A DNA stretch of 41,994 nt, taken from the NCBI GenBank assembly GCA_017938285.1, contig JAGBBW010000079.1:1-41994 (forward strand), read 5' to 3'. Each line of letters opens with the position of its first letter. The stretch's first letter is position 1. Below the pieces are notes generated by a model. The model worked only from the letters and a program-made list of their open reading frames with translations. It made no database searches and had not been told where the DNA came from. The position numbers and the translations under genes were made by a program. The stretch comes from Lachnospiraceae bacterium (GTDB lineage: Bacteria; Bacillota; Clostridia; Lachnospirales; Lachnospiraceae). Positions 1 to 41,994 of this stretch are shown here, piece after piece.

Positions 1-2082
1 CCAAACTGTCTGACAGAAGAGGAAAAGGCTGACGCCAGGGAAAAACTGCGGCAGACAGCCAATACCCAGCCGGTACTGGCAGCTATGGAGGCTGGTTTGT
101 ATGAGGTGGCAAAGAGTCGTGGATTAAAGGCAGACATGATGATTGGACACAGCTTTGGTGAGCTGGTGGCACTCTGGGCAGATGGGGTATGGAGCTATGA
201 TACGTTAATCAGCACCGCAAAGCAGCGTGGAACTTTCATGGGCGCAGTGGCAGGCGATACCGCCATGACCGCAGTGATGGCGGATAAAAAGACCGTGGAG
301 GGTTATATAAAAGGATTCCAGCATGTTTATATGGCAAACGAAAACAGTCCGTCCCAGACCGTTGTTTCTGGTGACAGAAAAGAGATGGAGCAGTTGGAAA
401 AGCTGCTGGAAGAAAATAAAATCAAGGCAGTGCGGCTGAAAGTATCCGGTGCGTTTCATTCTCCATATATGGAGCAGGCAGCAAAGGAATTCCGTGACTT
501 TTTGGCAGGACAGAACATCGGGCGTTCTTCCGGGAAGGTTCTTGCAAACTATGATGGCAAGTCCTATCCGGTCAACAATCCGGAGAAAACGGCAGATATT
601 CTGCAGAAACAGCTGGTGAAGCCGGTATTGTTCCAGACAGGCGTTGAAAATGCTTATGAAAAGGGAGCAAGAGTCTTTGTGGAAGTAGGTAGCGGAAAAG
701 TATTGTCCAATCTGACCGGCAACATTCTGGCAGGCAAAGAGCATGAAGTGATTGCTCTTTGCCCGGATAAAAATAAGGACAGTATGGTGCAGTTTGAATT
801 TGCAATGGCAAGACTCGCTGTTCTTGGATTTGATGTTGCAGACGATAAATACCGTGTACTGCCAGCGGAAGAACTCATGCAGAAGAAGACAAAAACTTCC
901 TATGCCGTAAATGAGGAAATATTCCTTCTTCCAAACGCAAAAAAAGTCCGGGATGAGGCTTTGGAGGCCAGTCCGGAGGAAATCAGAAAAAATCAGGAAT
1001 CCATGGCAGCTGCGGCAGCAAAGGCAGGTATAGGAATCGCAGCAAAGGGACAGGAAGAAACGACGGTACAGGTACAGGCAGCAGAACAGAAAGGGGTTTT
1101 GAATACAGTGAATGCAGGCAGAAAACAGGAAACAGAAATGGTCCATACAGGAAGCAGAAGTGTCCAGATGTTAAATGCAGAAGTATTTTCTAAGTTTATG
1201 GAAGTACAGACATCCCAGCTGGAAGCAGTAACCAATATGTTAAAGGCAAGCGGGGCTAAGACGGAAGCAGAGAAAAAGAATATTATGGACTGTGTCAGTC
1301 AGTTCCAGAATAACAGTTTAAAGGCATTCCAGGCTTATTTTGCAAGCCAGACGGGTACAACGGTTCCGCTGGAGGAGACATGGCAGCAGGAAACTACAGC
1401 ACCTGTGGTATTCCAGGCAGCACCAGAAGTTCAGCCGGCACCGGTAGTTCAGGCAGTACCTGTAATGGAAGCAGCACCGGCTGTGGCAGCGGCAGCAGAG
1501 AAAACAGCGGAGAATCAGAACATTCAGAAACTGGTTCTGACTGTAGTCAGTGACAAGACCGGATATCCAACCGATATGATTGATGTGGAAATGGAACTGG
1601 AAACTGACCTTGGTATCGACTCGATTAAGCGGGTGGAAATTCTTTCTGATATCAATAAAGAACTGGGTGAGATTTTTACAGCAGAGGATGTGGCGTGTCT
1701 TTCCACAAAGGGTTCCATCAGTGGAATTGTAGAATATCTGGAATCCATTGCAGCGGAAGCTCCTGTAAACAAAGCCCCTGCCGCAGCGGCAGCAGTTGAG
1801 ACAGCGGCACCTGCTGTGGTGGGTGGAACTGCTTCTGCAGTAAATGTAGAAAAAGTCGTATTGGAAGCAATTAGTGATAAAACAGGATATCCGACCGACA
1901 TGATTGATGTGGAAATGGAACTGGAAACGGATCTTGGTATCGACTCGATTAAGCGTGTGGAAATTTTCTCTGCCGTAATTGAAACGCTGGGCTGTAATCT
2001 TTCCGCTGACGAAATTGGGGAATTGTCCGGACTGCCGGATATCCAGAGCATTACAAAGTACCTGGCAGTAAAAATGGGATGA
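1..2082 (+). CDS. Pfa-like lipid synthase subunit, AT-ACP-ACP part (5' end outside window)
   Basis: The reading frame is open from base 1, so the N-terminus lies upstream; the ATG at 85 falls inside the acyltransferase domain and is not the start. The AT domain carries GHSFGE (nucleophilic Ser codon at 151) and the AFHSPYM catalytic His (codon at 457), matching the malonyl-CoA:ACP transacylase of PfaA proteins. After an Ala/Glu/Pro-rich linker there are two tandem acyl carrier domains, each with LGIDSIKRVEI; the phosphopantetheine Ser codons are at 1621 and 1945. PfaA of polyunsaturated fatty acid synthases is KS-AT-ACPn-KR, so a ketosynthase is expected upstream but cannot be seen. Here the KR is a separate gene, which begins 14 nt after this stop. 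The product is unknown; the protein is cytosolic. The AT and ACP assignments are secure, and PfaA-like origin is strongly supported by the neighbours. Confidence 0.88.
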   Translation, partial: PNCLTEEEKADAREKLRQTANTQPVLAAMEAGLYEVAKSRGLKADMMIGHSFGELVALWADGVWSYDTLISTAKQRGTFMGAVAGDTAMTAVMADKKTVEGYIKGFQHVYMANENSPSQTVVSGDRKEMEQLEKLLEENKIKAVRLKVSGAFHSPYMEQAAKEFRDFLAGQNIGRSSGKVLANYDGKSYPVNNPEKTADILQKQLVKPVLFQTGVENAYEKGARVFVEVGSGKVLSNLTGNILAGKEHEVIALCPDKNKDSMVQFEFAMARLAVLGFDVADDKYRVLPAEELMQKKTKTSYAVNEEIFLLPNAKKVRDEALEASPEEIRKNQESMAAAAAKAGIGIAAKGQEETTVQVQAAEQKGVLNTVNAGRKQETEMVHTGSRSVQMLNAEVFSKFMEVQTSQLEAVTNMLKASGAKTEAEKKNIMDCVSQFQNNSLKAFQAYFASQTGTTVPLEETWQQETTAPVVFQAAPEVQPAPVVQAVPVMEAAPAVAAAAEKTAENQNIQKLVLTVVSDKTGYPTDMIDVEMELETDLGIDSIKRVEILSDINKELGEIFTAEDVACLSTKGSISGIVEYLESIAAEAPVNKAPAAAAAVETAAPAVVGGTASAVNVEKVVLEAISDKTGYPTDMIDVEMELETDLGIDSIKRVEIFSAVIETLGCNLSADEIGELSGLPDIQSITKYLAVKMG

Positions 2083-2096
2083 CAGGAGGAGCCGGA

Positions 2097-3947
2097 GTGA
2101 AAAATCACATGGATAGGAAACAGAAAATATATGTACATCAGCAGCAGGCAGATGCACTGAATGCGTACTGGAAATCCCAGAATCAGAAAATCAGTAAGCT
2201 GGAGGACTTTGTGAAGCAGGGCGGAAGTATTTCCACGGAGCTTAACCAGGTAGTGGAGGAGTTTCAGCGCAATGGCATGACTGCATACGAACAGTTGATG
2301 CGGGGACAGCAGGTTCTGCTGTCCTGCCTGGCACAGACACAGGGTCAGGGGGGTGTGGAAAAGAGCAGTCCATGGGCAAACGAAGTGATTGATTCTATTG
2401 ATCTGAATGACCCGGAAACGATTAAACGCCGGGAAGTACAGATTACCCTTTGTGACGATGTTGTACGTGGTGAAAGTGCACTGCCGGAATCCGGTATCAT
2501 TTTAATGCTTGGAGAAGAGGATGCTTACGGAACGGCAATGAAAAAATATCTGGAAGCCCATGGACTTAACATCCGGCATATTCCGGATTTTCTGGATGAG
2601 GAGGAAGCAGAAAAACAGGTTGCAGCGGCGGCGCAGGAAGGTGAGATTGCCGGACTGGTGGTGCTGGGCAATAAGTATTACAGCGATGAGGAAAGAGACC
2701 ATTATTATGATTACATTCTGACAATTGCAACCCTGATTAAGCGGGTGGTAATCCACATCCGGGCGCAGAAGACAAACCGGCAGTGGCTGTTTCTGTTTAA
2801 TACCTTTATGGACGGTAAACTTGGCATGACCGGAACCTCGGAATATTACCACTATGGTACATTAAGCGGCATGGCAAAATGTATTGCCATTGAGCTTCGG
2901 GGCCAGGTATATGTAAAAGAAATTGATTTTGATCCGGCAATAGAAACAGAGGTTATGATAGAATATCTGGATGACGAACTCCGCTGTCATGAGGCTTTTC
3001 AGGAAGTGGGACGAACCGCAGATGGCAGGCGTCACCGCCTGACTTCTGTCCTGACAAAATCCGTGGTAACAGAGAATCTCTGCCCGCTGAAAGAAGAGGA
3101 TATTCTGCTGGTATCCGGTGGGTCCAGGGGTGTTACCTCTTCCTGTATTATCGAGCTGGCAAAACGGGTGAAATGCACCTTTGTAATTCTGGGCCGGGCG
3201 GAGATTCTGGAAGAAAATAATGACGATGAGGAAACAGCAGAGGTCAGTGAACTCAAAGATATGAAAACCCTGATGGCAAAACGGTTTAAAGCCCAGGGGT
3301 ATAAGGGGGCGTTTACTGCCATAGAAAAGAAAGCAAGGGCTGTTCTTGCGCAGCGTGATATGTTAAATACGTTTGAGGCTATCCGGGCGACAGGAAACCG
3401 TGTGCATTATTATGCCTGTGATGTCAATGACCGTGATGGCATGAAGGATGTATTGGCAAGGATTCAGAAGGAAGTTGGAAAAATTACAGGTGTTGTCCAT
3501 GGAGCAGGTATTGTGGCCGATTCAAAAATCTGGAATAAGGATATGAAATCTTTCCGGCGCGTATTTGATACGAAGTATAAGGGACTCAACAACATTATGG
3601 ACAATGTGGACAAAGAAGCTTTAAAGCTGCTTGTGATGTTCAGTTCTCTTTCCGGATATTTTGGAAATGATGGTCAGATTGACTATGTGGCAGGAAACGA
3701 GTATATGGACAAATATGCTTATTATATGAGAGAAAAGTATCCGAACTGCCGTGCAGTTGCCATCAACTGGGGGGCCTGGAATGGAGGTATGATGTATCTG
3801 GATGCGGTGTACATCAGTACGTTGAAGGAAAAAGGATACATATTGATTCCACTGGAAGTAGGGGCAAATTATTTTGCCAACGATTTTCTGATGGGACTGC
3901 CGTCTGCGCAGATTCTGATTAATAATACAGGAAATCCGCCAGTATAA
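2097..3947 (+). CDS. Stand-alone PfaA-type ketoreductase protein
   Basis: This gene encodes a beta-ketoacyl reductase of the polyketide/PUFA synthase kind, expected to reduce ACP-bound 3-ketoacyl chains with NADPH. The first 90 or so residues are a helical linker. A non-catalytic Rossmann-like half follows, then the active half with GGSRGVT near residue 341. The catalytic Ser517, Tyr530 and Asn534 have standard KR spacing (S-x12-Y-x3-N). An ATG at 2079 overlaps the previous stop, but AGGAGG lies just downstream of it and 7 nt before GTG 2097, so GTG 2097 is the better start; ATG 2109 is also possible. In characterised PfaA proteins this domain is fused C-terminal to the ACPs, so here it is split off. 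It is co-transcribed with its neighbours, judging by the tight spacing. Confidence 0.85.
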   Translation: MKNHMDRKQKIYVHQQQADALNAYWKSQNQKISKLEDFVKQGGSISTELNQVVEEFQRNGMTAYEQLMRGQQVLLSCLAQTQGQGGVEKSSPWANEVIDSIDLNDPETIKRREVQITLCDDVVRGESALPESGIILMLGEEDAYGTAMKKYLEAHGLNIRHIPDFLDEEEAEKQVAAAAQEGEIAGLVVLGNKYYSDEERDHYYDYILTIATLIKRVVIHIRAQKTNRQWLFLFNTFMDGKLGMTGTSEYYHYGTLSGMAKCIAIELRGQVYVKEIDFDPAIETEVMIEYLDDELRCHEAFQEVGRTADGRRHRLTSVLTKSVVTENLCPLKEEDILLVSGGSRGVTSSCIIELAKRVKCTFVILGRAEILEENNDDEETAEVSELKDMKTLMAKRFKAQGYKGAFTAIEKKARAVLAQRDMLNTFEAIRATGNRVHYYACDVNDRDGMKDVLARIQKEVGKITGVVHGAGIVADSKIWNKDMKSFRRVFDTKYKGLNNIMDNVDKEALKLLVMFSSLSGYFGNDGQIDYVAGNEYMDKYAYYMREKYPNCRAVAINWGAWNGGMMYLDAVYISTLKEKGYILIPLEVGANYFANDFLMGLPSAQILINNTGNPPV

Positions 3948-3967
3948 GGGAAAGAGGGGAATTTAAC

Positions 3968-6900
3968 GTGAAGTACCATTTTATGGTTACCGGTATTGGA
4001 TTTTGTGCCGGAAATATAACGAATCATGAAGAACTGGTGGAATCCATTATTACAGGAAAAAAGCCAGCCAGACAAAAAATGGAGCCTGACATTCCGTATG
4101 CGGTAAAAGCGGCATTAAAATATAAGGACGAGAAGCCTGTGCTTCTGATTTCAAGTACAGAGGTTTCAAAGGAAATACTTGCAGAGTTTAAGATTGCAGA
4201 GCAGAGGAAAAGCGGAAACTTTGGAACAATGCTGACGGATGCCGGAAAAATTCTGGAAGAACATCAATATGAAAATGTGCTGCTTCTTGGCCAGGGCGGG
4301 GAAGGATACGCAGCAGTACTTTTATCCGGGCAGCCGGAACGCTGCTTTGCCCAGGTGGAAATAGAACCCCTGGCAGGGGCGTTAGAAACACCGTTGTTCG
4401 ATGCCATGATGCAGTTTATCACTGCAGTGGTGGAAATACGGTTTGCCTTTAAGCTGGATGGCAGTGTAAAGGATGGCTCTTATATCTGGCACTGGATGGA
4501 AAAGAGAGAACTTACCAGAACCATCGACGGCATTGACGTCTGCATGAAAGAGGCAGAACTTGTCAATAAAGCAGTATTTGAGTCAAAGCGCTACCTTCTG
4601 CCGGTGGCGTTTGATACCATTGACGAGGCAGAAGAGGCACTTGTAAACCTGCAGAAGGCAGCTGCCCGACAGGGACTTTATAAAACAATGCTCACCAGCA
4701 TAGAGAATCTGAAAGACAGGATATGTGCTGAAAACAGGATAGTATTGCTGGCAGAGGATTATGACAGCTTAAAATCCCAGACGGATGAGCTGCTTGCAAA
4801 AAAAGGACAGCTTCTGGACGAAGGATTCTGTTGGAAGAGTACGACAGGTTCCCGTTATATCAGGAAGAGTACCAAAAAACCGAAGGTAGTATTCATGAAT
4901 CCACCAGGAGGCATGTTTAACAGCAAACCATTTCATCGGTTTGTCAGCAGGCTGTATGATTTTGTGGAAGAGGTTTTTACACCGGCAAGAGGTGTTTTTT
5001 CCGGTGGAAGTCAGAATGAAACACTGGATAAGTATTTAAAAGAGATTAATATTACATACGTGGTGATGTATCTTTTAGAGACCATTGGCATCCAGCCGGA
5101 CCTTCTTTCCGGAGCCAGCATGGGCGAGGTGGTATTTGACCTTGTCAATCTGGCAGTTCGTGGAAAGACTGGTTCAGAGGCAGAAGAAATGGAACGTGCC
5201 AGGGGAGTCATGGAAACTGCCATGCGCAATGTTTTAGAAGACCGGAAGGCACACGAAGAGGCATATTTTGGACATGAAATAAATCTGATGAAATATTATC
5301 TGAAGTGTAATGCAGAAGAAGCGAAGCAGGCTATTGCAGATTACGATGATGTTTTTGTAATTATTGAAGGTTCGCCAAAGGATGTGCTGATTTGTGGTGA
5401 AAAGTCCTCCTGTGAAAAGCTGATTCAGGAACTGGGCTGTGTTGCCATAGAGATGGAGGATCCAAATTATGTTCATACACCGGTGGTAGAAGGGGAATTT
5501 GAGAAGATTCGCACGGAACTGGTGAATGCAGGAGCTTATCTGGATGTGGACCGTCTGCCATATCGGTTGTTCAGCACCTGTCTGAAAAAGACAATGGACA
5601 GCAGCAGTGAGATGTTTGCAGAGAATTTTGCGTCAATTGTTACCCGGTCGGTCAATTATACCGAAGCGGTGAAGCTTCTGTATGCACAGGGAGCCCGTGT
5701 GTTTATTGATTTAAGTACCACACAGTTGTGCGGCAGCTGGGCGGAGGAAACCCTTTCCGGTTGTCCGGATGTGGAGGTGATTTCCATCTATGAGGAGAAG
5801 GATACTGCTGACTACCTGATGGATTTGTGTGCAGTGCTGCTGGCAGGAAACACGGCATTTGATTTTGAAAAACTGTATTCCAGACTTGCTTTTGTAAACG
5901 ATGAGCTGGTGGAAGAAATTCCAACGGAACCGGTTGCAGCAGGGTCTGATGCTGAGGAAGAAAAGATGGATAAAACTGTAGTTGAGCCGAAAGAGTCGGC
6001 ACGGGCTGTAAAGGTGCAGCCGGAACAAAAGGAGAAAATTGTGGTAAGTGCCATGGCAGGGGATACTGCGGATTATCAGCAGATGCTGAAGCAGTACATC
6101 ACAAACCAGCTGGTGGTGAACCAGAAGGCGTATGAATTGTATCTGGAGGCAGAAAACAAGCTGTTTGACCAGATTCTGGAAGCTTATGCCGGAAATAAAC
6201 CAGTGGCTTCTGTGGCAGGGAATTCTTCTCAGGAAAAGAATTATTTGTGGGACAGGGAACAGATTATTGAGATGACGGACCGTTCCATGGCAGCAGTTCT
6301 GGGTGAGAAGTATAAGGAAGTGGACCAGTATCCGATACGGGCAAGAATGCCATTGCCGCCATTTTTATTTGTGTCCCGCATTGTTTCTATTGATGCAGAG
6401 TTTGGTAAGCTTCGTCCATCCTCTATCGTAGCAGAGTATGATCTGGATGAGACCTGTGTATTCCGTACCGGCGATAACCAGATTTCTCCGCTGATTGGAT
6501 CAGAAGCTTCCCATATTGCAATTTTCCTGATTGCTTATATGGGACTGGATGCCATGTCCAAGGGAACCCTTTCCTATCGTGCTATCGACTCCTCGCAGGT
6601 TTCCTACAGCGAGCGGCCATTCCGTGTGGGTGACACTATGCGTACGGTGCTGAAGATTAATCGCTTTGTCCAGAATGGTTCTACCATCCTCCTGTTTTTT
6701 ACGTTTGAAACCTACAACGGAGAGGAACTGATTGCTGTTACCGAGGCTACCGGTGGTTTCTTTACGAAGGCAGAGCTGGCCTCCAACAAAGGAATTATCG
6801 CACCAAAGAAAGTGTTAAAGAAGGTGGAGCCGAAGGAATTTTTACATTATTCGGATTCTGTCAGAACTTCTTACGGGAAAGAGCAGGTATCTGCGTTTTA

Positions 6901-7417
6901 TGACGGAAATTATGAAGCGTGCTTTGGTGAGAGCAGAAAGAAGCTGTCCCTCAAGGAAACCTATTATCTGCCTTATGACATGAAGATGATTGACCGTGTG
7001 ACAAACATTGATTACAACGGCGGTATGTATGGACGGGGGATGATCTGTGGAGAAAAGCAGATTACTCCGGATATGTGGCCTTTTAAGGCACATTTCAAAA
7101 ATGATCCGGTATTTCCTGCCATCATTATGACCGATGGTGTCACCCAGCTGGGCGTATTCCTGTTTGCCCATGCAGGGCTGCTGGCACAATTTGAAAGTGC
7201 CAACGTCACGATGATTAACGGCAACTGTGTCAAATCAAAATTCCGTGGACAGGCCAGACATGGTTACAGCACACTCCGCTATGAAGTACATGTAAAAGAT
7301 GTGGTTCAGACCGGAGACAGTATTTCTGTATATTTTGACGCTGGAATTTTCAATGATGGTCTGCAGATTATTCAGGTGGAAAGTTTCGCACTGAAAATCT
7401 TCAGTGATCCAGAGTAA
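3968..7417 (+). CDS. Pfa-like subunit: vestigial KS start, acyltransferase, tandem FabA-like dehydratases
   Basis: This is an 1149-residue cytosolic multidomain protein. Residues 1-30 resemble only the start of a ketosynthase or chain-length factor (VTGIGF), and no KS catalytic Cys region follows. Residues about 300-640 form an acyltransferase-like domain with GASMGE at 382 (Ser384; Ala replaces the usual His of GHSxG) and VHTP with His503, so the Ser/His pair is kept. A charged linker follows (about 660-780). Two hot-dog dehydratase domains then resemble PfaC. The second has HF..DPV.P.....D with His1042 and Asp1056, the same 14-residue spacing as His70/Asp84 of E. coli FabA. In the first, the equivalent His is not evident. 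The start is GTG 3968 after AAAGAGGGGA. In known systems AT (PfaB) and KS-CLF-DH-DH (PfaC) are separate; here an AT is joined to DH-DH and KS/CLF is missing. Confidence 0.82.
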   Translation: MKYHFMVTGIGFCAGNITNHEELVESIITGKKPARQKMEPDIPYAVKAALKYKDEKPVLLISSTEVSKEILAEFKIAEQRKSGNFGTMLTDAGKILEEHQYENVLLLGQGGEGYAAVLLSGQPERCFAQVEIEPLAGALETPLFDAMMQFITAVVEIRFAFKLDGSVKDGSYIWHWMEKRELTRTIDGIDVCMKEAELVNKAVFESKRYLLPVAFDTIDEAEEALVNLQKAAARQGLYKTMLTSIENLKDRICAENRIVLLAEDYDSLKSQTDELLAKKGQLLDEGFCWKSTTGSRYIRKSTKKPKVVFMNPPGGMFNSKPFHRFVSRLYDFVEEVFTPARGVFSGGSQNETLDKYLKEINITYVVMYLLETIGIQPDLLSGASMGEVVFDLVNLAVRGKTGSEAEEMERARGVMETAMRNVLEDRKAHEEAYFGHEINLMKYYLKCNAEEAKQAIADYDDVFVIIEGSPKDVLICGEKSSCEKLIQELGCVAIEMEDPNYVHTPVVEGEFEKIRTELVNAGAYLDVDRLPYRLFSTCLKKTMDSSSEMFAENFASIVTRSVNYTEAVKLLYAQGARVFIDLSTTQLCGSWAEETLSGCPDVEVISIYEEKDTADYLMDLCAVLLAGNTAFDFEKLYSRLAFVNDELVEEIPTEPVAAGSDAEEEKMDKTVVEPKESARAVKVQPEQKEKIVVSAMAGDTADYQQMLKQYITNQLVVNQKAYELYLEAENKLFDQILEAYAGNKPVASVAGNSSQEKNYLWDREQIIEMTDRSMAAVLGEKYKEVDQYPIRARMPLPPFLFVSRIVSIDAEFGKLRPSSIVAEYDLDETCVFRTGDNQISPLIGSEASHIAIFLIAYMGLDAMSKGTLSYRAIDSSQVSYSERPFRVGDTMRTVLKINRFVQNGSTILLFFTFETYNGEELIAVTEATGGFFTKAELASNKGIIAPKKVLKKVEPKEFLHYSDSVRTSYGKEQVSAFYDGNYEACFGESRKKLSLKETYYLPYDMKMIDRVTNIDYNGGMYGRGMICGEKQITPDMWPFKAHFKNDPVFPAIIMTDGVTQLGVFLFAHAGLLAQFESANVTMINGNCVKSKFRGQARHGYSTLRYEVHVKDVVQTGDSISVYFDAGIFNDGLQIIQVESFALKIFSDPE

Positions 7418-7430
7418 GGAGGTGGCAGTT

Positions 7431-8936
7431 ATGCCTTTCATGAATCAGGAAAACAGCAGGGAGATTCTTGCGAATGAAAAGTATCCGGTTCTGTTTGCCT
7501 GCCGGCAGAACGAAGAAATGGTTATTTCTACAGAAGCACTGGAAGAAGAAACAATGTTATTCCAGATTCCGAATATAACAGCAGAAAGATTTGGTGATTC
7601 CGGATTTAAAAAAGAATATGGTCTGAAATATGCTTTGTACGGTGGTGCCATGGCTAACGGCATTGCGTCTTCTGATATGGTAATTGCCCTTGGAAAAGCC
7701 GGTTTTATGGGAAGTTATGGTGCAGGTGGCATGTTCCTGGAGGTAATTGCAGCAGAGATTGACAAAATCCAGGCGGCGCTGGGTGATAAGCCATACATGA
7801 TAAATATGCTTTCCAACCGCAATGGTGAGGCGGAATTAAAACTTGCACAGTTGCTGATTGACAAAAAAGTTCCGGCAGTGGAAGCATCGGCATATATTGT
7901 GCCTTCAGACGCACTGATTTATTATCGTGTCAAAGGAATTTACGAGGATGCAGAAGGAAACATTGTGACTCCTCATAAGGTGATTGCCAAGGTTTCCAGA
8001 GAAGAGGTTCTGGAAAAGTTTGTCCTGCCACCGGACGCAGCAGCAGTAGCCAGGCTTGTGGCGGCAGGGCTTTTGACCGAGGCAGAGGCGGCGCTCGCTT
8101 CCCGTATTCCTATGGCAGATGATATTACGGTAGAAGCGGATTCCGGCGGTCATACCGATGGCCGGCCGCTGGTGTCCATGCTTCCGGCACTGATTGCCCT
8201 GGCAGAGCGTATCCAGGCACCGCTTGGATATCAGAAAAAGGTCCGTGTAGGTGCCGGAGGAGGTATTGGTACAGGACTTTCCTGTCTGGCGGCTTTTCAG
8301 ATGGGAGCGGCTTACGTGGTAACCGGTTCCGTGAATCAGTCCTGTGTGGAAGCAGGAACTTCGGATTATGTTAAGAAAGTGCTGGCAGAAACTGCCATGG
8401 CAGATGTGATGATGGCTCCATGTGCGGATATGTTTGAAAGTGGTGCCAGGGTGGAGGTAATCAAAAAAGGTACCATGTATCCGCAGAATGCACAGAAACT
8501 GTACGAATATTATACGAAGTACCCTTCTTTTGAAGCCATTCCGCAGGCAGACCGGGACAGAGTGGAGAAGAGAATTCTGCGTGATACTTTTGCAAATGTC
8601 TGGAATGCAACAAAAGATTACTTTGCCAAGGTGGACCCGGCAAAGATTGCAAAAGCAGAGGCAGATCCAAAGCTGAAAATGGCACTGGTATTCCGCTGGT
8701 ATCTGGGCTGTTCTTCCCGCTGGGCAGTAAAAGGAGAGCAGGCAAGGCAGCTGGATATGCAGATCTGGTGCGGACAGTCCATGGGTGCGTTTAATCTCTG
8801 GGTAAAGGGAACACCGCTGGAAAAGATGGAAAACCGGAAAGTGGCAGTGGTTGCGGAAACTCTGCTGCAGAGCTGTGCATATGAATATATGAAGAATATG
8901 ATACAGATGTTTGACTTCACAAACCTGAAAAATTGA
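7431..8936 (+). CDS. pfaD: PfaD-type FMN-dependent enoyl reductase
   Basis: This is a TIM-barrel flavoenzyme of the 2-nitropropane dioxygenase/PfaD family, predicted to reduce enoyl-ACP intermediates for the upstream synthase. Family features include YALYGGAMANGIASSDMV near the N-terminus, GKAGFMGSYGAGG, the SGGHTDGRPL region and the glycine-rich phosphate-binding GAGGGIGTG at about residue 274. The length of 501 residues is slightly under the usual 530-550. The start chosen is ATG 7431, with AAGGAGGT 7 nt upstream, overlapping the end of the previous gene's stop region; a GTG at 7404 lies inside the previous gene. As the last lipid-synthase gene in view it completes AT/ACP, KR, DH and ER activities. 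No phosphopantetheinyl transferase is seen in the window, so one must be supplied from elsewhere. Confidence 0.88.
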   Translation: MPFMNQENSREILANEKYPVLFACRQNEEMVISTEALEEETMLFQIPNITAERFGDSGFKKEYGLKYALYGGAMANGIASSDMVIALGKAGFMGSYGAGGMFLEVIAAEIDKIQAALGDKPYMINMLSNRNGEAELKLAQLLIDKKVPAVEASAYIVPSDALIYYRVKGIYEDAEGNIVTPHKVIAKVSREEVLEKFVLPPDAAAVARLVAAGLLTEAEAALASRIPMADDITVEADSGGHTDGRPLVSMLPALIALAERIQAPLGYQKKVRVGAGGGIGTGLSCLAAFQMGAAYVVTGSVNQSCVEAGTSDYVKKVLAETAMADVMMAPCADMFESGARVEVIKKGTMYPQNAQKLYEYYTKYPSFEAIPQADRDRVEKRILRDTFANVWNATKDYFAKVDPAKIAKAEADPKLKMALVFRWYLGCSSRWAVKGEQARQLDMQIWCGQSMGAFNLWVKGTPLEKMENRKVAVVAETLLQSCAYEYMKNMIQMFDFTNLKN

Positions 8937-9027
8937 GTTATAATAGAACCGAGATATCTATGTACTATGTTGAACAGGTTAAAAAACGAAACCAACCAAC
9001 AAATAGGTTCTCAGAATGGAGGTTTAC
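8937..9027 (+). promoter_or_regulatory. Short gap with possible internal promoter before the branching enzyme
   Basis: The 91-bp gap holds TATAAT at 8939-8944 just after the pfaD stop, but no good -35 box at 16-18 nt. It may be a weak internal promoter, or the branching enzyme may simply be read through from pfaD. Confidence 0.3.
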
Positions 9028-11025
9028 ATGGCGGAAAATAAACTTGGAATTTTAGAAATCGATCCATATCTGGCACCGTTTGAAGGAGACTTGAATTTAA
9101 GAATGGATAATTACGCAAAGAAGAAGGAGGAGCTGGTTGGCAAGCGCGGCAAGCTTTCCACCTTTGCGAACGGACACAAATATTTTGGTTTTCACAAGAC
9201 AAGAAGCGGCTGGGTGTACAGAGAGTGGGCACCGGCAGCAGAGGCAATGTATTTAACTGGTGATTTTAATAACTGGGACACCAGAAGCTGCCCGATGGAA
9301 CGTCTGGAAAACGGCGTTTTTGAGGTGCAGATTGAGGGAAAGAAGACATTACAGGAAGGACAGAAGGTACAGGCTATTGTGATACACAGGGGCCAGGAGC
9401 TTCGCCGTATTCCGACTTACGCTACCCGTGTGGTGCAGGATAAGGAAACCGTACTCTGGTGCGCAGAATTAGAGGATACCTTTAAGAAATTTAACTGGAC
9501 GGACAAAGATTTCGTACCGGAAAAGACACCACTCATTTATGAGTGCCATATTGGTATGGCGCAGGAAAAAGGTGCCATTGGAAGCTACCGGGAATTCCAG
9601 AACCTTGTACTTCCAAGAATTAAGGCGCTGGGCTATAATACAATTCAGATCATGGCAATTATGGAGCATCCGTATTATGGTTCCTTTGGCTACCAGGTAT
9701 CCAATTTCTTTGCGGCGTCTTCCCGTTATGGTACAAGCGAAGAGTTAAAAGAATTAATCAATACCGCACATGAAATGGGTATTGCAGTACTGCTGGATGT
9801 GGTACATTCCCATGCAGTAAAGAATACAAACGAAGGATTAAATGAGTTTGATGGTACAACGTACCAGTTTTTCCATGCAGGACATAAGGGTAACCATAAT
9901 GCATGGGATACCAAGCTTTTTAACTATGGAAAGAACGAGGTAATTCACTTCCTGCTGTCCAACTTAAAGTACTGGATGGAGGTATTCCATTTTGATGGTT
10001 TCCGTTTTGACGGAGTTACTTCCATGCTGTATCACGACCATGGCCTTGGCAGTGCATTCTGCAATTACGATATGTATTTCTCCATGAATACGGATACAGA
10101 AGCAGTAACTTACTTACAGCTGGCAAATGAACTGATTCACCAGGTAAATCCAAATGCGGTAACAGTTGCAGAGGATATGTCCGGTATGCCGGGTATGTGT
10201 CTGCCGATTGCGGACGGTGGTATCGGCTTTGACTACCGCCTGTCCATGGGTGTTCCGGATTTATGGATTAAGACCATCAAGGAATATTCGGATGAAAACT
10301 GGGATATGAACAAACTGTGGTATGAGCTGGTAGGCCGCAGACCGCAGGAGAAGAATATCGGTTACTGCGAGTCTCACGATCAGGCGCTGGTGGGGGACAA
10401 GACCATTATGTTCCGTCTGTGTGATGCGGAAATGTATTATGGCATGCGGAAGTTTGGTGGAAATATGGTGGTAGACCGTGGTATTGCCCTGCACAAGATG
10501 ATTCGTCTGCTGACTGCAACGCTTGCCGGTGAAGGTTACTTAAACTTCATGGGTAACGAGTTCGGTCATCCGGAATGGATTGACTTCCCAAGAGAAGGCA
10601 ACGGCTGGAGTTACCATTACTGCCGCAGACAGTGGAGTCTGGTGGATAATCCGGAACTGCGCTTTAGCGAGCTGAATGATTTTGACAAGGCAATGATTGC
10701 TTTGATTAAGGAAAATGATTTATTGTCCAGGCAGCCGGTAAACCGCTGGATGCACCAGGATGACAAGATTATTATGTACACCAAGGACGATGTGGCGTTT
10801 GCGTTTAACTTCCATCCGACCAAGTCCTTTGAAAACTACTTTGTGCCGGTAAGTGATGATGGTACTTATGAAGTAGTGCTGACATCGGATGATGGCGTTT
10901 ACGGTGGATTTAACCGTGTGGACACCAGTGTGCGTTACGAAACTTACCGCACACCGGATAACTGGGTTGGATTTAACTGCTATCTGCCAAACAGAAGTGT
11001 GATTGTGTTTAGAAAAGTGAAGTAA
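9028..11025 (+). CDS. glgB: 1,4-alpha-glucan branching enzyme (GH13, eukaryotic-like type)
   Basis: This enzyme cuts alpha-1,4-glucan chains and re-attaches them as alpha-1,6 branches in glycogen. An N-terminal CBM48-like domain (REWAPAAEAMYLTGDFNNW) precedes the GH13 barrel. Catalytic residues are visible: Asp328 in DGFRFDGV (nucleophile), Glu382 in VAEDMSG (acid/base) and Asp451 in ESHDQAL. The C-terminal all-beta domain is complete. The domain layout and motifs such as NEFGHPEWIDFPREGN resemble the eukaryotic GBE1-like branch rather than classical bacterial GlgB. At 665 residues it is a typical length. ATG 9028 is preferred over ATG 9016 because TGGAGGT lies between them. No glgA or glgC is present. 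A terminator follows directly. Its place behind the lipid-synthase operon may be incidental. Confidence 0.9.
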   Translation: MAENKLGILEIDPYLAPFEGDLNLRMDNYAKKKEELVGKRGKLSTFANGHKYFGFHKTRSGWVYREWAPAAEAMYLTGDFNNWDTRSCPMERLENGVFEVQIEGKKTLQEGQKVQAIVIHRGQELRRIPTYATRVVQDKETVLWCAELEDTFKKFNWTDKDFVPEKTPLIYECHIGMAQEKGAIGSYREFQNLVLPRIKALGYNTIQIMAIMEHPYYGSFGYQVSNFFAASSRYGTSEELKELINTAHEMGIAVLLDVVHSHAVKNTNEGLNEFDGTTYQFFHAGHKGNHNAWDTKLFNYGKNEVIHFLLSNLKYWMEVFHFDGFRFDGVTSMLYHDHGLGSAFCNYDMYFSMNTDTEAVTYLQLANELIHQVNPNAVTVAEDMSGMPGMCLPIADGGIGFDYRLSMGVPDLWIKTIKEYSDENWDMNKLWYELVGRRPQEKNIGYCESHDQALVGDKTIMFRLCDAEMYYGMRKFGGNMVVDRGIALHKMIRLLTATLAGEGYLNFMGNEFGHPEWIDFPREGNGWSYHYCRRQWSLVDNPELRFSELNDFDKAMIALIKENDLLSRQPVNRWMHQDDKIIMYTKDDVAFAFNFHPTKSFENYFVPVSDDGTYEVVLTSDDGVYGGFNRVDTSVRYETYRTPDNWVGFNCYLPNRSVIVFRKVK

Positions 11026-11040
11026 TATCCGGAAGAAAAA

Positions 11041-11096
11041 AGAAGCTCTTGTTTTCCAAGGCGGAACTGCTGATGGGGAAGAAGGGCTTCTTTTTG
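11041..11096 (+). terminator. Intrinsic terminator after the branching enzyme gene
   Basis: AGAAGCTCTTGTTTTCC (11041-11057) pairs imperfectly with GGGGAAGAAGGGCTTCT (11075-11091), and a T run follows. Confidence 0.75.
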
Positions 11097-11108
11097 TGTG
11101 AGAAAAAT

Positions 11109-11218
11109 AAAAATGTGTAAAGCAGCAGATGGAAATGCATGAAAATGTGTAAAATACACGTTGAAAAGTCTATAAAAATGTGTAAAAATAGAGTTGAAAC
11201 GTTCGTAAAAATGTGTAA
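11109..11218 (+). repeat. Four AAAAATGTGTAA repeats at 32-33 bp spacing, before the DUF4143 ATPase gene
   Basis: Copies start at 11109, 11141 (first base G instead of A), 11174 and 11207. The spacing is 32, 33 and 33 bp, close to three helical turns, so all copies would lie on one face of the DNA. The last copy abuts the AAGGAGGT ribosome binding site of the next gene. The last three copies are in one reading frame and start units of 11 codons: MCKIHVEKSIK, MCKNRVETFVK, MCKEVALWREM. This gives a possible 39-residue leader (11139-11258) that overlaps the ATPase start. It has no good ribosome binding site. Either DNA-binding iterons or a translated leader is possible. Confidence 0.7.
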
Positions 11219-11230
11219 GGAGGTGGCTCT

Positions 11231-12529
11231 GTGGAGAGAAATGCCTTGTTGGAACTAAAAAAATGGAAGCAGTCAGAGGATAGAAAACCGTTAATTTTAA
11301 AAGGAGCACGCCAGGTTGGAAAGACATGGCTGATGAAGCAGTTTGGAAAAGAATGTTACGAAGATTATTTTTATTTCAATTTTGACGAAGAAGAGGCGCT
11401 GGTTTCGATATTTCAGAATAATAAAGACCCCTTCCGGATTATTGAATTGCTGGGGATGATTCAAGGAAAAAAAATTGAACCGGAAAAGCATCTGATTATT
11501 TTTGATGAGGTGCAGGAATGTCCGGAAGCATTAAACTCCTTGAAATATTTTTGCGAGAAAGCCGGGGAATATCATCTGATATCTGCGGGAAGTCTGCTGG
11601 GAACGCTTTTGGCACAGCCGAAGTCCTATCCGGTAGGAAAAGTAAATGTAATGAATGTGTATCCGCTTACCTTTGAAGAATTTTTATGTGCTCTGGATGA
11701 GGGGGTCTTTCAATACTATAAAGGAATTGTCAGAGGAAGTACGATAGAAGAATTTTTTCATCGGAGGCTGATGGAGTATTATCAGTACTATCTGATGATT
11801 GGAGGTATGCCGGAATGTGTGTCTGGCTGGTTAAAATATCGTGACGCAGCCAAGGTACTGAAAATTCAGCAGGAGTTGATAGAGTTATACGAGGATGACT
11901 TTTCCAAACATAATGGAAAAGTAAACAGCGGCCGTATTCTGCTTGTGTTCCGGAGTATTGTGAACCAGCTGGCTAAGGATAACGAAAAATTTGTATATGG
12001 CTGTGTGCGGGAAGGCGCCAGAGCCAGGGAGTTTGAAGAAGCAATTGAGTGGCTGGTGTCTGCTGGAATGGTAATCCGTACGAATAATGTCAGCAAACCG
12101 GAGCACCCATTGAAAGCATTTCAGGATTTGAATCATTTTAAACTGTTTTTATTTGATGTGGGACTTTTGAAATGTATGGCAGGCATTAGCAACGAAGCAA
12201 TTTTATTAAAATCAGAGTTTCAGTTTAAAGGACCACTGACAGAGAATTACTGTTTGCAGCAGTTAAGGGACTGCTTTGATATTCTGCCACAGTATTTTGT
12301 ACAGGGTCAGAATCAGGAAATTGATTTTGTAGTGCAGAATGGAATGGAAATTATTCCGGTGGAGGTAAAAGCAGGAGACAGTATTCACGCAAACAGCTTT
12401 AAAAAATATATTGCAGAGAGAAAACCGAAACAGGCCATCCGTTTTTCGGGACTTGGTTATGTGGAACAGGAAACAGTGATTAACATTCCTTTATATCTGG
12501 CAGGAAAAACAAAGGAATTACTGAAGTGA
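11231..12529 (+). CDS. AAA-family ATPase with C-terminal DUF4143 domain
   Basis: This is a P-loop ATPase of the widespread AAA_14/DUF4143 family of unproven function. Walker A is GARQVGKT (residues 25-32), and Walker B is LIIFDEVQECP, with the DEVQ form typical of the family. The N-terminal ATPase core is followed by a winged-helix-like middle part. The C-terminal DUF4143 domain ends in EIDFVVQ..........PVEVKAG, a pattern reminiscent of the D...ExK of PD-(D/E)XK nucleases, but activity is not known. At 432 residues it is a normal length. The start is GTG 11231, 6 nt after AAGGAGGT. It stands alone between terminators and carries the four-repeat leader described above, which suggests its own regulation. 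Members of this family are often accessory and patchily distributed. Confidence 0.88.
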   Translation: MERNALLELKKWKQSEDRKPLILKGARQVGKTWLMKQFGKECYEDYFYFNFDEEEALVSIFQNNKDPFRIIELLGMIQGKKIEPEKHLIIFDEVQECPEALNSLKYFCEKAGEYHLISAGSLLGTLLAQPKSYPVGKVNVMNVYPLTFEEFLCALDEGVFQYYKGIVRGSTIEEFFHRRLMEYYQYYLMIGGMPECVSGWLKYRDAAKVLKIQQELIELYEDDFSKHNGKVNSGRILLVFRSIVNQLAKDNEKFVYGCVREGARAREFEEAIEWLVSAGMVIRTNNVSKPEHPLKAFQDLNHFKLFLFDVGLLKCMAGISNEAILLKSEFQFKGPLTENYCLQQLRDCFDILPQYFVQGQNQEIDFVVQNGMEIIPVEVKAGDSIHANSFKKYIAERKPKQAIRFSGLGYVEQETVINIPLYLAGKTKELLK

Positions 12530-12551
12530 AACTATCCAATCATCACTTCAG
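12521..12551 (+). terminator. Hairpin overlapping the ATPase stop codon
   Basis: CTGAAGTGA (12521-12529) and TCACTTCAG (12543-12551) form a perfect 9-bp stem. There is no clear T run, so it may stabilise the mRNA end or be a weak terminator. Confidence 0.4.
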
Positions 12552-12563
12552 ATGCTCCCATAA

Positions 12564-12604
12564 TTGACAAATTACTTAAATAAGAGTATTATTTATTTAA
12601 GTAA
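12564..12604 (+). promoter_or_regulatory. lacI-type gene promoter with overlapping palindromic operator
   Basis: TTGACA (12564-12569) and TATTAT (12587-12592) are separated by 17 nt. A perfect inverted repeat, TTACTTAAATAA (12572-12583) and TTATTTAAGTAA (12593-12604) with a 9-nt spacer, covers the spacer, the -10 box and the start region. Related palindromes lie before the transporter operon, so repression by the adjacent LacI-family protein, including autorepression, is inferred. Confidence 0.75.
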
Positions 12605-12659
12605 CAGTGAAATGGGGATTTCTCTTGGTAGTAGTACCGGAATAGGAGATTAGTATAGC

Positions 12660-13658
12660 ATGGAGAAGAAAATACGAATGGCAGACCTTGCCGAACAGCT
12701 TGGTATCAGTGTAGTGTCCGTGTCAAAGGCGTTATCCGGCAAGGAGGGTGTCAGTGACGAAGTCAGGGAAAAAGTACTGGCACTGGCAAAGCAGATGAAC
12801 TATGTTCCCTTAAGAAACAGGGCACCGAAGGAGGAAAAAGCCTCCGTGTCCGGAAATATTGGTATACTGGTGGCGGACCGTTATTTTGCAGATAATGCGT
12901 TTTATACCAATTTATACCGTCAGATTCAGAAAAAATGTAACTCCAAAGGATTCTCGGCGCTACTGGAAATCATTTCCTGGGAATCGGAGCATCAGGGGGT
13001 CCTGCCTGCCATGCTTCAGGGCAAAAAAGCAGATGGAATTATTTTCATGGGAGAATTAAAACGGGAATACCTTACAAAAGTAATGCAGTGTGGTCTGCCG
13101 TATATGCTTCTGGATTTTTATGATGAAGAACTGGATGCGGATGGTGTAACCAGTGACAATCTGACAGGAGGATACCGGCTGGCGAATCATCTGATCCAAA
13201 AAGGAAAAAAGAGCATTGGTTTTATAGGAAGTATTCATGCTACCAGTTCGATTATGGACCGGTATCTGGGTTATACAAAAGCAATGCTGAATGCCAGACT
13301 TGCCATGGAACCAAAATGGATTCTGGAAGACCGTGACAGGGATGGTTCCTTTATTGAACCAGAATTGCCGGAGGAGCTGCCGGAGGCATTTTTGTGCAGT
13401 TGTGACGAAGTGGCTTACAATCTGGTGGAGCAGTTAAAAAAGCGTGGACTCCGGGTGCCGGAAGATGTGGCAGTTGTCGGTTATGACGATTATTATTTTG
13501 CCCAGATATGCAATCCTCCGCTGACGACCTACCGGGTAAATGTGGAGGAAATGGGAACTACGGTTGCAAACCAGATGATATACCGGATTACCGGAAAACA
13601 TATTGTGCATGGAAATCTGGTGGCAAAAGGTAATTTTGTAAAGAGACAGTCAACATAA
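12660..13658 (+). CDS. LacI-family transcriptional repressor of the mannoside locus
   Basis: This is a 332-residue DNA-binding regulator. The N-terminal LacI helix-turn-helix (RMADLAEQLGISVVSVSKAL, residues 6-25) and hinge helix are followed by a periplasmic-binding-protein-like effector domain with the family's GYRLANHLIQKGKKSIGFIG and EDVAVVGYDD motifs. The start ATG 12660 has AGGAGAT 9 nt upstream. The protein probably senses a mannoside or oligosaccharide imported by the downstream transporter and binds the TTACTTAAATAA-type palindromes found in its own promoter and in the transporter promoter. The effector identity is inferred from the GH130 enzyme in the locus. It is transcribed separately from the ABC genes, which start after a terminator at 13792. 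Confidence 0.88.
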   Translation: MEKKIRMADLAEQLGISVVSVSKALSGKEGVSDEVREKVLALAKQMNYVPLRNRAPKEEKASVSGNIGILVADRYFADNAFYTNLYRQIQKKCNSKGFSALLEIISWESEHQGVLPAMLQGKKADGIIFMGELKREYLTKVMQCGLPYMLLDFYDEELDADGVTSDNLTGGYRLANHLIQKGKKSIGFIGSIHATSSIMDRYLGYTKAMLNARLAMEPKWILEDRDRDGSFIEPELPEELPEAFLCSCDEVAYNLVEQLKKRGLRVPEDVAVVGYDDYYFAQICNPPLTTYRVNVEEMGTTVANQMIYRITGKHIVHGNLVAKGNFVKRQST

Positions 13659-13791
13659 AGCGTGGTGCGATCCACCGGAGGTTTATAAGGAAGCAATGAA
13701 TTAATTCGTACTTCCTTAAAAATTGGAGAACGCAAAGAAGATAACTGTTGATTAAATAAAAGTAAAATAAGTATTTAAGTTAAATATAAAC
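13659..13791 (+). promoter_or_regulatory. Intergenic stretch with hairpin and an operator-like palindrome
   Basis: TAAGGAAG (13686-13693) pairs with CTTCCTTA (13711-13718). Further on, TATTTAA-G-TTAAATA (13772-13786) is a 15-bp palindrome similar to the other operator-like sites in this locus. No gene is seen. Confidence 0.45.
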
Positions 13792-13832
13792 AAAAAGCAG
13801 GGTTACTTAATCGTATGAGTCCTGCTTTTTTT
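13792..13832 (+). terminator. Intrinsic terminator of the lacI-type transcript
   Basis: AAAAAGCAGG (13792-13801) pairs with CCTGCTTTTT (13821-13830), and T residues follow. Confidence 0.8.
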
Positions 13833-13862
13833 GTGCAGTTTAACAAAAATAAAAGTAACGTA

Positions 13863-13920
13863 TTGACTTACTTTAAGTAAAATGCTACACTAATGGCAGT
13901 TAAATAAACAATATTTAACT
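13863..13920 (+). promoter_or_regulatory. Transporter operon promoter with two operator-like palindromes
   Basis: TTGACT (13863-13868) and TACACT (13886-13891) are separated by 17 nt. The palindrome TTACTTTAAGTAA (13868-13880) fills the spacer. A second inverted repeat, AGTTAAAT...ATTTAACT (13898-13920), lies just downstream of the start point. The resemblance to the lacI-type gene's own operator suggests repression by that protein. Confidence 0.72.
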
Positions 13921-13955
13921 AAATAAAAGCTAACTTATTTAGGAGGAGCAAAACA

Positions 13956-15254
13956 ATGAGAAAGACAATGAAAAAAATTGTCAGTCTGGTATTAGCGGCA
14001 GCAATGACCATGTCCATGGCAGCCTGCGGTGATAACAGCAAGAATGAAACTGGGGAAAATGGTTTAGGAGGAAAGATTACCTTCCTGACAAATCGTACGG
14101 ATTTAGACAATGACGGTACATACGAAGAACTGATTGCAAAGTTCAATGAAACGTATCCTGATGTTACTGTTGAGGTACAGTCTATCACGGATTATGCCGG
14201 CGAACTGGCTACCAGAATGCAGACCAAGGAATATGGTGATGTTCTTTTGATTCCGGATGCAGTACCACAGTCTGAATATGGCAAGTATTTTGAACCTCTT
14301 GGAACAGTAGAGGAATTAAGCAGCAAATACCGTGAAGGTTATTTATACAGCAAATGGAATGATGGTCAGGTTTATGGTCTGGCATACATGTGTACCGTTC
14401 AGGGTATCGTCTATAATAAGGCGGTATTTGCACAGGCAGGAATTACCGAACTGCCAAAGACTCCGGATGAGTTCCTGACCTGTTTACAGAAAATTAAGGA
14501 CAACACAGACGCTATTCCATACTACACCAATGCAAACTCCGGCTGGACCCTGGATCAGTGGGAAGACCATGCAACAGGTACGATTACCGGTAATGCAAAC
14601 TACAAGAACAATGAACTGCCAAAGGATAAGAATACCTTCTCTGAGGGCGGCTCCCACTATATCGTAGCAAAGCTTTTATATGATATCATCGACAAGGGCT
14701 TATGTGAAGAAGACCCAACAACCTGTGACTGGGAAGCAAGTAAGTTAAAGTTAAACAATGGTGAAATCGGATGTATGGTACTTGGTTCCTGGGCAATCAG
14801 CCAGATGAAGGAAGCAGGGGCAAATGGGGATAATGTTGGTTACATGCCTTTCCCTTACAGTGTAAATGGTAAGCAGTATGCGACTTCCGGTACAGACTAC
14901 TGTTATGCAGTAAATGCAAATTCCAAGAACAAAGAAGCCGCAAAGGCATTTGTACAGTTCATGATTGATGAGTCCGGTCTTGCATTAGATCAGGGTGGTA
15001 TCAGCTTATTAAAAAACGATCCAATGCCAAGTGGTCTGGAAGAGTTTGAAAATGTAGAATTTGTTGTAGACAAGCCTGCAACTGCAGAAAACACAGGATT
15101 ACTGGATGAAATCCAGCAGGTGAGCGGTATTACCTTATATGACAACGGTTCCCGTTTAAATGGCGTGGTTGACATTGCAAGAGGTGCTTCCAGCCAGACA
15201 TTCGAGGAATATATGGCGGCACTGGCTAAGAAATGGTCAGAAGCTGTAAAGTAA
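13956..15254 (+). CDS. Sugar ABC transporter substrate-binding lipoprotein
   Basis: This is a 432-residue extracytoplasmic solute-binding protein of family 1 (oligosaccharide type). A lipoprotein signal sequence of charged residues and a hydrophobic core ends in the lipobox MAAC, with Cys24 as the lipidated residue. Downstream are aromatic-rich sugar-binding elements (NANSGWTLDQWEDH, MVLGSWAISQMKEAG). The start ATG 13956 follows AGGAGG closely. It is the first gene of the operon SBP-permease-permease-GH130, so the ligand is probably a beta-1,4-mannosyl-glucose or related mannoside; this rests on the GH130 gene, not on the binding site. No ATPase gene is present; as in many Firmicutes, a shared MsmK-like ATPase encoded elsewhere is likely. 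Confidence 0.9.
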   Translation: MRKTMKKIVSLVLAAAMTMSMAACGDNSKNETGENGLGGKITFLTNRTDLDNDGTYEELIAKFNETYPDVTVEVQSITDYAGELATRMQTKEYGDVLLIPDAVPQSEYGKYFEPLGTVEELSSKYREGYLYSKWNDGQVYGLAYMCTVQGIVYNKAVFAQAGITELPKTPDEFLTCLQKIKDNTDAIPYYTNANSGWTLDQWEDHATGTITGNANYKNNELPKDKNTFSEGGSHYIVAKLLYDIIDKGLCEEDPTTCDWEASKLKLNNGEIGCMVLGSWAISQMKEAGANGDNVGYMPFPYSVNGKQYATSGTDYCYAVNANSKNKEAAKAFVQFMIDESGLALDQGGISLLKNDPMPSGLEEFENVEFVVDKPATAENTGLLDEIQQVSGITLYDNGSRLNGVVDIARGASSQTFEEYMAALAKKWSEAVK

Positions 15255-15310
15255 CAGATAATTTACAATACTTGTGATTGTTTAAACTTTTGTTGCACAG
15301 GCTGGTCTTT

Positions 15311-15344
15311 GCAGAATGGGACAGGAAGTTATGTCCTGTTCTGC
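15311..15344 (+). promoter_or_regulatory. Stem-loop between binding-protein and permease genes
   Basis: GCAGAATGGGACA (15311-15323) pairs over 13 positions, two of them wobble, with TGTCCTGTTCTGC (15332-15344). It lies in a 190-nt gap. Such hairpins commonly lower permease expression relative to the binding protein by partial termination or 3'-end protection; that role is inferred here. Confidence 0.55.
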
Positions 15345-15443
15345 ATGGAGTCCTGTGTACCGGATGTAAGAAGTTGCAGTTTTTGCTGTAATCATTTCGT
15401 TTTATTGTGCTACATACAGGAAAAAAGGAAGGGGAGTCATGGT

Positions 15444-16325
15444 ATGAAGCAGCTTCGTCGATATTCCATGCAGCGTACATTAACCATCTGCGGATTTTTA
15501 GCACTGCCGCTGATTTTACTGCTTGTTTTTACCTATCTGCCGTTTGTGGATATGGTAGGTTACAGTTTTTACCGTTGGGACGGTTATTCAGATAAAGTTT
15601 TTACAGGATTGGAAAATTATAAGACATTGTTCAGTGAGCCGCAGTATTTTTCTGCATTCAAATCCAGCATTTATTATTTTATCGGTTCTCTGGTGCAGAT
15701 TGTGATTGCGCTTTATTTTGCCAATGTGTTTTTTTATAAACTCCGGGGAAAGAACTTCTTTAAGGGTGTGTTGTTTTTCCCATATTTATTAAATGGTGTT
15801 GCCATCGGTTTTGTATTTTTGTATTTCTTTAAGCCGGATGGCGTACTGGATTCGATTTTAACAGCACTGGGAGTTGCAGAGGAAAATCTTCCGTTATGGC
15901 TTGGGGATGCCGCACTGGTGAACTGGTCCCTGACGTTTGTTTCCGTGTGGCGTTATATGGGTCAGAACATGGTTATGTTCTGCGGTGCTACCCAGAGTAT
16001 CAGCGGGGAATTGTTTGAAGCGGCCCAGATTGATGGTGCCGGACGGTGGCAGCAGTTCTTTTACATTATGCTTCCGAATATCCGGGGTATTATTTCCCTG
16101 AATCTGATTCTGGCGGTGAAGGGTGCTATCAGTGTTTATGAAATTCCGTTTATTATGACGAAGGGTACCGGTGGTTCGATGACCTTTGTTATTAAGACAC
16201 TGTCCACGGCATTCACGGATAAGAAGATTGGTCTGTCCTGTGCCATGGGTGTTATCCTGTTGCTGATTGTTATGGTGATTACCTTTGTTCAGAAACGTTT
16301 TGTCGAAGGAAAGGAGGAGCAGTAA
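15444..16325 (+). CDS. Sugar ABC transporter permease (MalF-like)
   Basis: This is a 293-residue integral membrane protein of the binding-protein-dependent transport (MalF/UgpA) family with about six hydrophobic segments. The first starts near residue 15 (LTICGFLALPLILLLVFTYL). The cytoplasmic EAA loop that docks the ATPase is visible as ELFEAAQIDGAGRWQQFFYI. Upstream in-frame codons from 15309 encode a Cys-rich stretch unlike the family, so ATG 15444, preceded by AAGGGGAG, is taken as the start. The stop overlaps the next start by one base (TAATG), showing translational coupling with the second permease. Confidence 0.9.
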   Translation: MKQLRRYSMQRTLTICGFLALPLILLLVFTYLPFVDMVGYSFYRWDGYSDKVFTGLENYKTLFSEPQYFSAFKSSIYYFIGSLVQIVIALYFANVFFYKLRGKNFFKGVLFFPYLLNGVAIGFVFLYFFKPDGVLDSILTALGVAEENLPLWLGDAALVNWSLTFVSVWRYMGQNMVMFCGATQSISGELFEAAQIDGAGRWQQFFYIMLPNIRGIISLNLILAVKGAISVYEIPFIMTKGTGGSMTFVIKTLSTAFTDKKIGLSCAMGVILLLIVMVITFVQKRFVEGKEEQ

Positions 16326-17176
16326 TGGAGTTGCGTGAAGAAAAGAACTGGAAGTTTTATGTGTCCAACATTCTGCGGTATGGGATTCTGATTGCCGCTT
16401 CCCTGATTATTATTGCTCCTATGCTGGTTGTTCTGATTGGTGCATTTAAAACGAATGAAGAATTACTGACGACAGGACCGCTGACCCTGCCGGAAAACTG
16501 GGGAAACTTTGACAATTTTATTAAGGCATGGACCAAGGGACGCATGGCAACCGGTTTTATGAATACGGCAATCATTCTGGTAGTTTCCCTTGCAGCAACG
16601 ATTCTCACCGGAACCATGACAGCTTATGTATTAAACCGGTTCCAGTTCCGGGGAAGAAGGCTGATTAAGGCATTGTTCCTGATTGCTTCCCTGATTCCGA
16701 GCATTACCATGCAGATGAGTATTTTCCAGATCATTGTTGGTCTGGGTGTATACAATACCCGTCTGGCAACCATTATTCTGTTTGCAGGAACGGATATTAT
16801 TTCTATTTATATTTTCCTGCAGTTTTTAGAAGGAATTCCTTATACACTGGATGAAGCAGCCATTGTGGACGGAGCCTCCTTCCCAAGAATTTTTACAACG
16901 ATTATTATTCCGCTGTTAAAGCCTGCCATTGTAACGGTAATTATTATCAAGGGCATTGGTTTTTACAATGAGTTCTACACTCCTTATTTATATATGAAAG
17001 ACAAGAGCCTGCAGGTAATTTCTACTTCCCTGTATGCGTTTCAGGGACCTTATGGCACCCAGTGGGAGGTTATCTGTGCGGCTTGTATCATTACCATGCT
17101 GCCGACACTGATTATTTTCCTGCTGCTGCAGAAACATATTTACAGTGGTCTGACCATGGGAGCAGTAAAAGGGTGA
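16325..17176 (+). CDS. Sugar ABC transporter permease (MalG-like)
   Basis: This is a 283-residue membrane partner of the preceding permease. It has six predicted membrane segments, beginning with ILRYGILIAASLIIIAPMLV, and the EAA motif as YTLDEAAIVDGASFPRIFTT. The ATG overlaps the previous TAA by one base, with AAGGAGGAG just upstream. Together with the MalF-like protein it forms the transmembrane channel for the substrate captured by the lipoprotein. The GH130 gene follows 55 nt later in the same operon. Confidence 0.9.
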   Translation: MELREEKNWKFYVSNILRYGILIAASLIIIAPMLVVLIGAFKTNEELLTTGPLTLPENWGNFDNFIKAWTKGRMATGFMNTAIILVVSLAATILTGTMTAYVLNRFQFRGRRLIKALFLIASLIPSITMQMSIFQIIVGLGVYNTRLATIILFAGTDIISIYIFLQFLEGIPYTLDEAAIVDGASFPRIFTTIIIPLLKPAIVTVIIIKGIGFYNEFYTPYLYMKDKSLQVISTSLYAFQGPYGTQWEVICAACIITMLPTLIIFLLLQKHIYSGLTMGAVKG

Positions 17177-17231
17177 GATGGAAAAGAAAACATCATAAGC
17201 AGTTCAAACGGATAGAAAGGAAATAAACATA

Positions 17232-18407
17232 ATGTGCAGATTACATCCGAATTATTATGTAATGAAAGAAAGACAGGAAAAGTTTCTTTCGAAGAAAAAT
17301 GAAAAAAGTGAGTTTTATAATGGAATTTACGACCGCTACAAAAATCCGGTTCTGACCAGGGATTCGATTCCGCTGACCTGGTGCTATGACCTGAATCCGG
17401 AGACAAATCCGTATTTTATGGAGCGTCTTGGGGTAAATGCGGTGTTTAATGCCGGAGCAATCAGGCTGAATGGTAAGTATTATCTGGTAGCCCGCATTGA
17501 GGGAAATGACCGCAAGAGTTTCTTTGGTGTGGCAGAAAGCGACAGTCCGGTGGATGGTTTCCGGTTCTGGGAAAAGCCGGTTCTGCTTCCGGATACCTGT
17601 CCGGAGGAAACCAATGTGTATGACATGCGTCTGACACAGCATGAGGATGGCTGGATTTATGGTATATTCTGTTCCGAGAGCAAGGACACAAAAAATAACG
17701 ATTTATCCGCAGCAGTGGCAGCCGCCGGAATTGTAAGAACAAAGGATTTAAAGACATGGGAGAGACTGCCGAACCTGGTGACAATGCGCAGTCCGCAGCA
17801 GAGAAATGTGGATTTATTACCGGAGTTTGTAAATGGAAAATATGCCTTTTTCACCAGACCGATGGATGATTTCATTGATACCGGTTCCGGCGGTGGTGTT
17901 GGTTTTGGATTCTGTGATGATATTACCAATGCGGTCATTGATGAGGAAATTATTACAAGTCCAAGACGTTACCATACCATTACGGAATGTAAGAATGGGG
18001 AAGGTGCCACACCGATTAAGACAGAGAAGGGATGGCTGCATATTGCGCATGGTGTAAGAAACACGGCAGCAGGTCTGCGCTATGTGGTTTATGTGTTTGT
18101 AACGGATTTAAAAGAGCCTTGGAAAGTAATTGCAGAACCATCCGGCATGTTAATCGGACCTCGCGGCTGGGAGCGTGTCGGTGACGTTTCTAATGTCGTA
18201 TTTTGTAATGGTGCAATTGCAGAAGAAAACGGTAATTTGTGGATTTACTATGCTTCCAGCGATACAAGACTGCACGTAGCCTCCACTACGATTGACAAGA
18301 TGCTGGATTATGCGTTCCATACACCGGCAGACCCGTACAGAAGCAGGGACTGTGTTGCCCAGAGATGTGATTTTATTGATAGAAATCTGGCATATCTGGC
18401 AGAGTAA
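17232..18407 (+). CDS. GH130 glycoside phosphorylase, probably 4-O-beta-D-mannosyl-D-glucose phosphorylase
   Basis: This cytosolic 391-residue enzyme is predicted to cleave beta-1,4-mannosyl-glucose with phosphate, giving mannose-1-phosphate and glucose. The sequence is a five-bladed beta-propeller of family GH130. [30 protein letters not shown] and NVYDMRL match the family. The Asp in YDMRL is residue 131, the position reported for the catalytic Asp of the Bacteroides fragilis mannosylglucose phosphorylase. Length and N-terminal region fit subfamily GH130_1 better than mannooligosaccharide phosphorylases. The start ATG 17232 is preceded by GAAAGGAAATAA. It closes the transporter operon, so the imported sugar is its likely substrate. 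No mannanase, epimerase or mannose-1-phosphate-converting enzyme is visible in the window. Confidence 0.87.
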
Positions 18408-18453
18408 ATGTTTATTTAGCTGATAAGAATTTCTCATAAATTAGAACCCTCCC

Positions 18454-18554
18454 AAAAAAGGAGTTCCTGCGGGTAGCTTTTAAAACTTTCAGTAATGTGT
18501 ACGCTTTGCACTCCCCGCCTGAAAGTGGAAAGGCTATCTGCAGGAGCTCCTTTT
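18454..18554. terminator. Large bidirectional hairpin terminator between convergent genes
   Basis: AAAAAAGGAGTTCCTGCGGG and the following TAGC pair with GCTATCTGCAGGAGCTCCTTTT-like bases at 18533-18554. A nested ACTTTCAG...CTGAAAGT pair lies inside. It has A and T runs on opposite sides and sits between the GH130 gene and the convergent CotH gene, so it can serve both strands. Confidence 0.75.
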
Positions 18555-18591
18555 GTATGTTCCGTTTTTCAAACATGCTCTGGCCTGCTGG

Positions 18592-20730
18592 TCAGTTCGT
18601 TTCAAAGACCGCTGTAATGGATGTGTTTTTCTCCAGTTCAAAGTGTATGGAAGCCGCTGATGGATCAGTAAGTATACCGCTGTCCGTTTCCCAGCCTGCA
18701 AATCTGCAGCCTTCTGCCGGAATGGCGGTCAGGGTAAGACCCAGGTCTGGAAAGTATACACCGTTGTACGATGAGGTTAAATCCAGAATACTTTGATTTA
18801 GCCGGACGGTGCCAAGGGCAGGGTCGGAGGAAGTTACCGTCAGTTTGACGGTCTGGCCTAAGCCAAAAGCCTGACGAAGGATTGTTGGCATGGAAACATA
18901 CCGTTTGGTCAGGTATTTTCCAAGGTCATCCAGTTTGCCAGAGAAATATTCCCTCGTATTCTGGTTTACAATCCAGTCCGGACCAAACCGTTTAAATGTG
19001 TCAGGCATGAGTGGAAGGTAGGTTTCTGCCATGGCATCCAGTGCGGCATTGGCACGGGAAGCTTCGAAATGAATATTTCTCATATCGCAAAGCGCAACAA
19101 TCAGTTCTTCCCGGAACTGGTCATTATTTAAAAGAGAACGGAATAATTCCAAAGGAACGTAGTGCTCGATATTTTCCTGGCGTTCTTCGCTGGAAGATGC
19201 AGAGATTCTGGCAGTAATATTATCGGTGCCTGCACTGGCAGCACCACTGTAAATACCGGTGGAATAGTCCGTGTCGTAGGCTGCCATGCGCCATTTTCCA
19301 TCCGAAACAGCAGTAGCATGGTCGGCTTCCCTGACACGCCACATCCGCCAGTTATTATTTTCAAAAATACTGTCTTCATTTGCCACATACAGTTCGAAAG
19401 CAAAGTAGTCAATGAAAGAACCGATGTCAACCAGGTCGCAGGCAGCAGCATAGAGTTCCGGACGGGACATATCGTTAGTTACAATGAAGTTGTACATATC
19501 CTGGAACAGTGTAATGTCCTCGTCTTCCCCATCCTCGATTTCACCGCATTTTACCAGTACTACATTTTTATTGTCTACGCCGTAGTTGTTTTCAAAATAA
19601 TTGTCACTGTAATCTTCGGTGATGGAGTAGAGTCCCCAGTACTCTCCGTTTAAATATACGATGCAGGGGGTGGCCTGCTGGGTTTCAAAGCGGCAGTTTT
19701 CTGCGAGGGCCTGCAGCAGTGGGTCCCGGACTCTGCCAAAATCCGCATCATTACCGCCGTTGCGCAGGACGAAGGATTTATATCTGGTAAGAACTCCGGC
19801 GCCATCGGAGCGGAGGTTGTCCGGAATCAGTTCAAATTCCAATGCTTTTGCGCCATATTCTTCCCTGGCAATGAGTTTCAGGCTTTTCTGGGTCTGGTTC
19901 CGGGAAGCACCGCCCATAATGCGGACGCCCATGTTAAGCTTAAAACCCGGAGTACCGTCCGGGGAAATATATTCTACGGAAATGGGACGTTCCCATTCTT
20001 TTCCGCTGTTGGAGTAGTTGGCAAGCTGCTGCCAGCCGTCCAGAAAAGCATGGGAAGGGTCTTCTGCCAGCCAGTCGTCATGGGTTTTGCCCAGTACATA
20101 AATACCGGTTTCGTAGTCATACAGATGGTCAAAATCTGTAATCAGCGAAATGACAGGAACATCGCCGTACTGGCTCTCCCGGTCAATGCCTACAAAATAG
20201 GAGCCGTGGCATACCGGAGTGACAGTACCATCCGGCAGATAGGCAACGGCACGGACAACAGTAGCCTTTGTTACTGGTTTTTTTGGAAGATAGGTATTGC
20301 TGGCGCTGGTATTTTTCTGGGCGCTTAAGATATTTTCAGAGTAGTTCCGGGTAATGCGGATGGTGGATTCATACAGGGTGGAAGTTTCGTCCGGGGTACT
20401 TCCATCCAGGGTATAATAAATCTTTGCGCCTTCCACATTACAGGAGAGGTCCAGTTTTACGGAGTCTTCGTAAAAACCGCTTTCCACGCTGAAGGCAACG
20501 TAATTGCCCTCCGGAGTTGGAGTCGGAAAAACAGTCGGAGTTGTTTCCGTTTCCGGAGAGAGGGTTCCTTCGGATGTACCGGACTGATTTTGTGAAACGG
20601 TTCCATCGGAATCTGTGCCGGCTGCTGGTACTGTAGTGTCAGTCTGGCTGGAATTGTTTGTGCCGCTGCAGCCCCAGAGAGCCGCACAACTGGCTAAAAG
20701 GCATAACCCGAATACGATACGTTTTTTCAT
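18592..20730 (-). CDS. CotH-kinase-family lipoprotein with chitobiase-like and InlB-like domains
   Basis: This is a 712-residue secreted lipoprotein. The signal peptide ends in the lipobox LWGC (Cys21), followed by a Ser/Thr/Gly-rich spacer to about residue 75. Residues 75-180 resemble the chitobiase C-terminal beta-sandwich (GAKIYYTLDGSTPDE). The central CotH domain (about 190-590) has the family's NGEYWGLY and AYDTDYS segments. The C-terminal 70 residues (FPDLGLTLTAIPAEGCRFAGWE, TAVFE) match divergent InlB B-repeats. CotH proteins are atypical kinases; in Bacillus CotH phosphorylates coat proteins, but in gut Clostridia such cell-surface members have no assigned role. The start has AAAGGA 8 nt upstream. 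It is monocistronic and divergent from the non-coding RNA and polyamine genes. Confidence 0.85.
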   Translation of the reverse strand: MKKRIVFGLCLLASCAALWGCSGTNNSSQTDTTVPAAGTDSDGTVSQNQSGTSEGTLSPETETTPTVFPTPTPEGNYVAFSVESGFYEDSVKLDLSCNVEGAKIYYTLDGSTPDETSTLYESTIRITRNYSENILSAQKNTSASNTYLPKKPVTKATVVRAVAYLPDGTVTPVCHGSYFVGIDRESQYGDVPVISLITDFDHLYDYETGIYVLGKTHDDWLAEDPSHAFLDGWQQLANYSNSGKEWERPISVEYISPDGTPGFKLNMGVRIMGGASRNQTQKSLKLIAREEYGAKALEFELIPDNLRSDGAGVLTRYKSFVLRNGGNDADFGRVRDPLLQALAENCRFETQQATPCIVYLNGEYWGLYSITEDYSDNYFENNYGVDNKNVVLVKCGEIEDGEDEDITLFQDMYNFIVTNDMSRPELYAAACDLVDIGSFIDYFAFELYVANEDSIFENNNWRMWRVREADHATAVSDGKWRMAAYDTDYSTGIYSGAASAGTDNITARISASSSEERQENIEHYVPLELFRSLLNNDQFREELIVALCDMRNIHFEASRANAALDAMAETYLPLMPDTFKRFGPDWIVNQNTREYFSGKLDDLGKYLTKRYVSMPTILRQAFGLGQTVKLTVTSSDPALGTVRLNQSILDLTSSYNGVYFPDLGLTLTAIPAEGCRFAGWETDSGILTDPSAASIHFELEKNTSITAVFETN

Positions 20731-20796
20731 AAGAATGTCCTTTCTTTGTGTCTGAAAGTTAAGCCATGACAGTTAAAAAGCAAATGTATTATTAAT

Positions 20797-20817
20797 CTGA
20801 TAATAGCATATTATCAG
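20797..20817. promoter_or_regulatory. Perfect 21-bp palindrome upstream of the CotH gene
   Basis: CTGATAATA-GCA-TATTATCAG lies 67 bp upstream of the CotH start codon and about 55 bp from the divergent promoter at 20871. It looks like an operator or a transcript-end hairpin; no regulator is evident. Confidence 0.45.
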
Positions 20818-20870
20818 GGGTGGGACAAGCGGAATATTATGCGGAATAGTTGCAAATTTTTAAAAATGCA

Positions 20871-20899
20871 TTGACAAATCTACAAAAATAGTTTATAAA
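20871..20899 (+). promoter_or_regulatory. Strong sigma-A promoter of the non-coding RNA
   Basis: TTGACA (20871-20876), a 17-nt spacer and TATAAA (20894-20899) place the start near 20904-20907. Confidence 0.78.
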
Positions 20900-20903
20900 T
20901 TTT

Positions 20904-21273
20904 CTTGGAAATGAGGATGTGTTGTCAGAGTCATTCCAAGCGATTATTACGGACCACTCTTTTTGGAGTTAAGGCCATACGGACAGCCGGGTCCACTGCC
21001 GATTGGCGGCCTGCCGCCTTATTGATTGAGTTAGAAGCTCAAATTTTATAAGTTGGTTACTTTATAACCGAAATGCGTATCAGCGCAAACTTGTGAAACG
21101 GTCAATAAGAGTAGTAAAAGTATTGTTGCTATATAGACTCTGTATATTCCGAATATCCGCTCCGGCACTGTTCCATGGCAGAATTTGTGGTTTCTGCTGT
21201 ATGGGAGAGAGTCATTAATATTTAATTTTGGATATTACGCAAGTTGTGTACTACGCAGCTTGCGTTTTTTTTA
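20904..21273 (+). ncRNA. Candidate structured non-coding RNA, about 365 nt, class not recognised
   Basis: No convincing gene is present here. The RNA starts at a good promoter and ends at an intrinsic terminator. Many stems are visible: CTTGGAAATGA (20904-20914) with TCATTCCAAG (20931-20940); GGCGG/CCGCC near 21005-21018; CTTATTGA (21018-21025) with TCAATAAG (21102-21109). The last pair encloses an AAGTT/AACTT stem that holds two hairpins, GGTTA/TAACC and TGCG/CGCA. Then come CAATA/TATTG, and GACTCT (21136-21141) with AGAGTC (21208-21213). That final pair encloses ATATT/AATAT and CCATGGCAGAA/TTCTGCTGTATGG. I do not see the signatures of tmRNA, RNase P RNA, SRP RNA or a T-box. It could be a free sRNA or a leader controlling the polyamine operon. 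Confidence 0.65.
21237..21273 (+). terminator. Intrinsic terminator of the non-coding RNA / leader
   Basis: ACGCAAGTTG (21237-21246) pairs with CAGCTTGCGT (21256-21265), one pair being a wobble, and eight T residues follow. It lies 84 nt before the speA start and could work as an attenuator. Confidence 0.85.
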
Positions 21274-21356
21274 CGTCAAAGACTTTATTGGGATAAGGCG
21301 TAGAAGTTTAAAACTTTAAAGTAAAGCACAGATTATGGATGAGATGGAGAATTGGT

Positions 21357-22814
21357 ATGGAAAAAGAAGTTGTAATTGACCAGAACAGAGCCCCGATTTA
21401 TGAGGCGTTACAGAATTTTCGCCAGATGAGAGTAGTTCCTTTTGATGTGCCGGGACATAAGCACGGCAAGGGAAACCCGGAACTGGCTGCGTTCCTTGGA
21501 GAACAGTGTGTCAGTATTGATGTCAATAGTATGAAGCCATTGGATAATCTGTGCCATCCTGTTTCGGTTATTCATGAAGCAGAAATGCTGGCAGCGGATG
21601 CGTTTGGTGCAGCCCATGCCTTTTTGATGGTAGGTGGTACAACCAGCTCGGTGCAGAGCATGGTATTATCCACCTGTAAGCGGGGGGATAAGATTATCCT
21701 GCCTCGTAATGTACATAGAAGTGTAATCAACGCTCTGGTGCTTTGTGGTGCCATTCCGGTGTATGTAAATCCGGAGGTGGACCGCAGACTTGGTATTTCC
21801 CTTGGCATGCAGCGGGAGCAGGTGGCAAAGGCCATTGAGGAAAATCCGGATGCAGTAGCAGTCTTTGTAAATAATCCGACCTATTATGGTGTATGCAGCG
21901 ACCTGCGTGCCATTGTGAAGATGGCCCATGACGCAGGAATGTACTGTCTGGCGGATGAGGCCCATGGCACCCATTTCTATTTTGGTGACAGTATGCCGGT
22001 GTCTGCCATGGCAGCCGGAGCGGATATGGCAGCGGTTTCCATGCATAAGAGCGGCGGAAGCCTGACCCAGTCCAGTCTGCTTCTTATTGGTCCGAACATG
22101 AATGTAGGCCATGTGCGGCAGATTATTAACCTGACCCAGACCACCTCCGGCAGTTATCTTTTAATGTCCAGTCTGGATATCAGCCGGAGAAACCTTGCCC
22201 AGAGAGGAAAACAGGTGTTTTCCAAGGTTATCCAGATGGCTGACTATGCCAGAGAGGAAATCAATGCCATTGGCGGCTATTATGCGTTTGGCAGGGAACT
22301 GGTGAATGGTAATTCGATTTATGATTTTGACCCGACCAAGCTGAGTGTCCACACAAGGGATATCGGTCTGGCAGGTATTGAAGTATATGATTTGTTAAGA
22401 GATGAGTACGATATCCAGATTGAATTTGGTGATATCGGAAACATTTTAGCCTACCTTTCCATCGGTGACCGCCCGCAGGAACTGGAGCGTCTGGTAAGCG
22501 CCCTGGCAGAAATCCGCCGCCGTTTCCAGAAAGACAGCAACGGTCTGTTAAGCCAGGAATATATTGCACCGGAGGTTGTATTAAGTCCGCAGGAAGCGTT
22601 TTATGCGAAGAAGAGAAGCCTGCCGTTAAAGGACAGCGAAGGTCTGGTCTGCAGTGAGTTCGTTATGTGTTACCCTCCGGGAATTCCGATTCTGGCACCG
22701 GGTGAGCGTATTACGAAGGATATTTTAGACTATATTGAGTATGCAAGAATTAAGGGATGTTCCATGACAGGTCCGGAGGACCCGGAAATCAGGAACATTA
22801 ATGTACTTCAGTAA
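21357..22814 (+). CDS. speA: PLP-dependent arginine/lysine/ornithine decarboxylase, probably arginine decarboxylase
   Basis: This 485-residue enzyme has the Bacillus SpeA-type fold I. It starts directly in the aminotransferase-like domain (YEALQNFRQMRVVPFDVPGH) without the N-terminal wing domain of enterobacterial inducible decarboxylases. The PLP-binding Lys231 lies in SMHKSGGSLTQSS, and the cofactor-binding DEAHGTH is present. The expected reaction is arginine to agmatine, supported by the agmatinase gene two positions downstream; lysine or ornithine cannot be excluded from sequence alone. ATG 21357 has GGAG 9 nt upstream and is chosen over upstream in-frame codons. It heads an operon of five polyamine genes and lies 84 nt after a terminator or attenuator. 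Confidence 0.88.
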   Translation: MEKEVVIDQNRAPIYEALQNFRQMRVVPFDVPGHKHGKGNPELAAFLGEQCVSIDVNSMKPLDNLCHPVSVIHEAEMLAADAFGAAHAFLMVGGTTSSVQSMVLSTCKRGDKIILPRNVHRSVINALVLCGAIPVYVNPEVDRRLGISLGMQREQVAKAIEENPDAVAVFVNNPTYYGVCSDLRAIVKMAHDAGMYCLADEAHGTHFYFGDSMPVSAMAAGADMAAVSMHKSGGSLTQSSLLLIGPNMNVGHVRQIINLTQTTSGSYLLMSSLDISRRNLAQRGKQVFSKVIQMADYAREEINAIGGYYAFGRELVNGNSIYDFDPTKLSVHTRDIGLAGIEVYDLLRDEYDIQIEFGDIGNILAYLSIGDRPQELERLVSALAEIRRRFQKDSNGLLSQEYIAPEVVLSPQEAFYAKKRSLPLKDSEGLVCSEFVMCYPPGIPILAPGERITKDILDYIEYARIKGCSMTGPEDPEIRNINVLQ

Positions 22815-22829
22815 AGGAGATTTTGCAGG

Positions 22830-23687
22830 ATGGATTTATGGTTCAGTGAATTTCATGCCCCGGATGTGAAACACAGTATCCGGGTGAACAGACATCTGTA
22901 TTCCCAGAAAAGTGAATACCAGCAGATAGATATTTTTGAAACCCCGGAGTTTGGCAAGGTGCTGACACTGGATGGCAACGTTATGCTGACAGAGCGGGAT
23001 GAATTTATATACGATGAAATGATTACCCATGTGCCGATGTCAGTGCACCCGAATGTGCAGGATGTGCTGGTGATAGGTGCCGGGGACGGCGGTGTTGTAA
23101 AGGAGCTTGCCCGGTATGAAAGCATCCGCCGGATTGACCTGGTGGAAATGGACCCTCAGGTAGTAGAAGCCTGCCGGACCTACCTGCCGGAGAATGCCAG
23201 TCGTCTGGATGACCGGAGAGTACATATTTACTATGATAATGCCCTGCGTTATATCCGGCGCTGTACCGACCAGTATGATTTGATTATTGTGGACTCCAAT
23301 GATCCGTTTGGACCATCGGAAGGTTATTTTACCAAGGAATTTTACGGAATCTGTTTTAATGCCTTAAGAGAGGACGGCATTATGGTAAACCAGCAGGGAA
23401 GTCCGTTCTATAAGCATGATGCGGAGGCAATGCAGCGCAGCCACAAGCGTATCGTAACTACGTTTCCAATCAGCCGTGTGTATCAGGCGCACATTCCGAC
23501 GTATGCGGCGGGATACTGGCTGTTTGGTTTTGCCAGCAAGAAATATCATCCGGTGGATGATTTTGACCCGAAGAAGTGGCTGGCAAGAAATCTGCGTACC
23601 AGATATTATACAACAAAGCTGCATATCGGTTCCTTTTATCTTCCGGCATATCTGGAAGAAATGCTGATGGAGGTGGAAACATGTTAA
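22830..23687 (+). CDS. speE: Spermidine-synthase-like aminopropyltransferase
   Basis: This 285-residue protein has the spermidine synthase fold: a small N-terminal beta domain followed by a Rossmann methyltransferase-like domain. Visible motifs are VLVIGAGDGGVVKEL (usually GGGDGG), DLVEMDPQVVEA and the catalytic-Asp region VDSNDPFGPSEG. Classical enzymes transfer aminopropyl from decarboxylated SAM to putrescine. No SpeD (SAM decarboxylase) is nearby. The operon already carries a carboxyspermidine route to spermidine, so the true donor or acceptor is open. The changed residues NQQGSPFY (usually QGESP or QAESP) and DNALRYI near the donor pocket add to the doubt. ATG 22830 follows AAAGGAGA; the gene overlaps speB by 7 nt. 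Confidence 0.85.
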   Translation: MDLWFSEFHAPDVKHSIRVNRHLYSQKSEYQQIDIFETPEFGKVLTLDGNVMLTERDEFIYDEMITHVPMSVHPNVQDVLVIGAGDGGVVKELARYESIRRIDLVEMDPQVVEACRTYLPENASRLDDRRVHIYYDNALRYIRRCTDQYDLIIVDSNDPFGPSEGYFTKEFYGICFNALREDGIMVNQQGSPFYKHDAEAMQRSHKRIVTTFPISRVYQAHIPTYAAGYWLFGFASKKYHPVDDFDPKKWLARNLRTRYYTTKLHIGSFYLPAYLEEMLMEVETC

Positions 23688-24538
23688 ATAAGAATATAGA
23701 AACCTTTATTGGTTGTGACTGCGAATATGAGGAAGCGCAGATTGTCCTGTTCGGTGCGCCGTTTGATTCCACCACCAGTTTCCGTCCGGGGGCCCGCTTC
23801 GGGTCTGCGGCTATCCGGCATGAAAGCTTTGGACTGGAAACCTACAGTCCGTATCAGGATAAGGAACTGACAGACTACAACGTATTTGACAGCGGGGATC
23901 TGGAGCTTTGCTTTGGTAGTGCGGAAAGCGCCCTGGCGGATATTGAAGAGCGGACAGAAACGATTCTTGCAGATGGAAAATTTCCGCTGTTAATTGGTGG
24001 GGAACATCTGGTGACGCTGGGAGCAGTCCGGGCGGTACAGAAAAAGTACCCGGAGCTTCACATTATTCATTTTGACGCCCATGCGGATCTGCGCGATGAT
24101 TACCTTGGAGCGAAATTAAGCCACGCCTGCGTGATAAGACGCTCCCACGATTTGCTTGGTGACGGACGGATCCACCAGTTCTGTATCCGCAGCGGCGAGA
24201 AGGCAGAGTTTGAGTTTGCAAAGGAACATACCGATATGCACCGGTTTGGATTTTCCGGACTTTCTGAATTAGTAAAGGAATTAAAGGAGTCTCAGGTGCC
24301 GGTGTATTTTACGATAGATCTGGATTGTCTGGACCCGTCCTTGTTCCCAGGAACGGGAACACCGGAAGCGGGAGGGGTGACATTTATCCAGCTTCTGGAC
24401 GCTATCCGCCTGGTGGCAAAGACTAATGTGGTGGCAGCAGATATTAACGAACTGGCACCGATGTTGGACACCAGCGGAGTATCGACGGCAACGGCATGCA
24501 AGGTGCTGCGGGAGCTGTTATTGGCATTGTGCAGGTAA
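23681..24538 (+). CDS. speB: Agmatinase (ureohydrolase)
   Basis: This is a 285-residue binuclear manganese ureohydrolase, predicted to convert agmatine to putrescine and urea. Metal ligands are visible in order: GGEHL, FDAHADLR, LSHACV and the TIDLDCLDP block, followed by GTGTPEAGG. The start is ATG 23681, with GGAGGTGG 5-8 nt upstream and a 7-nt overlap with speE; upstream in-frame codons lie inside speE and are ignored. It follows arginine decarboxylase and the aminopropyltransferase in the operon. If the aminopropyl group were added to agmatine first, this enzyme could instead act on aminopropylagmatine, as described for some other bacteria. Confidence 0.9.
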   Translation: MLNKNIETFIGCDCEYEEAQIVLFGAPFDSTTSFRPGARFGSAAIRHESFGLETYSPYQDKELTDYNVFDSGDLELCFGSAESALADIEERTETILADGKFPLLIGGEHLVTLGAVRAVQKKYPELHIIHFDAHADLRDDYLGAKLSHACVIRRSHDLLGDGRIHQFCIRSGEKAEFEFAKEHTDMHRFGFSGLSELVKELKESQVPVYFTIDLDCLDPSLFPGTGTPEAGGVTFIQLLDAIRLVAKTNVVAADINELAPMLDTSGVSTATACKVLRELLLALCR

Positions 24539-24634
24539 CGAAAAGTATTATAAGTGTGAAGGTACAATAGTTCAAAACGTTGTGGAAAAAGAGAGAGAAA
24601 AATAATAAATTTGTGGATAAAGGAGAGAAAATAA

Positions 24635-25894
24635 ATGAGCAGAGTATTAGTTATCGGCTGCGGCGGTGTTGCTTCCGTTGCCATTAGAAAATGTTGTCAG
24701 GTCAGCGAGGTTTTCACCGAGCTTTGTATTGCCAGCCGCACGAAGGAAAAGTGCGACCAGCTGGCGAAAGATTTAGAAGGAAAAACAGCAACCAAAATTA
24801 CTACCGCCCAGGTGGATGCAGACGATGTACAGCAGGTGATTGATTTAATCAACTCCTACAAGCCGGATCTTGTGATGAACATTGCACTGCCATATCAGGA
24901 CCTTACCATCATGGACGCCTGCCTTGCCTGTGGTGTCAACTATATGGACACTGCCAATTATGAACCGGAAGACACTGACGACCCGGAATGGCGTGCGATT
25001 TACGAGAAGCGCTGCGAGGAGCAGGGATTTTCTGCATACTTTGATTACAGCTGGCAGTGGGCTTACCGTGAAAAGTTTGAGAAGGCTGGTCTTACCGCCC
25101 TGCTTGGCTGCGGCTTTGACCCAGGTGTGACCCAGGCTTACTGCGCTTACGCAAAGAAGCATGAGTTCGATACCATTGATACGATTGACATTCTGGACTG
25201 CAACGGCGGCGACCATGGCTATCCGTTTGCTACCAACTTTAATCCGGAAGTAAACCTGCGTGAGGTTTCTGCACCGGGCAGTTACTGGGAAGACGGCCAC
25301 TGGGTAGAAATTCCGGCCATGAGCATTAAGAGAGAATATGACTTCGACTGCGTAGGCGAAAAGGATATGTACCTGATGCACCATGAAGAAATCGAGTCCC
25401 TGGCACTGAACATCCCGGAAGTAAAGAGAATCCGCTTCTTTATGACCTTTGGCCAGAGCTACTTAACCCATATGAAGTGTCTGGAAAATGTTGGCATGCT
25501 GTCCACCACACCGATTGAGTTCGAGGGACAGGAAATTGTGCCGATTAAGTTCTTAAAGGCACTGCTTCCGGACCCTGCAAGCCTTGGTCCACGTACCCAC
25601 GGCAAGACCAACATTGGCTGTATCTTTACCGGAAAGAAGGACGGCAAGGACAAGACTTACTACATTTACAATGTGTGCGACCATCAGGAATGCTACAAGG
25701 AAGTGCAGAGCCAGGCCATCAGCTATACCACCGGTGTTCCAGCAATGTGCGGTGCACTTATGCTTCTGACCGGCAAATGGAACAAGGCCGGCGTTTATAC
25801 CGTGGAAGAGTTCGATCCGGACCCATTCCTTGACGCTCTCGATAAGTACGGTCTGCCACGCCGGGAAAACCACAATCCGGAGCTGGTGGATTAA
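24635..25894 (+). CDS. Carboxynorspermidine/carboxyspermidine dehydrogenase (saccharopine dehydrogenase-like)
   Basis: This is a 419-residue NAD(P)-dependent enzyme. The N-terminal Rossmann motif VLVIGCGGVASVAIRKC is followed by the saccharopine-dehydrogenase-like catalytic domain, with LLGCGFDPGVTQAYCAYA and DCNGGDHGYPFATNFNPEVN typical of carboxynorspermidine synthase. It condenses aspartate semialdehyde with putrescine (or diaminopropane) by reductive Schiff-base chemistry to give carboxyspermidine. The start ATG 24635 has AAAGGAGAG upstream. The gene lies 96 nt after speB and overlaps the decarboxylase start by one base (TAATG), so the two steps are coupled. Agmatinase upstream supplies putrescine. 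Confidence 0.9.
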   Translation: MSRVLVIGCGGVASVAIRKCCQVSEVFTELCIASRTKEKCDQLAKDLEGKTATKITTAQVDADDVQQVIDLINSYKPDLVMNIALPYQDLTIMDACLACGVNYMDTANYEPEDTDDPEWRAIYEKRCEEQGFSAYFDYSWQWAYREKFEKAGLTALLGCGFDPGVTQAYCAYAKKHEFDTIDTIDILDCNGGDHGYPFATNFNPEVNLREVSAPGSYWEDGHWVEIPAMSIKREYDFDCVGEKDMYLMHHEEIESLALNIPEVKRIRFFMTFGQSYLTHMKCLENVGMLSTTPIEFEGQEIVPIKFLKALLPDPASLGPRTHGKTNIGCIFTGKKDGKDKTYYIYNVCDHQECYKEVQSQAISYTTGVPAMCGALMLLTGKWNKAGVYTVEEFDPDPFLDALDKYGLPRRENHNPELVD

Positions 25895-27210
25895 TGGCGG
25901 CAAAGGAAACCCGTCCGGCGTTTCGAGGGCTGGAGGGGAAAACACCACAGGAATTATTTCAGGCACTGCCAACGCCGTGCTATATGATAGACGAAAAGAA
26001 ACTCCGGGAGAATGGGAAGGTGCTTGCTTCGGTCAGCAGGAATACAGGCTGTAAAATCCTGCTGGCCCAGAAGGCCTTTTCCAATTATGATTGTTATCCG
26101 GTACTGTCGGAGTATCTGGCAGGAACCGAAGCCAGCGGTCTCTACGAGGCACGCCTTGGCGCAGAGGAAATGCCGGAAAAGGAAGTCCATGTATTCTGTG
26201 GGGCTTACCGTGAGGATGAATTTGATGAGCTGCTACAATACGCAGACCACATTGTATTTAATTCGCCACGCCAGTTAAAAAAGTTTGGCAAAAAGGCAAA
26301 AAGAGAAGGCAAGAGTCTTGGCCTGCGCATTAACCCGGAATGTTCCACCCAGGACGGTCATGCCATCTACGACCCATGCGCACCGGGCAGCCGCCTTGGA
26401 ACGACCCGTGCCGTGTGGGATAAGGAAATGACGGAGGAACTGGTTTCACTGCTGGACGGTCTGCATTTCCACACGCTCTGCGAGCAGGACGCCGGAGACC
26501 TGGAAACGACCCTGCGGGCCGTGGAAGAAACCTTTGGCGACATTCTGCCGAAAATGAAGTGGCTGAACATGGGCGGCGGCCACCACATTACAAAGCCGGG
26601 CTACAATATTTCCAAGCTGGAGCAGTGCATCTGGTATGCCAAAAAGACCTGGAAGGTAGACGTATACCTGGAACCGGGGGAGGCGGTAGCGCTGAATGCA
26701 GGATACTTTGCCAGCCGTGTACTGGACATTGTGCAGAACGGTGAAACGAAGATAGCGATTCTGGACGCCAGTGCGGCGTGTCATATGCCGGACGTGATTG
26801 AAATGCCGTATACACCGCCACTGTATGGGGCGAGGGAGACGGTGTGCTGTGCAGGAGTTGTTCAGGAAAGTGAGGCACCAGATGGAGAGGTTTCTGTGAG
26901 TGGCAATGATGCTTTGCCGGGAAGTAATTGCGGGCAGAATGTCCAGTACCGCTACCGTCTGGCGGGACCAACCTGCCTTGCCGGGGATGTGATTGGCGAC
27001 TATAGCTTTGAACAGGAGCTGAACGAGGGAGATTTGCTTTTGTTTGGAGATATGGCGATTTATACGACCTGTAAGAATAATACGTTTAATGGAATGCCGC
27101 TGCCGCAGATCTGGAAACGGACGGCAGAAGGAGAGATGGTACGGCTTACGGAGTTCGGGTATGAGGAATTTAAGAGGAGACTGGGAGGAAGGAAAGAGGA
27201 GGAGAACTGA
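25894..27210 (+). CDS. nspC: Carboxynorspermidine/carboxyspermidine decarboxylase
   Basis: This is a 438-residue fold III PLP enzyme of the alanine racemase/ornithine decarboxylase type. The PLP Lys lies in LLAQKAFSNY. Further motifs are LRINPECS, LHFHTLCEQD, WLNMGGGHHIT, LEPGEAVALNAGY and the C-terminal LAGPTCLAGDVIGDY. It removes the carboxyl group from carboxyspermidine to yield spermidine. It is longer than many NspC proteins (about 380-400). A poorly conserved Glu/Gly/Ser-rich stretch of about 30 residues near 317-348, just before the LAGPTCLAGD motif, looks like an insertion. Its stop codon is only 2 nt from a 3' tRNA-Ser fragment, so an island boundary abuts the operon end. Confidence 0.9.
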   Translation: MAAKETRPAFRGLEGKTPQELFQALPTPCYMIDEKKLRENGKVLASVSRNTGCKILLAQKAFSNYDCYPVLSEYLAGTEASGLYEARLGAEEMPEKEVHVFCGAYREDEFDELLQYADHIVFNSPRQLKKFGKKAKREGKSLGLRINPECSTQDGHAIYDPCAPGSRLGTTRAVWDKEMTEELVSLLDGLHFHTLCEQDAGDLETTLRAVEETFGDILPKMKWLNMGGGHHITKPGYNISKLEQCIWYAKKTWKVDVYLEPGEAVALNAGYFASRVLDIVQNGETKIAILDASAACHMPDVIEMPYTPPLYGARETVCCAGVVQESEAPDGEVSVSGNDALPGSNCGQNVQYRYRLAGPTCLAGDVIGDYSFEQELNEGDLLLFGDMAIYTTCKNNTFNGMPLPQIWKRTAEGEMVRLTEFGYEEFKRRLGGRKEEEN

Positions 27211-27212
27211 TA

Positions 27213-27235
27213 GGGTTCGAATCCCTCCGTCTCCG
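27213..27235 (+). other. tRNA-Ser 3'-end fragment, island boundary copy 1
   Basis: GGGTTCGAATCCC and the following TCCGTCTCCG equal the T-arm and 3' acceptor strand of a serine tRNA with a GGAGACG-type 5' end. The 5' three quarters of a tRNA are absent, because nspC codes up to 27210. The 20-base core (27216-27235) recurs exactly at 30087-30106 and with two changes at 40985-41004. This is the usual footprint of site-specific integration at tRNA 3' ends. Confidence 0.8.
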
Positions 27236-27248
27236 TTTTAGCGACTAT

Positions 27249-27279
27249 GGACTTGCCGTTTGGCAAGTCCTTTCGTTTT
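27249..27279 (+). terminator. Intrinsic terminator after nspC / tRNA-Ser tail
   Basis: GGACTTGCC-GTTT-GGCAAGTCC is a perfect 9-bp stem followed by TTTCGTTTT. It could have served a former tRNA-Ser gene and now ends the polyamine transcript. Confidence 0.88.
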
Positions 27280-27434
27280 GTTAAGGATGGACTGGGCAGA
27301 ATGGTTTAGGCAAGTAGAGGCAAGTGTGGTCGGGTATGTGCAAGTAGGGATGAGTAGAATGGTTGGGAGTGGGGAAAGCGGGAGGTGACGACACTTCTAG
27401 GACACCTTTAAGACATGATGGAAGAAGTGGTTAC
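27280..27434 (+). other. Flank with CAAGTAG-type repeats, similar to the flank at 41061
   Basis: 27291-27330 aligns without gaps to 41061-41100: both have ACTGG, then GGTTT, then CAAGTAGAGGCAAG 20 nt after ACTGG. A second CAAGTAG lies at 27341. No gene is seen. The match suggests the two boundaries of the island share a duplicated tRNA-Ser downstream region. Confidence 0.55.
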
Positions 27435-27463
27435 TTGTTCTTTAAATGAGAATATGATAAAAT
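27435..27463 (+). promoter_or_regulatory. Promoter of the HAD phosphatase gene
   Basis: TTGTTC (27435-27440), a 17-nt spacer and TAAAAT (27458-27463). The AATATGATAAAAT end is identical to that of the dapB promoter at 41177-41189. Confidence 0.6.
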
Positions 27464-27497
27464 AAGGATAATTAAATTTAAAAGTATCGAGGTGCAT

Positions 27498-28163
27498 ATG
27501 AAAAAAGCAATTTTCTTAGATTTTTATGGAACAGTAGTGTTTGAAGATGGAGAGAATATTAGAAAAATTTCGCAGATTATATTTGACACTGGAGAAGTTG
27601 ATGAAATATCAGAAATAGGAGCGTACTGGTGGGATGAGTTCTATCGGATGTTCGTGAATGCATATGGAGAAAATTTCAGAACACAAAGAGATATTGAACT
27701 TCAATCATTGACAAAGACAATTGAGCATTTTAAATCCTCGGCGGATGCTGAGAAATTAAGCAATGAGATGTTTGATTATTGGAGACAGCCACCGATTTTT
27801 GAGGAATCAAAAAAGTTCTTCGAGCAGAGTCCGGTTCCGATTTATATTGTTTCTAACATTGACACTGCAGATATTAAGGTTGCCATTGAATTTCATGGGT
27901 TGAAACCAGAGGGTGTATTTACAAGTGAAGATGCAAAATCATATAAGCCGAGAAAAGAATTATTTGAGTATGCTTTGAAATTTACTGGGTTAATGCCGGA
28001 AGAAGTAGTGCATATCGGAGATTCTATGAGCAGTGATGTAAAAGGTGCATCGGCACTTGGAATAGACACTATCTGGGTGAACCGAAGTAAGAGGAGTGTG
28101 CCGGAGAGAGTGTGTGCTGTGGAGAGCTTGTTGGAAGTTTTTAATACAGAATTTTTTAAATAG
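27498..28163 (+). CDS. HAD-superfamily hydrolase (phosphatase-like)
   Basis: This is a 221-residue cytosolic hydrolase of the haloacid dehalogenase superfamily. Motif I is LDFYGTVV with nucleophile Asp8; the second acidic position of the classical DxDxT is Tyr10, as in several DxYGT subgroups. Motif II is IVSNID, motif III the KPRKELFEYAL lysine region and motif IV HIGDSMSSDVKGA. A helical C1 cap lies between residues 15 and 90. The substrate cannot be predicted; phosphoglycolate-like small phosphates are typical. ATG 27498 is chosen over GTG 27492 because CGAGGT lies between 8 and 13 nt upstream of it. It is the first gene of the island, has its own promoter and terminator, and is visibly more AT-rich than the polyamine operon. 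Confidence 0.82.
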   Translation: MKKAIFLDFYGTVVFEDGENIRKISQIIFDTGEVDEISEIGAYWWDEFYRMFVNAYGENFRTQRDIELQSLTKTIEHFKSSADAEKLSNEMFDYWRQPPIFEESKKFFEQSPVPIYIVSNIDTADIKVAIEFHGLKPEGVFTSEDAKSYKPRKELFEYALKFTGLMPEEVVHIGDSMSSDVKGASALGIDTIWVNRSKRSVPERVCAVESLLEVFNTEFFK

Positions 28164-28176
28164 AGAAAAGATTAAG

Positions 28177-28209
28177 GGTACTGTACAGATGTTGTGCAGT
28201 ATCTTTTTT
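28177..28209 (+). terminator. Intrinsic terminator of the HAD gene
   Basis: GGTACTGTACA (28177-28187) pairs over 11 positions, two of them wobble, with TGTGCAGTATC (28193-28203), followed by TTTTTT. A further small hairpin, GGACA/TGTCC, lies at 28215-28230; the rest up to 28350 is AT-rich with no feature seen. Confidence 0.8.
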
Positions 28210-28350
28210 GCTTTTGGACAGAAAATTGTCCGCCTCCCCAAATAATTATTACACAGGAATTTAATTTTTAACTTTATGCTTCATTTTAGTTTTTTATTTT
28301 ACGGTTCAAATTACGTTATTTGTCCCCGGTAATATGCTGTCGAAAAATGA

Positions 28351-28399
28351 AAATTTTCGTGAAACGTTACAGACTTGAGGAACAAAAAGGAGTAAAATA
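28351..28399 (+). promoter_or_regulatory. Conserved 49-nt upstream block of OLD-like cassette, copy A
   Basis: AAATTTTCGTGAAACGTTAC plus AGAC, then 16 variable bases, then AGTAAAATA. The same block with the same spacing is at 39080-39128 before the other OLD-like gene; the 24-base head is identical. TTACAG (28368-28373) and TAAAAT (28393-28398), 19 nt apart, may be a promoter. CGTGAAACG could be an operator core. Confidence 0.65.
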
Positions 28400-28435
28400 T
28401 TTTTGAAAAGATTTTTATTATTTGGAGGAAATAAA

Positions 28436-29926
28436 ATGAGTATTGTAATGAAAATTCACAATGTAAAAAATATTACTGATTTCGAATTTAGTATTCCGAC
28501 AGAAAAAGGATTGTATGCTTTGACAGGGGAAAATGGTTCAGGGAAAAGCACAGTCATTTCCTGTGCAGCAACATCATTTTATGTACCATCTTTATATGCA
28601 TATTTTGGAGAACCTAAAGAAGGTTCAGCAATAGATTTTTATTTGGAAGAAAAACATAGGATAATAAGAGCAGAAAACAAAAAATGGCATAAACCAAAAG
28701 GTTATTTAGATATAACGGGATACTATGAGGGAAGTATTGTGTTTGGAACAAGATTCAAGGATGTAGATTATTCTATGTTAGACAAACTTGCCAATATTGA
28801 AAGATCACAGTTGGTAGATGCATCTGATTTTGTAAAAAAGAATCTTGGTATTATTTTGCATGATGATGAATTGTTTTACGAAAAATTGTATGCATTAAAA
28901 AAAGAAACATGTCGTGAGATGGGACTTCAACGTAATCAATACTATTATGATAACCAAGGGACGCTTATTAGTCAGTTAAATATGTCTACGGGAGAAAATT
29001 TGTTGCTTACAATTTTAAAGTCTTTAGAAATCAGATTGGGGAAAAGAAACCGAGGAGGTTTGCCGTCATTTATATTTTTAGATGAAATAGAATTGGCATT
29101 ACATTCTTCAGCTCTCAGAAGATTGGTTTTCTTTTTAAGAAAAATAGCCGATGAACATAATTTTGTGGTGCTTTTTTCGACACATTCTATTGAATTGATA
29201 AGGAGTATCCGACCGGAAAACATTTTTTATTTACAGAGGCATATAGATAACAGCATAGAAGTTATTAATCCTTGCTATCCTATATATGCGACAAGAAATT
29301 TGGAATCATCTAATTATGGACATGATTATATTATTATGGTAGAAGATGATTTGGCAAAAAAAATTGTAGAGAAAATTTTATATCAAAAGAATTTATTATC
29401 GAATAAAAGAGTGTTAGTCATTGCTGTTGGTGGTTGGACTCAAGTGTTGCGTTTTGCATATGACACAATAAGGTCAAATTTAACAATGAGTACGACAAAA
29501 ATTATGATAATTTTAGATAGAGATATCAAAGAGAGTGTGCCAGGTTTTATGAAAAATGAAAAAATAGGTTTTTCAACTCCTCCTAACTATCTTCCAATTA
29601 AGAGTTTAGAAAAATATTTATTGGAGAAATTGGTAAATAATGTTGATCATGTATTATTTCGAAAATTAAACGACTATCTATTCCAAGGGAAGTCATTAGA
29701 TGATATAATTAGAACATATAATCACAATGTGAAAAATGGAATATATACTGATGTGGAGAAGATTTCTAACGGAAAGATGTTGTATGAATTGTTGCGACAT
29801 GAACTGCAACAAATAAGAAAAATGGAGGATGATTTAGTTCAAATAATCACGGAACATTTATTTGAAAATAGCAGTCCTGAGATTGAGGAATTAACACAAT
29901 TTCTTGAGTCTACTTTGAAAATGTAG
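28436..29926 (+). CDS. OLD-like AAA ATPase with Toprim-like C-terminus, cassette A
   Basis: This 496-residue protein has an SMC/ABC-type ATPase core: Walker A GENGSGKST (31-39), a signature-like MSTGEN, Walker B SFIFLDEIELALH and the switch His in LFSTHS. The C-terminal third has a Toprim-like pattern, YIIMVEDD followed by IMIILDRD, as in OLD-family nucleases. OLD-type proteins are often phage-defence nucleases, with or without a partner such as GajB; a defence role here is inferred. ATG 28436 has TGGAGG 8 nt upstream. No helicase partner follows. It is strongly AT-rich compared with the chromosome on the left. It is enclosed by the same flanking blocks as the unrelated-looking OLD-like gene at 39163. 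Confidence 0.8.
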   Translation: MSIVMKIHNVKNITDFEFSIPTEKGLYALTGENGSGKSTVISCAATSFYVPSLYAYFGEPKEGSAIDFYLEEKHRIIRAENKKWHKPKGYLDITGYYEGSIVFGTRFKDVDYSMLDKLANIERSQLVDASDFVKKNLGIILHDDELFYEKLYALKKETCREMGLQRNQYYYDNQGTLISQLNMSTGENLLLTILKSLEIRLGKRNRGGLPSFIFLDEIELALHSSALRRLVFFLRKIADEHNFVVLFSTHSIELIRSIRPENIFYLQRHIDNSIEVINPCYPIYATRNLESSNYGHDYIIMVEDDLAKKIVEKILYQKNLLSNKRVLVIAVGGWTQVLRFAYDTIRSNLTMSTTKIMIILDRDIKESVPGFMKNEKIGFSTPPNYLPIKSLEKYLLEKLVNNVDHVLFRKLNDYLFQGKSLDDIIRTYNHNVKNGIYTDVEKISNGKMLYELLRHELQQIRKMEDDLVQIITEHLFENSSPEIEELTQFLESTLKM

Positions 29927-29954
29927 AGGGGTTGAATGTGATATTTACAAAATA

Positions 29955-30106
29955 AGTTTTCGGCACTTTTCGGACACCTCACTCTCAAAAACTGCATATC
30001 GACAGAAGGATTCGCACCCACCCTGCCAAGTCCATCCTTGTAGGAAGCAACCTTTAAAATTGGCAATTATCTTGTCTTCTAATGAATTCGAATCCCTCCG
30101 TCTCCG
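29955..30106 (+). repeat. 152-bp cassette end with tRNA-Ser tail, copy A
   Basis: This block runs from AGTTTTCGGCACTTTTCGG through ATCGACAGAAGGATTCGCAC to the tRNA-Ser core TTCGAATCCCTCCGTCTCCG at 30087-30106. It aligns over exactly 152 bp, without net gaps and at roughly 80-85 percent identity, with 40853-41004. It begins 28 nt after the OLD-like stop codon. The doubled TTTTCGG-CAC motif near its start could be recombinase arm sites. No open frame of interest is seen in it. Confidence 0.85.
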
Positions 30107-30557
30107 CTAGTAATAGAGTTTATTTTTATAATTATGTACTTGACCAATAATGCAAGAGGATGTATAATTTGATAAAAAGTTTTAGGAGGATTTTGCATGT
30201 TAAGTGTTATTGTAATGGAGAAAATTGCAAAGTAAATATTGCAGGGTGATTTTTAGTTTTGCACTAGAAGTCTGCCCATTTGTTGGCACATAGAGTGCCA
30301 GCGTTTTCGCCTTACAATTGCTTAATATTGTGGTATATATATTTCCATAGATGATATTGGCATGGCTGTATGGTCATGCTATTTTTATGATATAGGAAAG
30401 AACTCTTTCCCATATCACAAAAATGCTCCGCAAGGATGCGCACTCGCGCGAAGATGAAGTTTGTCGCAAGCGACCGCGCTCGGCGCGAGAGTTCTGCAAG
30501 CAGAACTCTTTGTTTTGTCTTTTGAAATATATAGGATAATCATATAGAGATTTAATG
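30107..30557 (+). other. Hairpin-rich stretch, possible remnant of a mobilisable element
   Basis: Apart from the 12-codon frame listed separately, this 450-bp stretch has no gene. It has several strong hairpins: TGGCAC/GTGCCA near 30274-30292; ATATAGGAAAG/CTTTCCCATAT (30390-30414); and AGAGTTCTGC-AA-GCAGAACTCT (30488-30509), a perfect 10-bp stem followed by TTGTTTTG that may be a terminator. The 30420-30490 part is GC-rich and CGCG-rich, unlike its surroundings. The look is that of intergenic DNA from conjugative or mobilisable elements, but no mobilisation gene remains, so this is only suggestive. Confidence 0.4.
30140..30235 (+). CDS. Very short frame (12 codons) behind a strong promoter and RBS
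   Basis: TTGACC (30140-30145), a 17-nt spacer and TATAAT (30163-30168) form a near-consensus promoter. AGGAGGA (30184-30190) precedes ATG 30197 by 6 nt. The frame reads MLSVIVMEKIAK and stops at 30235. The signals are better than for most genes in the window, yet the product is only 12 residues. It may be a leader peptide, a toxin-like micropeptide, or the stub of a gene lost during island rearrangement. Confidence 0.4.
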
Positions 30558-30599
30558 ACCATAGTATCTTAATGCACTTAGGGTATCTATGGTTTTTTT
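30558..30599 (+). terminator. Intrinsic terminator or attenuator before the MutS2-like gene
   Basis: ACCATAGTA pairs with TATCTATGGT (one bulge) and is followed by seven T residues, 44 nt before the MutS2-like start. Confidence 0.65.
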
Positions 30600-30642
30600 G
30601 CGTTTAAGGCGATGCTATAGTCTGAAAGGAAAGGGAAAGAAA

Positions 30643-32544
30643 ATGAATATTGAGAGACAAATTGAATTTGATAAGGTCAAAGAGATATGGGCTGGTTTAG
30701 CAATTACTGATTGGGCGAAAGAAAAAATCAGAGAAGCTTCATGGTACATTTCTGAGAGTGAGTTAAGAAAACAATTAAGGGATACAACAGATGCAAGGTT
30801 CCTGGTTGAAAAATTGGGAACACCACCGTTGCAAAATATTACTGAAATAAAAGAGGTTCTAATGATAGCAGAAAAGGGGGAGTGTTTAACGCCATATCAG
30901 TTAGAGAGAGTAGAAAGAGTATTGGTCGCAATAAAGCGGCTAAAGGATTATCTGGCAAGAGGAAAAATGTATCATAATTCCCTGGCTTACTATGACGAAA
31001 ATTTGGATTCTATTTCAGAACTGGGTCAGGAAATATGTAATAAAATCAGGAACGGAGTGGTGGATGATTATGCGTCAAAAGAATTAGAGCAGTTGCGAAA
31101 ACAAATTGTAAAATGTGAAGAGCAGATGAAACAGAAGGCAGAACAAATCATGCGTTCTAATAAGGAATGTATGGCAGATAATTACTGTACGTTCAGAAAT
31201 GGTCGAATATGCCTTCCGGTAAAAAAGGATTATAAGCTGAAGATATCCGGGAGCATTATAGATAAGTCTTCCACAGGCAGTACACTCTTTATTGAACCGT
31301 CAAGTGTTGCAAAATATTATGAAGAACTGCAGTTACTTAAAATAAGTGAAGAAAACGAAGTATATCGCATCTTGTACACCCTGTCAGCTCTTGTTTTGGC
31401 ATCTGCACCTGTACTAAATGCAGATTTGACGATGATTGAAAAACTGGATTTTATCTTCTCTAAGGGGAAATTAAGTATTGATATGGATGGTGTAGAACCG
31501 GCAATTAATACAGAACGAAGAATGAAATTAATGGAGGCACGTCATCCCTTGATGAATAAAACGACAGCAGTACCATTACAGTTTGAGGTGGGCGAAACGA
31601 TACGAGGTATTGTTATAACTGGTCCTAACACGGGAGGAAAAACCGTAGCAATTAAAACGGTTATGCTGAATTGTATCATGGCGCAATGTGGACTACATGT
31701 TACGTGTAAACAGGCTGATATATGTATGAATAGTTCTTATCTGTGTGATATTGGCGATGGGCAGAATTTGTCAGAAAATTTGTCTACCTTTTCTGCACAT
31801 ATAACTAATGTGCTGGAAGTTTTAAGTGAAGCAAATAAGGATAGCTTTGTTATTATGGACGAATTAGGCTCCGGTACAGATCCTACGGAAGGTATGGGGA
31901 TTGCAATTGCAATATTAGAAGAACTCAGAAAAAGCGGTGCTATTTTTCTGGTAACAACACATTATCCGGAAGTAAAGGAATACGCAGCCAAGGCAGAGGA
32001 TATCGTCAATGCAAGAATGGCCTTTGATAAAGAAACATTACGTCCTACGTATCAGATGGTGATTGGAGAAGCTGGTGAAAGTTGTGCATTTTATATTGCA
32101 GACAGATTAGGAATGTCGGGTGAAATGTTGAAAGTGGCGATTCGTGCCGCATATGGCGAAGACGCGGTAAAGTCCTATTCATTTCAAAATCCGGAAAGTA
32201 ATATCCTTAAGAAAAATACGACTAAAATTGCCAAAGCGAAAACTGGAAAAAATAATACGGAACTTACTACCAGGTATAAAATAGGAGATAGTGTGATGGT
32301 TTATCCGGAGAAAAAGATAGGGATTGTGTGTGTACCGATTAATGAAAAAGGCGTGTTAAGGGTGCAGCTGCCGAATAAAAAAATTTGGATTAACCATAAG
32401 CGGGTGAAACTGCATGTGGCAGCAACAGAACTTTATCCGGAGGATTATGATTTTTCGATTATATTTGAAACGGTTGAAAATCGAAAAAAACGGCACGATA
32501 TGCAAAGAAAATATACAGATGCTGTGATAGAGTTGGAAGAATAG
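30643..32544 (+). CDS. MutS2-like ATPase lacking the Smr domain
   Basis: This 633-residue MutS-family protein resembles MutS2 along its length. It has the N-terminal core and clamp (CLPVKKDY...STGSTLFIEPSSV matches the MutS2 VPVK...SSSGATLFIEP block), Walker A GPNTGGKT at residue 327, Walker B VIMDELGSGTDPTEG and the switch region VTTHYPEVK. The C-terminal part has a KOW-like segment (IGDSVMVYPEKKIGIV). The Smr endonuclease domain that completes ordinary MutS2 (about 780-790 residues) is absent, and the coiled coil after the ATPase is short. Ordinary MutS2 acts in recombination control or in splitting collided ribosomes. This truncated paralogue probably keeps ATP-driven clamp movement without nuclease action; that is inference. 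ATG 30643 follows GAAAGGAAAGGGAAAG. Confidence 0.82.
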   Translation: MNIERQIEFDKVKEIWAGLAITDWAKEKIREASWYISESELRKQLRDTTDARFLVEKLGTPPLQNITEIKEVLMIAEKGECLTPYQLERVERVLVAIKRLKDYLARGKMYHNSLAYYDENLDSISELGQEICNKIRNGVVDDYASKELEQLRKQIVKCEEQMKQKAEQIMRSNKECMADNYCTFRNGRICLPVKKDYKLKISGSIIDKSSTGSTLFIEPSSVAKYYEELQLLKISEENEVYRILYTLSALVLASAPVLNADLTMIEKLDFIFSKGKLSIDMDGVEPAINTERRMKLMEARHPLMNKTTAVPLQFEVGETIRGIVITGPNTGGKTVAIKTVMLNCIMAQCGLHVTCKQADICMNSSYLCDIGDGQNLSENLSTFSAHITNVLEVLSEANKDSFVIMDELGSGTDPTEGMGIAIAILEELRKSGAIFLVTTHYPEVKEYAAKAEDIVNARMAFDKETLRPTYQMVIGEAGESCAFYIADRLGMSGEMLKVAIRAAYGEDAVKSYSFQNPESNILKKNTTKIAKAKTGKNNTELTTRYKIGDSVMVYPEKKIGIVCVPINEKGVLRVQLPNKKIWINHKRVKLHVAATELYPEDYDFSIIFETVENRKKRHDMQRKYTDAVIELEE

Positions 32545-32564
32545 ACTATGGAGGTGTTGATAAA

Positions 32565-33119
32565 ATGAAGCGTATTATAAAATCAATGGAGAATAAATAT
32601 CTTCTTCCGTCGCTGGAATTGGTGCAGAAGGTTTTTGCGGAATATGATAGTCCGGAAGAAGGAAAAGTTGTAAGACAACTGGTAGAAGAAATCCGGGCAA
32701 AAAAATATTACATGCCCGAATTGGAAATTATTATGGTTGACGAAAAAGATGAGATTGTTGGATATGCGATGTTTTCACGTTTTCATATTGAGGGAAGGTA
32801 TGAAAATGAATTGCTGATACTTACACCTGTTGCTGTAAAAACGGAACTGCAGCGGCGACACATTTCAAAGGATATATTGGAATATGGATTTGATGTGGCA
32901 AAGAGACTGGGATTTAAAGCAATTCTTGTTGAGGGTAATCCACGTAATTATAACAATCGGGGTTTTCAGTCAAGCTACAAATTTGGCATAGAGGCAGGTC
33001 CGAATATAAAGTTGCCACATCCAGATTGTCTCATGATTAAGGAACTGGAAAAGGGAGCTTTAGATAGAATAAGCGGGTTGGTTGATTATTCTTTTTATGA
33101 AGCGCTTCACGAAGGATAA
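32565..33119 (+). CDS. GNAT-family N-acetyltransferase
   Basis: This is a 184-residue acetyl-CoA-dependent acetyltransferase of the GNAT superfamily (YhbS-like). The core strand-turn is visible as IVGYAMFSRF. The acetyl-CoA binding segment is LTPVAVKTELQRRHISKDIL, where QRRHIS corresponds to the Q/RxxGxG/A loop in a degenerate form. YNNRGFQSSYKFG follows. The acceptor substrate is unknown. ATG 32565 has GGAGGTG 9 nt upstream, and the gene follows the MutS2-like gene by 20 nt, so the two share a transcript. A terminator follows. Confidence 0.82.
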   Translation: MKRIIKSMENKYLLPSLELVQKVFAEYDSPEEGKVVRQLVEEIRAKKYYMPELEIIMVDEKDEIVGYAMFSRFHIEGRYENELLILTPVAVKTELQRRHISKDILEYGFDVAKRLGFKAILVEGNPRNYNNRGFQSSYKFGIEAGPNIKLPHPDCLMIKELEKGALDRISGLVDYSFYEALHEG

Positions 33120-33184
33120 GAAGGAGGGAGCACAATAAGAAGTGAGGATATGTAAATTTTAATAGTACAGCGCATTACAGTTGG

Positions 33185-33220
33185 AAAGAACCATACAGCC
33201 ATGAGACTGCATGGTTCTTT
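33185..33220. terminator. Bidirectional terminator between the GNAT and XRE genes
   Basis: AAAGAACCAT (33185-33194) with ATGGTTCTTT (33211-33220), plus an inner CAG/CTG, gives a stem with A and T runs on opposite sides. Confidence 0.8.
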
Positions 33221-33226
33221 TCGGGT

Positions 33227-34354
33227 CTAATCTGTTTCTTTTTCCGCCTCTGCTTTTGCCCATTCCACGGCTTCCAGGTAGTTTTGCGTATCCCGGACGC
33301 TGTCAAACCATGCCCAGCGTGGGTTGGTAAGGAATCCGTACAGGAAACCAGCATGACAGAAGTTGGTATAACTGGAACCGTAGATTTCGTGTACATTTCC
33401 TTCCGAATCTAACATGGTGGAGTAGTCCCTGTGGACTTTTAAATCCGAAAAGATGGCGTTTCCAAGTGGTAACCATTCTTCTTCCTGGGCGAAAATACGG
33501 CGGTAAGTGGCAAAGGCTGCATCGAACTCCTTCCAGCCTTCTTCCGGTTTATTGTCACCAAACAGGCAGGCGGCAAGGACAAACTGTTTATAGGCATAAA
33601 ACAGTGCCCAACCGTCCGGTGGTGTAGTGCCATCACCAAAAGAGGCAAGAATTTTCAGTACACCCCGGTGATACTCTGCCTTGCGGGCCGGACCAAAGGC
33701 ATCAGGAAAACGGCGGTCCAGCTGCTGGGCAAAATTTTCAAACGCCTCGATACTTTGGTGGAGATGGTAGTTTTTGTGGCCAATCTGGAAATCATAGCGG
33801 GTTACCAGACAACCTCTGCGGGTGTAAGCAGAGGTCCAGGAACACAGGTCAAGCCACTGCTCTAAATTTTCCTCCGGGCAGACGCAGATGATATTCCCAA
33901 CGGCACCATCACGATAGCAGGTTCCTTTCAGACGCTCATACAGTTTTATCATGGCCGGCAGATAGATGGAAGTCTGGTCTTTATTCACCAGCAGATAATT
34001 TTTCATGATATCCTGCAGAATAAAGGCGAAACGGTCATTATCGGGATATCTGTGACAGTATTCCTCTGCAAATTGCAGCTGTTCCAGACTTCCAAATGGC
34101 AGGGAATTCAGCTTGCCATAAAAACGCTTCTGGTCTGCTTCCTTGGAAACAGCGTCGTTGGAAAGCAGCTGGTCAATGGTAACACCAAAATAGTTGGCGA
34201 TGGTCGGAAGCAGTTCTATGTCTGGATAGCATATGCCAAGCTCCCAGCGGGACACGGACTGGTAGGAAACCCCGAGAACATCCGCCAGGGCTTCCTGTGT
34301 AAGTTGTTTTTCTTTACGGAGTGCTTTTAATTGTTCACCAATATATAGTTTCAT
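33227..34354 (-). CDS. XRE-family transcriptional regulator with large C-terminal domain
   Basis: This is a 375-residue protein. Residues 3-60 are a Cro/CI-type helix-turn-helix (IGEQLKALRKEKQLTQEALA, then GVSYQSVSRWELG). The remaining 300 residues are soluble, Trp/Tyr-rich and helical, perhaps a TPR-like sensor, and not assignable to a known ligand domain. Two in-frame ATGs lie close together; the inner one (34354) has AAGGA at 7 nt, whereas it would touch the outer ATG at 34360, so the inner is preferred. The region upstream has an 11-bp inverted pair, GTAACTATTCA/TGAATAGTTAC, that could be its own operator. It is monocistronic inside the island. Confidence 0.82.
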   Translation of the reverse strand: MKLYIGEQLKALRKEKQLTQEALADVLGVSYQSVSRWELGICYPDIELLPTIANYFGVTIDQLLSNDAVSKEADQKRFYGKLNSLPFGSLEQLQFAEEYCHRYPDNDRFAFILQDIMKNYLLVNKDQTSIYLPAMIKLYERLKGTCYRDGAVGNIICVCPEENLEQWLDLCSWTSAYTRRGCLVTRYDFQIGHKNYHLHQSIEAFENFAQQLDRRFPDAFGPARKAEYHRGVLKILASFGDGTTPPDGWALFYAYKQFVLAACLFGDNKPEEGWKEFDAAFATYRRIFAQEEEWLPLGNAIFSDLKVHRDYSTMLDSEGNVHEIYGSSYTNFCHAGFLYGFLTNPRWAWFDSVRDTQNYLEAVEWAKAEAEKETD

Positions 34355-34370
34355 AGTCATTCCTTTTCTT

Positions 34371-34461
34371 GTAACTATTCAACCCACCCCAAATCCACAT
34401 TCGTAAAACCTGCCAGCAAGCTGTCAGTCCGTATATATAGCAGATAAGGCTGAATAGTTAC
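34371..34461. promoter_or_regulatory. Widely spaced perfect inverted repeat upstream of the XRE gene
   Basis: GTAACTATTCA (34371-34381) and TGAATAGTTAC (34451-34461) are exact inverse copies with 69 nt between them, starting 16 nt from the XRE start codon. They are candidate sites for autoregulation through looping. The rest of the gap up to 34698 shows a small TCTCG/CGAGA hairpin near 34530 and a possible promoter (TTGTAG at about 34625, TGATAA 17 nt on) for the next gene. No gene is seen. Confidence 0.45.
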
Positions 34462-34698
34462 CTTTTTTAAAATTGAAGTAGCGCTTCTTCTTATGATTAT
34501 TGTAGCAAGTTTTTTTCGCATGTACAATCTCTCGTTCTGCGAGAATGGTTCACGTAGGGAGTGAGGGGGGAACTTTGAATATTTCCTGTCATTGTAAGGA
34601 GTGTACTCCGATGAGTGAAGGATTTTTTGTAGTTTTTTTCGCGTGTGTGTGATAATATGGATGCATAGTTTTTGATTTGCAGTAATGAGGTGATATTT

Positions 34699-35259
34699 AT
34701 GGCAACTTTTTATCTGGTGCGACATGGCGAAGCTGATTACAGTGAAATGTTAGAAAAGGGTTTTTATGGTTTTGGACGTTCGTTTGCACCATTATCAGAA
34801 AAAGGAATCGGTCAGGCAGAAGCAGCAGCGACGGATGAACGTTTAAAATCAGCGGAATTAATCGTTTCTTCTCCTTATACGAGAGCGTTACAGACAGCTG
34901 CGATTATTTCAAGGGAAACAGGCTTGAAACTATGTGTCGAAGTGGATTTGCATGAGTGGGAGCCGGATAAGACAAACCAGTATACCACTTCGGAAGAAGC
35001 ATTTAGTTTGACCAGGGAGTTTAATTTACATAAAGGTGTATATCCTGAAGGTCAGGAAATGAAGTGGGAAACATTAGAGGAAGTAAGAAAAAGAATGCGG
35101 AAAGTTGCAGACAAATACGCAGGCTATAACAAGGTCATCTTTGTTGGTCATGGTATGGCTTTCAGGACACTTACCTACATAGAACAAATGAAACCGGCTG
35201 AAATAGTGGAATGTATCTATCATACAGGACAAGAAGATTGTGAATATTCATTTTATTAA
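34699..35259 (+). CDS. Histidine phosphatase family protein (phosphoglycerate mutase-like)
   Basis: This is a 186-residue protein. The RHG motif (LVRHGEADY, phospho-accepting His9) starts the fold, followed by SPYTRALQTA with the conserved Arg, and FVGHGMAFR with the second catalytic His. It belongs to the branch-1 histidine phosphatases, most likely a small-molecule phosphatase; the substrate is unknown. ATG 34699 has GAGGTGAT 5-8 nt upstream. The next gene starts 52 nt later and may be co-transcribed. Confidence 0.87.
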   Translation: MATFYLVRHGEADYSEMLEKGFYGFGRSFAPLSEKGIGQAEAAATDERLKSAELIVSSPYTRALQTAAIISRETGLKLCVEVDLHEWEPDKTNQYTTSEEAFSLTREFNLHKGVYPEGQEMKWETLEEVRKRMRKVADKYAGYNKVIFVGHGMAFRTLTYIEQMKPAEIVECIYHTGQEDCEYSFY

Positions 35260-35311
35260 ATCCCAATGGTGCAGAGGTTGGAAAATTTTGAATTTTGCGA
35301 GGTTGAAGCAG

Positions 35312-35881
35312 ATGAAGACAGTAAAACGAAAATCGGCTGGAACACATTTTTCAATGTGTGTGCAGCCTGCTTTTATTATTGGTACAAACAATGAAGACGG
35401 AACATATAATTTTGCTCCCATTACATGGGTCAGCGTTACAAGTGAAAAAGAAAACGAGTATCTGCTGACCATCAGCATGTTTGGCACGAAGAGGACCAAG
35501 CAGAATGTAATCAGAACCGGAATATTAAGTGTAAATCTGGTCAGCACGGATATGCTTGAACTAATGGACTATTTTGGTACACATCACGCAAAAGACGGAA
35601 AAAAGGATGAACTTTTTTATGCAGTTGGCAGAGGAGAAGTTGTAGATGTGCCTGTGTTGGATGCGAGCCGCTGGGTGTATGAATGTGAGGTTGTTCATTC
35701 GGTTGAGACGGGGGAATCAACTACGTTCTTTTGCAGGATAAAGAATGTCCAGATAGATGAGCAACTGGACTGTGCGGATACCTTTGATGTGAATTTGACG
35801 AAACTGGACCCTGTGATTTATTCGGGGATCTACCATAGTATTGGAGAGGTACTTGGGAAAATAGGGGATTTTGGGAAGTAA
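35312..35881 (+). CDS. Flavin reductase-like FMN-binding protein
   Basis: This is a 189-residue protein of the flavin reductase/DIM6-NTAB split-barrel family. It has the FMN-binding N-terminal pattern (GTNNEDGTYNFAPITWVSVT, then LLTISMFGTKRTKQNV) and the ILSVNLVS strand. It probably binds FMN and reduces it or a small substrate; the partner is unknown. In-frame codons from 35240 overlap the previous gene's end, so ATG 35312, preceded by GCGAGG, is preferred. It sits between the histidine phosphatase and the 430-residue unknown gene, all in one direction. Confidence 0.82.
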   Translation: MKTVKRKSAGTHFSMCVQPAFIIGTNNEDGTYNFAPITWVSVTSEKENEYLLTISMFGTKRTKQNVIRTGILSVNLVSTDMLELMDYFGTHHAKDGKKDELFYAVGRGEVVDVPVLDASRWVYECEVVHSVETGESTTFFCRIKNVQIDEQLDCADTFDVNLTKLDPVIYSGIYHSIGEVLGKIGDFGK

Positions 35882-35941
35882 GTAATTTCCAGATGTGAAG
35901 CAGACAATTTTACATAAGCCAATAAAGAAGGAGTTCACCTC

Positions 35942-37234
35942 ATGAGAGAACAAAAAGTATTGGTTATTGCCATCGACCCACATATTACTAACCCGGTTAC
36001 GGGTAATCAGGAAAAGGCTTCTGAGTATTTAGGTTTTTCGTTGGATTTATCGGTCAGCACGCTGAAGCAGTTCATAGAGTATGGGTCTTATGATGAGGTG
36101 CAAATAAAGGTAGTTGATACCATACATATAAATGAATTTCCAAAGTATACAGAGTTTGCATCAATGACAGAAGAACAGTTTATGAAGCTCTTTCCGGTAA
36201 ATCAAAATGGAAAAGGAGAATGGTACGACTGGTGGACGAGAAATAAAGAAATGCAGGTGCTGCCAGCAGAATTAGACACGGCCTGGCATTTTGACTATTC
36301 TTATCTGATAGACAAATGCGATTTGATAAACCTCCGGAAGGAAAGAAAATTTGATATGGTGTGGGTGTTTGGTATTGACCCACTTAGTATGTATGAATCA
36401 GCAATGATAGGTAAGTCACCGTTTTGGATTAATGGTGGTGTTGGTTACGCTGATTGTGAGAACTTTGCTATACTTGGCATGACTTTTTCACGTCCGGATG
36501 GGGCATTGGAGAATTTTTGTCACATGAGTGAAGCAATGCTGAATTATACCTATGGTGTATCGCAGCAGGAATATCGGGAGAGAATGGAATTTAATGATTT
36601 TTCTGAATTGAATACGTGGCAAAAATTTTATTTATGCCAGCACAATTCGCCGGCTGACAATACCGTCTATGGGGTTGGTCAGGTTCATTTCTCGCCAAAT
36701 TCGACAAGGGATTATGAGTGGCAATTGCAAACGCCGGTACAGAGCTATCATCAAACTTTTTTAGAGGATTATCCAAATATTACGAATAAAAATGTAACAA
36801 CATTTACTGCGGGCGAGTATTTAAAAAAATGCGAAGCTGATGGTTTTTGGGCATTGATACAGCATCATCTTTGGTGGCTTCGGCATATGCCCCATTACGA
36901 AGGGCGTGACGAGAATGGATACTTACATAATTGGTGGGAGTATATTCTGGATTTAAAGTATGTCACCGATTTAGCAGTTAGTGATTTATATGATTCAGGG
37001 AAAATAAGGATTCCTCTCGGTGAATCCATAGAGGATATTTCCTTTGTCATAAAATATAACACGAAGGAAACAGTTGAGACCACGGTATTGAGCAGTGGGG
37101 CAATATTAAAATGTGAAGAAAACAATATTTTATTAGTGCCAGATGGAACAATATTCGGTATGTCTGCCGGAACAGGAAAAATCGTAATTATGTATGATGG
37201 ACATGCATTGGAGTATGTGATTGAAGTTTATTAG
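35942..37234 (+). CDS. Uncharacterised 430-residue protein with conserved W/H-rich motifs
   Basis: I cannot assign a function. There is no signal peptide or membrane segment. The protein has an N-terminal alpha/beta part (KVLVIAIDPHITNP, then FDMVWVFGIDPLSMYESAM). A middle part has the motif VGQVHFSPNSTRDYEW. It continues with HHLWWLRHMPHYEG and LHNWWEYILD, rich in His, Trp and acids as in a metal or sugar site. The C-terminal 80 residues look like a small beta domain (GTIFGMSAGTGKIVIMYDG). From memory, proteins with the same G.VHF.PN and WW..H.P patterns occur as uncharacterised, often secreted, proteins in other bacteria and fungi; that relation is tentative. ATG 35942 follows AAGGAG. A strong terminator follows. 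Confidence 0.6.
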   Translation: MREQKVLVIAIDPHITNPVTGNQEKASEYLGFSLDLSVSTLKQFIEYGSYDEVQIKVVDTIHINEFPKYTEFASMTEEQFMKLFPVNQNGKGEWYDWWTRNKEMQVLPAELDTAWHFDYSYLIDKCDLINLRKERKFDMVWVFGIDPLSMYESAMIGKSPFWINGGVGYADCENFAILGMTFSRPDGALENFCHMSEAMLNYTYGVSQQEYRERMEFNDFSELNTWQKFYLCQHNSPADNTVYGVGQVHFSPNSTRDYEWQLQTPVQSYHQTFLEDYPNITNKNVTTFTAGEYLKKCEADGFWALIQHHLWWLRHMPHYEGRDENGYLHNWWEYILDLKYVTDLAVSDLYDSGKIRIPLGESIEDISFVIKYNTKETVETTVLSSGAILKCEENNILLVPDGTIFGMSAGTGKIVIMYDGHALEYVIEVY

Positions 37235-37339
37235 ATTGTACTGTTTAGTATGTTCAGGGTGTCAGGGAGAATCTACTTGGGAGGGAATAAAGGAAAGAAT
37301 TAAGCACTGTATGAAATAAATAAATGTAAATAAATTACA

Positions 37340-37379
37340 AGAAAAGGTACTTCCGGCAATGAAGAGAAGTACCTTTTCT
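37340..37379. terminator. Bidirectional terminator between convergent genes
   Basis: AGAAAAGGTACTTC (37340-37353) and GAAGTACCTTTTCT (37366-37379) form a perfect 14-bp stem. It serves the 430-residue gene on the plus strand and gpmI on the minus strand. Confidence 0.88.
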
Positions 37380-37393
37380 GCATATTAGCTTTT

Positions 37394-38962
37394 TTATATC
37401 ATAGACTTTTCCCAACAATCAGGTGTTTTAAGACCAAAGATGGAAGCAATCGTTGGTGCAACATTTGCAAGTCCAAAGTTGCCTTCCTTGATGGTGTATT
37501 TCGTATTTTTATCATAAATGATAAATGGAACCTGATTCAGGGAATGGGCGGTACGAACCTGAAGTTCGCCTTTTTTGTTCTTCTCAAGCATTTCGTCTGC
37601 GTTGCCGTGGTCAGCAGTAACAAGCAGGGTGATGTTGTACTCGTCCACAACCTTTAGAAGTCTTGCGAGAGCAAGGTCAACAGCTTCTACGGAGGTGATA
37701 ACGGCATCCATGTTGCCGGTGTGACCTACCATGTCGCCATTTGGGAAGTTGCAGCGGATAAAGTCATACTTTTCTGACTTGATGGCTTCGATTAAATCAT
37801 CTGTTATTTCTGCAGATTTCATCCAAGGACGCTCGTCAAAGGATACTTTATCAGAAGGAATTTCTTTGAATGTTTCCAGTTCTTCACTAAACTTCTCGCT
37901 CTTGTTACCGTTCCAGAAATATGTAACGTGACCATACTTCTGGGTTTCAGATACGGCATATTGATTGAGCTTGTTGCTAACAAGGAGCTCAGAAAGGGTA
38001 TTGCGGATATCTGGTGGGTTAACAAGGTATCTCTTAGGGAGATTCAGGTCACCATCATACTGGAGCATACCTGCGTATACGACATCCGGACGGGTGCCAC
38101 GGTCGAATGCGGTAAAGGTTTCATTATCAAATGCCATGGAAAGCTCTAAAGCACGGTCACCACGGAAGTTGAAAAGAATGACACTGTCTTTATCTACAAT
38201 TCTGCCGACAGGTTCTCCGTCTTTTGCAATAACAAAGGCGGGAAGATCCTGGTCGATTACATTTAACTCGTTACGATATGCTTCAATAGCAGCAAGGGCA
38301 TTGTCGAACTGACGACCAAGACCGAGAACATGAGTATCCCAGCCGCGCTTTACCATATCCCAGTTAGCCTCGTAACGATCCATCGTGATATTCATACGAC
38401 CGCCGCCACTTGCTATCTTAGCGTCAAAACCAGCATCATTTAATTCGGTGAGAACATCTTCCAGTTGCTCGATATATGTATGTGCGCTTGTTGCAGGAAC
38501 ATCACGACCGTCAAGCAGTGCATGAATGCGAACTTTGCTAACGCCTGCATTCTTTGCTTCTTTCAGCATGGAAATAAGGTGGGAGATGTTAGAATGAACA
38601 TTGCCATCGGAAAGCAGACCGATAAAATGCAGTGTGGAGTTATAAGCTTTGCAGTTATCAATAACTTCGTTCCAGGCAGTGGAAGTGTACATTTTACCAC
38701 TTTCAATTGATTCATTTACAAGCTTTGCGCCCTGGGAATAAATCTGCCCGCAGCCAAGTGCGTTATGACCTACCTCACTGTTACCCATATCATCGTCAGA
38801 AGGAAGACCGACAGCAACACCATGCGCATTGAGTCTTGTATTAGGGCATTCTGCGAGTAACTTATCAAGTGCCGGAGTATTCGCCTTTGCTACAGCGTCA
38901 CCGATACCGGACTTACTGAAACCAATACCATCCATAACAACTAATAAAACTTTTTTGTTCAT
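37394..38962 (-). CDS. gpmI: 2,3-bisphosphoglycerate-independent phosphoglycerate mutase
   Basis: This is a 522-residue alkaline-phosphatase-superfamily enzyme that interconverts 3- and 2-phosphoglycerate in glycolysis and gluconeogenesis using two Mn ions. The N-terminal metal motif VVMDGIG, the phosphorylated Ser62 in MGNSEVGHNALG, and the C-terminal metal ligands in TADHGNADEM and RTAHSLNQVPF are all present, so it looks intact and active. It has GGAGG 9 nt upstream of the start. It is unusual to find this housekeeping enzyme in an island bounded by tRNA-Ser tails, between an unknown gene and an OLD-like cassette. It may be a second copy or a chromosomal gene trapped between insertions. 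Confidence 0.93.
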   Translation of the reverse strand: MNKKVLLVVMDGIGFSKSGIGDAVAKANTPALDKLLAECPNTRLNAHGVAVGLPSDDDMGNSEVGHNALGCGQIYSQGAKLVNESIESGKMYTSTAWNEVIDNCKAYNSTLHFIGLLSDGNVHSNISHLISMLKEAKNAGVSKVRIHALLDGRDVPATSAHTYIEQLEDVLTELNDAGFDAKIASGGGRMNITMDRYEANWDMVKRGWDTHVLGLGRQFDNALAAIEAYRNELNVIDQDLPAFVIAKDGEPVGRIVDKDSVILFNFRGDRALELSMAFDNETFTAFDRGTRPDVVYAGMLQYDGDLNLPKRYLVNPPDIRNTLSELLVSNKLNQYAVSETQKYGHVTYFWNGNKSEKFSEELETFKEIPSDKVSFDERPWMKSAEITDDLIEAIKSEKYDFIRCNFPNGDMVGHTGNMDAVITSVEAVDLALARLLKVVDEYNITLLVTADHGNADEMLEKNKKGELQVRTAHSLNQVPFIIYDKNTKYTIKEGNFGLANVAPTIASIFGLKTPDCWEKSMI

Positions 38963-39079
38963 CTATACAACCTCCATGATTTTTTCTACGCTAGGATTAT
39001 ACAATGAAAATGAGTGGAAGGCAACAGGGGAGTTTTAATTAGTTGATAATGGACGAGGTACCGGGGAGTTATGAATCGT

Positions 39080-39128
39080 AAATTTTCGTGAAACGTTACA
39101 GACAAGAGGATTGTATAGTAGTAAAATA
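39080..39128 (+). promoter_or_regulatory. Conserved 49-nt upstream block of OLD-like cassette, copy B
   Basis: This matches 28351-28399: the first 24 bases are identical (AAATTTTCGTGAAACGTTAC and AGAC), AGTAAAATA lies at the same distance, and about half of the 16 bases between agree. It lies 34 nt upstream of the second OLD-like start codon. Confidence 0.65.
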
Positions 39129-39162
39129 CGTATAAAGATAAACTTTACGAGGAGGTAGGAAT

Positions 39163-40854
39163 ATGAAACTAATAGAACTCCAGATTAAAAATTATGGTTG
39201 TATTGATGGCAAGGGAATTACTATAAAAATAGATAATATCGTTGTACTGATTGGACCAAATAATGTTGGTAAAACAACGGTATTAAAGGCATATGAATTA
39301 TTTAGAAGTTCTGGAGCAGCACAAACTTTGGGTGATTTTTATCAAAATGATGAAAGAAATGCAATAGAGATTGCTGGTGTGTTTGGAGAAATCAGTGAAG
39401 ATGATAAAAATCAAATTGGAACAAAATGGTTGTATTCTAATGAAGAAGGAGAACTTGTAATTAAATATAAATGGGTGTGGACAAAGAGTGGTGAAAAAGG
39501 ACAAAAGTATTCATGGGATAATGAGCAACAAGATTGGTGTCTAGGCGGTATGGGAGGTTGGGATACAAAGATTGCAAGTTGCATTCCTTTGCCATTAAAG
39601 GTAAATCCATTTGATGATTCGGAGCAATTAGAGAAGCAAATTGTTGACTTGTTGATGTCTGCTGTAAAAGAAAATGTGAAAAGTAATCAGTCTGAAGTGG
39701 ATAAGATGCTTGAGCAAATAAATGAGTTGGCAAAGGATGTTAAAAAGAAAATTAGTGATGAGTTAGAGATAACTACAAGCAAATTACAGGAAAATTTGAA
39801 TGAAATTTTTCCAGGGAATAAAATAGACATAGAACCTCAAGCAGGGAAAATGGATGTTGATAAAATATTAGCTACAGGAACGCATCTGCAAATTGCTAAT
39901 GAGGATGGAAAATTTTATCCGTTGGCTAATCAGGGCAGTGGATTGCAAAGGGCTTTTTTATGGTCTGCTATTGAGGCTTTGGCTGATACTGGTAAAATGA
40001 AAAACGGAAAAAATCTTATAAAAAATGAGGAACCTAAAATTCTTTTGATAGAAGAACCGGAGTCTTTTTTACATCCGCCAGCGATAAGGTCTGCTAGAGA
40101 AGCCTTGTACAAAATTGCTGAATTAGAAAACTGGCAAGTTATGCTTACGACACATTCGCCGATTTTTATTGATGTTTCTAAACCGCATACGACAATTATT
40201 AGAGTTGAAAAAAATGAAGGAAAAGCAACGAAGGTATTCTCGACGGAAAAGGCGGATTTTTCAGAAGATGAAAGAGAAAGATTGCAGATGATAAGGAATT
40301 GTCATCCTACTGTAAATGAATTCTTTTTTGCAAGCAAAGTTATTTTGGTAGAAGGAGATACAGAGCAAGCCGCTTTAATGCAAGTGAAGAAAGAAAATGT
40401 TTCAATTTTGAATTGTAAGGGAAAAGCGAATATTCCAATGTTCGAAAGAATACTTAACCATTTTGGAATGAGCTATATTGCGTTACATGATTTGGATTCT
40501 CCTAAAGCTAAACGTAATGGAGATTGGATAAAAAATTCAATGTGGACAATAAATGAAAAAATCTTTGCGGAAGCAAAGAAAGGGGAAAATAGCAAAGTAA
40601 TTGTTAATATTCCAGATTTTGAGGGTCAATTTTTTGGATACTTACAGAATGGAGATAAACCATATAATGCAATTTGTGAATTGAAGAAAAGTGAAAACGA
40701 GAAGGTTGTTAAGGAATTAGAACGAATTGCTAATGGTGAGATTACGGATACATATGAACGAGAAATATGTTCAATTAGTGATTACGAATCTAAAGGGCGG
40801 ACATATTGTAAGGAGAAGTCTATTGAAATGGTAGATGCATGGGTATTTGAATAG
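39163..40854 (+). CDS. OLD-family ATP-dependent endonuclease, cassette B
   Basis: This 563-residue protein has an N-terminal ABC/SMC-type ATPase: Walker A GPNNVGKTT at 31-39, a coiled-coil insertion at about 165-225, signature-like NQGSGLQRAFLW, Walker B KILLIEEPESFLHP and the switch His in TTHSP. A C-terminal Toprim domain follows, with VILVEGDTEQAAL and later IALHDLDSPKA, giving the acidic metal-binding pattern of OLD nucleases. OLD proteins are phage-defence or DNA-processing nucleases; defence here is inferred. The start ATG 39163 has GAGGAGG upstream. It shares little sequence with the other OLD-like protein in the window beyond ATPase motifs, yet has the same flanking blocks. Its stop codon lies inside the first bases of the 152-bp end block. 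Confidence 0.88.
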   Translation: MKLIELQIKNYGCIDGKGITIKIDNIVVLIGPNNVGKTTVLKAYELFRSSGAAQTLGDFYQNDERNAIEIAGVFGEISEDDKNQIGTKWLYSNEEGELVIKYKWVWTKSGEKGQKYSWDNEQQDWCLGGMGGWDTKIASCIPLPLKVNPFDDSEQLEKQIVDLLMSAVKENVKSNQSEVDKMLEQINELAKDVKKKISDELEITTSKLQENLNEIFPGNKIDIEPQAGKMDVDKILATGTHLQIANEDGKFYPLANQGSGLQRAFLWSAIEALADTGKMKNGKNLIKNEEPKILLIEEPESFLHPPAIRSAREALYKIAELENWQVMLTTHSPIFIDVSKPHTTIIRVEKNEGKATKVFSTEKADFSEDERERLQMIRNCHPTVNEFFFASKVILVEGDTEQAALMQVKKENVSILNCKGKANIPMFERILNHFGMSYIALHDLDSPKAKRNGDWIKNSMWTINEKIFAEAKKGENSKVIVNIPDFEGQFFGYLQNGDKPYNAICELKKSENEKVVKELERIANGEITDTYEREICSISDYESKGRTYCKEKSIEMVDAWVFE

Positions 40855-41004
40855 TTTTCGGCACCTTTCGGGCACCTCGCCCGTAAAAACTGCATATCGA
40901 CAGAAGGATTCGCACCCGACCTGCCAAGTCCATCCTAGCCAAAAGCAACCTTTAAAACTGGCGATTATCTTGGCTGTCCGCGAGTTCAAATCCCTCCTTC
41001 TCCG
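40853..41004 (+). repeat. 152-bp cassette end with tRNA-Ser-like tail, copy B
   Basis: This has the same length and order as copy A at 29955-30106, from AGTTTTCGGCACCTTTCGGG to the core TTCAAATCCCTCCTTCTCCG (two changes from the tRNA-Ser core). The blocks AAAAACTGCATATCGACAGA, AGGATTCGCACCC and GCAACCTTTAAAA are shared. Here CGGGC-ACCTC-GCCCG can form a hairpin that copy A lacks. It begins at the stop codon of the OLD-family gene. Confidence 0.85.
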
Positions 41005-41016
41005 TTTTGTCAAAAG

Positions 41017-41047
41017 AAGAACTGGCTATAACAGGCTGGTTCTTTTT
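41017..41047 (+). terminator. Intrinsic terminator behind the last tRNA-Ser tail
   Basis: AAGAACTGGC (41017-41026) pairs with GCTGGTTCTT (41035-41044), and a T run follows. Confidence 0.75.
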
Positions 41048-41160
41048 GATTTAGAATAAACTGGATAAAAAGGTTTGGACAAGTAGAGGCAAGCGGGGAT
41101 AAGAGAAAACTATTAGAAATAATAATGCAGAAGCGAGCACCGACATTCGTAGTCCCCCAC

Positions 41161-41189
41161 TTGCCCCTTCCCCCTCAATATGATAAAAT
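41161..41189 (+). promoter_or_regulatory. dapB promoter
   Basis: TTGCCC (41161-41166), a 17-nt spacer and TAAAAT (41184-41189). The 13 bases AATATGATAAAAT are identical to the HAD gene promoter end. The stretch 41061-41160 holds the CAAGTAGAGGCAAG flank repeat (41081-41094) and no gene. Confidence 0.6.
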
Positions 41190-41222
41190 ATCCTATCAAC
41201 ACAAAGAAAGCAGGAAATAAGC

Positions 41223-41993
41223 ATGGTTAAAATCGCAGTTGTTGGCTGTACCGGGAAATTGGGCAGTTCCATTGTAAAAAGCATTCTGAACAGAAATGAC
41301 GTGGAACTGGGTTCTGCTATTGCCAGAAAAGGAAATCAGTTTGCAGGAAAAGCAGTATCGGAACTTGTGGGCGGAAAGTGTGAATTGAAAATTGTGGATG
41401 ATATAGAAAAAGCGACGGATAGTGATATTTTTATTGACTGTACCAATGCAGATACTTTTATGGCTGTCAGCTATGAGAAATATAGTACGATGAAGAGGCC
41501 GTTGGTTATTGCAACCACAGCGTTTACTTCTGAAGATATTGCGAAGATAAAAGAACTGTCGCTGCAGATTCCGGTATTTATGACAGGAAATTTCAGCATT
41601 GCCCTTCATGATTTTATTGAGACGTTAAAGTTTGCGGTAAAAAGAGTGAGTGTGGACACGGATGTGCAGATTGTGGAGTATCATCATAATCAAAAGAAGG
41701 ACGCTCCGAGTGGGACTGCTTTGATGATTAGAGAGGCACTGGTAAATGCAAATCCAAGGCTGCAGGAGGAAAATGTGAATATTTGCAGTATTCGTGGAGG
41801 AAACATTTTTGGTGAGCATGAGGTGATTTTTGCAAACTGTAAAGATGAGGTAGTGACGTTCAGACATCAGGTGTCCTCTAGGGAAACTTTTGCAGATGGT
41901 GCAATAGAAGTTTCCTGCTGGCTGGTGAAACAGGAAAATGGCATGTACAATATGTATGATTTTTGTGCTAATGAAGAGGGAAGTATATGCTGA
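41223..41993 (+). CDS. dapB: 4-hydroxy-tetrahydrodipicolinate reductase
   Basis: This 256-residue enzyme reduces 4-hydroxy-tetrahydrodipicolinate with NAD(P)H in the diaminopimelate/lysine pathway. The N-terminal nucleotide-binding motif VAVVG-type (IAVVGCTGKLG), the catalytic EYHHNQKKDAPSGTA block with the His pair and Lys, and the RGGNIFGEHEV motif are all present. The length is normal, and the TGA stop lies one base before the window end, so the gene is complete. ATG 41223 has GCAGGAAA upstream. It lies just outside the island boundary and is probably resident chromosome. Confidence 0.93.
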   Translation: MVKIAVVGCTGKLGSSIVKSILNRNDVELGSAIARKGNQFAGKAVSELVGGKCELKIVDDIEKATDSDIFIDCTNADTFMAVSYEKYSTMKRPLVIATTAFTSEDIAKIKELSLQIPVFMTGNFSIALHDFIETLKFAVKRVSVDTDVQIVEYHHNQKKDAPSGTALMIREALVNANPRLQEENVNICSIRGGNIFGEHEVIFANCKDEVVTFRHQVSSRETFADGAIEVSCWLVKQENGMYNMYDFCANEEGSIC

Positions 41994-41994
41994 C

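Follow-up and report, generated by a model that had tools for sequence, protein, structure and literature searches.

A genus-specific promoter-like box and tRNA-Ser attachment-like ends at two nuclease-type genes of a Lachnospiraceae bacterium

Elements inserted at tRNA genes commonly have defence-type genes at their ends. A described kind with the layout considered here is the CIME (cis-mobilizable element) together with accretion at tRNA 3′ ends (PMC5704250). Comparable are the Dehalococcoides ssrA genomic islands, tandem islands with 20-bp repeats of the RNA gene 3′ end and variable cargo, 15 of which lack an integration module (PMC3146451). On the promoter side, PMC6703854 describes ComR/ScuR (RRNPP) activated promoters in which a dyad-like box, common to several operons, is held at a nearly fixed spacer from the -10.

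The window analysed here, a stretch of 41,994 nt from genome G000, contains two nuclease-type genes, each preceded by a promoter-like block and followed by a 152-nt block (Table 1). We consider it probable (roughly 0.74) that two independent parts meet at both genes, a genus-specific promoter upstream and a worn tRNA-Ser attachment end downstream, with no swapping of cargo. The downstream parts would be right ends, made up of arm-type repeats and the 3′ tail of a tRNA-Ser, and would stem from elements that enter tRNA-Ser genes by means of a tyrosine integrase. The segment 27213-30106 would then be a decayed or trans-dependent, CIME-like unit (attL-like end, HAD, ATPase-TOPRIM, attR-like end), and the OLD gene would adjoin what remains, a right end, of a second such element inserted at a different tRNA-Ser gene. 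The cargo would differ because the elements differ, and not because it was exchanged between fixed frames.

Table 1. Features of the two loci in the window (coordinates of the whole stretch)
Feature	Position	Strand	Description
tRNA-Ser(CGA) 3′ tail 1, putative left core	27213..27235	+	directly behind a decarboxylase gene (nspC-like, Pfam PF00278; stop at 27210)
Left-end-like block	27236..27407	+	terminator-like hairpin, GCAAGTAG repeats (by eye), arm-like site TTCTAGGACACC at 27395
HAD-family hydrolase gene	27492..28163	+	Pfam PF00702 7.7e-14
Promoter-like block, copy 1	28351..28399	+	AAA + box TTTTCGTGAAACGTTACAGA (28354-28373), 19-nt spacer, TAAAAT
ATPase-TOPRIM gene	28436..29926	+	496 aa, retron type I-B effector-like; PADLOC ATPase-Toprim_I-B 3.1e-33, residues 1-455
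Putative right attachment end 1	29955..30106	+	TTTTCGGCACTTTTCGGACACC arm-like repeats, tRNA-Ser(CGA) tail 30087-30106
Promoter-like block, copy 2	39080..39128	+	box 39083-39102, 19 nt, TAAAAT
OLD-family ATPase-TOPRIM gene	39163..40854	+	563 aa; PADLOC Old 9.9e-88; PF20469 OLD-like_TOPRIM 9.9e-15; PDB 6p74 OLD-family 3.1e-21
Putative right attachment end 2	40853..41004	+	tRNA-Ser(GGA) tail 40985-41004; shares its first two bases with the OLD stop codon
Weak left-end-like stretch	41045..41098	+	past the tail at 40985; 74% to 27276-27329

As in a CIME, a small stretch here has an att-like tRNA tail on either side and lacks integrase and transfer genes, a related block stands beside an integrase in a relative, and several tails occur in a row. 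The locus differs in that the left core follows a protein gene and not a tRNA gene, excision is here a prediction from sequence, and the best same-genome relative of that integrase (from genome G003) is only 28% identical. With the Dehalococcoides islands it shares the tandem arrangement, the tails from an RNA gene 3′ end, the lack of a recombinase in some members and the variable cargo (PMC3146451), whereas a serine recombinase and ssrA act there and tyrosine-integrase-type ends and tRNA-Ser are found here. The first-pass annotation knew of no described element with this layout, a statement which these two kinds contradict. The promoter-like blocks share the layout of the ComR/ScuR promoters (PMC6703854), but the spacers here are not T-rich.

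The profile matches cover most of each window protein, as in the OLD and retron I-B ATPase-TOPRIM defence proteins of PADLOC. The 39163 gene shows the OLD-family order of an ABC ATPase followed by TOPRIM (PF13175, PF20469, PADLOC Old); for the 28436 gene Pfam gives the ATPase only, with no Pfam TOPRIM match. Unlike the described systems, neither gene has a reverse transcriptase or helicase among the neighbours scanned (HAD, MutS_V, iPGM, dapB). A complete type I-B retron at 28436 was rejected, as the neighbours scanned there were the HAD and MutS_V genes and Rfam gave no ncRNA. Relatives of the ATPase-TOPRIM protein at ≥80% coverage occur in 44 plasmid records (best-ranked 37.8% identity), and a search for the OLD protein in 299 family genomes (E ≤ 1e-40, best four candidates at most per genome) recovered the window's own copy only. 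Phage carriage was also discarded: one viral stretch matched the ATPase-TOPRIM peptide pattern, but none encodes a relative.

The repeats lie where the first-pass annotation had placed them, the upstream pair being 49 nt long with 84% identity and the downstream pair 152 nt, also with 84% (127/152). Between the two 200-nt upstream regions, exact identity extends over 24 nt at most, against a maximum of 11 in 300 dinucleotide shuffles. The upstream spacing had been called identical and is nearly so, with 82 nt from box to ATG in the 28436 gene and 80 nt in the 39163 gene. The promoter-like consensus reads TTTTCNTGAAACGTYACAGA, 19 nt, TANN[AC]T. The 20-bp box would thus stand 19 bp before a putative -10 hexamer, with no recognisable -35, and given this geometry a DNA-binding regulator on the box (centre near -41) would most likely switch the genes on together.

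Scanning the four genus genomes with up to three mismatches gave 34 box sites, and the reversed control also gave 34, so that three-mismatch sites are noise. We kept ten (eight with no mismatch, one with one and one with two) and dropped 24 before counting (2 with two mismatches, 22 with three), 20 of which were readable. The kept boxes belong to three of the four genomes (4 in G000, 2 in G001, none in G002 and 4 in G003). As expected of a regulon, several operons carry the box at a fixed distance from the -10-like hexamer: TANN[AC]T lies exactly 19 nt past the box in 9/10 kept sites and 20 nt past it in the tenth, compared with 2 of the 20 readable dropped sites at 19 nt, both with three mismatches. 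One of these two lies near a kept box, on the opposite strand. A start codon could be assigned for nine of the ten boxes, always co-directional and roughly 78-203 nt downstream from where the box begins. The box core plus TANNNT, with at most one mismatch, gave nine sites in the four genomes (8 kept, 1 within a coding frame) and two in the control. Outside the genus, a search of 397 genomes, in which the genus was represented by G000 and G003, resulted in nine sites with up to two mismatches versus about ten in the reversed control, and none of the nine had the hexamer. An exact 21-mer scan of a named genome collection, which may omit the window's own genome, returned one stretch, L037; by context it is the site on contig C40 of G001 and was counted once. 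None of the viral contigs contained an exact match to the box.

The downstream block looks like the right end of an element targeting tRNA-Ser. Its last 20 bases are exactly those of the tRNA-Ser(CGA) 3′ end (contig C122) in the first copy and those of the tRNA-Ser(GGA) 3′ end (contig C38) in the second, both genes lying in the same genome; the blocks do end in a tRNA-Ser tail as first noted, but not in one and the same tail. BLAST matches to the block beyond the bare tRNA tail were found on contigs C62 and C42 of G000 and C4 of G003, with nothing in G001 and G002, and four blocks were counted, the one on C42 being degraded. The G003 block is identical to either window copy at 97/152 positions (maxima of 2000 shuffles 56 and 61). 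Some 314 nt separate its start from a preceding tyrosine integrase gene (PF00589 1.8e-16), and at its far end stands a tRNA-Ser tail. A profile of three block copies run against 348 family genomes, with the best eight candidates at most per genome, recovered G000 (2) and G003 (1) only, and no viral contig matched the arm pattern exactly. The G003 integrase was itself found in G003 only among 397 genomes (E ≤ 1e-60, best four candidates at most per genome), and no close relative that might serve the unit as recombinase was found in G000, the best being 28% identical.

A third tail in the window (27216-27235) is followed by a 165-nt stretch (27243-27407) that is 85% identical to positions 72246-72410 of C42, where we found no tail before the block. 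The arm scan recovered the arm-like site at 27395 with two mismatches. The unit 27213-30106 has tRNA tails and arm-like sites at both ends, and its only ORFs of at least 100 aa are the HAD and ATPase-TOPRIM genes, with integration and transfer genes absent among them. It may be described as an integrase-less unit resembling a cis-mobilizable element, of which the right end only is related to an integrase-bearing element, that of G003. Lying between two tails without an integrase, it would have to obtain its recombinase from elsewhere, and on this point the first-pass annotation seems right for this unit. For the OLD copy, the interval from the iPGM gene to the promoter yielded no left end. Tail 1 follows the decarboxylase gene and not a tRNA, and the contig has no intact tRNA-Ser, so integration into a tRNA gene is not directly visible; an ARAGORN scan of the window gave no intact tRNA. 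In G002, the counterpart of the decarboxylase gene is followed by a different sequence. If the unit is mobile and bounded by the tails, the empty site would be the decarboxylase gene joined directly to CTAGTAATAG.

The original proposal took box and 152-bp block as the ends of a 1.8-1.9 kb mobile unit with a single swapped nuclease gene. Both genes are indeed flanked by both blocks at near-identical upstream spacing, and the box is homogeneous within species, with the T variant at 6/6 sites in G000 and G001 and the C variant at 4/4 in G003. However, the two parts were not found paired around other genes in the four genomes: the box occurs alone at 8/10 sites and the block alone at 2/4. The block was absent from the fetched stretches of six of the eight block-less boxes, and the surroundings of the box on contig C2 of G001 are unreadable as the contig ends about 270 nt on. 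Conversely, the best box-like site has eight mismatches in the 500 nt ahead of the G003 integrase gene and likewise in the 300 nt ahead of the hydrolase gene at the C42 block. Together with the promoter-like geometry of the box and the two different tails, this leaves the exchangeable cassette very improbable and already mostly refuted. That a single unit of box, gene and block was duplicated and then diverged, the two cargo genes being homologous, is the least probable reading of all. It would account for the similar flanks and for the ABC-ATPase-TOPRIM profile of both genes, but BLASTN between the units finds the two flank blocks only (every other match E ≥ 0.57), significant alignment of the proteins is confined to 98 aa (28%, E 4e-06), which bears out the earlier remark that the cargo is dissimilar and the flanks better kept, the best-matching defence families differ, and the tails derive from two tRNA-Ser genes.

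We also think it improbable that the downstream block serves the nuclease genes as terminator or structured RNA and is no attachment end. It does begin at the stop codons (29 nt after that of the ATPase-TOPRIM gene, overlapping that of the OLD gene), and the 40853 copy folds somewhat better than its shuffles (z -2.63, 3/200), but the 29955 copy folds like its shuffles (z -1.08, 27/200) and the G003 copy, with its tRNA-Ser tail, follows an integrase gene. At E ≤ 1 the blocks have no match in Rfam; the search of 27000-41994 yielded five microRNA-type matches at that threshold, below gathering scores and outside the blocks. Harder still to sustain, though not the weakest reading, is that the box spread within each genome as an insertion or recombination signal, its -10 resemblance being secondary. 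The patchy presence of kept sites and the species-specific variants would fit, but not the single exact offset of the hexamer in nine boxes or the co-directional start codons; a repeat search of the window region, moreover, gave no further good copy, the third family member reaching 61% only. The reading of two independent parts is thus preferred.

The attachment-site part is ordinary and the promoter part could matter more. Behind the kept boxes stand the OLD and ATPase-TOPRIM genes, a Hachiman-like helicase operon, a polysaccharide/PP2C operon, regulator-like genes and unknowns, and 3/10 box-led genes are immune by profile. The box, apparently one operator-like site common to unrelated, unlinked genes, is a lead worth following, and we found no described promoter box common to unrelated defence systems in the literature searched. 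It might conceivably be a CRP/FNR-, LacI- or CcpA-type operator or be read by an ECF sigma factor. We tentatively suggest, as a rather doubtful extension, that acquired immune and surface genes at unlinked sites, some on mobile elements, came under one common operator, and that one regulator, which may be a peptide-sensing XRE-TPR protein like the C55 pair described below, arms the OLD, ATPase-TOPRIM and Hachiman-like systems together. If so, the DUF6731 operon, the 145-aa G001 gene and the PP2C operon would be candidate immune genes. Were one box to control unrelated defence systems at unlinked sites, it would offer a direct way to learn when such a commensal deploys its immune genes, and searches led by the box could point to defence genes not yet described. 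A possible candidate for the regulator is a regulator-like pair behind the box on contig C55. The regulator-like gene has relatives in all four genus genomes. The best relative per genome has the box in front only in G000, the best site in the other genomes having 6-7 mismatches, and the relative in G002, which has no kept box, contains one stop codon.

Both repeats that the first-pass annotation had described around the two nuclease-type genes were found in the window, which is contig C62 of a 3.2-Mb genome in 154 contigs (G000). The upstream repeat contains a 24-nt exact match, far above chance as the maximum among 300 shuffles was 11, and the two copies of the downstream block are identical at 127 of 152 positions. 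The cargo between them is dissimilar, as had been noticed: there is no likeness at the DNA level and the remaining matches have E >= 0.57. The two proteins have a common patch of 98 aa with 28% identity and their best defence models differ. The repeats had been interpreted as the fixed frames of a cassette with interchangeable nuclease cargo. We reject this reading because the two frames were found separately: 8 of 10 boxes (the 20-bp core of the upstream repeat) lack the block and 2 of 4 blocks lack the box. This leaves an ordinary explanation, tRNA scars, for the downstream repeat and, for the upstream one, a promoter-like box specific to the genus, which is the part of the finding worth following.

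Features of the window and genes behind the ten retained boxes
Location	Feature	Best match or remark
Window, 27213-30106	2.9-kb unit	HAD gene and ATPase-TOPRIM gene
Window, 27216-27235	Third tail	3′ of decarboxylase gene stop codon (PF00278)
Window, 28351-28399	Upstream repeat with box
Window, 28436	Box gene, ATPase-TOPRIM	ATPase-Toprim_I-B, 3.1e-33
Window, 29955-30106	Downstream block	tRNA-Ser(CGA) tail, 30087
Window, 30382-30514	Repeat, ~133 bp	>10 further full or partial G000 copies, full-length identity <=98% (best 40 of 101 candidates)
Window, 30589-32544	MutS_V-domain protein, 651 aa	PF00488, 4e-34; after second tail
Window, 34370-34461	Second interspersed repeat	>10 full or partial copies elsewhere in G000 (best 40 of 101 candidates)
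Window, 39080-39128	Upstream repeat with box
Window, 39163	Box gene, OLD	Old, 9.9e-88
Window, 40853-41004	Downstream block	tRNA-Ser(GGA) tail, 40985
G000 C16	Box operon: polysaccharide-epimerase-type protein	PF02719, 4.4e-95
	TPR/membrane-like protein	our reading
	PP2C-type protein	9.4e-07
	251-aa protein	PDC-S07, weak, 1.4e-05
G000 C55	Two XRE-TPR-like putative regulators	our reading; no Pfam matches
G001 C40	145-aa protein	SduA only, marginal (0.0077)
G001 C2	Contig-end stretch with 12-codon frame
G003 C8	DUF6731 gene	1.4e-66
G003 C20	311-aa gene and HamB-like helicase	no matches; HamB, 8.6e-65
G003 C10	Rhodanese-like and methyltransferase-like gene	our reading
G003 C33	733-aa protein, Ig-like matches	Big_13, 4.8e-08

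BLAST searches with the downstream block in 145 relatives (75 matching) gave alignments extending past the region of the tRNA tail in two genomes only, G000 and the same-genus G003 (best five or fewer candidates per genome), and a three-copy profile run on 348 family genomes matched only G000 (two) and G003 (one; best eight or fewer candidates per genome). The G003 block lies ~314 nt 3′ of a tyrosine integrase gene, opens with the same TTTTCGGCACCTTTCGGACACC repeat as the window copies and ends in a tRNA-Ser tail; CTAGTAA comes next, as after the copy ending at 30106. For lambda-type integrases, a repeat pair and then a tRNA tail beside the integrase gene are what arm sites and a core usually look like, and the repeat pair and tail of our block are putative arm sites and core. 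The nearest G000 relative of the G003 integrase shows 28% identity. Simple duplication of one unit does not account for the two copies, since the window tails come from two tRNA-Ser genes, CGA and GGA, both of which ARAGORN called on other G000 contigs.

The stretch 3′ of the third tail contains one arm-like site and is repeated in contig C42 of G000 (85% over 165 nt), where no tail stands in front; in G002, the sequence after the matching decarboxylase gene differs. Third tail and repeated stretch form an att-like left end of the integrase-less 2.9-kb unit, and the downstream block forms an att-like right end. This layout makes the unit a candidate CIME as defined in PMC5704250 (att-like ends on both sides, no integrase), and it resembles the integrase-less islands between RNA-gene tails described for Dehalococcoides in PMC3146451. 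No left end was found for the OLD gene between the iPGM gene and the putative OLD promoter.

The box was searched in 397 family genomes with <=2 mismatches, resulting in 17 sites: four in G000, four in G003 and nine elsewhere, the last no more than the reversed control gave (10, our count). With <=3 mismatches, the four genomes drawn from the genus (G000-G003) gave 34 sites and the reversed control likewise 34, so only near-exact sites are meaningful. We kept ten, and G002 was the only genome of the four with none. In nine kept sites the box is followed at exactly 19 nt by the start of a TANN[AC]T hexamer, and in the tenth at 20 nt, compared with 2 of 20 readable dropped sites at 19 nt and 0/9 sites outside the genus. 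The A residues directly 5′ of the box are also conserved, and the spacer has no column above 1.12 bits. The core, TGA-AACG-TYA, forms a near palindrome with its midpoint close to -41 (our count), which would correspond to the class II activator position. Judged from sequence, the layout is promoter anatomy with a putative regulator-binding site in place of the -35 region. Such a genus-specific box was not seen among the papers that the literature searches listed. Its variable base is species-specific (T in 6/6 sites of G000 and G001, C in 4/4 of G003), which fits a binding site changing alongside its regulator and also fits local homogenisation.

The genes behind the boxes are immune by profile match at three of ten sites. 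The first C55 protein shows 28% identity over 92 aa to the product of a regulator-like gene (315 aa) that precedes the box on G003 C10. Relatives of the C55 regulator-like gene are present in all of G000-G003; the G002 relative (C70, L164), from the genome with no kept box, carries one TAA stop codon, a hint, from four genomes only, towards the regulator of the box.

Contig C42 (L038, reverse strand) overlaps the right end of the window (91 bp, 98.9%). Here, a Septu pair (PtuA 8.7e-119, PtuB 2.3e-70) directly follows dapB, and then come a beta-lactamase-fold hydrolase gene (PF00144), a degraded, tail-bearing copy of the block, and the dapB 3′ end for a second time (275 bp, 93%). In G001, contigs C2 (L099) and C25 (L095) contain matching ATCCAAAG arm-like repeats (by eye), one with the intact tRNA-Ser(CGA) and one with a tail next to an integrase gene of a different kind; the two contigs perhaps carry either end of another element inserted at this tRNA.
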